Positions 1 to 64,000 of a DNA stretch of 64,000 nt are shown piece by piece; the stretch's first letter is position 1; each line of letters begins with the position of its first letter. The DNA comes from Paracyclopina nana (lineage: Eukaryota; Arthropoda; Copepoda; Cyclopoida; Cyclopettidae). The DNA lies in the NCBI GenBank assembly GCA_019096065.1, contig JAGUCH010000001.1, positions 14,446,001 through 14,510,000 on the forward strand, read 5' to 3'. The position numbers were made by a program, and so were the translations under genes. The notes under the pieces were generated by a model, which searched no databases, was not told the origin of the DNA, and was given only the letters and a program-made list of their open reading frames with translations.

Positions 1-2428
1 CATGACAGCATGATCGAGTAAAATTCAAATCAACCAGCAAACATTATTGATCATGCGTGGCTTCACCAATCAAGTGAGAAGTTTGCTGAAAATTCGAATT
101 TCGCGCCTTTTTAGCAACGCAACCAACAAAAGCTTGGCGGGGTAACTGGTTCCCTCTGCTGTAGCTGAATAAACATAAAAATGTAGTTTTTTATTTTCTT
201 ATTTTTAGCTCTTCGGTCTTTTTCAGACGTTCCCCTCATTTGGTAGTGGCTATGCTTGTCTTAGTCAATCAGGGAGAACTGGAGACTTGGAAACCATTTT
301 CGTGCAAAAGCTTAATGACTCCGGAAGGCACGTAACCTCATCACGTTTTGAAGCTCCTCCACAAGTCATTAAGAAGCATATTTGAAGTCTGAGAAAAATG
401 CATTTAATTGGTGGCAAACTCAGGGTAGGAGGAGTCAGCTGTTTTAATTACTTCTCCATTATAAGCACCAGTTCATAAATTACGACGAATGAGATATGGG
501 AGAGAGTTGAACAACACTCATTAGCTACGAGACCTCATTGGCTGAATGGTGGAATAGCGCAAAATACTTTTCCCTCTTTTATGGAGAAGCATTACAATGC
601 CAGATATTGAAGCACAAATAGAAGTACTAATTATTTCAGCCATTATTTTGAGAAGTAGGCTGACTAAATTCTTTTGACAGCGCAAAATGCTCATTCATTT
701 TTACCTCGTTACACCGAAACTCTTTCTGCAGTGCAACATTTTTCTCAGTCATGCAAGTTCTAATTGTCAACTTGGGCCATAAATTCTCTGTCAAAGCTCT
801 TTTGTCTCTCTCCCTCCCTTTTTCTCACACTTTTTTCTTTGGAGAGAGAGAGGACCGACCGACCGATTCAGACCGCCCAAATAATGAAGGATATTATATT
901 CTATGCATAACGAGCCCTATCAAAAAATGTCTCTCCTGCCTGTCGAAAAAGTGTCATACACACCAAGGAGGAAGTTGAAAGCAGTAGTTCAATTTCCCTT
1001 CTTTCCTTTTTCCATAATAATGAGAAGAAAGCTCAAGAGCTGTCTAAGCAGAATGTGCGCACAGCTATTTCAATAACCTGGCAAAAGAAACAAAGTGCTT
1101 GTTAAGCGCAAAGGTGCTCGATTTTGATTTTAACATTCATTAATGGATTTACAATGCACGACAGTGCACTTAATGATTTTGATGCTGCTGATGCAATTCA
1201 TGCTCGAAAAGCTCTGGAGAATTTGATTTTCTTTGAGTCTTCATGGCCGCCTTGTGTCCCATAATGAAATCCCATTGTCCTGTCAATTGGTGATCAGAGC
1301 CGAGCAGATGACTCGCGCCTCCGTGGAACTTTATTCCATTTTAAGGCAGTAGTAAATACATTGTATGCAAAGCAAAGATCTAGGGGGAACTGGAAAGTAG
1401 ACAAAGCGTGTGACAGCACTTAACGCCCTTTTGGCGTCGTAGAGATTGCATTTTGCTTCCATTCATGCAACTATTCAATCGTCAGGTATCAAGTTTCATC
1501 CTCATAATGAAAACTAGGGAATTCAAGAGCGAACGTCAATCTCAGACCAGTTTTCGACTTGTTAAGGACCGTCGACGATCGGCTCCCCTTTTCAATAAGA
1601 AGTTTCAATCACAGAATGTGGAGTGGTTGCAATAAACTTACTATATAGCATCTGCAAGCAGTAATTTGACCTAAAATTGTTCAAATATTTACTTCAGCTC
1701 TCAGATACGATATTCAGCTGGAAACGTTCAAATAAAGCAGCACGTGGCCGCACGCTTGGTTGTTATTGTCGGAAATTTCATCTAAAATCCCTCACGCAAC
1801 CATTTCTATCATCTGAGAGGCAGAAGCGTTTTAAATCTCTCTGAAGCTTTGAAGTCCTGGATAAGAAAGGTGGAGAAGATCTTGTTTTTTATATGAGTTT
1901 TTATTGTTATTGTGGTTTTTGCAATAGGTTCTGAGGCTTTGACGTCAGAAGCAACCCTCGAGGCTTGAAATTCATACAAAAGGAAGAGAGAGGTAAATAT
2001 GATGATCTCCTTTCAGCTGGATGTTTTGAATGAAAAAAGGGCTGCTGTGATCTGCTAGGAAAAGTCTCTGTTTGGTGAACTTGTGTTCACAGATGGACTG
2101 GTTTTCAATGCATGCTTCTGTGGACAAAGAAGATATGAAGAGGCTCCTTTCATTCACAGAAAAATATTGCAGAAGCAGGGGAATCCAAGAAAGCAGATTT
2201 AGAAGGAGAAAAAACCATGGCAAGCTCCCAGCTCTAGAGTTGTGTATAGTGATAATAAAAGCTGCTGCTGCTTTCACATCCTCTCTTCCTTTAGGATCCC
2301 TTTTTTAATTCCAATTGTGTATTATGTTTCTCCAGAGACCCTGAAATAACTGAGAAATCAATAGAGGCTGCGCCTGTCTCTCATGTCGAAAGTGAGATGG
2401 AATGAACGACGAACCCTTTTTTTTGCAG

Positions 2429-2448
2429 GATGCCTTTCAATTATTCAG
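2429..2448 (+). other. Microexon-like segment between strong splice signals
   Basis: A run of eight T plus GCAG ends at 2428 and a consensus donor CAG|GTAAGA follows at 2449, leaving a 20-base segment. It could be a microexon of an upstream non-coding transcript, or the CAG|GTAAGA could be a recursive splice point with a moderate pyrimidine tract. Chance occurrence is possible. Confidence 0.2.
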
Positions 2449-4529
2449 GTAAGATATCAAATATCAGCGAGAGCGTACGCGCTGAATTATTTACCGCGCA
2501 TCACTCTTCCAAATAAGGTGCAAACTTTTAATTGGCAATCGATCGAAATACCAACAATTAAAGTGGATCGAATTCCACTCTGCATGCTCCAAATACTTCA
2601 TAAATCCGTGGGCCATTGCAATAAATACGTAAAGAAAACAGCTATGACTTGAAAAAAATAAAAACTTGAACATGATGTTGATCCTGCCACACTATTGCCT
2701 GCGCAGGTTTCTTGGCAAACTTTGCTGACCATTAATTAAGGCCAAGTCAAACATGGGGTCCTCAAGTTTCCATTAGTAGGACTGAGCAAATATCATCAAT
2801 TGAAATACCAGTAGTCGGTTGACAATAGGTGGTTCTTTTGAAACTGGTCTTCTGGTGGTGGCCACTAATTGCTTTTGTCTTCTCCTCTTTTATCTCTCAC
2901 GTTCCATTGTCGGCTTGAGTGAAACAAGCCATCCATTGTCAGCCTATACAAAGATGCATCAGAGGAAAAAAGAGCACGTAATTCTAGGAGCTCCAAAGAG
3001 TAATTAACACCCATAAAATCTTGATAAGGTGCCAGATGACAAGGGAAAAAATAATATGGGAAGATCACCTCCTCTGCTCGATTTTTTACACTTTCTGTGC
3101 TGTGCACCAGTAAATGATTTGGCTTCTTTTTTGAGGTGAGTGCAAATGACAGGTTCTCAATTCCTGGGTGCAGCTTTTCTGAAAATGAGTTCTCTCAGCA
3201 GCCGCCGCCGTCGTAGCAGCAGCAGATCAATTACGAATTTTTGCTGCTTTCATTATTCTCAATGGCTGATGGTGGTGAGTTGCTGACATGCTAGCAGGGA
3301 ATTTTTGGAGAACAAAAGAACCTTTCAATTATTCATTCAAAGTCCAAACACAATGACGGGGCAGGTTTTCATCAGGAATAAACTGAACAAAAACGAGGAG
3401 CAGAAGGCTTTGAACAACTTTCCAAGCTCACATATATTACGTTCAGATTGATAAAAGTGGAATGGGCAGGAGATAAGGAGAGCAGAAAATGGACGTGATT
3501 CGCTTATCATTTTGAAGATGAGCAGCATCAACTTCAAAGAGAAAATTATGGCCCAGATCTGAAAATGAATGCTCAAGATCCTTAAAGGCCAGCTAAGGCT
3601 GCAAGCAGTGGTGGAAGGATTTAGCTCCTGCAGTGAGATTTACGATTTATTCGAGCTAGGAGATTTTGGTTAATATCCACAGCCCGCGGCTCCACTGCAA
3701 CAAAACTAGAAAGTACTTTAACCAAGCTGCGCAAATTAGCAAAGCCTATATCCAGTCCAATTTCAAGATAGAAAATAATAGTGCTTATTCGCAAGGCTTT
3801 TCCCTGGGCTGTTGGAGTTGAGCCACAATAAATTGGTGTGCTACTTTCTCATCTAATATTTTATCCATTGGAAAATGGAAATCATAAAGTACCTCTGGAC
3901 AATCTCGCCGGGGAAGTAGCTGGCCCCCGCCCAGCTCTCTCTAGATGTAATAACGGAACAAGAAAGCAAATTCTGAAGCTGCTGAGGGCCTTTCGCAAAA
4001 GGGAAAATGAACAATAAATCATGGCGATGACAGCGCGCGAAAAACAGGCTGGACTTCCTTTCATTACTTCCACAACATAAACAACATCTTTCAGAGTGAA
4101 AAAAGCCAGCCCTTTATCCTATTAGAGATCTCACTTTCCTCTCGCAGATTATTTTTTCACCATCCTCACTGTAAAATGTATGATCTCGGAGGGCACGAAA
4201 ATCAATGAAAAAGGTCAATAACTCTGCTCTGCTAGAGAGTTAATTGTAGAATGACTTCCGCTATCGGAGCTCGTAATGTCAAAATAATTGGTGGACACAC
4301 ACTCACAGACTGAAAAAAGTATCGCCATGTCTATTGAGAATTAGCCACTCAGTGTACTACTACATACAGGTTGAACTCGAAGCAGTAGCACCAACTGGCT
4401 GAAATAAAAGTCAAGCTGCTCTAATTATGGCCCAATTGTTGTCACTCGCAGTGGGGGTCTAATTAGAGCCCGAATTCATTCAAAGTTCAGCCCACACAAT
4501 ATCATTGTTCAAAATGGGCATGAAATGTA

Positions 4530-4562
4530 TAATTACTGCATGAACTAATTAATCAGTAATTA
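4530..4562. promoter_or_regulatory. Palindromic cluster of homeodomain-type sites
   Basis: TAATTACTG at 4530-4538 is mirrored by CAGTAATTA at 4554-4562, with TAATTAAT (4546-4553) in the spacer. Several ATTA cores fall within 33 bases, in opposing orientations. Such dense arrays are bound by homeodomain factors; a role here is inferred. Confidence 0.25.
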
Positions 4563-7500
4563 CCACTTCCTTTAGAAATAAATCGTCTTGAAAGAACGTC
4601 GTAAGATTCACAGGGGGAAAGAGGGCTGCTAAAAAGGCACGGTGAGTGATATTCTCAGTGTGGCCAGACAGACAAGAGGTGGTAAAATAATAGTACAAGC
4701 AACAATTTATGGCTTGACACATTTAATGAAAACAAAATTATTACTGTGGAAGCCACTAAATAACCCCTTTGTATATGTGATGGTAGCTAGCAAAACGGAT
4801 AATTAATTCCTTCCTCTTGGCTGAAAATTATTTTTCTTCAAGTGACATCCACTCAGAATGAAAGTATATGGCCGATTGCTTGACAGTTTTCCCCTCTGTG
4901 GTGTCCGATCATCGTCAATTTTGATCATAGAAAATGGATGTCAACATCAAACAAGAGAAAACTTCTTTTTTATTAAGCAGTTTTTTCCCCTCTGCTTGCC
5001 CTTTTATAGCCTACGCATGTCATCTACCTGCATATTTGATTTTGACAAGATTTTTTAATGAGTCCAAACTTGATCGTAATCTTTGAGCGGACCTCTCTTG
5101 TGAAAACGAGTGGACAAGGTCATCTCCTTAACGAAAAATAGTACCGCCAATCCAATTAGACCTGACGACTCGGATGCAGAGTGGCTTTTTTGCAATTGTT
5201 AATAATTAATAAAAGCAGTTCCAAATAGACTGTATGATTGTTCTGATAACTAATCTAAACTTTGGTTGACACACAAATGTCACTTAGGCAGTTTTTTGCT
5301 CATTGTCGATACCACCTAATCGATTTCAGATAATAAAAGGCAGTAGATGACGCGAGCATGCTTAAGCTGTATATATTCGAAAGAGCATTAATCAGAGCAG
5401 GCTTTATAAAGCTATACTGCCTCACTGTGGGCTATCTTAACATCCAATCTGAAAACTCTAATAGCCACTATGCACTACTTTTCATTAGTAACTTAAGAAC
5501 GAGCACAGCTACCAGGGATTAGCTAAAACTTGATCATTCCATCACCAGAAGAGGACGACCATTCTCATATAAATATATATAAATTCAGAAAAGATTGCAT
5601 TTTAATTGATGTCATCAGCAAAACTAAATCTCCACATCAAAGCCGAAATCTCTCTTTAAAAACACTTAAAAGCTCTCGCAGATTATTTGGGATTTCCTAA
5701 ATTATTTAAATTCCTGTTTAATCTGCTTATTTTCTAAAGTGTCGAAAATCTGAAATTGTTTGCGGCATAAACTGAAGCCCCTGTGATCATGTGAAGAGGG
5801 TCTTTAAAAGGAATTAGCGAGAAAAAAATCCTGCTCTTATCAGATTAGATCATCGAAAATAATTTTTATCGCGGTGCATCTCTAAAATATTGTAGATGAC
5901 AAGCCACATTTTTATGTGGGCGACATTAATGAAGTCCTCAGCCAAATATAGCGAATTTGACACACACCCATAATTATGTCAATTGATCACAAAAAAAGTT
6001 GCAATAATTAAAATGCCAGACACAATTCCAAGCACAACCCTGCCTTCATTCATTTATTTTTTGGGAAAACAGTGGATTTTTCAATGGTGACAAAGCAATT
6101 AACCCTTAGAGAACTTCAAAGGTTTAATGGGTCTCAGTGCTTAATTGTTTTACTACGGCAAATCTTTTGACTCAGCCGCGCTTAAATCTACACTACATTT
6201 TATGGCACTTCTCACACTTTTGTCAAGAGGCTAGAAAAAACAACGGGAGCCTGTTGACCCCTTTGCTTGTTTGTTTAGAGAGGTTCGGTGGCTTCAAAAT
6301 AGGCTAACAGCGCGCGCGGTTATAGCAATGCCTGCGTCAGCTGACCAAAGCCAAATCATGCAAGCAATTTAATTGCTGGACAAATTCCCACTTGGCCTTG
6401 GCTCATTTTATCAAGTGTGACTAATCCTGACTAATGTTCCCCATATGTCTTTCCCAGGCTTTTTTGTTTCTGATGTCATGTGTGAATCTATGTTGAGATT
6501 TTTTGCTAGCAGGGTAAATGCTGAAACAAATTGTGTTTGTTTACACTATCAAGAGTTAGCCATCTTGAATAGAATTGCCAGGATTCCATCTAGAGATTGA
6601 TAAGTAAATTCATCTTGTTGAGCCATCAAGGACAAGAGAGGAATTGAAATAATGTAAAATGCATTTCTACTTTAAACTTGAAGATAATGCAGCTCCTTAT
6701 TTATGGGACATAAACTCAAGCTGGCAAAAATGTGAAATTCACCAGGAGGCCTTTGAATAAATGTCAACCCCATGAAGTCTCGGCTTGCAAAAAGTGTGCT
6801 CTAGTTTCTACATAAAATTGTACTACAATCACTTTTTATTAGGGGGTACTACGATACGAATATTTTTTTCCATCTCAAAATTGTTGTAAAGAAATATTTC
6901 AAAATAAGCCTATCATTTTATTTACTGTTTTGGTTTTTTTTGGAATAATTAGCTCTTGCAGGTGCCCTTTTTGGTGAAACCGCACAATTTCCCTGCCTCG
7001 TATCTTTTACGCTGTCACAAAGGTTGACAAAAGAGTGAATTAAGCCTGTTTCTTCAGTTCTCCAGCAGATTCTAAAGATCAGCTATCGTCTATCTATGAC
7101 CATTCTTTAATTCAGCGAACCTGGCATTCTTTTGACGTTTTTTCCATATTGTGCTACTGTCATGATGTCATCTTCGTTACTAGACTGGCAATGAAGATGG
7201 TGGTGAAATGTGGTCCTCCTTGTAATTCCTAGGCAGCAAAAAGAATGTCACATCCATCTTTCTGGCCTTTAAAGATGTCCAAAGTTACCCAGGTCAACTC
7301 TATTTTAGCTGCTACATAGAATCTACAAAATAAATCCCACAACTTCATACTGCATTAGAAAGTATCGAATTCGCAAAATAGGGAAAAATTTCGATTGGCT
7401 TTTTAATGAGCCAAATTTACTGTCAAAGTGCCCTCTTAGAGAAATCGCGAAGAAAATTAAAAGAAACCTTACAAGAAATGAATTTTTTTTAAATTGCTGA

Positions 7501-10199
7501 AAAGAGTGAAAAGTGGCCCTCTGACTAAAAACGTAAATGTACCTTGTTTTTTGGCAGCTATAAAATCGTCTGACTTTTATGGCTTGAGTTGTCAAACAAG
7601 GTGGTAAGCAAAAAATTTGCAAACATGCTTGGGCAATAATTCTTTCTCTTAACAAGACATCATTACAAAAGTAATTTAGCTTTGTTCCAAATTGCAGTAA
7701 TTCATACCGCATTGTAAACTCATATAACATTATAACAACAGATTACATAGATTCACTCAGGGGCAAATTGGCAAGCCCTATAAAACTCCAATGTATGATG
7801 AAACTTTGATGAGCTTTTGGCTCACTGTGAGGCTAATATACTACTATCACTAGTGCAAACTAGACCACAATCACGCAAAGATTACTTTTTGCAAAATTTG
7901 GCGGCTTTATGAAAAGATCAATTCGAGCTAAAATTCCTCCTATATTTTCTTGAGATGCTCTTCAGTGGGACAGTAACATTAAATGACTGAAAAATTAATG
8001 AAAATGATTAGAGTGATATATGAAAATATTGAGACCAAATGATGAGACATTTTTGTTGTTATTTGGTCTGAATACATAAAAGCAGAAGTTAAACTAAATT
8101 CTGTGCGTTATAGGCAAATAAAGCTACTAATGAGCTTATTTCTGGCTCATACGGGTTCAATGAATGGAGTGGCACTTATTAGGCAGCTCTTTCCCTCACA
8201 GTGCTTCAATAACTATGTAGTTTGAGAAACGCCCACTACAGTGTACAATATAGAACTAATATTGCTAATCATAATTTGTCTTTCATCAAGCTCATCTATA
8301 ACCTGGGGGCTGAGGGTCTTTTTTGAAGCAAAAGAAACTTTTTTTACGAACTTGCTGCTTGCTGCTTCAGCATGTACAAAACTTTCATGCCCTCAAGTAA
8401 TCAAAAGGCTTCCCATTATTTAAAATGCTACTTCAGAGCTTCACATAGTATATACTTGAAATGTGTATCTTTGTAGTTATGGAGACTCTCTAGCCTACTG
8501 GGCCTTTTTTCCGCCCCTCCAATCAGCCAAATAGAAGCCAGTATTGTACCAACAATTAGTTATGATGATCAGAGCTAACCTAATGAAGCCCTTTTTTATG
8601 TGGCATTATTAGTCATTGTCATTTTGCAGTTTTCCCATTTGTCCCAGTCTTGCATGAAAACCCGTAATTTCAGCTAAGCAAACACTTCGTCTTCGAGGTG
8701 TTAATAACTACCTTCACACACAAACGATTACATGGCAAGACATTTGTAAATGTTCAGCCAGCAATTCCAGCTGAAAGGTGTTGAGTAAACAAGTCTAGCT
8801 GCAAACTTCATTAAAAATATACCTCTTGCAGAGGCTTTTCAAAATATTGCAATTCAGCAAAAAGACCTTTAAGCAAAGTCTGTAGGTGAATATTTTGTTT
8901 AGCCAAGGCGTGTGTGGTAGCATGCATTTCATTATTTCTGGTGGGGGAGGAAAGGTCCCATTAACCCTCTTATTTAGCAAAAAGCTTTATCTCATTCATT
9001 CTTTCCATCATCTCCATTCTTTGTGTTATCTTGGTTAATGAATGTGAGGCACAGAATGAATGGAAAGTTGTAAATGATGATGAGGAGTCATATTATTATC
9101 TTGCACACATGAATGAACTGGCCTATTCACAATTGTCTGTGTCAACAAGAAATGCATCCATAATGGGGATTTATTGACGCACTAGATGGCGTTACCATCC
9201 TGATTCATAAATAGGAATGACTCTAATACAGCAATGGATGAGCAAGGCCACGCCCTCACAGGGGACACAAATAACAACAACAATGAGATCAACCGATGCT
9301 TTATCAATGTCATTGAATTAAGAAAGTTCCCTCTCCCTTTATTATACAAAAGTGGCCTTTGCTACTCTTTTGCCTAAATGTTGGCTTTGACTTTTATTGA
9401 CTGATCTTTAGTCGTGGAGCTTTCTCTTCTTCGTATTCATAGATTTCTTGCAGTGTGTGTGTCAATGAAGGTCAATTGAGTGATAGGTTGCTTAATATTC
9501 AGGTGGACAATGATGCATTTCATTGATTTGCTTGAGGGGGGAGGAGATAACAACAATGCCAATCTTTTGTAATTCATTTGGTCAGGATGCCAAATCAACT
9601 AGAAGCATACTCGATCAATCTAAGCAGGATTTTGGAGCCCTGTGCCCTGTGCAACGAAAAGTGCCATATACTAAATAATCATAGTATCAAAGGCATTTTT
9701 GAAGGCGCTGATGGATGGCTTTTGTTTACCGTCCGCTAAGTTTTTCCCCCTTCTTCATATCACTTTTTTCCCAAGTATGGACTCAGGATTTTCAGTGAAG
9801 CAGAAAAGTACTAGGCTCTTTTTTCAAGAGAGATCAACAACAAAGATGTTGTCGGCTCACTTTTTAGAGCAGTGAACCGATCTACTACAGCTCGGAATGA
9901 AAAAAAGTGCTAAGAGAAAAAAGTTTGATTTATCGGCAAAATTGTGCCTCGCGGAGGGCGCTCATCCAGAAAGTATTATCAACAATAGCTTAATCCCATA
10001 CAAAGTCCCTAGATTTTCTTATCACAATAAGTGAGAAAAGCTTTAACGAAAACTTTTTTCAGCAACTTACTTTAAATCCACGCGGGTAACTTTTGCTCCA
10101 CCATAAATTCACTAATTTCACTGCAATCGATTGGCTCAAAAAACTAACTAAACGCTTGTTTCTTTCACTTTCACGTGCAAAGCTGACGCTGTTGCTAAT

Positions 10200-10342
10200 T
10201 AGCTGACTAAGCTCTGAGCACGCGCGCGCAGGTCAACTCGAGGTCGCGAGCGCTCGCTAGTGTCAAAGAAGGCAAAAACTGAACGCTCGTAACGCGTAAA
10301 ACCGAGTCAGCTGATGTTCGCGCGAAAAAGCAGACCAAATAG
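10200..10342 (+). promoter_or_regulatory. CpG-rich patch ending in a 5' splice site: candidate distal promoter/first exon
   Basis: An abrupt CpG-rich stretch (alternating CGCG, several CG-containing hexamers, a TCAGCTGA E-box palindrome) in AT-rich DNA ends in a consensus donor, ATAG|GTAAGA, with the intron starting at 10343. This would suit a non-coding first exon spliced to the acceptor at 20443. No TATA box is obvious. The start site cannot be placed. Confidence 0.35.
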
Positions 10343-13300
10343 GTAAGAACAGGCTAGTAAAGGAATATTTCCGCAAAATGATAGTTTTTCCATAAAGGGG
10401 AATTCTTCGTGAGTGTTCTTTGGTGCAAAGTTTCCTAATATGGCATTAGATCAGGTGACCATGGGGCAATAATGGGGAAATATGTGAGAAGAAGAGAGAA
10501 AGGACTGAGACCTTTTTAAAAAAGGGACTAGGATTCAGGAGACAATTTATTCTCACGGGGAAATGGCGGCCACACTAGGCGCCAAGATAAATTCTAGTTT
10601 TCCTAGTTGGAGATAGGAGGACATTAGAAATGTAAAAGGGAATAGTAGTTTGAGCCTGACAAAGTATCGACTCTCTAGGGCTTCCAATCCTGTCAACTGT
10701 TCGGCATCAAAGAGCAAAAGTACCGACTTGGCCATTTGAATCCATGATGCAATAAGGCTATATTATGAATTCTTAGCTTGAAATCATGCAACTAGAAGTA
10801 TGAATTTTAAATAAATGGGGAACTCTTTTGCTGTGGAAGCCCTAGGTTCTCAACCCGTTCGCTTGCTGCTGATTCAGCTTGTGATCATCTTCCAAAGGGG
10901 AAGAAGGATCCATTTGAAATGAGACTTTCTGATGATAATCATGGTCACTTTTTTGCCATTCTGAAAAAAGGGATGAGTCATGAATTTAAAAGAGTATCGC
11001 AGCACGTGCATGGTCAAATTCCAAAGCGGAAATGTGCTTCATTGAATAACTTTCCTGGCGGGATCGCATTTTGATCTCATTTCACTTTATACTTCTCATT
11101 TAACAAATGCTTTCCTTAATAAAAAAGGGGAAGGGTTGGAAAATAGCGTAGGGACGAAAAGCTTTATTACAGCAATTGCCGAAATAACTCAACTGGAAGT
11201 GAGTTAGCTGTAATTTTAAAGGAGAAGATTTCCAAGGCTCGCTTGCATGATGATATCGCAAGCGCACGAGGAAATTTGGCAGGAGATCTAATTTAAATAG
11301 CTCCTTAGAATTCTCGATCGAGGCTCGCGCATGTGAGCCCAATTCGGCTGCTCCTCCCAGTTTTAGAAAGAGGTGTAATATGCAGCATGTAGAGCCTGAA
11401 AGGTGATAGGATATCGATCACCAACTCGGGTCACATTCTAATGCATAATCCTTCAAAAAGTTCAAAGAAGAGACTCAATGTCTACTGATCGAAAAAGGGC
11501 TAACTTTTCATTCCAGTGCTACGCTACGACGACGAATATACTCATTCTTCTTCATCATTCGGATCTACATCAAAGGAAGACTGATATAGAAAGCAGCCTA
11601 CTACAACAGCTACGTCGTCTTTTACTTCTATTCTGGCTTCTTCTCCTTCCCCTCAGAGTAAAGGAAAATTTGCATATTTAATTTGAAAGTTGCCCATTCC
11701 GATATTTGCATAGTTGAAGCCACTCGAGCAAACTTTTGTTGACATTTTTCCAACTTTAAGAAGCGCGTTTGGTAGCAGTACGCTACTACATATACTATTG
11801 CACAACAACGCGCAATGTAGTAATTACGTCGCACCCACAAGAAAACTTAAACTTGCAACCAGCAGCTTATTTTGCGATTTTTTACAGACTATCAAGCTTC
11901 AAGTTTGGCAAAAATGGCCATATAACATGGGCGATACAGAGAGAGAGATGCAGAAACTCTGATCTAATTTGCCCAGATTAAGCTCGATCCATCTGCAAGC
12001 TCTGCTAAGAAATTAGTTTCTTATTACGACGAGAGGAGATGCAAAACAACAGACAAGTTCAGGATAAGCAAGTCGTGTCGAGTCGCCATCATCATCATCT
12101 GTGTGAAAACCAACCGTGCATGCTAACTCTCCTGCTTCCTATTCTTTCCCTATCCCTTTTTTAGGGGAACTCTGCACCTTGGGGAACGACACTGAATTAA
12201 AACCTAGGATATCTGACCTAAAGTGTTTGCCATATGCTTTCTTTGCCAGATATGACTTTGACACACTGGTTTTTTTTAAAATGGATTTTTTTCTCGCTAT
12301 TCCGCCCACTGTGCAGTCCTTTTTTTATTCTTCCACCCAGGGGCTGGGGCTGAATGAACGTTTTACCCTTGATGACTCATTGTCAATGCAATAACTGCTC
12401 TTGCTGCAAATGTTTCATCATGAGCAATTTTGATTATGAACGCTCAAAAGACTGGAGGGTTAAAAACTGACAAAAATGCAACGGTTTTACTTTTCTGCTA
12501 TACAATTTGATGTACAATTTTATTCGTCTTGGGCTTCGATGGCAATCAAGAATGTCATGCAACTAATTAGCCTTGATATTGCTCTCCAGAGAAGGAATTT
12601 GCATGATTAATTAGTACTTTACTTTTATTGGCTCCAGAAGTAGCAAAAGATGTCGTCATGTGATCTTTCTGGTCAATATGAGAAAATGCGCGAAGAAAGC
12701 AGCAGCCAGGCTTCGAAGGCTTTGGGCTTTCTCATTTTGAATGAAAACAGTCTTCGATATGGAAGAACCGGGTAAGAAAACCATGGGTCACTTTAATCCG
12801 CCTAGAACAAACAAAAAATATACCACAGTCACTGAAGAGTGTAAGGTTTGCTTAATCAAGTTATAACTTGAGGTGGTTTTAGCCCTGCTTTCCCCTCAGT
12901 GCTTCAGTTGGAGAGCGAGTTAACTCCCCAGCAGCAGCAGCTAGTCTGCTATGCTGACGTTAATCGAAAAGGACCCAACTTTTTTAGCAGCCCGGAGCGA
13001 TCCAATCAAGAGGAGCATCTATTGCATATTCAAGAGAGTTTTGGCTCTCTCAAAAAGTATACTGCCGTGCTGCTGCTGTTAGTGCTACTGCTGTAGTACT
13101 ATACTGCTGCTGCATGGATGTATCGGGTATCCGAGAAAGCCGTGTCGAAATGGCGATGATGATGGAAAATTTTCGCCAACAGCATCGCTGGCCAGCACCA
13201 CTAAAAAAGTGTGATGCATGGCTCTGGGCCGAGATCATGTAAAAATACCACGAATTTGGCATGATTCTGGCATTTTTCAGCTTTGAACATATGGCAGAAA

Positions 13301-13679
13301 TAACAAAGGGTTATTTATGGCCGATTTTACATGGTTGCTAATGCAATATCTCGGCCGGATTAAAATATCGACTTACTTAATAAAATGTATTTTGAGAGCT
13401 CCAGCAGATGTTTACTCACATTGCCCATTGCATTGATTCAGCTAATTGGATTTTTATAATTACGCCAAGTCTTGCGTAAAATCGTTCTTGTGTCTTCTCC
13501 AATTTCTGATACATGAATAGGGCCGTTAGCCATAATGTCCTATGCATAACGCTGTACACTATAATGTGTCCTGCCCCTAGGGATATTTGGGGGACATTTC
13601 CCATTTCCAATTTTTTTTAGTTATAAAGGATCACAGTGGGAAAAGTGGGACCCAAGTTTCCCATGAGTCTGAGGCTGGA
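10343..13679. other. Non-coding stretch between candidate first exons
   Basis: No supported gene. Overlapping short frames at 11.5-12.0 kb and 12.1-12.4 kb have no recognisable domain and no consistent splice context. Sequence is AT-rich with scattered trinucleotide runs (GCT/GCA near 12.9-13.1 kb). Confidence 0.55.
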
Positions 13680-13686
13680 CCACACT

Positions 13687-14032
13687 ATCTATATATACTG
13701 GCAGACGCGAACGCTCACGAGGGGTAGGAGAGTCAAGTTTTCCTACAGTGGCGAGTAAAAAGCCCATTCAGATTAGAACGTCGTCATCACTCATTAAGAT
13801 CATGGTGACGCCAAATTTTTTGCTGGAAAAAACATGTGTAGTGTCGAAGGGAGCTGCTCTCCTCGAGCATGCTCAAGCTTTTATATGGAAAATGTGAGAA
13901 AAATGAGGGGGAGGCTTTTTTTTCGTGTCAAACTGCGCGGTCATGATCCCTTTTTGATACAAATGACAACAACAGGACCTCTCGAGCCATATGAAAAGCA
14001 GCTCGAATATGCTGCTGTTCAATATAGAACAT
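13687..14032 (+). promoter_or_regulatory. Weak candidate promoter/exon: TATA box and downstream donor
   Basis: CTATATATA at about 13687 would place a start near 13715-13720. A GTAAGT donor occurs at 14033 (CAT|GTAAGT). An open frame from 13834 runs across that donor to a stop at 14040, with no recognisable domain. This is only a motif combination and may be chance. Confidence 0.15.
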
Positions 14033-14889
14033 GTAAGTAAATGCTCCAGAAAACGGTGTTTACGGAGGTGATAATTTGTTGTCATGCTGATTTGTTTACC
14101 ACCACCAACGAACAATCATAATGCAAATAGTTAATCAAGTGTAACTAATAATGTTGGTGCTTTCACCGACTAAAAAGTGCGGTTGACTGGCTTTCTCTTT
14201 ATCAGGAGGGAACAAAGTTTTGCTTTTGTCATGTGACAAGATGATGAAACAGATCAACATAGACGGGCTATCGGGATAGCCAACGACAACAGCTTGCACA
14301 CTGGGAGATTGCATACCGCCAAAAATTGATTCGAAACTAGAGACACTCGTGGAAAAAAAGATGCTCTCCTTCAAATGATGTTGAAGCGCACAAGCCAACA
14401 TTTTCCACGTAAATGCCGTATCTTTACTGATGTACGGTGCCTCTGGTCCCACCTGCAGCGCCAAAGAGCCAGATCAGGAAAAAGGTATACCCTAAAGTTC
14501 GGTATATACAGATAGGTATATGTGGAATCTATACCCGGTCTGCGAGCCAAACTTTTTATGCCAGATGTAGCAAGATGCACGAAAAGGGGGAAATAGTGGA
14601 GCCATTTTTAGCTGGTTTCCGGAGAAGCCATTATTATTTCGTTCCAGAAGAACCATTGCTTAATTACAATTAGCACTTCCATTCAAGATTCGGCCTGATT
14701 TGAGCATGAGAATTATGGGAGCACAAACCGCAAAATTGTTGCGGTTAGAAGCTCACAAAAGACAAATCGTGTAAAGAAATCAACCGGACGGCGACGAGAC
14801 GAGCCCTCTAATGCCCACAACAACTACAACAAACATTATTGCATGGAATCATCATCAAGCACATTATTGCACTGCTACGCGACCAAAGA
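14033..14889. other. Non-coding stretch
   Basis: No supported gene. GGTATA occurs at 14484, 14501 and 14515, with its inverse TATACC at 14530, within 55 bases; significance unknown. The rest is unremarkable AT-rich DNA with short open frames only. Confidence 0.5.
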
Positions 14890-15260
14890 GTTGCTTTGCC
14901 GTAAAAAAATCGTCGAGGCTCGCATTCAGTTCGCGTTCGAAGCTAGCGAAGTGAGCAGTCAAGTTCCGATCGCAAGTATGTATTTTAGCGCCACGCAACC
15001 ACATTTGTTTACAAGTTGAGCGATTCGCACGTTTTGCTCGAGAGCACAGTGAACTTGCGTGAACTCTCGTGAATCATGGCAGAGGCCAACAAAGCTCGTC
15101 TAAAAATGAGCTTTGGAAGCGAGCCTGGTGGCAAGTGCGAGGGGAAACGCACGAAGCAACACCTTCTTTCACTGTGCTATGCAGTGTCTCCCGGTATATG
15201 GAGCGATCATGACGAAAAGTGACAAAAACGAGACATGAAGAAGGCCCGATCTACTAATAG
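14890..15260 (+). promoter_or_regulatory. Candidate proximal promoter and first exon
   Basis: A GC/CpG-richer segment with an arthropod-type initiator (ATTCAGTT near 14926) ends in a strong donor, TAATAG|GTAAGA, at 15260|15261. It could be a first exon spliced to 20444. It contains a 48-codon ORF at 15076-15222. The precise start site is not determinable from sequence alone. Confidence 0.4.
15076..15222 (+). CDS. Small ORF (48 aa) in candidate first exon
   Basis: ATG at 15076 has A at -3 and G at +4, a strong initiation context. The frame runs 48 codons to TGA at 15220 and lies wholly inside the candidate first exon that ends at 15260. The product starts MAEANKARLK, is basic in its first half, and has two Cys and no evident signal peptide or domain. 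I do not recognise it. It could be a translated upstream ORF repressing the zfh-like coding frame, a microprotein, or chance. Absence of a homologue would leave only its context as support. Confidence 0.25.
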   Translation: MAEANKARLKMSFGSEPGGKCEGKRTKQHLLSLCYAVSPGIWSDHDEK

Positions 15261-17090
15261 GTAAGAATAATTAATCCACGCGCGCTAATTATGGGTTATA
15301 GGCCACGCAGCGGGGTTCATTTGTCTGCTACTCGGGCGAGAAAGGTCCCAATTATATCAGGCTGAAATCGGATCCAGTGTCGAAAAATATGGCGCGGAGA
15401 AAGCTCGTTGATTACGAAGAGCAGAAGTAGCAGTGGTGGCCTTTAGCAGCCTCACTGCGGCCTCTAAAAGGAGGGTTCGTTAGTCGCAACGTGCGAAAAA
15501 TCTGTGAGTATACCCGTGATATTCTCCGCCCAGAAATGCTTGGGAGCAGCGCGAGTGGCGATGGCGCGCCCAATTAATTACTGCTCCCCCCAAATTCAGG
15601 CCTAGGAACAAAGAACGGCATAGTTCATTCTTTGAGAATATTCACCGCTCTCATTGGCTGAATTTCGCACTGCTTTTAATTGGAGGAACATTTTAATTAA
15701 CTCTCCTCCAATGGGGTCCGTGGCATCAAGATGCGAAAGTTCCTCTTCTTTGGGAGCAAGTTTGAAGCTGCAAGATTTAGTAGCTTTCTAAAATTAGAAA
15801 GCTCCTGATACATGGCTGGTTGGATCCCTTTTATTTCATTTCGAGCGGTTTTTAAAAAGCGGCAGCGGCTGCCGCCCCCGGCTGTCCGGACCGGCCGCTA
15901 TTGGGCATGCCGGTCGCGCCAAAGATGTGAAAATTCGGGCCGACTTTTCTTCGGACTCTTTCTCCGTTTCAAACGAAGGCGAAAGCCCGCCAAGAGCTCA
16001 CAAGAGAGCTCGAGAGCACCACCAGCTAAGAGTAGTTAGTAAGCATAACCCCTCATTGATTAGAACGACTGGTATGCAAAAAGGGGCGCGCCATTTCCAT
16101 CTACTTTTCCGCAAGTAAGGTGGCAGTGAAAGTTGGCACTGCTTCGAGTGGGCCAACTGTTGCACAAGGATCTGCCTTGAAAGGCCTCGTCTTTTTGCAA
16201 GGCTGTTTTCGAGCGAAGCCCGTTTGTTGTTGCCAGTTGCACGCCCACAGAAATGATTCAATATATCGCGGCATTGGGGCCGCAAAAAAGCGTTAATCAC
16301 AGGCTACGTGGCGAGCGCTGTAGTTGCAAAAAAGCATAATTACTCATATCTGGAGACGTCAATCGGGCCCCATCAATTATCCGCGCAAATAAGCGATCTG
16401 ATTGACAGAATTGGAAAAAATAACCGTGGGATGGTTGTGCACTGGCTGTCAAAACAGGACTCAACAGTTTGTCCAATGCAAACCTTGAAATAATCCCCCC
16501 GTGTGCATTGGAACGCACCAGCCTCTACTTGGGTTACATGGGACCGACGCATATGTACGCATCCGTAGAAATCACTGCCGCAGCAGCAGCCCTTTATGAT
16601 GCTAATGACCAACCGTCGCCGTGCGTAGAGCGGCAGCTGTAAAAGCAGTAGAAGCAATTCGCAAGCCCCCCGCTTACTCCCAAGATGCCGAACATGAGCG
16701 TCGTATACTTTGTGCGGTATTTTCAGCCGTGTCCCACAATGCTCAAATGGCACTCATTTCGCCCAAGCCGTGCATGGCTAATTTAGAATGCGAGGGTTTT
16801 TCGGCGCCGCGAGAGTCCCAGTGTGTCTCTTGAAAGGGGACTGTGGAAGTCTGAGAAAGTTGCTCTTGGTAGGCTAGGTGTCTTCCGACGAAGCAAGATT
16901 TTAAGGAGAGGCTCGCGCGCTTTTTCCGCCACCGCTCATTTGACAAAATGAGAGTGAGAGAGAGAGCTCGAGCGCCCTATGCATAAAAGGGGTGCAACTT
17001 TTTTAGCAGCCGAAGCAGCTTTCGCGCTATATGGCCGGCTTTCGAGGCGCCTCTCGCCGCCGCCGATGATTCTTCCAAACTTTTAATGCT
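15261..17090. other. GC/CpG-rich non-coding region with GAGA motifs
   Basis: Local GC rises at 15.8-16.5 kb and 16.8-17.05 kb, with many CpG dinucleotides. A GAGAGTGAGAGAGAGAG run lies near 16950, and a TATA-like CATAAAAGG near 16982. Several overlapping frames of 60-126 codons exist here because GC-rich DNA has fewer stops. None shows a domain, and frames on both strands overlap. The region is best read as promoter-proximal regulatory DNA. Confidence 0.45.
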
Positions 17091-17270
17091 CGCTATATAC
17101 TAATGCATATGAGGCTCTCTCCCTCTCTCTCTCCCTTCTTTCTCTCCTCACATCTTTTTAATGCGCCGCGTGTGCGTTGATTTCGTTCGTCCCCCCAATT
17201 GTGAAAAACTTCTTCCTTTCTTGCTGCCACCAAAGCTGCAGCCTTTCAGACAGCGCCAGGACGTCCAAAG
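17091..17270 (+). promoter_or_regulatory. Third candidate promoter/first exon: TATA, CT-rich tract, donor
   Basis: CTATATAC near 17092 is followed by a (CT)n tract at about 17111-17150, equivalent to GAGA sites, and then by a segment ending AAAG|GTGAGC at 17270|17271. A 5' UTR exon starting near 17120 and spliced to 20444 would fit. It is weaker than the 15260 site because the donor is GTGAGC. Confidence 0.3.
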
Positions 17271-20200
17271 GTGAGCACGTCGTGCTAACCGGCAGAAACT
17301 TGCGGCTTTTTGTGAGATCTGCACACAAAAAGGCAAACGTCCTCGTGTTTGTTGACGCGTGAGTCCCATGGGAGTCGGGTAAGACAGAATTTTTTTTTGC
17401 CTGCGTTGTCCACCCCATTTGCCAAATGGGCTTGGTCTACCGTTATTGGCTTTATTATGGCTTTTTAAACACACACACAGTGTAGCTAGCTACTTTCTAA
17501 TTAAGTTATTGAAAAAGTAATACATCAAGACAAGTCAGTTTTTATTTACAATTAACATAGCGTCTTGGGGGGGCTTTCTAATGTTCGTTTTCGGTGGCCT
17601 GTCAATCATCTGATTTAAGAGCCATTAATGTCACTCTACCATTTTTTGCAAGGAGTGCTTTACTATATAGGCATGTTTACTCAATCTATAATGATTAGGT
17701 TTTTTACGCGACGACACGGTAAATGTATTTAGTAATGGCAAGAGCTTCAACAATAGAGTGTATGTAGGAGCTTCTAATGTGCAATTTTTACTCTGCACAC
17801 TGGAGCCGAACTCGGGCGAAAAACGAACCATTTCAGTAATTTGAAGGCGCAGAAAACACCGATAGTTTCGCACCGTGGTGCTGGCCATTTCAGCCTTTAA
17901 CGTATTCATATCCAATATTGGCCTTTGTAAGTAAGATACGAGCAGCAAAAAAGCGAATTACTACTGCATAGAACTACTGTAGTAGACGCCCTTATTGCCG
18001 AAAGGCAAAAAAATGCGAAATTAGGAAACGGTGGCTCTTTTCTTGCAGCCTACCAGATACTATAGTCGCAGCTAGCAGCAGCAGTAGCCATGCCTAATTT
18101 GAAATTCTAATCAACTTTTTTGTGTGTGTCACTCGCTTGCTGCTCCCTATTGCTGATACCAACTGTAATTCTGTTAGCATCACTCTGAGCAAATGCCGTT
18201 ACAGCACATAACTCTACCACTTTCTGGGCCTTCTTTGTTCCGAAGCTAAAACTCGGTTTAATTCTGAAATTTATTTGCACACAAGATTGAGATCTAGTTA
18301 GTTAATGCAATATGGCGTCCGCCGCTCCGAAATTGCTTTTCAGTCTGATTGATATAGAAATTGGCACTTGGAGAAGCAAATTATAGCTGCATTCAAGTCC
18401 TTTGTGGTTGTAGCCATGTATTTGGGCTTTTATAAAAATTGCTACAGTACTACTACTACTATTTTTGCCACCACCCCGAACTCCTAGTCTTCCTTTACAA
18501 GCCCTATAATTAGGGTCAAACTGACAAAACCACTAATAATACATATAAACGGTTTTTCGATCATTCGTTGCAATTAAAATATTTTATGGCGCACAATTAG
18601 ACTGCGTTACATGCCTTCATTTTTTGCCGTGTTTTATTAGCCGCCAAAATTCCTCTCATCAGCCTCTTTTTGCTGAAATCGTGCGTTCGTGTTTCCATAG
18701 CTAAATATAGTAAAATGCCAGAAAAAAATGCTAGTTTCATTCATTGAGCTCCCAAATTTGCCACTATGGGGAGAAAGCAAATAAACCTCCAGTTTTTTCT
18801 GAATTTTGATGATTAATTTGTAATGATGGTTCCTGGAAAACGCTATAATAGTTCGATTTTTATCATTGAAATTATCACATCAGATATTTGGATTAATGAT
18901 GCTCGATAAAGCTGATTTTTTGCCTCATTTTGGCAGTTTCGAAGCGTTCAGAAAAGGGTTTGTTGTCACGTCAATCATGTTTCACCAAATAATTGCAATT
19001 TGGATCATGCTTCTTCATCAACAGCAGCCTTTTTTTAGTCATTTTGTCTATGTACCACCAAACACGAAATTGCCTTCTATCGATAACTAAAAAAATGCTT
19101 GGACAGAAGGCACAGTGTGGCCAAAGGAAAAAAGCGCCCCTTTTCTTTGTACTCTGTGCGCAAAACGCCAGCACTCTTTTCACCAATTTGCCCCTACGTG
19201 TCTACGAAAATCACGCACACTGTGGGATATCTTCGGGGGAAAATGTCCAATTTCGAAAAGGTCATGAAGACGAAAAATTTGATTGGTCGATAGACATAGC
19301 GTGAGCCATCATCTAGATTTTTAGTAATAAATGAATATTATTGGAAAGTCACAAACATGTCTACCGGTTTTGTGAGGTTTCAAAAGCGGTTGTTGTAGGG
19401 CACCAAAAAGTGGAAAAAGCAGGCTGAGAAATCTTATCTGATTGGGAAAAAATTAAGCCAGATGGAGAATCTGCTCTTTTTGTGATGGTGGTGGCAAAGC
19501 TGTTGGTGGTGACAAAGTCGTCGTAATTGGACAAGCTGCAAAAAACACAAACTAATCCTTATTAGTGAAACAACCCACAAACAAACTGCTGCTGCTGTTA
19601 TTACGCTCACTGCTGCTGCAAACATTATGAAAGTCATGACACCTGGAACATAAATCCACTCGAAATCCCTCAACGCTTTTTTACTCACCATCCCCTTTCG
19701 ATTGATAGTTGTCAACAACTGAAGTGCATTAACAAATGACAAGCCATAATTGCACACTGAACTCTTGTCTCGTCAAAAGCCCCCTTATTTTCATTAAGAG
19801 CCGGGTGGTGTTGCAATGCTTGTAGTTCAAACAAGAGTTATTACGTCAATAAAGCATTATTAACACCAAGGTGTCTCTCGTGGAATGAAAAACGAGGGCT
19901 TTAATAAGCGAGCAGAGGAATCGATTGACCGAAAAGGTTGTGCTAATAGGAAATGAGATGATTAATATGCATAAAAGGCAATAATTTGCCAATGAGCGGC
20001 AATTAGGTGCATTTATCTTGTGTGGACGGTGCAACCGCGCCGCTTTATTGAGCGCACGCTTCAATTAGCCAAAGTGCTGTATTTAGAAAGTTGGAGAACA
20101 ACTAACTTTTTGTGAACTACGCGACGCGGAGACTCATTATCCCGACCGGATGAAAGCTCTCTCCCCTAAGGCTAACTTTAGCCCAAATGTCCCTTTCAAT

Positions 20201-20443
20201 AATGATTATCTTGTCTCGTCTGGCTCCTCGATTAGGGAAAAGTGCAAAAAAGCCACGTTTGGTCAATTCCTGCTAAAATAACCAAGGGGCTAATTTATGC
20301 GCCGCGTTCGCCAGTAATTTGATCAAATAATGCAAATTAGCTCGGTTAGTTTTCCATTGCACTTTTTTTGGCGGCATGAAAGCTACGTAATTACAGTGTG
20401 CAAAATGAAAGCAGCTAGAGTATGATTTTTTTTCGGCTTGCAG
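17271..20443 (+). other. Probable 5' UTR intron
   Basis: AT-rich, without a supported coding region or RNA gene. It ends in the T-rich acceptor at 20443. A further acceptor-like TTTTCTTGCAG occurs at 18048 with no convincing donor after it. An ACACACACAC run lies near 17469. Short frames at 18.9-19.3 kb and 19.4-19.8 kb show no domain. Confidence 0.5.
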
Positions 20444-20503
20444 GTACGTCGTCAACCACGGATTTTCTGGCCGTTTTCTGAAGAATGACTACAATTCTTC
20501 GCC
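20444..20503 (+). other. Probable 5' UTR part of the first coding exon, with overlapping uORF
   Basis: A pyrimidine-rich tract ending TTGCAG at 20443 is a good 3' splice site 60 bases before the start codon, so the exon probably begins at 20444. The first six bases of this exon, GTACGT, themselves make a donor-like sequence. An upstream ATG at 20485 (A at -3) opens a nine-codon ORF ending at 20514, overlapping the main start in another frame. An in-frame TGA at 20486 rules out an N-terminal extension within this exon. Confidence 0.7.
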
Positions 20504-23447
20504 ATGTCCTCTGACGAAAGACCCCCAACGGAAGAAGAGTCCTCCTCCAAAGCTGACTCTTCAGCGACAGCAGATGAAACCAAAGTTCCTACTAACATAA
20601 CTGAATCATCAACAATGAATGTAACCAAAGTTCCTAATACTACTACTACTACTACTACGACAACAGATGAAGATGAAAACCAAGTTCCTATTACTGTTAA
20701 AAGTTGTGATAATAACCTCAATGAAGATGAAAGTAAAGATGTAGAAAAGTTCGGAGGCAAAATTGTCTACAACCCCGATGGCAGTGCCTACATTATCGAG
20801 GATGGTGACCTCAGCGAGGAAGAGGCCCTGCCAGTCCCCAAGCAGGAGGGGTGCATAGTCGACCAGCCCAACCAGGAGCGGAAACAGGACGGGGCAGAGT
20901 CCCCTACTTACCCCCTGATTGCCAACGCCATCTATGTGACGAGGAGCGCAGCCTACTACAACGCCCTCTATGGCCAGGCCTACGCGAAGATCCTGCGGGA
21001 CAAGCTGGCCGTGCCCGAAGCCCCCATTGTTCATAGCTATAAGGTGTACTCCTTGAGGCAGGAGCCCGCCTCCTCGACGAACGAGGAGCCACCAGCCCTG
21101 TCTGAATACTCTACTGTCCCCATTAAGCCCATCCTCATGTGTTTTGTTTGCAAGCTGTCCTTCGGGTTCGCCTCCTCCTTCGAAAGCCATTGTACAGGAG
21201 AACATGACATCGTGTTGACCGACAAGGAGAAGGCCATCCTGGATGCCAAGAATAGCTCAGCTATCATTCAGCTTGTTGGGAAGGAGAAGGAGGCCGTCCT
21301 CTCCTTCCTCGAGCCCGTCGTCAAGAAAGTGCCAACCACCACTAACACACCTGCAGCAGCTGCAGACAAGGACCAAGTCCTCTCACCCAATGCCATCAAA
21401 GGCCTCTTGTCAGCTGCCTTGACTCAGCAGCAAAAATTCCCAAGCTTAGATCATCAGCCAATACTTCCGAGCTCAACAACGGCTGCTGGTGGGCCCTCCA
21501 TGGGGCCTGGAAGGCCTGCCCTCTTCCCACCACTCTCAGACTCAAAGTCCAGCTTTCTTCCCAATTTGCCGCCCTTTCTGGCCAACGCCATGGCAGCGGC
21601 CAATGCTGGCCAGGGCACCTTGCTCGAGAATCTCACCAACGCAGCCATGCTGAGGAGCTCCATTGAGAACATGGCCAGGAAGAGCCCTGCAATGGACAAC
21701 AATAACGGTGGTCGAAGCAGTGTATCCCCAGTCACTCCCTCAAGCATGGCGCCTTCGCCGCTGAGCATCCAGAGCCTGGGTATGAGCAACGATGGCTCTG
21801 GCCTCCAGGGCACCACCATTGGAGCCTGTCCTGAGCACATCAATGGCCGTCAGACTGGAGTTGAGTGTGTGAACTGTGACATGATCCTCAACTCACCCAG
21901 GATGCCAGGAGGTGTTGCTTGGAATGCTGCCAGAAATAGCTGCAAGACACTCAAGTGTCCCAAGTGCAATTGGCACTACAAATACCAGGAGACCCTGGAA
22001 ATTCATATGAAAGAGAAGCACCCTGAAAACGATGCTACATGTATCTACTGCATCACTGGTCAACAGCATCCCAGGCTGGCCAGGGGTGAAACGTACACTT
22101 GCGGATACAAGCCGTACAGATGTGAAGTCTGCAATTATTCGACCACCACCAAGGGCAACCTGTCAATCCATACACAGTCAGATAAGCACTTGAACAACAT
22201 GCAAGAGTTGCAAAAAGGTGGAGTGGTCACCTCGCCAGATGGCACCAAGGTCTCAAAGGGGCCTGTTGTGTTCCCAGGCAGCCCTGGCGGCCTCATGGGC
22301 AACCCTCTGGCTGGCCTAGTCAAGCAGAAGCCCAACTGGAGGTGCGACGTTTGCAACTATGAGACAAACGTGGCAAGAAACCTGAGGATTCACATGACGA
22401 GCGAGAAGCACACGCATAACATCATGGTGTTGCAGCAGAACGTGAAGCAAATGCAACAAATGGGCGGTGGGCCACCAGGCAGCGGCCTTTTCCCCAATCT
22501 TCCAGGCATGGATCCCCAGCAATTGCTTCAGCTACAGCTTGGAAACATGGGAGGTGGTGGAGGTCCAAGCATGGCCGAGAAGCCCGGCCAATCCGAGGCT
22601 GCCATGGCAGACATGGCTTATTTGCAAGCCTTGATGATGCAAATGATGACTGGGGGCCAGTTTCCTCCGGGGCCTATGCCTGGGGATTTCAACATGTCTC
22701 CCCCCAATCCTAACAACAACCTCATGGATAATGGCCTCAGTCCTGACTCAATGGAGCCCCCACCGGAGCCAGCAGAGCCCAACCCCAGGTTCCTGTTCAA
22801 TTGCTGCGTGTGCAAAGAGTTCAGCTGCGACTCGATCGAAGTGATGTCTCAGCACCTGACTCTGGATCGCACGCGCATGAGGGAGGATGAGGTGTCTGTG
22901 GTCATTGCTGGCAACTCCATCTGCAAGTTGTGCAACTACAAGACCAATTTGAAGGCCAACTTTCAGCTGCACTGCAAGACTGACAAGCACTTGCAACGCC
23001 TCAACCATGTCAACCACATCAAGGAAGGCGGTCCAAACAATGAGTGGAAGCTCAAGTTCTTGAACGTGGCCAACCCTGTTCAGCTGAGATGCAATGCTTG
23101 TGACTATTACACCAACAGCCTTCACAAGCTGCAGCTGCACGTCTCAAATCAGCGACACGAAATCTCCAACATCCTCTTTTGCCATTTGAAAAAGGGCGAG
23201 ATCAACCTGCCCGAAGAGCGGCGTTCCTACCAATGCATCTTGTGCAAGTTCTCCAGCTCAGGAAAGCTGGCCCTCATGGGTCATGTGCGCTCCATGAAGC
23301 ACTTGCAAATGGAGCAGATCCACCAGCTCCAAAAGAGGGCCGAGGGCAACATGGACCAGACCGACATTGGAGACATCTTCCAGGTTGTCGAGTCAAATGA
23401 GGAAGACTACTCCTTCAGCCCTGTCCGTCATGCCAGCGAGTCAGAAG
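20504..23447 (+). CDS. zfh2: ZFHX3/4 (zfh2)-like zinc-finger homeodomain transcription factor, coding exon 1 (residues 1-981)
   Basis: Encodes the N-terminal third of a nuclear DNA-binding transcription factor of the ZFHX/ATBF1 family. The ATG at 20504 is the first in this frame after an in-frame TGA at 20486, with G at -3. An acidic Ser/Thr-rich start with a run of nine Thr is followed by a family-like block (KIVYNPDGSAYII, residues 86-98). C2H2-type fingers begin at about Cys213, 455 (non-canonical), 485, 540, 614, 768, 807, 863 and 911; several have the CNYxT core with a His-X5-His ending. Gly/Met/Pro-rich linkers lie between them. The exon ends AAG|GTAAGA at 23447, leaving one base of a codon, which the exon at 26652 completes as GAT (Asp). 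Family membership is strong. Orthology to one named gene rests on architecture only. If the intron were retained the frame would stop at 23518. Confidence 0.95.
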
Positions 23448-26400
23448 GTAAGAATTTGACGTCTTGTTCTTCTTCTTCTGTGCAAGTCATCAGGCTCAGT
23501 GGGAGGGCGACAGAGTAATTAGTGGTGGGAGTTGAAAAAACCGAGCCTACTCGTTAGTTAACCACTCATTCTTCGAACGTCTTCTTCTCAGCCCTCCACT
23601 ACTACTACGTACCATTGCCACCTTCCTTCTTCAGCGTTTTTGTTCCCACCAACACTTTTTTGTCTAGCTCTTTTGTGCTTGCTTGGAAGTTGATCTTTCA
23701 TTTTTTCCTCCACTCTGATGCTCGTTAATCAAAGCTGGGCATAAGTGAAAAAATCTCTTAGGCATCAGCGGCCATTACTACTTTTGGTGCGAAGTATGTA
23801 GCCACTACAAGTTGTGTGTGCCTTCTTTGTGCAAAATTGCTACAGCCAACTAAAAATGCACTTTTCACCTGCAGAAACTTTGCTAGCAAGTTTGCCTAGT
23901 TAAACATTGCTCCTAAAGTCCTAGTATATTTAGTGATGATGGAAAGGTGCTGAGCCCTCTGGTTTTGCATTTAAAGTCGTCAAAATGACGTATGCTTTAC
24001 ATGTTGTGTGCTGCTAATGCATGAAAAAGTCGTGTCGTTGTAAATGAGTGAGCCGCCACATTAAAAGTTGCGTGAGCTTTATGATTGTAGCTAGCAGTCT
24101 ACGTGCCTTTTGATCGACTAGACAACGTTATTAAAGCAATTTGTTTCATTATGACAATGGACGTTTTGTTTACATTCACTTGCCACAGTGGCTACGAGGG
24201 GCTCCTAAAAAACTACATCCGCGCGAGGAGCCAACATATTACGTGGTGGTTAGTCATGATATGGCCCAATGTAAAATCATTTGATCGTGCGCGAGATACC
24301 AGTGTGGTTATTTTTCCGAGCATAGAGCGTCAGAAATAATTAGGAATCCAACACTATTCTTTTTAGGGGACAATAAAACGGCTGTGTGCGTTATTTTCAT
24401 GATCCCCTCGGCCATGGTCCCAATTTGTGTGTAGTATGAAGCAACAACATTCTCGAGCCATTTTTTGCTGGCTCAAACTTTGGTTTCGCGTGAGCTTCAT
24501 GAGCAATAAAATCCAAGCTTTTGGGGAGTCACAAAAAAGGAAAAAAAGTTGCTTTTGGACCTTTTTAAGGCTCGGCGCTGCAGCACAGCACAACACGTGT
24601 TAGTTAGTTGGTTATATGGAAAAATTCAAAGGACTGGCTATACTATAGCAGCTTATCAACTGCAGTCGATCTTAATTGCGAACCCAGCTAGAGACTAATA
24701 ATGATTGCCAAACTTGGGTCGCTTTTAGAAAAAAGTGTCGTTTTCTCTCCCCCTGCCCATGTGGCAGTGTACACCCCGACTTTGTGCTCAAAATGGTTCT
24801 AGTATATAGGGAGATTTTTTTTCACCAACAGCAGCAACTCAAATTAGTCATCTGTCACTGTGTCTCACTCCAATCAGTTGTGACTCAGATTTTTCCCTTT
24901 CTCAGCGCAGCACCGAACGTCGTGCTTTATGGATAATTATTGAATTAAATTTTTTGTCACTCGGATGTTCCAGCTTGAAGCTAATTTCGAATTGGTCACT
25001 GCATATAAAGTATTTCATTTTAGCTGGTGAGGAATTTGCTTGTTAGGCACACACTCTGGGGTGAAAAAATTAAACGCAAAACTCATAGTATTGGGTCACG
25101 TTGATGCATAATTAGCTGGGATCTAAATCAAGGTAGGAATTAATTGAGACTTTTATTGAGCACTTTCCCAGCCTGTGCAATCGTCTCTCAGCTGTGCTGA
25201 GAAGGACTTCATGCTGAGAGAATTAAAAGTTCGTGTCTCTCGTGCCTTCGTAAATTCTTTGATGATGCTCCAACTGAAATATTCAGAAAAGGCTTTCATG
25301 GCTGGCTTTTTTATTCCGTCACCGGAATTAGTCTGAGAGAGACACAATTATGCATATGAGCTGGGGAGCTATGCCAGGGGGTGAATTAATCCCCAACCCC
25401 CGACCATCAAGCTAAAAAAAGAGCACGCGCATCTGCATGCACAACCAGTGGAGTTCGTAGCATAAAAAGTTGGCACACATCATCATCAGCTGAAAAAAAC
25501 TAGACATGTGGCTATATCACATTACACACATAGTTTATGAGATCATTGAAGCTGCTATGGCTACTAAAGCTGCTCCAGGAAAATCCATTCTGTTTTCCCT
25601 TTTCATTAGAGCTCTACCTTTTCGGTGGTTCTTTTTTTGCCTCTGCAATGTCCATTGTGCGGAGAGCATTCGTATGGCTCTTCATCATCATCGCCATGCA
25701 TGTCTGGACGAACCACATTTGAAAAAGTTGCTCATAAAAATCACACTAAAAGGCTGTAAAATTGCACCAGCAACATCGTCGTCGTCCAACGCCGGTTGTC
25801 TGTGTCTGTTCCGACAAAGAGTTGAACACAGAGAGAGAAAAAAAGTTGTTCGAGGTCAACTTTGCCTAACAAGTACATTCTTCACATCGGCCCTCGCCAA
25901 CTGCGTAAAGTAGGGCAGCACGAGAATTGAGAGTGCCACATGAGTTGGGCTTTTAGAAGACATCTTCATATGCTATTTGGTCTCCTCTGTCGGCGAAACT
26001 GGAGACTAATCATTAATATGAGCAGCGCCATTTTGCTACTCGCACATGGATGATCACATTAGCTTTTGTTCTGCTTTATTTGCATTTTCGTCGTAAGCCC
26101 CGATTTTTTTGCTGCTGAAGTGGACAACATCTACATACTCAGTACAGCTGGCGTTCGCGTTAAAATTACACCCTCGCACTTCTGAGCTTTGTTGTTATTT
26201 TTTGTCGACTCGCACGCGGCTCTCGGTCAACGAGATATGTGAGGGATAATGAGATTTTCTCACATATGGAGCATAAGCAGCTTTTTCTTATATATCGATG
26301 CAAATCAGGGGTGACTTTTTTGGAAGCCACAAAGTTTGTTTGTCCATTGAAATGGTACATTATAATAATAGTCGCTAGATGATCATTTGCATTAGATTAC

Positions 26401-26651
26401 AAAGTGACCGACAGTAGCTAAAATCCGTTCGGTCTCTTTGTGGCCTTAAAGGCTTCTTTCGCAATAACATGATCTACTTGGCCCCGATGCGATGGCGGCA
26501 TTAATAATAATGGCGAAACGGAGAGTAGCATCATGAATGAAGGCCACGGCTTTAAATAGACATTAGCGTCCTCAATGAATAAGTTGATGATGATGAAGAA
26601 TGGTAGCAGCGCATCACACATTTGCATAACCCTTTTTTTCTTCGTTTGCAG
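23448..26651 (+). other. zfh2: Intron between the two coding exons
   Basis: GTAAGA donor at 23448 and a T-rich acceptor ending at 26651; 3204 bases, phase 1. The joined frame restores a complete C2H2 finger at the 3' side, which supports both sites. The intron is AT-rich and I see no further exon, RNA gene or transposon in it. Confidence 0.9.
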
Positions 26652-29600
26652 ATGCTCCCAGTAATGAAGGCCAGCCTTCATCCTCGTCCAGGCAAGCTGA
26701 AGAAGGCGGCGAGAAGGCCGAGGAGAGGGAGGAGAAGCAGGCCACGCCCTGTCCCTTGTGCCAAGAGCCCTACACCGAGTACTCGGAGCTCGAAAGTCAT
26801 GTCATGCAGATCCACTCGGTGAACAGCGAAGGCCTCCAAAGGCTGCTCGTGCTCATGGAAGGCTCGCACTGGTTGAACAACAACCGGTCCAGCAATAGGA
26901 ACAACGTGTCCAACAACAACTCGGACTGCGGCTCGCCCACCACCACCACCAACCACAATGATGACAACGACCAGGACGAGGGCAGGAAGAGCACCGACGA
27001 TGCCCCCACCTCGACCACGAGTGAAACGCCCCTGGGCACCATCTCCGAGAAGCACGTGTACAAGTACCGATGCGCCCAGTGCAGCTTGGCCTTCAAAACG
27101 GCCGAGAAGCTGGCCTTACACTCGCAATACCACGTGATCAGGGACAGCACCAAGTGCAGGCTTTGCTCCAGGAGCTTCCGCTCAGTCCAGGCCCTGTTGA
27201 AGCACGTGGAATCCAGCCATAACGAAGTGCCATCCGAGGAGCTGGCCCACTACAAGTTGGGCCTGATGAACCACCCTCTTTTGATGGCGGGCTTGTCGGG
27301 CCAGATCCTGGACCCCTCCACCAACGAGCTGTTGAGGAAAGAAACCTCTGAGATTGACGAGTCTGAGGACTCGAATGATGTAGGTGAAAGCAGTGCTTCC
27401 AAGAAGTCGTCTTTGATGCAGCAGTCGTCGTTCATGAGGAAATCGGACAAGGGGTTGACGTATCCCTTGGAAAAGTACTTGGACCCCAACAGGCCCTACA
27501 AGTGTGATGTCTGCAAGGAGTCGTTCACGCAAAAGAACATCCTCCTCGTGCACTACAACAGTGTCAGCCATTTGCATCGACTGAAGAAATCGATGCAGGA
27601 CCAGAACAAGACCACAACGGACCCAGCGGCGACGACCCCAGAAAAGAGCCCGCCCAGAATCACGAGCCTGGAAACGGCCCTCAACAACTTGGCCAACGCG
27701 AAGCAGTTCAGGGATGACGACGCAGACAAACCGTACAAATGCAACATTTGCAAGGTCAGCTACAACCAAGGGTCCACCCTGGACATCCACATAAGGTCAG
27801 TGCTCCACCAGACGCGAGCCTCCAAATTGCAGGAGCTCGCCCTCACCGGCCAGATTGATCTGAGCAAGCCTCTCATAGAGCAGCCTGACTCGAAACAGCT
27901 CCAAGAGCAGCACAAGAAGATCCTCCAGGAAATGTTGAGCCCCAAGAGTAGCTTCAATTCTTCAAGCAGTAGTAGTTCGAATCCAGCCATGTCTCCACCC
28001 ACCACCAGCTCACCCAGTAGCACCCCAGCTTTACTCAACCTGCAACAAGCCCTGCTAAATAATGCCAAGCAGCAGAATTTGCCCCCAACTTCCATAGCGG
28101 AACTTTTGAGCAACTTCTCTGACCAGAATCAGCAACAGCAGTTATTGCAGCAGTTCCTCACCTCACTTGGAGGAGCTGCTGGTGCCAATAACGAGAGCAG
28201 CAACAACGGGAATAATGAGGACCAATTGAAGAGTTTGCAGCAGTCCTTGTTGGCCGAGGGAAGGAAGTCTTCACAGGCTGTCAAGAATCTGCTCGAAAAT
28301 TATGGCTTTGAAATGGTGATGCAGTTTAACGAATACCACCAGAGGAAGAGGAGGGATGAGGAAGAAAGGCTCAAGAAAGAGGCCATGGAGACGGCAGCCG
28401 CTGCAGCCTCCAACTCTTCAGCGGCAGAGACCACCAATCAGGCCGGAGGGGACAACCACGATCAGGAAGAAACAAGAAGTGAGCACCACAACCAAGAACA
28501 AGCCTCTTTTGACAATGAAAAGCCCAATAATGAGGTGGAAGCTGATGAGGACATGAAGCCACCAGAAATAATCAAGTCCAAGTGTCCTGCTTGCAGCAAA
28601 GAGTTTTCCAGCATCTGGGTACTCAAGGCTCACAGTGAGGAGGTCCATAGGGACGTCGTGCCGCAAGACTTTCTAGAACGGTACATCAAAGAGCTGAAGA
28701 ACAACCTCGACAAGTCAACCTCTGAGGATGATCACCAGTCATTAAGTAGCAGCCCTATTAAGAGGCCACCTTCCCACCAGGCCTCCACATTTTTGACACC
28801 TGAAAAATCATCTGAGGATGAGAGGCCCAACTTTCCCGAGACATCCACACCCAAGAGTAGGAGCTCTACACCAGCTGTCGAGTCCACTGATGGCCAGTCC
28901 ACCTCGAAGCCCATTTCTTCAATGCCGAAGGAGCTCAACTTGTCTGATTTCTCCTCCAACTTTCAAAAAGCCATGCTCTCAGCCCAGCAGCAATCGCAGT
29001 CGATCAATCCAATGCTGCTGCAAATGGCCCAACTGCAAGGCATGAACCCACTTGTAGCCATGAATTTGCACCCACCTCTCATACCTCCCTCCATGATGGG
29101 GAACAGCAACAGTAATAACAATGGGCAAAATGGCCTTCCCTCACATCTCATGAAGCCTCCTACATCTGACAGCTCAGGCATGGATGCAGCCCAAATACAG
29201 CTCATGATGAAGTTGGGCATTGATCCCAAGATGCTCGCCCAGAGTGGCCTGGATCCCAAGTTCCTCTTTCAAATGAGCCAAATGGGTGGAGGAATGCCCA
29301 AGCTGCCTGACCCCAACTTTCTTGCATTGTTGTCTGGAGGGGGCAACTTGCCTGATAATGCTCCTGACCCTAAACTGTTCTTTCAAATGATGCAAATGGG
29401 GTTGCCCCAAGGGCCAGACCCGAAATTTCTCCTCCAATTGGCTCAAATGGGCAAAGATCCTATGTGTGGAATGGCTGGTCTAGACAAAGGATTTCCTCCA
29501 CTCCCAGGCCTTCCTGGGTTTGATGGCAGAGGCCAACCCATGGGTGATCCCAAGGGCATGATGAAGAATGCTGTTTTTCAGCAGCCTGAGCAGGCAAAAA

Positions 29601-32363
29601 GGGCCAGGACTAGGATCACTGATGACCAACTCAAAGTGCTCAGGGCCAACTTTGACATCAACAACTCCCCTTCAGAGGAGCAAATCCACAACATGGCAGC
29701 CCAGACTGGTCTACCTCCCAAGGTGATCAAGCATTGGTTCAGGAACACTCTGTTCAAGGAGAGACAGAAGAACAAAGACTCTCCTTACAACTTCAACAAT
29801 CCACCCTCTACAATGCTTAACCTGGAAGAGTATGAAAGGACTGGGGAGCCCAAGGTGACTCCTCTGAATCCTGAAGAGCAAAAGCAATATACCAATGATC
29901 ACAATGCTGCTGCGTCAACCTCCAACGAAGCCAAAGAAGAGCTGGAGGCCAAAGAAGACAAATTACCTATGCCTAGCACGAGCCAGCAGCAAGAGCTGCG
30001 AGTAAAGAACAATGAGGAGCTTCTGTGCAAAGAAAATAGCTGTTCTTCGACCTCGGCGTCACCCACTCTCCCAAGCCCTGTAATTGTTTCCACTGCTGGT
30101 ATGGAGACCTCAGCTGCCACTAGTCTTACCCTCTCCTCCATTCTTTCCTCCCAAATGGGCCAACTGTCTAGTGGCATGAAACCTGGCAGCTTTTTGCCTC
30201 ACCCTCTAGTACCGTTCTCCACTGCAAATGCAATGAGTGGCCGGTTGCCTGATTTCCTCAACCCTCTTGCAAATATGATGGCCAATGAACAGCCTCAGAG
30301 GCAGAGGTCACCCACACCCCAGAGCCAGCAGTCTTCAGGCTCAGGTGGCCACCAAGGCAAGAGGGCTAATCGAACCAGGTTCACTGATTACCAGATCAAG
30401 GTTCTCCAGGAGTTCTTTGAGAACAATGCCTACCCCAAAGATGATGATCTCGAGTATCTCTCCAAGCTGCTCAGCCTGAGCCCTAGGGTGATAGTTGTGT
30501 GGTTTCAAAATGCTAGGCAAAAGGCAAGAAAGATCTATGAGAACCAGCCACCCATTGACCCAAATGACGATGGAGCTGGTCGGTTCACCAGGACCCCTGG
30601 ACTCAATTACCAATGCAAAAAGTGCCTATTGGTGTTCCAAAGGTACTACGAGTTGATCAGACATCAAAAGCAGCACTGTTTCAAGGAAGAGGACGCCAAG
30701 AGGTCAGCCCAGGCCCAAAAAGCTGCTGCTCAGGCTGCAGCTCAATTCTCAAGCCAACAGGTTGGGGGCAATATGCCACCCTCTAGCTCTTTTGGCATGG
30801 GTAGTAGTCACCACTCTGATGACTCCAATTCAAGCACTAGTCATGACAGGGCCATTCAGTCGCCCATGTTCAACCACAATTTTCATGACAAGCGTAGGTC
30901 TTTTGATGGCTCTGACGATTGGTCGTCTGATCACCCTACCACCCCTCAGCTATCCACTCCCCAGTTTCCAGGGTTGTCCTCAGGCATGCGAATGGACGAG
31001 GAGAAGAAAATGACCCCTTCAATGTTTGACCAATTGACAAGAGAGGCCAGAGAGCACCAGGGCCTGTTCCCCAAGCTGACAGCTCCGAGTACCTTGTTTC
31101 CCTCCTATCCCCCTTCAAGCCCGTTTGGCATTCTCCAGCAGCAGGCTCTTCAGAACCAACGGGATCGAGACTCTGACGATTTTGACACGGAAAGTGTGGG
31201 CAGCTCGCCTAGCAGTGGGACGAAAAGAAAGCACTCCGAAGATGGAGTTGACATGGATGAAAAGGATGAGAGTGGCCAGCCCAGAGACAAGAGGCTGAGA
31301 ACCACAATTCTTCCAGAGCAGCTGGACTACTTGTACCAAAAGTACCAAGTGGAAAGCAACCCAAGTCGGAAGATGCTGGAGCAGATAGCCAATGAGGTGG
31401 GCCTGCGGAAAAGGGTGGTGCAGGTGTGGTTCCAAAACACCAGGGCTAGGGAGAGGAAGGGCCAGTTCAGGGCTCACCAGCAGGTGATCAACAAAAGGTG
31501 TCCCTTTTGCCCCGCCATTTTCAGGGTGAGGTCGGCCCTTGAGTCTCATTTAGCCACCAAGCATGCTGAGCACTACACGCGTGGTGAGATTGACATCGAT
31601 GCTCTCCCCGATGCTGAGGGCTTCCATGACTCGGAGAGGCCAACCTCAGCCTCCACAACGCCAACTCCAATGCCCCCATTGCCTCCTCTGGTACCCACGA
31701 CCTCAGACCAGCTGCACTCGATGCAAAAGTACTACGAGGACACGATGAAAAGGTACATGAACGACTTGCAAAATAATAGCGCCAACAACGCTGGCTCTGT
31801 TCCATCAGGAGCCTCACCCTCTACCAATGATGACCAGCAGCATCCCTCTTCAGCTCTTGGTGATTCTAATGTGAGTACTACAGTTGTTGCTGAGTATCAA
31901 CCAACACAAGCTTCTTCTTCTACCTCGCTACTATTCTCTTCAGCAACCTCAGGGCACTTTGGTGGGCCAACAGTCCTAGAATCGTCATCTTCCAAACGTT
32001 TTCGCACCCAAATGTCCACAGTCCAGCTCAAGATGATCAAGAGTATCTTCCAATGGTACAAGACCCCCACAATGACCCACTGTGCCACCTTGGGACAGGC
32101 CCTAGGGCTCTCCAAGAGAGTCATTCAAGTGTGGTTTCAAAATGCCAGGGCTAAGGACAAAAAGGCCAGACAACTTGCAGGGGTGGAAGACACTCCTCCG
32201 CGTACTTTGTCTGTCTGCCCAATCTGCCATTGTGACACTCCGAGCATCCAGGGACACTTGTTCAGTTCTGAGCATTTGATCAAGACCAGACATGCCATTG
32301 AAAGAGGCCTCTTTGAGCCATCCTCACCTGGGGAATTAGCGTTCCCAACTACAACTTCAGCAG
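26652..32363 (+). CDS. zfh2: ZFHX3/4 (zfh2)-like transcription factor, coding exon 2 (residues 982-2885) with four homeodomains
   Basis: This 5712-base exon follows a pyrimidine-rich acceptor (TTCGTTTGCAG) and joins the exon ending at 23447 in phase, creating an unbroken finger (CPLC at residue 1015). Further C2H2 fingers begin near Cys1122, 1150, 1266, 1345, 1626, 2303, 2598 and 2837. Homeodomains begin near residues 1964, 2218, 2528 and 2763. Their recognition helices contain WFRNTLFK, WFQNARQK, WFQNTRARE and WFQNARAKD; Asn51 is present in all four. HD1 has Arg at position 50 and is followed by KNKDSPYNFNNPP, as I recall from ZFHX3. Q/N/S-rich linkers and a DPKFL-type repeat (about residues 1837-1920) separate domains. 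The exon ends CAG|GTAAGA at 32363 in phase 1, so a further C-terminal segment must come from downstream or from read-through. Role: sequence-specific regulator of neural and appendage development by family analogy. Confidence 0.95.
29594..29773 (+). other. zfh2: Homeodomain 1 coding segment (residues ~1963-2022)
   Basis: A homeodomain of about 60 residues with an Arg-rich N-terminal arm (KRARTRI) and helix 3 containing KVIKHWFRNTLFKERQ. Trp48, Phe49 and Asn51 are present and position 50 is Arg rather than the common Gln. The family's first homeodomain shows the same feature, as I recall it, so this looks ancestral rather than degenerate. Confidence 0.93.
30359..30538 (+). other. zfh2: Homeodomain 2 coding segment (residues ~2218-2277)
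   Basis: Arm KRANRTRF and helix 3 RVIVVWFQNARQKARK give a complete homeodomain with Gln50 and Asn51. A C2H2 finger (first Cys at residue 2303) follows about 25 residues later, the finger-after-homeodomain arrangement seen in this family. Confidence 0.94.
31289..31468 (+). other. zfh2: Homeodomain 3 coding segment (residues ~2528-2587)
   Basis: Arm KRLRTTIL and helix 3 RVVQVWFQNTRARERK give a complete homeodomain with Gln50 and Asn51. A C2H2 finger (RCPFC, first Cys at 2598) follows closely. An acidic stretch (VDMDEKDESGQ) precedes it. Confidence 0.94.
31994..32173 (+). other. zfh2: Homeodomain 4 coding segment (residues ~2763-2822)
   Basis: Arm KRFRTQM and helix 3 RVIQVWFQNARAKDKK give a complete homeodomain with Gln50 and Asn51. 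It is followed by a finger-like CPICHC...H segment at about 2837. A fourth homeodomain matches vertebrate ZFHX3/ZFHX4, whereas Drosophila zfh2 is usually described with three. Confidence 0.93.
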
Positions 32364-32510
32364 GTAAGACCTCTAAGCAATCATTATTGTTGTCTTCGAC
32401 TTCTTATAGAATGAAAATTGTGGGGGGTTCTCACATCGATATAAGCAATGATAGTACAGCATGAGGCTCCGAAACTGCACACAGCGGGCTGCTCTGAAGT
32501 AGTAAATAAA
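32364..32510 (+). other. zfh2: Possible read-through terminal exon (alternative C-terminus plus poly(A) signal)
   Basis: If the donor at 32364 is not used, the frame stays open for 33 more residues (starting GKTSKQSLLL) to a TGA at 32462-32464, giving a 2918-residue protein. An AATAAA lies at 32505-32510, 40 bases after the stop, and a T/G-rich stretch (GGTTGCGTTTTCGG) follows about 25 bases later. This is the arrangement of a composite terminal exon that competes with splicing. The donor itself is a near-consensus CAG|GTAAGA, so both outcomes are plausible. No transcript evidence is available here. Confidence 0.4.
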
Positions 32511-34816
32511 CCGGCCGAATCGGCTGTAGCGCGGTTGCGTTTTCGGCGCTTCACCCTGTAGCTTGGGGCGAAATAATTTCTCCTTCTTCGACATACTTGA
32601 TTATTACCATTGCAATCATAGTATTGCGTTGTTGGTAATGAGTTCCACTTTGCGCTGATTTCACTGCAGCCTAGGAAAAAATGAGAATTGTGGCATTTGC
32701 AAATAGGATAACTGATTGGTGTGTAGTCGCTGTTCTACAACAATAATAAATGCGATTGTCATAGTAGCAGTAGCCTTGGCATTGTTTTCTTGGCCAACAA
32801 CAGATGCAATCGTCCGCATTTATCCTCTTATGCCAGGCAAAGACTATTATGAGCATATGTGGGACTAGGACGACAATGATGATCAGGATAATAATAAGAT
32901 GCGCTCCTCATCACACGGGGATATGCGTCAAGTTCTCTATTATATCAGGGATATTGCTTACCAGAAAGTAATAATGCAATGTCAGACAGCAGCAGCATAT
33001 AATATAAACCTAGCATTATATCAATAGTCTTTCCATAATCACCTAGCTCTCAGTTGGTTCTTCGATGATGCTAAGATACTATGAATAGCTGCTACCAGTA
33101 TGCATATCCATGGTTAATCAGACCCGGTATGGCATCAAAGCATTACTCCAAGTTGTAGTGGCATAGAGCTCTGGGTTTCTGGTTTTCAATCCACCCAGTT
33201 TAAATGGATGGTGAGCCAGAAGCTGGGGCAACCAAGTATTTTTGAAGGAAAATTGATGGTGACCACACACTCTTTTTTAACACGTGATGGGAAACTGGCA
33301 AAAAATGTCTCGTTTTTTTATTGAGAGAGGCCTAAACTGGCACTTTCCCCCTTATAGTCCTCGTATTTGTACAGCTCTCTTCTTTACCCAAATGGAAATT
33401 GTGAGAATTGAAAAATGACCACTTTTGAGGCAGCACACACGATCATCTATCTTTTATAGTGATGCTCTACTAGTGAAAGAGTTGCCAGAAGTGTTGCGGA
33501 CAATTTGATACCACTTAATGGAGAATAAACAGCAGCACAGCAGCACATTTTTGTTTCTCTATCATCATTTGTGTGTGAACTGGAGCTCTGGAAATTATGG
33601 GGGTCAAATTTGCCAGTTCCTTTTGCTTGAACTAAACTCTCGAGATGTTTGATTGATGTGATAATGAGAGACTACTTGTGTGTCACACCGCAAAAAAGCC
33701 TGTTTCCCAGTTGTAGCCACGGTGCTAAATCTTGGCTTTTTTTCACTCATTTCCAAATGTAAACAGGAAATTTCATCACAAACTAAAATGGATAGCTCCA
33801 AATTGTAGCCTGCACCACATTTTACTGATGAGAGATCAAAACCTGGCCATTCATCCTGGAATAATTGGGATCGGCACTTTAAAAGCACGCAACGTCACGC
33901 AAAGGCTTTCTCGAAACCTTTCAAAACATCAAAATATTTTTCGTGAACAAAAGGACTTTTCGAATTCTGTGAGAACAACCGTTATTATTATGTGATTATT
34001 TTCGAGATTTTGAGCATCCTCGAATTTTCGGAGGAACAAAAGGTACAAATGAAGACAATGGGAGCGTTTGACCGGCATGCTGCTGAGGTTGTTTTTTACA
34101 TCCAATCGGCCGTGTAATGAATGCGTTCCTGATGGAGAGATAAACATCGTCGTCGAATTGGTTCCCCAACTTACAAACGAGCTACAAAAAATGTGACGAA
34201 AGCGAACCTCAAAGACAAGTAATTTATTTCAAACTTTATCTTTGGACCTAAAGCTATAAGCACAACCGCAAAAAAGTCCACTCCTCATTATCTCGTTTCT
34301 GTCTTTTTTCGTCTTTTTACAGCTTGTGTGGGTCTCTGTCACGAGTTCAAATCTCGGGATTTTTTTCAAAGCACTTGCTGCCAAAGGGGGCTGAGAATTG
34401 AGATCGACTCACTCGTTTGTAGACCTAAATTACCGGCTCCAATCTTCGATTGGGCTAGCTGCATTTTGATGTCGCAGGGCAAAAAGGTCAAGATTTATGA
34501 GCGTCTAATTTTAATGCTCAAGATTTCTCGCGCGCGTTCAATTTACATATAAATTAATGGTTAATCGGACTTTTATATCCCATTGGCACGAGATATCTTG
34601 AGGCTTAATATGGATCGACGAAAGAAAAAATATCTCCGCGTTCGCAGCACAGTGTGTGCTGCCCATTAATTCCAATCATGGATATCTAGAGGGATTTCTC
34701 TGGCCAAAATGGATGATGCACTAAAAACGAATCTTGCTTTGCATTCAAATGAGATCGAAAATCAGGGATTCCAATTCTGAAATAGTGACGAAAAGTGGGT
34801 AGCAAAAAATTACTCT
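32511..34816. other. Non-coding stretch downstream of coding exon 2
   Basis: No supported gene. AT-rich sequence, probably the start of a long 3' intron or, if the AATAAA at 32505 is used, intergenic. Short frames on both strands have no recognisable content. Confidence 0.5.
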
Positions 34817-34961
34817 GGCTTATTATCTTCCGCGTCTTTGATCGTAGCATGGTTGCGGTTGTTATCGCTTCTTATTTACTGACATCGCAACCTCGTCAGT
34901 AAATAAGAACCGATAACAACCGCAACCACGTTACGATCAAAGACGCGGAAGATAATGAGCC
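34817..34961. repeat. 145-base near-perfect hairpin (67-base arms)
   Basis: The left arm 34817-34883 and right arm 34895-34961 are inverted copies with four mismatches in 67 positions and an 11-base loop. The trinucleotide TCT directly flanks both ends (34814-34816 and 34962-34964), a possible target-site duplication. The arms share TATCTTCCGCGTCTTTGAT and GGTTGCGGTTGTTATCG. It may be a young foldback/MITE element, or an inverted duplication that would give long double-stranded RNA if transcribed. The arms are too long for an ordinary animal pre-miRNA. Confidence 0.85.
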
Positions 34962-35856
34962 TCTATCATGACATGGCACCTTTTTTGCAGCAAAAGAGCT
35001 TTTACGTTAATTAAAAAAAAGTTTTTTGCCAAATCACGCTCGCTGTAACCAGTAATTTTGGTTTTGAGGAAGTGTCATAACGAGTCATGGTGTTTAAAAG
35101 TCATTTGGATATCCCTTATTTGCATAAGCCCTTTCATGGCCTCAAGGTAATTACAAGTTTTCCTTTTTTGAGCAGGAGAAATTCCTGAATTTGCTATCTT
35201 ATCTGCGATTCCGTTAGGCTTTTGGTTTCACGGTATTTTTTGGTCTTGGGCTAATTTGCAACTTCTGGTCATTAGCTAGGAATTTTTCCTTGGTCAGATC
35301 ATTCGTCTTTTTCTGGTCAGAGCATCAGCTCCAGCAGCATTCATTCATTAAGCCCAGAATTTTCTCTTTCCAAAGTTTTTTTAACCAAAAAATTCCTTTC
35401 GCCTTGTCAGATCTTGTAGCTACAACAAAGTTGATGATGGCTTCGGATTTCTCTCTCATTTACAGCATGGACATTAGAGCACACTGGTCAGGTTAAAAAA
35501 TTGATAATTATCTAAACATACCCCAAATGATGCTTGTAATTGGTTGATTTTTAAAGTGGTTTTATGTTGGCTAGCCACGAGGAATTCCTCGAGAGGTTTA
35601 CTTAGGCAAAATTGTCTCTCATTATCCCCAGTGTGGATTCAATGCGTCTCCGTGGTCCATTAGCTAAACCAAACAAGAATTTTGGAAAAATCGTGACTCA
35701 AATTCATTAGACGGCAGAAGGAACAACATCTGGGGATCCTTCTTGTTACTAGCATGAAATCCAACCTGAAATCAATATTACTATTAGCTGAGACGGCTGA
35801 GCAGTACATAAGCTCCGACCTTATAATTTCCATGATCCTCTTTGACTCGGAGGATG

Positions 35857-35898
35857 ATAATGAACATTATCCATCTACAAGTGGATAATGATCATTAT
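35857..35898. repeat. Small imperfect inverted repeat
   Basis: ATAATGAACATTATCCA (35857-35873) is mirrored by TGGATAATGATCATTAT (35882-35898) across a short loop, with one mismatch. It lies just outside the 3' end of the tRNA-like element and may mark an older insertion. Confidence 0.6.
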
Positions 35899-35939
35899 AT
35901 CTCAATTTATAGGTGCGCCATCTATCTTATTTATATATC

Positions 35940-36030
35940 AATGAAAAAAAGGAAGGAGGCGGCAGTAAGAATCGAACCCCGGTCACCCGGGTAGCGCGCC
36001 GACGCTCTACCTCTGAGCCATCAAATTGGT
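35940..36030 (-). mobile_element. tRNA-derived element (SINE head or tRNA pseudogene)
   Basis: Read on the minus strand, an A box (TGGCTCAGAGGT, 36009-36020) and a B box (GGTTCGATTC, 35969-35978) lie at normal Pol III spacing. A T7 terminator (35944-35950) follows a short distance downstream. The D stem pairs (GCTC/GAGC), but the anticodon stem is imperfect, position 33 is C instead of U, and neither T stem nor acceptor stem pairs. It is therefore not a working tRNA. It may extend upstream to about 36240, where GC-rich unique-looking sequence continues. Without other copies I cannot define its ends. Confidence 0.6.
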
Positions 36031-36344
36031 TATGAAAATTACATAGGAGCAAGCAATTAAAAATCATGGCCAAACGGGCCGGCACGGCATGGTCACAAGA
36101 CGCAACAGGTGCATGTTGAAGGCTAGACTGCTGGGTCAGCTTAGATGAGCTCACGCTTGCTGTGTGCAGCGGCCACTAGCTAGCCCGGCCGGTGCCAGCT
36201 CGACCGCTCGGTCAACTTTGATGAGCTGTCTGCAATAAAGCGAACCCCAAAATTTAAGGCATATCTTGCAAAAAAGAGCAAGAAAAGGACTTCTTAATTG
36301 ACTTTCAGATATTGCTTGAAATGCTGGGGGTAGCTAATAGTAAT

Positions 36345-36492
36345 AGGATTATACACCTCTAGGCTGTCGGATAACACTCATTATTTTTTAGTGTCGCGTG
36401 CCAATCACTCGTTCGCTCCGCTCACTCGTGATCTGTCACTTGACACTAAAAAATAATTCGTGTTATCCTCCAGCCTAGAGGTGTATAATCCT
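36345..36492. mobile_element. Foldback/MITE-like element with 51-base inverted arms
   Basis: Arms 36345-36395 and 36442-36492 are inverted copies with few mismatches, beginning AGGATTATACACCTCTAGGC. The 46-base interior contains a second short stem (ATCAC...GTGAT) around TCGTTCGCTCCGCTCACTCG, a CGCTCCGCTC-type core that I associate with foldback elements of other invertebrates. AT-rich TAATA/TATTA sequence flanks both sides. No coding capacity, so non-autonomous. Confidence 0.75.
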
Positions 36493-38540
36493 ATATTATT
36501 TCCGAATAATTGTTCTCATCTCACGACACATGACGTCGTCGTATCGGTCGGGTTTTTTACAAAGAGGGACCCCATATTGAGATACGAGATGGAAAAAACA
36601 CACAACACCTGGAAGATTTCCCAGATTTTACTTGGGGAAGGAAAAAAACCACTGCACTGCTATGTAAAGCTACAAATTGCTCCGCTGTCAAAATCAGCAT
36701 TTCAAATCAATCGCCTGTGATCTTGATTTTCTGGCTAAGGCAAAATTGCTTTTCTAATGAGTTTCCAATGCTAGCTCCAATTTCACGATTAGATTGCTCG
36801 ACTCTCTTAAAACAGCCAGGGGTAAATCTTAGGGTTTTTTTCAGATACAATTTGCCCTCTTGAACCCTAGGTGCAGTTGCTTTTTGGAAATCCTAGTCCA
36901 CAGTAAGCAAAGAGTGTACATTGCTGGTGGGTGCAAAAAAAGTTTCCAATAATAAATCAAACATAAAAGACTTTAGCAGCTCGGCTAGAGCCTGGCCCTG
37001 ATGGAAACCTCAGATGCTGGTGGAGAGTGCCAAGAAAGCAAAGTTTTTAAGTGAATTTGCCCTTTTCTCAATTGCAAACAAAGAAGGAAAGAAGCTTTCT
37101 TTCTTCTCTGCAGCATGATTAGCCAAGCTGGGTTGTTGGAGGCTGTTTGAAAGCAGCCTCAGCCTCTAATGGCTGCTAGAAAAGACTGCAGCAGCAGCAG
37201 CTTTCTGAAGCAGCTAAATGAGAGGAGGGGCCTGTTTCAAAGGAGACAGCTTCTGCTTTGGGGGGCTTCTTCATTAGAACACCACAAAAGCTTTCACAGC
37301 TTCTTCTAAAGAGCCTCATTTCAGAGCACACACCACCACTGCTCCTCCTTTCCCTAATGGCAAACTCATGTAGCAGTCATATTTTTTAAGTCATTGTAGA
37401 ACGGCTGCTCTTGGCACTAGGGGGAGCAGAACTGCCAGGAAGCCCTAATGATCCCACCAGCTCGTGTGTGTATGGAGGTAGCTCCTCTCATCATCCTTTC
37501 AGATTTGCTTTTTCTCCCTTGCCATTTCGTCGGCTACTTTTTGAAAAAGCACGCTGTTTTTGGGTGGGCTCTTCTTTGTGGTCTGAGTGTGGTCCTTTCA
37601 CAGCTCTTGCAGATGCATTGTGATGCTAAATGTATCCACTTCCTGCTCATCTTCCCCCAATTGTTCTGCACACACAACAATCAAAGATGTACATTCATCG
37701 AGCATGGCGACCTCGTGTCACACAGACCGGAAGCAGTCAACTAGCTTTGTTTACACATTTCGCGTGGTTTGACGAAACAATTATTTCAACAACAAATCTC
37801 CTCTGCGCGATGACCACTCGGCTGTCAATTACTTTGCATGATTACTCATCAAACAGTTGACGTGGGGGGCCGACAGACAGCATATACTGGATAAATAACA
37901 ATGATTCACAAATATGCTGCTGGGAAAATATCGAATATGTGTGTGACTCTTTGAGCCCCAAGAAGAAGGAGAAGAGAGGCTGCACGTTATAAGCTAGAAT
38001 TTTTAATTTCCTTTCGACTTCCTTCTTCGCTGCTTGGGCTACTGGAATGAAAAGTAAACATATTATTACATTGCGCCGTGCCTCGACTCTAGTCTTGTGT
38101 GAAATGTGTCTTTGGTGGATGATGTCTGCATTCCTACCTGGATTAATTACCTAGACTTACCTGCGAGTACGAGAGCTGTGCAGTACCACCCTGATGGTCA
38201 TAATGAGGGGAGGACCTGAGTCTAGGATTACCATCTTTGTTAAGTCCTCCTCTCCTGTTAGCCTGAGCTCAAGACCTGCCTCAACTAATCTGTTTTCGTC
38301 CCCAATTTCGGGATAGAGTCTTCACTTCTCAGAGTAGAGTGACCCACTAGAAAAATTTGCCTATAAACCTCTTCATAAGGCTCGCAAATGGTGCCAGTTG
38401 ACTGCATGATTTATTTGTGGCAAACTCACATAAATTCTTGCTTGCTTTTCTAACTCGTCGCTACCCTGATAGTGAAGGCATTTCAGAGCTGTGTAGAAGT
38501 CTGCGCAAACATTAAATTTTTCTGTTTTTCTGGTCTCCAG
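36493..38540. other. Non-coding stretch, probable intronic
   Basis: No supported gene. GC is slightly higher at 37.1-37.7 kb, with GCAGCAGCAGCAGC near 37190, but frames there show no domain. An acceptor-like CTCTTGCAG at 37613 would lead to a stop after three codons in the required phase. The block ends in the strong pyrimidine tract at 38540. Confidence 0.45.
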
Positions 38541-38546
38541 GTAAGC
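38517..38546 (+). promoter_or_regulatory. zfh2: Candidate recursive splice site (acceptor fused to donor)
   Basis: A long T/C tract runs directly into GTCTCCAG|GTAAGC with the junction at 38540|38541. A 3' splice site is immediately followed by a consensus 5' splice site, which defines a zero-length recursive splice point. After joining to the exon ending at 32363 (...GCAG), it would regenerate GCAG|GTAAGC. It lies 6.2 kb into the putative intron. If used as an ordinary terminal exon instead, it would add a short tail ending at a TAG near 38598. Confidence 0.5.
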
Positions 38547-41500
38547 TCGCGTTTTCCCTTGGTTGCATTTTACATTGTATTGAGCAGGTCCCGAAATAGG
38601 AGTGAGTCAGATTAATCACCCTCAATACATGTCAAGCCGGCCATATCGAAACCTGTGAGCTGTTGGTCCGTCGTCGTTCCCATATCGCGCCGCGCTCATC
38701 ATTTTCTGCGTTGGAATCACTAGTAAAGTTGGCCAGAGATGAACACAACAATAGCTTTTTGTATTTAGCAGGGAATTCCAGATGGGAACCAAGCCAATCA
38801 AACATTGACACTCTTCTTTTGAGGTGCCACTGGTAGATTTACTAATACAATGCCTGGGGTATGGAATTTACATCGACTGGGGAAAACAGGGAAACTTGGC
38901 AGAGTAAGGCAAAAGTTGGAATTGGATAAAGCACTTGGAAATTACTTCCAATTGAAATGAATGTAAAAAAAGCTTTGAAGATGGGAAATCTGAGCTCCGT
39001 TGGAATGACCATTCCAATCATGTACCTGGATTAGACCCAATTGCCAACTGTTGATAACAATTAGGCGTCCCTGGATTGCATACCAGGGCTCATTGTTGTA
39101 TTTTAGGCGCGAGTATAGCTGCAGTGAACGGTACAATCAAAATGTGCTGATCCATTAAGAAGTCCAAGGTGTGTGACAATCATAATGGGCACCAGCGTAT
39201 TTTGACCAAAACTTTCACAAATATTGTGCGTGTTGACACCAATGTGCAAACCAGCGAGTACAGGGTGTCCCACCAACTCTCTTTAATGGCTCTTGAGCCA
39301 CCCTCCCATCAAGCAGAAAAATCTCAAGTGCCATTGGTGTAACAATGAACAGACATTTTTCTCTCACACACCCAGATTTGTACAGCAATTATTCACTTAT
39401 GGACAATTTACTGCTGTAGCTGCTAAAGCAATTACCAAATTGCATGCAGCTTTGACTCATTCATGACAGCTGAATATTTTGGCCTAAACAAATTGAAAAG
39501 TTTCACCCAAAGCTGGCAGAACTCTCTTGATCAGCTGACATCGCACTTATTTCCCCCGTGCTTGCTTCCAAAAGCACCAAGAGGTGTAGTTCTTGATTAA
39601 TATTTTTCTTTGATGCATTGCTTGCCATGGCAGGAAAATTCCTAAGCTGGCATCTTGAAAGCTGATGTTAAAACGCCCACTCATTCACATTGTTCATTTT
39701 GAGCACACTGTGGGAAATCAGCCCTTGAAAAGGTCCCATCACCCGCTGCAATCTGATATTTGCCAAGTAAACATAATTATCATTCAAAGTACTCCTCTTG
39801 AAGTTTTTCCTCGTGATGGCTGAAAAAACTCGCATTAATTGAAGAAATAGAAAAAAGGACCGAGTTTAATTGGAGTCTTTCGGTCTTCCTTATATGGAGT
39901 GCAAAGCCCAAATGGGATTAATCCAATGTTGTCGAGATACCAATCAAGAATTGTGCTCATTTGCGGGAGGATCAGCAGCGAGGGATCTGGAGTGTGTAGT
40001 AATAGTGTGTACTTGACCACTCGATGAGGTTGTAATTAATGCAATTACAGTCGTTTTTCTGGCTATTCCAAGATGGGGGATCGAACGTTGTGAAGGGACT
40101 TAAGTGGATCTCAATCCAATCTCCTTGCTTCATCACGTCGTCGTCTGATGAGTCTCTCAAATGGAACTGATGTTTGGTGAGCTCCACTAGATACCCTCAT
40201 TGCTCCTGAAGATCCACTGAGACTCATCAATTTGCTTTTTCCCTGTCAGCACCATATCAGAAGCATTTTTTGAAAACCTCCTCTGAAATTGGGAGCAGCA
40301 AAAAAGCTGCCAGTGTGGTGTCCCTTCTTTTTTAAAGCCATGGCTGGCCAAATGACCTGGCTGGTTGGGTTTTATTTAGGTCGTAAAGTAGATCATGGCG
40401 CTCTTCTGCCCCCTGCCTGAAATTGAATAAAAGTCCACTGACGAGATGAACTGTCGAGATTTCATTAGACTGATGAGAAGAGATTTCGATTTGTTGTAAT
40501 CCCTCGTGATTGGTTTTTATGTTGGTCGTGAAAGGTGCGAGTAGCAGGATTCCCTTATAAAGGACCCTTAATGGGGAAGTTGGCTGGCCAAATGCTTAAT
40601 CGTCTCTCTTGGTGCCAGAGAGTATAGAATGTGGGTAGGGGAAATGTCAAGAGGTTTGTTTGTCCCCCATTAGAAGTTGACCGAATCGAGCTTGACCACT
40701 AATTGATACGAGTGGACTCTGATCATCTCTCGTCTTTCTTTAGTGAACCAAAACCATTATCTTCATTAAGATAAATGCACCATGTCCCATCTGCTGATAG
40801 ACAGCTCTGAACACATGAATCAAGTGAGTTCCTTGGCAGTGTGCGTATTTTTGCCCTGGAATTTCGCAAAATGAAGAAAGTGGCGGAAGTGGTGATTTAA
40901 ATAGATTACCAGAATTCTTGCAGGGATCTATAGTTGCTCCACTAATTTTGTGCTCAATTGTTGAGCTGCTCACAGTTGGGGTTGACTCCTTTGGAGACAG
41001 GCTGTCTGGGATGGCAAAAATTTTACAACTTGCGCACCTGTGTTGTAGTTTTTCTCCTCCTAAAAGGGAGTTTTCCAAAAGGTTTGACCGTAAATTGTTC
41101 GTTAGCCTTCTAATGACCGATGGCGGAACGACCAGCCCGGATTTTCGGTGAATTTCATTGTCCACCAAAACCACCTCTTCGTATACTACTGCTATTCTTG
41201 ACGGAATTAATGATGTCCAATTTTTTTCCACGACAGTCATCGTTTACTTGATTGTTTTCCTTTGAGCTCTAATAAAAATAACGTTTTTTCTCTCTTCTTG
41301 TCCTCGTCGTCGTGATGAGCTGAAAAAACTGGTTTTCGCCGTCGTCGTCTCAACTCTAATTTTGATGAGCAGGTTGAAGGGTCAGCTCAGCAGCGAGATG
41401 TCGATTAGCAATAGCAGAAATAGCACGGCAATTTCATCTCTCCTGCTGGCTTACAATTAAATTAGCATTTAAAACTCTGGAGAAATTCCAATCTAGTTTC

Positions 41501-44500
41501 TACATTCATTAGCCCCCACAACGTACCTGCTATGAAAATGAAAAATGATCAATGTGATTTTGTGATGTTGTGCTATCTGAAAATTAAACTTCTTTTCACA
41601 CAAATTAAATGGATGGCAGCAAGTTTTTCGAATTCCTCTGGTGATCAGGAATGTCCAAATACTAGTCGGTGTTCTCACCTCCTAACACAGGGATGTACTC
41701 CCACTGAGCATGGATCCCAGGGTGCCCAATCCAGGGGGTAATAAGGCAAATGTGCCAAGAAGAACCATTTCATTTTATACAGTTGTATGCTCTACACGCG
41801 AGACTATATGGAACTATGGAATTTGAGGTCAAAGCTAAAAATTCCCAATTTTTTGGCCCCTCACATCAAGAAGGAGCCATGTCCAAAAAATTTCGGCCAA
41901 CTGAGACACTTCTTTTGGGGCTCAAATTAGCATAATGAAACAAACTGCACTTTGTCAAATGCTTATCGGGCAGAGGACCATTTTGAGTTGCGCGCTGTGA
42001 AAGTGAATGGAAAACTAGGCTTAATTGCGGGCAGGCAGAATGCTGAGGATTTTTTCACCGGCTCCTCAGAGTGCACACGTGAAATATTGATAAATTATGG
42101 TTTCAACCATAGATAGCTGGTTAATTACCATTTTGAGGTCCGGTCCGCAGATATTCGGACTTGAGCAGTCTTGTGTGATGGTCCGGTTTTTCGGCTGCAT
42201 TCCAATGCTTTGGCCCCCTACTGTTTCTCGTTTCACGAGGTGGACCTATGTGCTCGATTTAGGGAGACCTCAGCCAACTAAGGAAATAGTACTGAATGTG
42301 TACCAATGTGAGCCACACTACTATCATATCATCCTCTCAATTGTGCAGCAGCTTGCTCAGTGGTAGGCCATAAAAAGTCTGAGATACTGAGTTTGAAAAA
42401 GGAAAGAATAAATGCTCGTTTTATTGGAAGCTGATTTAATAGGTGCCCATTTTTTGCTGCTTTAATTGAAGCCCAGTGTGTGCACTGTAAATGGAAGTAT
42501 GAGATCTTTAGTACTACGGCAAACCCCTGCAGGTATTTATGTAGGAATCGTCAGATCTGTTATCTAACGAAAATTTTATTCAGACAAGTAGAAGGAGCAT
42601 GGTGAATTGATGACTTCAAAATTAGATTGGAATCGTGAACTTGATTGTAAAATCTGATCAGAAGCCAATAAAATAAGCCAAAAATTAACAGTGGGGGGAA
42701 AAGCGTGGGGAAAAATCTCCCCTCCTCGCAGTAGCTCAGTTTTGTGTGCTCTTTTGTTTACTTGCGAGTAAACCGCGGGAAAATCTAAATGATTTGTATT
42801 TATCTGCAGAATAGGCAAAAATAATGAGTCCTTGGGACCATTTTTTCCCCCAACTGAATAATGCTCAGATATTTTTTGTCTGAACTGCCATTGTCCACAA
42901 ACGGTTGGCATATAGGGACATTCTCATCGTAGCAATCATTATCTTTTCTTCTGAAGCTCCCACTGCTATATAGCCACTCCTACGTTTCTCAACTTATACC
43001 ACAAAAGATCTGGCACACTGGGGGCATCTCAAATATACCCTTTTTGCCGTCGCTGAAGATTGCTGTGGCATTTTTGCTGGTTTATATGCGCTGCGTGGTG
43101 TTCATCAATGGCTAGGCCTTAATGCCATTAGTAAATGCCAAGTCTATAGGCCAAATCATTTGTCATTCCTAAAACAGAACAACTAGTGCATCTTCATTAA
43201 CCGAGCTGGAAAAGCAGCTTCCAAAAAAGTCAATCAGGTTTTTTTGCTGTTAATGCTAATGCTGCTGCTTCTGTCAGACATTTCATGGCTGACATTTGAT
43301 AGGTTATGCAAAAAAGAGGCTAGAGAATCTCATGCATTTTTAATGACGCAACTTGTCATTAAAGGAAGTGGTAATAATGAAAAAAAAGTTTGGAAATGTC
43401 AACCCTTCTTTGAAATGTCAAACATGGCCGGCCACCTTGCTGGCTGCTCTTGCAAACTTCTTTAAATTGATGTGGCCACTGAAGCATAGTGCTTTCTCTG
43501 ATAGAAAGCCCAACTTGATGGTGACCACCAGGCGAAAAATTGGAAATTTCAAGAGTCGCATATTGGTAGTATCAGCTAGCTTGCTACTCTACTTTTGCTG
43601 AGAAATGAGACTTTCCCCAAAATAGGCATATACTAAGAAGTTCTCTCGGCTACCTTCTCAAGAGGAACAAATTGGATATTACTAGTGCACCAAGCCAGTC
43701 ACATTTTCCACCACACAACTTTTTTTATCCTCCAAAGCTGCGGTACGAACTACTGAGCAAAATGACCAAAGACGCAGTCTTTTTAAATAATGAAACTTGC
43801 TGCTAATTGTGCTTACAGGCTTCCTTTATCTCTCTATTCGTAAGCTGTCTAAAGAACGAGAAAGAAGCCCATTTAGTTAATGAAAAAAGGGGAAGAAGGA
43901 GGGCCAATTTGTGCACGAAGACGACGCGCCTCACTTTCATCTTGCTGAAAATTGATCAAAAGGTGGAATACATTTGTGGAAAAAAGGGGGAAGAGATGAA
44001 TGAAGTTGACATCGCATCTTTGATCCCTTTCTCTTTTCTGGACACACAACACAATATTGGACAAATTGTCGTGAAAATTATGGTGTCAGCAGCTTACTCC
44101 TAAAGTGTATTACCTTTTTTGCCATCTCCTTGCCTAGCTCTCTCTTGTTGTGTCCATCTTTTGAGATGAAAAAAAGGCTGGCCAATATTGCTAAGTTGAA
44201 GGAGCGCTCTCTTGAGATATGTACATCATAGCTGGCTTTCTTGTTGGACTTGAGTCAGGATGGATGCAACTCCCAAGGGACTCTTACCATTGTAACGTTA
44301 ATATAAAATGTCCAGCTGGACCCTGCTAGATAAAAATGAGACTCCTTCAAGGGGAAATGACGTTAATTTGTGCCTGCAGCCCCACTAGACTCGCCTCTCT
44401 CTCTACCTTCCTTCTTCTGCCTTTTTACTTGGCTTTCATATCCAGAAACAAGCATCTGGTGTCATGTTTTATGTCCTCAATCTGAGAGCCTGCCTCGTGA

Positions 44501-44502
44501 GA
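38547..44502. other. Non-coding stretch, probable intronic
   Basis: AT-rich with no supported exon on the + strand. The longest frame is 166 codons on the minus strand (40740-41240), described separately. A CAG|GTAAGT donor-like site exists on the minus strand near 38161 without a convincing exon. Confidence 0.45.
40740..41240 (-). CDS. Unrecognised 166-codon open frame
   Basis: The longest open frame outside the zfh-like exons and their shadows. Its composition is protein-like, including a CASCKIF segment, and it lacks the AT-driven Phe/Ile/Asn/Lys excess of nearby frames. I recognise no family, see no signal peptide or membrane segment, and find no clear promoter or poly(A) signal. By rough calculation one frame of this length is expected by chance in a window of this size and base composition. 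It could be a decayed gene, an exon of an antisense gene, or chance. Confidence 0.12.
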   Translation of the reverse strand: MTVVEKNWTSLIPSRIAVVYEEVVLVDNEIHRKSGLVVPPSVIRRLTNNLRSNLLENSLLGGEKLQHRCASCKIFAIPDSLSPKESTPTVSSSTIEHKISGATIDPCKNSGNLFKSPLPPLSSFCEIPGQKYAHCQGTHLIHVFRAVYQQMGHGAFILMKIMVLVH

Positions 44503-44901
44503 TATAAGGTGGATCCCACAACATTAGGCAGCTAAGCTTAAGCAAAGCAAGGTAACTTTGATTGCATATTTCTCAGCAACTTCTCATCTGATTCGAACCA
44601 AAATTGGAAGGATTCATCAGAGTTGCCTTATAATTGTTGCTGTCAAATTTAGTGCAAATCCGAGGCTGCTAAGTGGTACCCAATTTCCCTTTGCTTAACC
44701 CAGCTTTGCTTTGCTTAAAACCAATCTTTTGAATGTGACCTCGGATTTGGACTGAATTAGGCATGAACAATTATAAGGCAACTCTGATGAATCCTACCAA
44801 TTTTGGTTCGAATCAGTTGAGAGGTTGCTGAGAAATTCGCAATCAAAGTTACTTTGCCTTTGCTTAAGCTTAGCTGCCTAATGTTGTGGGATCCACCTAT
44901 A
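44503..44901. mobile_element. 399-base foldback element with 163-base inverted arms
   Basis: Arms 44503-44665 and 44739-44901 are inverted copies of roughly 87-90% identity by eye. They begin AGGTGGATCCCACAACATT and include GATTCATCAGAGTTGCC and AATCCGAGG near the inner ends. The 73-base centre contains repeated TTTGCTT units in inverted relation to AAGCAAAG in the arms. ATA directly flanks both ends, a possible short target duplication. No coding capacity; consistent with a non-autonomous DNA transposon (MITE). Confidence 0.8.
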
Positions 44902-45890
44902 TGCTAGAAACTGCACTGAAGAAGAGCCTTTTCTCTCATTAGGATCGCCAATTTCTTTCGTTGGCAGCCAAGTAGATTCGGTTGGTCTTCTTCCCATCGT
45001 CCAACTTCCAATTAGGGAGAGAAGAGTGGCATTAAATTGGGCTGCTCTTAGAAGTTACTACTTGCTTTCCTCCCGCGAGCTGCTTTCTCGTCGTTTTCGT
45101 CCACTAACGATGAGGGAATTAATTTCTCATTCGGAGCTCGAATGAGCTCTTGATGAGGGCGTTTCTTATTAGTGGAAGCCACGCCTGAAGATGCTGGTGG
45201 TGCTCTGTAGCACCACAGCACAAGATGATGATGCACATTTTTAGAGAGAAGAAAGTCTTGACATGGCTCTTGAAGTTGATGAATAAAATGGGGAAATGGG
45301 ATTTCCTTTGATCCCCCTCAACGGAAAATTCAATTTGGCCTGACATCAATTATGAATGTCCTCAGCTTTCTACTGAAAGCACCTCTAGCTCTTCTAGTTA
45401 AACGAAGGGATAAGCAAAAGATGAGCTAGCTGCTGCCGCTGCTTTCTCCTCCACACTTTTCAAGATTATGCAAAAAGCTCTGCTCCTCTTCTCAGATTAG
45501 AACATGTTTTCTTTGCATCTCCCCCATCAGATTTGAATCAATGCATTTCCTCCTACTACTGTTGTTGCCGACGATGGACTCTCTAATGGAATTTCGCTGC
45601 ATATCTGAATTCTCCTAATGGAACACAAACATACTTCTTCTTTGTGGCAGAAGGATTTAAATGGCCTCAAAAAGGACAAACCGTTGCCGTCGTTTTTCTG
45701 GCTCTGCCTCTCGCCACAACAACAAAGCCTTTTTATCTGAAGCCAAACCGCCTAAGCGCGCGCGCGTAAGCACGCATCCATCTCTTTGGGGCATTTTTTT
45801 CGTATTGTGACATTTTTGTCTAAGCTTCTATGGCTGGTCACGCCCCCCCAAAAAGTACCAACAAGCTGAAAGTGTCGGTAGCCCTTTGTG
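44902..45890. other. Non-coding stretch
   Basis: No supported gene. AT-rich with a short CGCGCGCGCG run near 45757. Frames on both strands are short and without domains. Confidence 0.45.
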
Positions 45891-45895
45891 CCTAA

Positions 45896-45930
45896 TGTTT
45901 CTTTCATTCACTTCTATTTGCAGGTATGTT
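45896..45930 (+). promoter_or_regulatory. zfh2: Second candidate recursive splice site
   Basis: A pyrimidine tract with a branch-like CTAAT about 28 bases upstream leads into TATTTGCAG|GTATGT, junction 45923|45924. Joining it to the exon ending at 32363 regenerates GCAG|GTATGT. A second donor, AAG|GTAAGG, at 45963|45964 would define a 40-base exon; in the phase of the zfh-like frame that exon reads Gly-Met-Phe-stop. Recursive use or a short poison/terminal exon are both possible. Confidence 0.5.
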
Positions 45931-45963
45931 TTAGCTTCTTCTGCTAATGCGCCTTTTAAAAAG

Positions 45964-48900
45964 GTAAGGAAACGCGCGAGGAGGTGGAGGCGAAAGACAA
46001 ACATGAAAGAAAAGATTTTTTAGGTCAAACATAAATCTGGTGTTTTTTTGCTACCAAAGTAGAGAGCAGGGAAAAAAGAGCAGAATTGATGTTCGGTTCA
46101 TTTCCCTTCTCACCAATAGCAGCAGCAACTCTCGGGTTTCTCTCGGGTCTCACCTTCATTTATGTTTTCAGCAAAGAATCCAATTGTGGGAGCTAAATAG
46201 TAAAAAATCCCTCCTCCTTCTGCTCCTGGTCCTAGCTAATCCCAAGTCTTTCCATATAAGAGGCAGCTTGGGCCATAATTTACATTAGGCGTTTTTGAAC
46301 ATGCCACTTTTTTACACATCTGATACACAAATCTCGCCTCCTTTTTTGTACATAAAAGAACAACAGCTACCATCCAAAAGGAGCTCAGAGACACATAAAA
46401 GTTGGGAGATTTTAAAAGAACTTGGAATTTGAAGCTTCAAGTTTGCATAGTAGCAGTATAGTGGTGGGATTTAACACAAAAAGATGGGCTGGAAGGGGAT
46501 TACTATTCAAACTACTTCTTCTCACTCAGAGAAAGAGTGATGCCAATAAAAACCAAGGATTTGATGATCGTGATTCAAAAAAGCATAATAAAGCAGTACC
46601 ACTGAAAAGTGCAGTCAGCTGACATTGCACCAGTAAACAAAGGCCAGACTGGACTTTAGAATTGTGGCCATAATGCTCTGAAAAAAGCCTCATGTTTGCA
46701 ATTTCTCCCACTTTGCATTGGTCAAGCTTGATGTGCTATTCTAGAAGTCATTTGCATTCTTTCTGAGAAATCAAAGCCAATATTGGCCCCCTTTTAAGAA
46801 TGGTAACTAGAGACCTCATGTAGCAAATTATGCAGGTATTTTCTTTTCTTGAGTTACGCATACACAGGTCTGCCATGCAATAATGATCACATTCAAGTGG
46901 AAAAGTGGTTTTTCTAATGAAATCTTGTTCACGATTTTCATTTCCGACTCGAACATGACATTCCATAAAATTATCTTTTCATTGATAAATTGGAAACGTA
47001 GATGAGAGAAGGAAACAAGTTTCACCAATTGGCCCCGTCAAAAAATCAGCAGCCATTTGCAATAAAGATGGAGGAAACAATTTGCTATTACCAGTGACCT
47101 TTTCATATCATCATGAGAATTATTACCTAGTAGGAAATAAATCTGAAAAAGTCGGAATTATAGGTCTTAGCCAAATAAATCCTCATTTTATAACCCCTTT
47201 GTCACATTCATCAAGCCCGGTCACATTAACGCGCTCTTAGTAGGAAATCGCCCCAATGAATGGAACTTTTACAACAACAACTTAGCTGTAAATTCGAGTT
47301 TTCATTCAATGTGACCAGGAATTTTCACATAACCGCACTCACAAAATCAACAAAACTAAGCCTCAAAAGTTTCGGTGGCCACTGAGACTAATTCACGCTC
47401 TATTTTTGGCACTTTCACTCATTTTGGGAGGATAACAAGGATGTGACACCCTTTCAGGAGGGATCCACCAAATTGAAGAAAAGTATCAAAGCTATTTTCC
47501 CCATTGATTCCAAGTTCAGATTAAAATGAGATAATAATTATTTGAATATTAGCTGTTCAAAAGGTTTCCTAAATGAAGGTTTACTTTTCTCCATGAATAA
47601 CGATGCGGATTTTTCACGCAGAACAGCCAAGGCCGGAATTTCTCGCAACAGCAGCAGCCTTTCGTTGTTATTGGTCAGCAAGAGCAAATTAGGATCAAGA
47701 AGTTGCTTTGTTATTCTGGTAATGCATGCAAGGCTGAAGACCTCCGCATTTTCTGCAGAGTTAAAATTACTGCGGCTTCTAGAGCTTCCCAGGAAAAAGC
47801 TCTTTTAAAGAAGAAGAAGAAGAAGGGAAAGCAGTTTTCTCTGGGGAGATAGCAATAATGCCTTTCATTTTCAAGGGGGTCTTCTCCTTTTTTCTTGGAC
47901 CGTGGTCCTGGTCATGTGAGAGCACAGCATGAAATGTAGGCTGTAGTTGCCGAGCGTTGTAAGAAGCGTACAGTCGCAGATGAGCCGCCCCTCCTTAATT
48001 CGCAGAGCTGATGTTTTCCCATTTTTTGGCTAAAAAACTGAGTAAGTGCCATGACTCACTTGCTGCTTCTGCTCTCATTGTTATTATTAGGGAATGAACC
48101 ATTCATTTTTTCCTTACATTTGCTGGCGATGCTGCCGCACACTGGGAAACACCAGTTTGTACAGCTCTCTCTCCCATTGAAATTCTCTACTTATGCTAAG
48201 GAGCTGGCTGCTGCTAGCTTCTTGAGAAAAAGCGAAGCTTCCGTGTAGTAATGCAAATTATTTATGCCAACATTAAAAGATAGTAGTCGCAGGAGAAGTC
48301 TAGCTTGTACCATTCAGATGCTCGTGTCCCGTCAAAGTTGTCCTCGTTGTTTTAGGCTAATTTTGCAGCGTGTAGTGGCACGGGGGAGCAAAGCATCATT
48401 TTTGAGTAAAAGCCATCGTCATCATCCCATATGATGATCATGCTGTCTGGCACAAAGGTTTTTAATAAAAGTGCCAAGCGGAATTTTCATCAAAGAGAAA
48501 GTCACGACACGAGAACGACGACAACGCGAATGACAAAATTGCAACAATTTATTATTACATGCGTGATGATTTCAGCGGGACACATTTGTTTATGAGCTTA
48601 GATTGCCCTAGCATCGTCGTCGTGACATTTCTTAAAGTCTACGTAAAATTCAGCCATTTTTCATGGCTGTTTGCATGACAAATGAAAGGAGGGCAAAAAT
48701 GGGATTTTTTTCTAGCCTCTGTGGTATATTCTGTGCAAATATTAGGCGCGCTTTAAATAAAAGTAGGACCACTTGAAACAACAAAAAATCCACTTATTTT
48801 TTTTGTCGGGGAGAACTGTATATTTGATGCTACTAAAAATGTAATGAGCTTCACGCCATTTTATACAATAATGGTCCAAGTTTTGGGTAATAACTCGCGC

Positions 48901-51090
48901 TTTTATTGCCCACGGGATAAATGTGGAAAAAAATTGCTAAACTGCCAGATAGGCGGCGCGGCGTAGACGAGCGAGGGCGACAGTTTTTTTCGCCCAATAA
49001 TTATTATGATAGTCGGTCGACCGTCCGTTGCTGTTGAGGAATTATTTGGCTCCCTTTTTTTGGTCATTTTTTGGCCGGCTCAACATCATCAGTCCAAAAA
49101 ATCTTCAATAGGGAACTGTTTGTGTATTTAGGACGGCGCGGCGTGAGAGTGTAATCAAGGTGTGTGGTCTTTCTTTTCTGACTTCAGGAGGATGAAACGT
49201 CACAACTTTTGTGTCACATCTGTGATAAAGCATACTCGTACAACAAAACTCCTATATTGGAATGCTAAAACGAACAATTCGTTGACGACTCACCTTCCCT
49301 GATTCAGCTGATGCAATAATAACCATCCATCTCGCAAAAGTAGAAATGAAGCTGAAGCCCATTTTTTGCGAGCATGTGCTTTGCATGTAATTAAAAAGAT
49401 GATGCAAAATAGTCTGGGAATTTTCTTATCAAGGAGGCAACCAAGACCCCTTTATTAGGTGCCGACACATCATGAGATGACGAAACTCGAAACGAAAATC
49501 CAGACAGTTAAATTGCTCATGTACGACGCAACGCTAGAAGAATACAACAATTTTGCAACAATTTCACCTCTTTAAAGACGTGATTCATTCACCCAAAATG
49601 CTAAGTGCTTCATCGCAAATTATTTCGTGAACAGTTCTATAGAAAAATCGTCAGATTAAAATCCCAGAATTCGGCAATTGTCTGAGTCCATGCATTATTG
49701 CACAAAAGAGAGCTTGAGTGGGTTTTTCATCTTTTTTTTTCTTCTCATTCGTCTTGGAGTTCAACATCCTCCTCCCAGCTTATGAGGTCAAAGTGACTGT
49801 CAAGAAGGTCGAGACCCGAACAAATAACGCTTATTTTATTTAGGTAAACAAAGTGACAAGTTTTGGCTATAGCACTTCAAATTGGAATATTAAACTTTCA
49901 AGACTCGAAGCACTTACAATCTCAGTGAGCCTCATTGAGGCTCTCTAGTGCACTATGTAGAGCGCATGACTTCCTTGCAAAAGAAACGAGATGATTATTG
50001 GTAAACCAAATAGTATGCTAAAACAAGACCACAAGCACACACAAACTACTTTGAGCAAACTCTATTATCATGTTTTATTGCCATTCATGTCTGGCTCAAA
50101 GGATGTAGAAGTAACCAACTCGTTTGTAAAGCCAATCTGCAGAGGATTTGCAGCAGCAAAAAAGTTGCCTAAATGAAAATATTGGATTTGGCCAAGATGC
50201 AGCAATTTTGGCAGGAAAAGCAAACAGCATTTTCTCAGAGATTGCTTCTGCTATAATCAGAGTATGCATCCTAGGAATGTGTGTGTTTTCTAGCTAGCCA
50301 GTTTTGGTTTTTCAAATTAGAAATATGTGACACATTATACAGCAAATCGTGGGAATGAGTCCGGGGTGTGCATAATCGTTTTGTGACACAATTCATTGAT
50401 TTCAAATGCCAATAGTTTGGGAAGCTTCCTGTCAGTGACAAAAGGGACGCTTGATTGGAAAAATTCTCGTATTTTGACCATACTACTGCAACTAGGTAGG
50501 TGTGATTATTATTCCAAATGAATACCAGAAATTTTGGCTGGGGGTCAGCTGACATGACAGCTGACAGATGGCTTGGAGGCATTAAAGTGATTTTTTTTCC
50601 ATGGGAACCTCCCAGTTGGAGCTTTTTTGAATAAAAGCTCAACTTCCATTAATGAGCCTTTTCACCTTAAAACCACCTTGCCCATAAAGAAGACTGTCAA
50701 CCTCTTTACCAGCCAACAGCGTAGAGCAGGTGAACTCTGAGCACAGTGGGATAAACCACAGAGCTGCATTTTTAAAGCGCTTCAAAAACCAACTTTTCTT
50801 TCTCCTTTTCAAAATGATCAAGATCTCAATTTAAAAGGGAGCGTTCGAGATGGTCTTTCTTTTCTGTGATCTTTGCTGCTCTGGGTGGCCATTAATTTTG
50901 GTAACATAAGAGAATGACACCAAAAACCCTGACATGGCCCTGACACCAGCGTGGCAGGGTGGGCTATGCTAACTAAATAGTTGCTGTACTAGAACCGTTT
51001 TTTCCCTCCTGCAAATTCCACCCAATCTCCCAGTTTCATGGGAAAATTGTACTGCTATATTGGTAGTAATGCTCCTTTTCTCCCTTTCAG
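45964..51090. other. Non-coding stretch, probable intronic
   Basis: No supported coding exon. A GAA-type simple repeat lies at 47810-47826. A compact cluster of CAGCTG and TGACAG motifs is at 50544-50567. The block ends in the pyrimidine-rich acceptor at 51090. Confidence 0.45.
50544..50567. promoter_or_regulatory. Clustered E-box and TALE-type motifs
   Basis: Within 24 bases there are two CAGCTG E-boxes, two TGACAG motifs (Meis/homothorax type) and a GTCAGCTGAC palindrome. Dense mixed sites of this kind occur in developmental enhancers; function here is inferred. Confidence 0.25.
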
Positions 51091-52857
51091 GCAAGTGAAA
51101 TCTAATCAGCAACCTCAAAGAAGAAGAAGAAGACAAATGTGCAATACTCTGCAAATCCTGGTGGCATTCCAACTACTACTACATAACATAGATCCCCACT
51201 TTAATCTTCAATATATTAGCAACTTTTATCATCATCAAGAAAGAAGAAGCCTTCCTCCACAACACTAACCACGGTGAACAGTTCCTATGAAGTAAATGAA
51301 CAATTTGTACAAAGAAGCATTGATTGAGATACGGTGATATATTAATAACAATACTGTTTAGAGAATACTGTACCAAACACATACACACTACTAGGTCATG
51401 ATGAAGAATAATTACTTACCAATTTGCTGATATTGTGTAAATAATTGTTGATTGCTGCTGCATGTTGAACCACGGAGGAGTTTTTGAAAATTGGGCAGCA
51501 ATTTTTCCCTTCTTTTCCGTTCAGCAGCAAGAAAACGACTCACCCAAAGTTCCTATAAAAACACTAACTCGAAAGTTCCTAACTGACTGAAATTGTCGTA
51601 GAAATATCCATGCCACGACCGAAAGTTCCTACTTAATACTACGTACTATGCTTACTCAGAATCTAATTGTAATATTTTGATATTAATTAGAAACTCTACT
51701 ACTACTACTACTGCAATATCAATCTACCCACCAAACAACAATTCATCTTACTATTATTATTATTACGTGCATGTGTACTTAAAAACGAGAAAAATACATA
51801 CATTTTTCTGATGAATAACATTCGTATACTACTAGTGTATAATAACAGTAATAATAACGGCCTCAAACTATGTCGAAAAGTTGATGTCTTCTGGAAAATA
51901 ATAAGCCAATCAAATTGGAAGAACCTCTGCATATGTGCGTACTATTCTGCTTGTTGTGCCTCATAATCATTCCACATTTCACCAGAGCTTCCTAGGGTTG
52001 GTATTAATAACTGATAAATTCAAATCAAGGGATCATATAACATGGCTTATTGTACAATTTGAAGATCGCTCCTAAAGCATGTAGATCAATCTTGGCCATG
52101 CAGATAATGTGATCAACCAGAGATGAAAAATAGAAAGTACATTTGCCACCAAGCCCTAATAATGATAATGCCCTTTTGAAACCTTCTCAAATGCGGATGG
52201 GAACGATTAGAAAATGATCGAGTCTTCTTCGTCTTCAGCCAGTTTTGATGACCTGAATTCCAATAGCAGATCGATTCTCATGCAAGACAAATTCGAGGTG
52301 ATCATTTTTCCATCCAGAGCAGTCTTTAATCAACCCACGTTATCACATAGAGCACACGGATTTATAAGTGCATGCGCGTGAGCCAATTTCCAATGCCATT
52401 AAAGCCCACGAAAATTCGTCTCAGGAATTCTGCATTAATTAAACCAGAAAGTCTCAATCGTTACCCCAAAAGATATTGGCAGCTCACGCCGGCCTCTCCT
52501 TTATGAGTAGCGTGCACGCTTATTATTGGAAGCGAGTTTCATGATTTGAGGCTTAATTGGATTAAGAGTTGCAATCTGATTTTTCTTATGCAAAATGCCA
52601 ATTACAATGTGCGCGCGTAAAAAAGACAATTGACTGTGATCTCTTCAATCATTTTGGCAAGTTTTTACGAGGCTCAATTTTGTCGGCAGCTTCTCACGTC
52701 ACGCTACAGAATCAATTATGCGCAATAAATCAAGCCGCAAATATTTTGGCATATTGTAAAGAGAAGACTTGCCAATTTGCTTTTGCATTAGTTCGCATGA
52801 TTAGGAGGAAGCCACATCTGGTAACGCCAAAGCAAATTTTGTAATTGGTGCAATAAA
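51091..52857 (+). other. zfh2: Possible 3' terminal exon (stop codon plus 3' UTR) of the zfh-like gene
   Basis: A good acceptor (TTCTCCCTTTCAG, ending 51090) precedes GCAAGTGA. Joined in phase to the base at 32363 it reads GGC AAG TGA, ending the protein as ...Ser-Ala-Gly-Lys after about 2887 residues. The following sequence is AT-rich with simple runs (CTACTACTACTACTACT, TTATTATTATTATTA) and three copies of AAAGTTCCT at 51.55-51.64 kb, UTR-like in character. AATAAA occurs at 52724 and 52852. Alternatively CAG|GCAAGT is a third juxtaposed site with a GC-type donor, and the true C-terminal exon lies beyond the window. Confidence 0.25.
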
Positions 52858-53668
52858 AGTTGATCAAAATTGATCAGAACCGGATTTGGAAGAAGCAGTT
52901 GTGAAAAAAGGCTTGGCTCCTCCAATCATTGCATTGAGATGTTCGTTGGTTGGAGGTTATTTTCATGGGTTTCACCACACCTTGAATGCATAATTAGCAC
53001 CAACTATTTATTGGGCTTGTTTCAAATTAGCTTTTTGCTTATCTTTTCCAACAGCGCCATTTGAGATAAGTGCCGTGGTTGTCAGTAGCCAATCCTTTTG
53101 CATTTGCAGTCTATTATAAAATAATGCAGAGGGCCCTTTTTTCATGGCCTCTTAATTTTCCCAGAACTGCTTAATGTAATTTTCATGGGCGGCTCATTTT
53201 ACTGTGAGTAAACACAAAACAGCTTACGCTCGGCGTTTTCGCAGTGTTGCAATGATCAACTATTTTTCAGTGCCTTTTGCGAAGGAAGTTGTTGGGAAAT
53301 GAGCGAAAATTGTAGATGAGTTGGCTCCTCCAAATTATTGCTCGGCTGAAAATTCGCTAGGTCTTCTCGCTGCTCATGCAATGCTTTGCGAAGTTGGCGC
53401 CAGTCTCCAATCAAACGGAACCCGCTACCATGATTGATGCAATTTCGGACAACTTCTACATCAAGTAACTTTCTTGATGAAAGTCAGCTCTTCGGTTAAT
53501 GGTCAGCTTAATAGAACTCGTCTTCTTCTCCCCAATTTTCGATCTCCTGAGAAGATGAAAACTTTCCACTGACTGAGCTTCGAACCTTCTTCTCCGGAAT
53601 CGTACACATGATAGAGGGACTAAGGTATATATGTAATAAAGTAATTGCGAGGCTTTGGCAAAAAGCTG

Positions 53669-53712
53669 TATATATGGTGAGGCCGCTGAGCTTTCTCTTT
53701 TCTAATCACTCT
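53669..53712 (+). promoter_or_regulatory. Candidate TATA/initiator core promoter
   Basis: TATATAT at 53669-53675 is followed by TCACTCT (53706-53712), which fits the arthropod initiator. The spacing is slightly longer than usual. It directly precedes a short ORF whose frame continues across a small intron. Confidence 0.3.
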
Positions 53713-53725
53713 AGAAGCTAAGACC

Positions 53726-53889
53726 ATGAGCTGGCAACAATCTTGTTTTTATGTGTGCGGTAAGTTAATCATCTTATTGTTAATCTGGTGTAAGCCCGAG
53801 TAATTCCCTTTTTTCTTTCAGCACACATCTTCGCTGCTGCTCTTGTTGGCTGGGGAACTTTGGGTCAAACAATGTGTGAGAAAAAATGA
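53726..53889 (+). CDS. Possible tiny two-exon gene (33-aa, hydrophobic, signal-peptide-like)
   Basis: Exon 53726-53759 (11 codons plus one base) ends in a GTAAGT donor at 53760. After a 62-base intron, a pyrimidine tract and TTTCAG (ending 53821), exon 53822-53889 completes a GCA codon and runs to a TGA at 53887. The product begins MSWQQSCFYV and continues with a hydrophobic core (FAAALVGWG), resembling a secretion signal or a single membrane segment. A second donor-like GTGAGA at 53876 could extend it into further exons. TATA and initiator motifs lie upstream. I recognise no family. All parts are short, so chance assembly remains possible. Confidence 0.25.
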
Positions 53890-56800
53890 GATAATGATCC
53901 TGATGATACAGTGAAGAAGAAGTGTCCCAGTTTTTGCTGCTTCTCCTTTCTTTCTGGTGAGTGAGCAAACTTCTGTGGCTCCACTGATGATCCATTGACT
54001 CTAACTGTCAAGGGAACACACGCGAGTATTAATTACTGTCATAAAGATCCACCTTGGACCCAAAAGAGAAAGGGACCAAGAGAATGATGGGAGAAATCTC
54101 TTGGTGTGGCTAAAGTCATTCGGCTGCTGCTGGGGGATTCCTTTTTTCTACTAATGGTTTCTTGGTTAGTTTTGGGTGATGCTCAGACAAGGGAGAAAAA
54201 AGATGTGTCACACTTTTTGCTCAGATGGCTTTCAGACCAAGAACTATGCCATATACTTCTTCTACACCAGATTAATCCTTTTTAGCCTAGCCAGCAAGAA
54301 ACCACACAAAAGTACATTAACTTTATTTTTGGGATGCAGGAATAATGCTCATATAACCATGGGGCAGGTGCCTTCTCTTTTCTCATAAAAGAAAATGCAG
54401 GTTTTTTTCACACACACTCACACAGCAGTAGCTCAGCTCACAGGTTGTTGGGTTATTTTTTTTTTCAAAAGAGAATTCTTCTTTTGTTACAGTGTGCTCC
54501 CTGAGACTTGAGCTCAGTTTTTAATCCCTCCTGGTCTGAACAAAGCTTATTGAGCAAATGGGTGACAATAACAGAGCTAGGGCAATTTCAATTGAGCTTG
54601 AAGGCCATGTCCAACATGTTGCCAAGCAAGTGAACTGCACTGTGGGGTAAAACTGGTGATGCTGTGATCAAACTGTTTTCCAACTCTTCTCAAAGAATGG
54701 CCATCTGGTCCAATTTCTGAAGCTCTTGGAGCCATTTGACTCCTCTTGCTCTCACAGTGGACTGCAGTTCATTAAAAGAGGCAAAATGAATGCTGTGGAC
54801 GTCGTTCTCAATTTTCTTCTTCTATTTTCCAAGGGGGCCAATCCCTCATGATGAAAATCCCCCCAACTTGACAATCAAAAATTCTACTACACTATCCAAA
54901 TATTTGCCGCCTATTTTTCAGGAGAAAAAAAAGCTCAACTGTTGTGGCCGACTGCCTTTGAAATTGTGGCAATATTACATGTATGGTTGGCTGAGCTTAG
55001 ATGAAAGAAGAGAACTTTTAAAATCCAGCATAAAATGTCACCATCTCCGGGGTTGAATTTATAGCCAAAAGTCGCATAAAACACCATGGATCTCGCGAGC
55101 TGGCTCCTTTGCTCAGTTTACATTTCTTGTGGATGATGACTTTAAAGGTTGTGTAAGAAAATCATGCTTTTTACTGCCACCAACACGACTCATCTCACAT
55201 AAAACCACTGCTGCTCTATGCAAATTCTGCAACCCAACTAGACAAGTTGCTTAGCTGGTAGATGTGGCAAATAATGAAAAATTGATGGCTTTTCCGCCAG
55301 TCTGCGCCATGCTGGTTCATTTTCCCTTTCAAGCATTCTAAGCAAGTCAAAATACGCATATGAATGCATGCTACCCAGCTACTTTTTTGTCGACATTTCT
55401 CTTCATGGCTCAGTGTTTGCAGGTTTGATTTAAAAGAACCCTCTAATTAATCCAGGAATGGCAACTGACATTGATCGCGGTTCCTTGACAAAGCCAGCTG
55501 AGTGGAGTCTGGTCACGTTTCTTGCTAAAGTCTGGGCATTGATTAATTAGAGCCTTCCCAGTATGTGAACTTTGCACATGTGTACAGCGTAGCATTGGGG
55601 AAAAAATCAAAATGAGCATTTTGATTCTGCCTCTTCCCAAAAGGAATTATTCTTTGACATATTTGGTCAAAGAATGTTGTCATTGCGAGCTTTGGAGCTG
55701 GCTGACAGCCATTTGTGGTCAGCTTGAAAGAGCATTGTATGTAAAACAGTTACTTATCATTGGGGAATAATAAGTGACCCTTTTACTTAGCAACTCAGCT
55801 TATGTTATCTTGACACTAATGGATTGGCCCTCCATGTCAATTTCACTTATTTTGCAAGCGTTCAACATATGTGCTAAGGCGCATAAAAGGCACATTTGTC
55901 AATTGGGACTGACGACAATTTGTTCCCGAAATTAACACTTTTCTTCGCGGCGGTGTGTGTGTCCGCAGGAGCTGCAGAAGTGGAGGGATTTTCACACTTG
56001 CCCACAAATTGGCTGCTGGCCATGCTTCTATATGGAAGGAGGAGATGGCTTCAGCCGAAAAGTGGATAAATATTTGTCTTTGTGATGAAATTCTTCGACT
56101 ATGACCGTTGACTTCTCATATGGTTCTTCCCACTGCTGCTGCTGCTTCTGATGGAACACCTCTCACAAAACTTGGCTCTCCAATCAAAAATGAATGCCAC
56201 TCGGGGACCCGAATACTACTATTCAAAAAGTCATCATTTGAGTCATCTGCAAATTGATGAATAGAGTCGTTAAACAAACAGGTTCCCCTCGAACAATCGA
56301 AGCTTCACTCTCGTGATTTACGAGCAGGCTTTAAAAGTGCACACTATGCTATTAATTATGAATCAGCCTCCAAATAGTCAACGCTTAATGAGGAATTTAT
56401 CTCTCGACATTTTTCGTCTCGTTGTGCAGTGAGAGAGCTCGTTTTTGAATCCAGAGCCCCAAAAGCAAACGAAAGAACGATTAGATTAATGCAAGATTTA
56501 TCCAACCAATATTTAATAGAGAAAAGAGAGCCAGCCATGCCAGCTTGGTATATAGATGATTTATGAGGTCTGGCTTCCAACTCTGATTACTTTTTGTCCC
56601 CACCACCATCACACAATTTTTGATGTCCACAATTCTCTCTTCTTCTACGTTTGGACTTTATATACTTACACTACAGCAGCAGAGAACCAAGCCTGTGATA
56701 TCGCAAGTAGACGAAAAAAAGCAGAATTATGAGTCAGGAATGACGAAATTCGAGCTGTCATTTGCGATTTGGGCTTGGTGCTCAAGAGCTCTGCTAAAAG

Positions 56801-59800
56801 CCAATTAGGTTTGAAAAAAGTTCTTTATGCTCGTTAATGACCCAAGAGCAAATTGGTGCTCATTTTGGATCTGGAAATCAGCGGCCAATCATCAGATCTG
56901 GATTTGCTCAACGAAGCAAAAATGTTTAATGACTTTGGGCAGAGGCCTTTTGAAGGGACAATTAGCTGTGCGAGATGCCACCATTCTGGTAGGTCGAAAA
57001 AACTTATTTTTTCTGCTGTGGGGGGATCAACTAGTCATTACGCGAAGTAATGCAGCTTGATAGACTTCCATAAAAAAGTTCAAACTCACGATGATGAGGG
57101 ATAGTCCTATGACTCATTTTCCCCTGTCCCTCGTGTTAAATCCCTTTAGAAAGTTTCCCTAGGGTGAGGGGACCAACTTAGATTATTGAACTCTCCCCTC
57201 GACAAAAAGTTCTGGAAATTAAACCAAACAACATGCAGAATACATACGACTACAAAGAAAGCTGGAAGAAAGTCGCATTGCAAAATCACAAAAGACATTT
57301 GTATACAAAATCAAGTTAAGTTATATTAGTACACATAAAGTCCTGACAAAAAACTAAAATCATCATTTGGGCAAGGTATTTTTCGCACTAAATAAACGAA
57401 GCAATGCCGCAGCTTTGAGATAATTTTAGCGAGTGCAATTCTTCTTATTCAGCTCATGGAAAACGTGCAAATTATGGACGCCAACTCGATCAAATTGCAA
57501 TTTGAAGTTTGCCTTGAATTACAGTAATATCGAAAGAGTGCCAGAAAGGGCTCTGCCACCATGTGTTCGAAATGACCCCCATCCTAATCATAAAAAAGCT
57601 CGATCTCCAGATGAAATTGCTAATATCGACAGCTAGTTCGATGATCACCGCCACCCAGGACCAACCATCAGCTGCCACGAGCTTTAAAAGTTTGCTAACA
57701 ATTGGATTTTCTCACCCTAGCCTAACTTTTTAATGTTTGCAGAGCCATCACACTGGGGAGCAGGGTCTTTAAAAAGCACCAATGAGAAGCAATGGCAGCA
57801 ATATGTATCCTTATATGCGAGATTTTTGGGGTTTATTCCATTTTAGATCCCACTGTGGATGCGCGCGCGCCCGCTCTAGTTTGGAGCGCTAAAGAGAATT
57901 CTTTATGAATCGATGCATCATCGATTCGAATTTATTCAATTACTGCTTGGTGCTGTGATCAATAATCAAATTGAAATGCCCTCCATCATATCCAGCAATG
58001 GCCGGAATGCAGAGCTGCGTTTGATGAAGCGTGCAGAGGGTTTAAAAAACGTAAAGAGCTAGAAGATGTGTAGCAGCATAGTGGGGGGACTTTTTTGTCT
58101 TTTTATCTTTGTCACCGATTGGTTTAGCAAAGCCCAAATCAATACAGAATTTAGGTCAGCTGCTACTCTCATGTGTAATGCATTGCCAAAGCGCAAAAAC
58201 TGGTTTTTCTGCTTGGATTGAACTGGTCATTAATTAGGAATCAAATGACACGAGTCCATTGCTGTGATTAATGGAAAGATGGTGGCCTAGCTGACTTTTG
58301 GTGTTTTACTGGATGATCCCACATTGAATTTTTGAGTGAGTCGACAGTTTTTTCTGGAAAATATTGATAAATGGACACGCCACACCATCCAACTACTCTT
58401 GACTTTTGTCATCCAGCATTGGAGTCAAGAAATTCTGTATTTCAATACACACAATGACCATTAGTAAGGGAAAAAAGGTTCGAGTCATTTTCTGAAACTT
58501 TGATCGATCATCGAGGAAGATTTTCAAAGAGAGATAAATCTTGCTTTTTCTTGCCACGCACAAAACGTGGAAGTAATAGCCGCAAAACAATTACTCACAT
58601 CTGCAGAAGAGAGAACGAACGAACGAACGGGGAAAGCATTATTTCCTCAGTTGATTACTGCATGTTTTGATGCTTAAAGATACAGCGCAGTTTTTTGCTA
58701 CTTACACCTTGTGATTAATCGTTGTCCCTTTTTTTCTCATTTTATGATTCGTCAAAAAAAGATATGAAAAGAAATGAAGGATCGAGGAATTGTTTCAAAT
58801 CGATTTGACACTTTTTCTATTTACGAGTGTCAATTTCTGGACACTTTTTTCCATGCGTTGTGCAAGCTTCCTCCTTTTTGGGGAGAAATGGTCGCCTATG
58901 AAAGGGATAGGCTAGGATATATCCAGCAGAGATCAAATTCCCATTTCCTTTTACATTTCTAATGTCCCATCCATGATGTACAAAAGGAATTCCGTTTCTT
59001 CAGCCTCATTTTGAGGAGAGAATTGTTTTGCAAAATCCACTCTAAGAGGGAGAAAAAGAATATGGAGTGTAGCGTTTAGAGTAGCCGTATTCTTTGAATT
59101 TCAATGCATAATTAATGGTCCCCTTTATAGCTACAGCTGCACGTATTGCGCGCAATTTTCAAAGCTTCAGTAATCTTTTTAAAAGGCATTGAACAAAGAG
59201 AGGGATTTGAGACATCTAATCAGATTCATTTGAGGCTGGAATTTCTTTTCTCAATCCCAAAAAGGTATTGGCCATAAAAAGTGCTGGTATGGAGGAAGAA
59301 GAAGAAGATGGATGATTTGGAGACATTAGGGAAACCTGAAGAAGAAGACAATTTAGTCCCCACAGTCCAAAACATTGGCATAAATCATTTCTTAGGTGCA
59401 AAAGGGGCCATTAAGGTTGTTGTTGCTGGTGCTGCTATACTAGAAGACGCATCGTGATGGATCGTCAGTTCTACTGAGCATGAAGCAATATTATGCATGT
59501 TTAGTGCCTTTTTAACGACACTTTCTGATTTCGTCCCCCTCACCATGATTATGCAGAACTATGCACTTTGTCATTGTAATTACATTATGCCCAAATATTT
59601 CCCCGCGCGACCTTTTCCTTTTCTGAAGATGCACGTGAAAACAATGCATACGGTAACTGGACTTTTGCCCAAACTATTCCATCCATCAAAAGGCTCAGCT
59701 TGTCACAATTGAGCGTGAAGGAGAAGAAAACGAAGCTGGCTTGACGCCATTTCACAATTTTATATATAGTATACAATATATCTCGAGTTTCCACCTTATT

Positions 59801-61894
59801 ATTTGTGAATTGTGAGCCTTTTCGACTGATGATAGCAGTCAAGAGCTCTCGAAGATCTCTAAAGAAATAATCAAAGAGAAATCATCACGACGAATGTAAA
59901 CCTAGATTTCTCATTTTTCGGGACGCAAACGGTAAATGGGAGATTAAATGAATTCTGTTGTCAGAATCAAATTAATGCTTCTAGGAAGGCCCAAAATAGC
60001 ATGTTTCTGACGTTGCTAATATTGCGAATCTAAATTGGGCTTCAAATTCCTGCATGGTAAACGCACATGCTCAGATCAAGGTGACTCATATATGAGCTGC
60101 TGCAATGCTAAGCAATAAACAATGCATTAATATTAGTGGCATTTAGCGCAATCCCTCCAACTGTGCACCACAGCAGCTTTCGGTAACGAAAATCAGCAGA
60201 AGCTAAGTAATCTCAATAATAGATACGAGTGGTACAGCTTACAAAGATGGCTGCTCATACATGTGAAAAGAAGTCTGAGAATTGTTAATGAGGATTTTCA
60301 GGTGAAACAAATTCTCTCGCAGCAAGATAGCACATTTTAAATGCTGGAGAGCTGTGATATATTGCCTATAAAGTGGTGGGTGGTTTACACTGTCCGCAGC
60401 CATTTACGCGTGCATAACATCATTTGGAAATGTTCACACCATTCTTTTATTAACGAACTCCAAGCATTCCATTTGCATTAGAACTTTACGAGCTGATTCA
60501 AGGTGTGGGCAGTCATTATTTGGGAAGAAGCAGCAGCAAATATCTTGCAGTTACTATGATTAAACATTTTTTCCCTCATCTCTGCTTACCAAAACCAGAA
60601 ATAATTGCCTGTGCTGTGATAGAAACAAGTTTGAACTTTAATTCAGAAAAGACTGGAGTGCAGTGATTTTTCTCTTTTGGGGTACTGATTCTTAGCAACA
60701 AAGGAGCTTCCAGGAAATCAACAAAAAAAGAAACATTCTGCATCCATTTTTGGGTCAGGTGCTTCTTTCTAAATGTGAGGTAAAAACTTTTGCCTTGTAG
60801 AGTGTGAGGCAAAGCGGCATCCATCAAAAAGTTGGTATTTTAACTCCCTATTTCTCATCAAAATTGGATGCTTTATTCAGATGGAAAAGTTCGATTTCTC
60901 TTACACATTGAAGTTTTCCTCCTCTTCCCCTTTTGGAAAAATCCAATTCATATCTATTTCACATCATTTATATGCTACTACAGAAATCCAGTTCAATTTC
61001 AAGAATGGTTGACCTCCCTACAACTGCTACTACTTGAGATGGTAGCAATAGCTCGATTTCCATCCACATTCACAAAGGAAATCAGTAAGAATGATGCAGC
61101 AAAAAACACCATTTACAGCTCGAGCCCAGCTTGAAAACTATGAGCCAAAAAAACCAAAATCAACATTTAATTCAAATCTAATTAAATTATTAGTGCTTTT
61201 ACATGCACATGTGAAATCGTGGCTTCAAACGTTCAAGTTGGAGTTGAGCCAAGTTGCTCCTACAAGGAATTTATGTTCATTTTCTTATTGGATTTCACGG
61301 TTGGCCAGAGCCCAGATGAGAGAAGAACTGCTGCCTCTCTTTGTATAATTGCCGAGAAAGCAGCTGGTATAAAAAGTGGCGGTGGTGCTCGTTGTACAAA
61401 AAGTTTCTGGCTAAGAAGATGATGGTAAAAAGTGGTGCCGAGCTGTTGGTGATTGTAATTGATTAAGAAATCTCTGTGTGAACCAGCGAAGAAAGCCTTG
61501 GCCCTAGATTGATTTTGACACTCGGATGGGCACCAAAAGAGAGTCTCAAGAGGGTACAAAAAATAAAGAGCCCCCATTTGCACGTGGTGGCAAAGGCCAT
61601 TTTTAATTGATGCTTCCTCTAAAGAAAACCAATTTTGGGTGATAATGTGTCCAATTTGAGTGACATTAACATAGTTTTAAAAAACGTTGGCGTGAGCTCC
61701 ATTTTTTGCTCAAGATGCTCCCACTGTGAATTCATTTACTGGCATAAAGAAACGTCGAGATACCCCTTACCTTTTTTGTAGTGGGGCATGTAATGAACTG
61801 ATGGGCTAATAACTGTCACGAATTCCAAGAGATTTGCTGGATTAACATTTTCGTAAGGCTTGTACCAAAAAGTCAGCATGAATCAGCAAAATTA
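53890..61894. other. Non-coding stretch
   Basis: No supported gene. AT-rich with many short frames on both strands. Simple sequence includes (GAAC)4 at 58613-58628 and an alternating CG run near 57862. A 21-base palindrome lies at 57907-57927. It could be intergenic or a continuing intron. Confidence 0.45.
57907..57927. repeat. Perfect 9-base-arm palindrome with two ATCGAT cores
   Basis: GAATCGATG and CATCGATTC are exact inverted copies around a CAT spacer. ATCGAT resembles sites of insulator or housekeeping factors known from Drosophila (DREF/BEAF type). Function is inferred only from resemblance. Confidence 0.3.
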
Positions 61895-61967
61895 TGCCGC
61901 GACCCGGGATCGAACCGGGGACCTTTAGATCTTCAGTCTAACGCTCTCCCAACTGAGCTATCACGGC
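61895..61967 (-). tRNA. tRNA-Phe (GAA)
   Basis: A complete 73-base cloverleaf on the minus strand without an intron. The acceptor stem pairs throughout (one G-U at 5:68), the D stem is GCTC/GAGC, the anticodon loop CTGAAGA gives GAA, and the T loop is TTCGATC within a CCCGG/CCGGG stem. The discriminator is A73, and G34-A35-A36 suit eukaryotic PheRS. A and B boxes are intact and a TTTT terminator follows within a few bases (61888-61891 on the + strand). Identical to the gene at 62554. Confidence 0.97.
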
Positions 61968-62553
61968 TACATGTTAGATTTCCAATAATTATGAAATATA
62001 TTCTTGAGCTAGTCGCGGCTTTTTTTCATTATGGGGCTCAGTAAATATTGGGCAGCCATTTCAATCTAGCTGAGATAAGGAGTTAGTAGACATGGCTGAC
62101 TTTCATTAGACCTGAGTTCTTTTATTAGGAAATAAAGTTTTCGTTCCCTTCATGGCTAATCATTCGTAATCTCCGATCCCCAGAGAGAACAGAAAGCAAC
62201 CCAAATCTTTGATGAGCAGGAGCTGTTGGATTTCTTTTTCCGTCTGAATGTAGTAGTTGCCTTGTAATATTTGCTTTTGTGCACTAGCAAATACAATTTG
62301 GCTTTAGGGCAAAACTTGAATTCTGCTGGTCACATGGAAATTTCAATTGGATTTCAATCCAATTTCAAAATGGAAATTATATTCCGGAATTGAAGCTTTG
62401 GAATCGCGAGTTTGCCGACTCGCGCGCATACCATACATAGAAAAGATAAATCTTGACTATGTGTGTAGGTTTTTAGAAAGCAAGCTTTCTTCCATTTCTT
62501 CGAATTTTACCGGAAAATTGTGTATCAAACCAAGTGCATGTCAATTCAGAGTT
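61968..62553. other. Spacer between divergent tRNA-Phe genes
   Basis: 586 bases containing no gene. The tRNA genes point away from each other, so this is their shared 5' flank. I see no extended inverted similarity outside the tRNA bodies, so duplication of a larger block is not evident. Confidence 0.6.
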
Positions 62554-62626
62554 GCCGTGATAGCTCAGTTGGGAGAGCGTTAGACTGAAGATCTAAAGGT
62601 CCCCGGTTCGATCCCGGGTCGCGGCA
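62554..62626 (+). tRNA. tRNA-Phe (GAA), second copy
   Basis: Identical over all 73 bases to the minus-strand copy at 61895-61967. Cloverleaf, GAA anticodon, A and B boxes and A73 are intact. A T5 Pol III terminator lies at 62629-62633. The acceptor stem (GCCGTGA/TCGCGGC) differs from the GCCGAAA/TTTCGGC stem that I recall as typical of animal tRNA-Phe, with matched changes on both sides. Confidence 0.97.
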
Positions 62627-62633
62627 AGTTTTT

Positions 62634-64000
62634 AAATTGGCTTCATGTCCCATAATTTTGCACTTAATGAGCATCTGGTACCTACGCGACATCAACTTTT
62701 TGGCACTGGTTGAGCGCCTTTCTTCGGACTTGTCCCATTTCAATTGCTTTCTTCTAGCTCCAATATCGTTTGAGATTTTGGCCAGATAGATATTCTTCTT
62801 CCGATGAAAATCCAAAGGGGCTTCAGCCAACAGTGAAAACATAAATAAGGATTGAATTTCAATTGCCTCCTGCTAGCTATCTCTGACTTCGACGGTTTTA
62901 TATCCCATGGCAAACAATAACAATTCGGAACGAGCAAAATGCTGCTGCCTTTTTATGACACACCACACACACATCTTCACAAAGTACCAAAGATAACCCA
63001 TTAGGGACCCCTAAACATCCCACCACTCCTGCTGACATCGGGAAGAAATCCCTTTGAATTTCGAAAATGTATGACTGCTTGCATGTAGGAACAGTGTGCA
63101 TTTTGCCAAATTTGTGTGCTAAACCTGTGCCTCCAACTCTGTCATTACTCTTGGGATGAAAATGATTGATGAGAGCTTTCTCGCGGCTTCTACGGTGGTG
63201 TCCCCCAATTCCTTATTCTTCTCGTCTTTCACACACATAAAGCAATCACAAAGATTTATGTAGAAAAGGCTTCTTCGATAAAAACCCAGAGAGATTCTAA
63301 TGATGCCAAAACCTTAAAAGTAGACATTTGTCAATAGATAAGAAGGAGAAGTTTGTGGTGGTCATCTCCTTCTTTCAGTCTGACGATGGGCGAGGGAGAC
63401 TCTAAGTGCGTTGACGTTTTTGACCCATTAATTCCCACTATGCTCCTTTTCGAGCCATTGAGCTTTTAGACAATGGAACCAGCCGACCTTGCCGCCGTAA
63501 TTATCTGACCCCGCCAGCAGCAAAGTTAAGCACTAAAAGAAAGCTGAATTAGTCTCGATAATCAATACATAAATCTTAATTGGTCCCTGCTTATCAGCTC
63601 ATAAACTCGCCTCATTTTCTACTCACTCTGTGGTATATGCAGTTTTTGTTTTGCAGTAACGCGCAAAAATCACAAAATGGTGCGCCTGGGTTATTGTGCT
63701 CTTTTTGTTCTTTGTTTGTGCGCTCGCGCGCGCGACATCATTTGTATATTTTCGGCAAATGGAGGAGATTTTTCTTCTGCTTTCCCATTTCGGGGCTGGC
63801 ACCTGAGAGGAATGCATAATTCCCTGCCCTTTTTTCTTCATTTTCAGCCAACCAACATGATTGCGCCATTATAACTTGATTGTGCGGCAACAGAGAGGTT
63901 GCGTGAAATGCACAATAATTGCGCTGTGCACTAACTTCTCCAATAAAGGGATTTCATCCCTTTTTTGCAACGTCACCACTTGACCTCGGCGAATGTATGA
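62634..64000. other. Non-coding 3' end of window
   Basis: No supported gene. Short frames on both strands without domains. A CGCGCGCGCG run lies near 63725. A 5S-like word near 63520 does not extend. Confidence 0.5.

Follow-up and report, generated by a model that had tools for sequence, protein, structure and literature searches.

A candidate recursive splice point in the putative long 3' intron of a ZFHX/zfh2-like gene of the copepod Paracyclopina nana

At position 38541 of the window that we analysed, a 64,000-nucleotide stretch of the Paracyclopina nana genome (contig 1, positions 14446001–14510000; the assembly comprises 91.95 Mb in 10 contigs), a splice acceptor directly adjoins a strong donor word. 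We consider this fused site to be a candidate intronic ratchet point in the putative long 3' intron of a ZFHX/zfh2-like gene, a reading that we put forward tentatively and place a little short of an even chance. Judged from its letters, 38541 appears more convincing through its genome-wide and local company than through its own pyrimidine tract. Recursive splicing as such is already known in flies and has been predicted in other invertebrates. Of the original prediction of a recursive splice point at this position, the fused motif, the rebuilt donor, the companion sites and a genome-wide excess of such motifs speak in its favour, whilst the acceptors at 34323 and 37114, which come first in the putative intron, speak against it.

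The site reads tttttctgtttttctggtctcCAG/GTAAGC (a slash marks the cut), or over a longer stretch ...aaatttttctgtttttctggtctccag/gtaagctcg, and lies 6,177 bases from the donor at 32364. A T/C tract whose acceptor abuts a donor with no exon between them had been claimed, and this can be read directly in the letters; the regeneration of a donor was likewise borne out, as the exon end at 32363 (...acttcagcag/gtaaga at its own donor) joined to 38541 restores CAG/GTAAGC, a strong donor. Using generic, approximate splice matrices, 38541 scores 7.3 as an acceptor (8.5 counting the first exon base) and 7.6 as a donor. A G and a GG interrupt its tract, which looks weak against the genome-wide class described below: in the profile score the AG-donor half contributes 14.4 and the interrupted tract 4.6 bits, and CT instead of TT precedes NCAG. 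Fly ratchet points, according to the sections of PMC8605326 drawn on here, sit on short cryptic exons (~50 nt) that are closed by a donor. At 38541 such an exon was not found: the generic matrix gave no donor of at least 2.5 within 360 nt on the 3' side (38545–38900), a weak GGA/GTGAGT being visible at 38602, and the site is thus a poor fit to the fly requirement. Two other origins of the motif were set aside: a repeat, as the 600 bp around 38541 have a single match in the genome, namely themselves, and an RNA gene, as Rfam at gathering scores returned two tRNAs in the window and none other. These two tRNA matches have equal scores, are inverted with respect to each other (61895–61967, minus strand; 62554–62626, plus strand) and sit in an inverted repeat of 83 nt with 95% complementarity.

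Table 1. Features of gene 1 and of its downstream region (window coordinates; a slash marks the cut; scores from generic splice matrices).
Feature	Positions	Strand	Details
First coding exon of gene 1	20444–23447	+	ATG at 20504; acceptor CAG/GTACGT fused to a donor word
Large exon of gene 1	26652–32363	+	acceptor 26652 (9.5); four homeodomain matches, zinc fingers; ends ...CAG
Putative donor of the long 3' intron	32364–32369	+	CAG/GTAAGA, phase 1, donor score 7.2
AATAAA	32505–32510	+	41 nt past the readthrough stop at 32462–32464
Strongest plus-strand acceptor of the stretch	34323–34552	+	score 9.5; 76 codons in phase to stop
Candidate ratchet point	38517–38546	+	pyrimidine tract, CTCCAG/GTAAGC, cut 38540/38541
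Candidate 40-nt recursive-splicing exon	45924–45963	+	acceptor abuts GTATGT (5.8); closed by AAG/GTAAGG at 45964 (7.3)
Acceptor fused to GC-type donor word	51069–51096	+	TTTCAG/GCAAGT, cut 51090/51091; strong acceptor
Possible alternative terminal-exon acceptor	51525–51586	+	phase-1 reading, 20 codons
Possible alternative terminal exon	63848–63947	+	strong acceptor, 10 codons, stop, AATAAA at 63942

Gene 1, on the plus strand, is a ZFHX/zfh2-like zinc-finger homeobox gene: it encodes four homeodomain stretches together with C2H2 fingers, amongst them a ZFHX-type finger (Pfam zf-C2H2_ZFHX3, PF24056, E 2.5e-19). We placed its exon ends by means of splice-site scores. On the minus strand beyond the window (95466–88172 in window coordinates), gene 1 has a paralog, gene 2, in tail-to-tail orientation; going by the best splice sites, the 3.2-kb intron of gene 1 has a counterpart of only ~0.14 kb there. 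Between both ZFHX genes, and again beyond the window, we found a retroelement-like ORF of ~3,000 residues (68647–77694, minus strand). Comparison of the stretches downstream of the two genes by blastn yielded a single strong match, a run of 31 identical bases present both at 64670–64700 and at 77800–77830, with all remaining matches at E 0.007 or worse. As a shared exon this match was rejected: it flanks the retroelement-like ORF and sits at the edges of the compared stretches, and it probably represents the terminal repeats of that element. Inside the putative intron, 44507–44898 consists of nested inverted repeats (41-nt perfect outer arms, 122-nt inner arms at 89%) and resembles a small terminal-inverted-repeat element. 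A further side observation concerns LNR domains, for which the genome gives at least 38 matches when 150 of 437 initial candidates are scored; the portion of PMC8301441 consulted states that, of all metazoans, only the copepod Oithona nana shows an LNR explosion.

The original prediction had counted five CAGGT(RAG/AYG) words on the plus strand of the window, and these are present at 2449, 20444, 32364, 38541 and 45924; the minus strand carries three (41526, 38160 and 32327). An acceptor score of at least 5.5 combined with a donor score of at least 5 is reached by only three of 33,782 AG sites (264 kb, both strands): 38541, 45924 (acceptor/donor 6.0/5.8) and 20444 (5.8/6.0), with 41526 on the minus strand a near miss. 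When both scores are required to be at least 5.5, the plus strand of the window holds three sites against a mean of 0.07 in its order-2 Markov versions (60 runs), and the expectation that chance would supply well below one tract-plus-donor word holds for that strand; at the looser cut of 5 for both scores, four sites stand against 0.71 expected. Three such words had been proposed besides the exon donor. We retained this assignment for 38541 and 45924; 20444, to judge by an acceptor of 7.5 that gene 2 shows at the corresponding position, more likely serves the first coding exon as its normal acceptor. At 45924, which reads CAG/GTATGT, a fly-type cryptic exon can be drawn thanks to the donor at 45964; its length is not a multiple of three and its in-phase reading is GMF followed by a stop. 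The site at 51091 is a candidate either for a ratchet point of the GC type or for the start of a terminal exon (in-phase GK, then TGA); the strict GC-type word Y10-NCAGGCAAGT occurs 5 times in 92 Mb, compared to 0 for the backwards pattern. All three sites, 38541, 45924 and 51091, lie on the strand of the gene and within 18.7 kb. Acceptors in general are skewed in the same direction here: between 32364 and 52000, seven plus-strand acceptors score at least 7 and none does on the minus strand, and at a cut of 6 the plus strand has 13 and the minus strand 4, where 6.1 would be expected on each (P 0.010 for the 13). Three of these 13 plus-strand acceptors start with a donor word, whereas none of the 152 found outside this interval in the 264 kb does so (p 4e-4); GCAAG was admitted to this count after 51091 had been seen (2 of 13 without it), and 20444 falls just under its acceptor cut.

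As an independent measure we trained a profile on the 27 strict fused sites Y10-NCAGGTAAG found elsewhere in the genome, fetched with their flanks; 38541 does not fit the strict pattern and lies outside the training set. Amongst 33,778 AG sites (264 kb, both strands), 38541 ranked first (19.1), 51091 second (16.3), 45924 fourth (12.7), 20444 ninth (10.5) and 41526 fourteenth: ranks 1, 2 and 4 all fall on the plus strand in 32364–51091, an enrichment of fused sites on the strand of the gene at this single locus. In order-3 Markov versions of the plus strand of the window (60 runs), scores of at least 16 are expected 0.08 times and were observed twice, and scores of at least 12.5 are expected 0.35 times and were observed three times; the best score per run had a median of 10.7 and a top value of 21.2, above that of 38541. 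Within its own class 38541 is low, beating 3 of 27 leave-one-out scores.

Fused sites of this kind are over-represented across the genome as a class. The word Y10-NCAGGTAAG occurs at 27 sites, compared to 5 for the backwards pattern and 3 for the purine-tract version. GTAAG or GTATG follows Y10-NCAGG at 42 of 100 listed sites (101 were found) and R10-NCAGG at 5 of 58 (odds ratio 7.7, Fisher p 5e-6), whilst GTTTG, GAAAG, GAATG and GATTG are nearly equal after Y10 and R10 (53 and 47). The GTAAG sites carry the signature of real acceptors and cluster on one strand: TT precedes NCAG at 35 of 43 GTAAG sites and at 15 of 42 GAAAG sites (p 2e-5; 28 of 35 and 12 of 35 with identical words removed), and the 75 GTAAG and non-repeat GTGAG sites form nine pairs at distances of up to 50 kb, every one of them with both members on the same strand and six of them supplied by one four-site cluster on contig 9, where random placement on the nine of ten contigs with known length gives ~1.5 same-strand and ~1.5 opposite-strand pairs (P 0.0002). 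With GTAAG sites alone there are three same-strand pairs and no opposite-strand ones (P 0.014), and the GAAAG control gave no pairs in 41 sites (one of 42, overlapping another on the opposite strand, was excluded). The contig 9 cluster (positions 4399807–4447612, minus strand) places four fused words on one strand within 48 kb and is possibly a multi-step intron. Excluded from the clustering count was the repeated word TTCTTCCTTCAGGTGAG, identical across contigs, which accounts for 17 of the 49 GTGAG sites and probably belongs to a dispersed repeat carrying a fused acceptor-donor. Two further properties of the class count against a ratchet reading: just 6 of the 27 strict sites have T at +6, and the sequence 3' of GTAAG sites is only marginally less coding-like than that after GA words (p 0.047; 27 of 27 GTAAG, 10 of 15 GTATG, 24 of 43 GA-word and 0 of 15 GTT-word sites sampled), a difference that we take as weak.

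Several other explanations for 38541 have to be weighed, and two of these concern the 3' end of gene 1. The coding exon may continue beyond 32364 as far as the stop at 32464, with cleavage after the AATAAA at 32505, in which case 38541 would lie outside the gene and its fused motif would be due to chance or belong to another transcript. The C-terminus of gene 2 does read through at the matching place into a coding-like tail, and this gene appears to lack the 3' intron; moreover, amongst the candidate terminal exons of gene 1 at 51091, 51525 and 63848 none is convincing. Consistent with this, tblastn of the paralog tail over 32364–88171 gave no good plus-strand match among the matches listed, and alignment of the 51091 region with the 3' end of the paralog (score 25; random median 22, 95% 32) offered no support. 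We nevertheless regard readthrough as rather unlikely: similarity to the paralog stops at the very codon of the strong donor at 32364, a codon model trained on ZFHX genes ranks the readthrough tail lower than the 2nd percentile of coding windows, and the same-strand excess of strong acceptors extends up to 52 kb. A general codon model showed no sharp drop at 32364 (the tail gives -0.10 per codon), and the tails of gene 1 and its paralog are doubtfully related (p 0.04–0.27 across gap settings and modes). Alternatively, the 3' intron could be real and yet end early, since strong acceptors lie 5' of 38541 at 34323 and 37114, which would leave 38541 either within the 3' untranslated region or past the end of the gene. 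Both outscore it (9.5 and 8.8 compared to 7.3), AATAAA words are found at 36234 and 36951, and 34323 opens the 76-codon reading listed in Table 1; this reading, however, does not resemble coding sequence in either of two models (-0.36 and -0.14 per codon), 37114 yields one residue and then a stop, and the fused companions at 45924 and 51091 would be left unexplained, so that an early end seems very improbable to us.

The remaining two alternatives concern the motif itself. An ordinary acceptor at 38541 could open an alternative exon, terminal or internal, which begins with GTAAGC by coincidence and is kept in the mRNA, adding a 19-residue tail; the acceptor is strong enough for this, there is an in-phase reading before the stop, and 20444 suggests that a real exon of gene 1 can begin with a donor word. 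The 19 residues are not coding-like in either model (-0.44 and -0.32 per codon) and the nearest following AATAAA is ~1.9 kb away at 40426, and to such an exon we attach only a low probability. Finally, a pyrimidine tract and a donor word may simply have met in unselected DNA. The minus-strand near miss at 41526 fits such an origin, as does the backwards control for the relaxed word Y8-NCAGGTAAG, which yields 18 sites per genome against 43, and at least one of the 60 Markov runs outscored 38541; we have also counted towards chance that the window was read for such oddities, which builds in some selection. What makes pure chance quite improbable in our view is the first rank of 38541 under the independent profile, with ranks 2 and 4 on the same strand of the same 18.7 kb, and the 0.08 sites expected against two observed at a profile score of at least 16.

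If 38541 is a ratchet point, splicing of the exon end at 32363 onto the 38541 acceptor would come first and take out 6.2 kb; the junction would rebuild the strong donor CAG/GTAAGC, and this donor would then be spliced to 45924, to 51091 or to a later terminal exon, leaving nothing of 38541 in the mRNA. The use of donor 32364, the location of the terminal exon and the individual steps in the RNA are what we infer from the genomic sequence. In the passages of PMC8605326 on fly Bx, the stronger of two donors decides whether the exon is kept or skipped, with exceptions elsewhere. By this rule of donor competition 38541, having no downstream donor of at least 2.5, is predicted to be skipped, whilst at 45924 the donor at 45964 (7.3) exceeds the fused one (5.8) and the 40-nt exon is predicted to be kept, at least partly. 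A full ladder in a compact crustacean genome, in which 38541, 45924 and 51091 together remove a 3' intron of at least 18.7 kb as pieces of 6.2, 7.4 and 5.2 kb and 51091 uses a GC-type donor, would go considerably further and we consider it unlikely.

Should the ratchet reading hold, recursive splicing would be at work in a copepod with a 92-Mb genome and in an intron that falls short of the lengths described for flies, and one could then test whether arthropods have ratchet points as a common device or retain them only in very long introns. The genome-wide lists of fused sites, most notably the group of four on contig 9, provide a short list of candidates for total RNA. A limited literature search for recursive splicing in copepods returned no report, and the mentions of crustaceans, Anopheles and non-insects that it gave were judged incidental. 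RP-sites have been predicted in large introns of mosquito, honey bee, beetle and sea urchin in the part of PMC2773006 considered here, where crustaceans are not among the species named; our results resemble that work in showing a computational excess of fused sites in invertebrates, and differ in that the earlier excess was obtained for large introns relative to the complementary strand, whereas ours is genome-wide and independent of annotation. With the RS-exons of flies and mammals, 45924 has in common a donor word at its start and a stronger donor 40 nt later; unlike them, it is a candidate from sequence, its length is not a multiple of three and it reads GMF and a stop in phase. Compared to the intronic ratchet points of Drosophila (Ubx, kuz, Bx, Ten-m), the tract of 38541 is interrupted and a good downstream donor is missing, and the apparent intron spans 18.7 kb or more with segments of 5–7 kb, whilst the fly mechanism is described, in the text of PMC6110457 used here, as restricted to very long introns. 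Like these ratchet points, 38541 juxtaposes acceptor and donor in the manner of (Y)nNCAG/GTAAGT, and the locus shares with them a bias to the strand of the gene, several sites along one putative intron and a developmental regulator as host.
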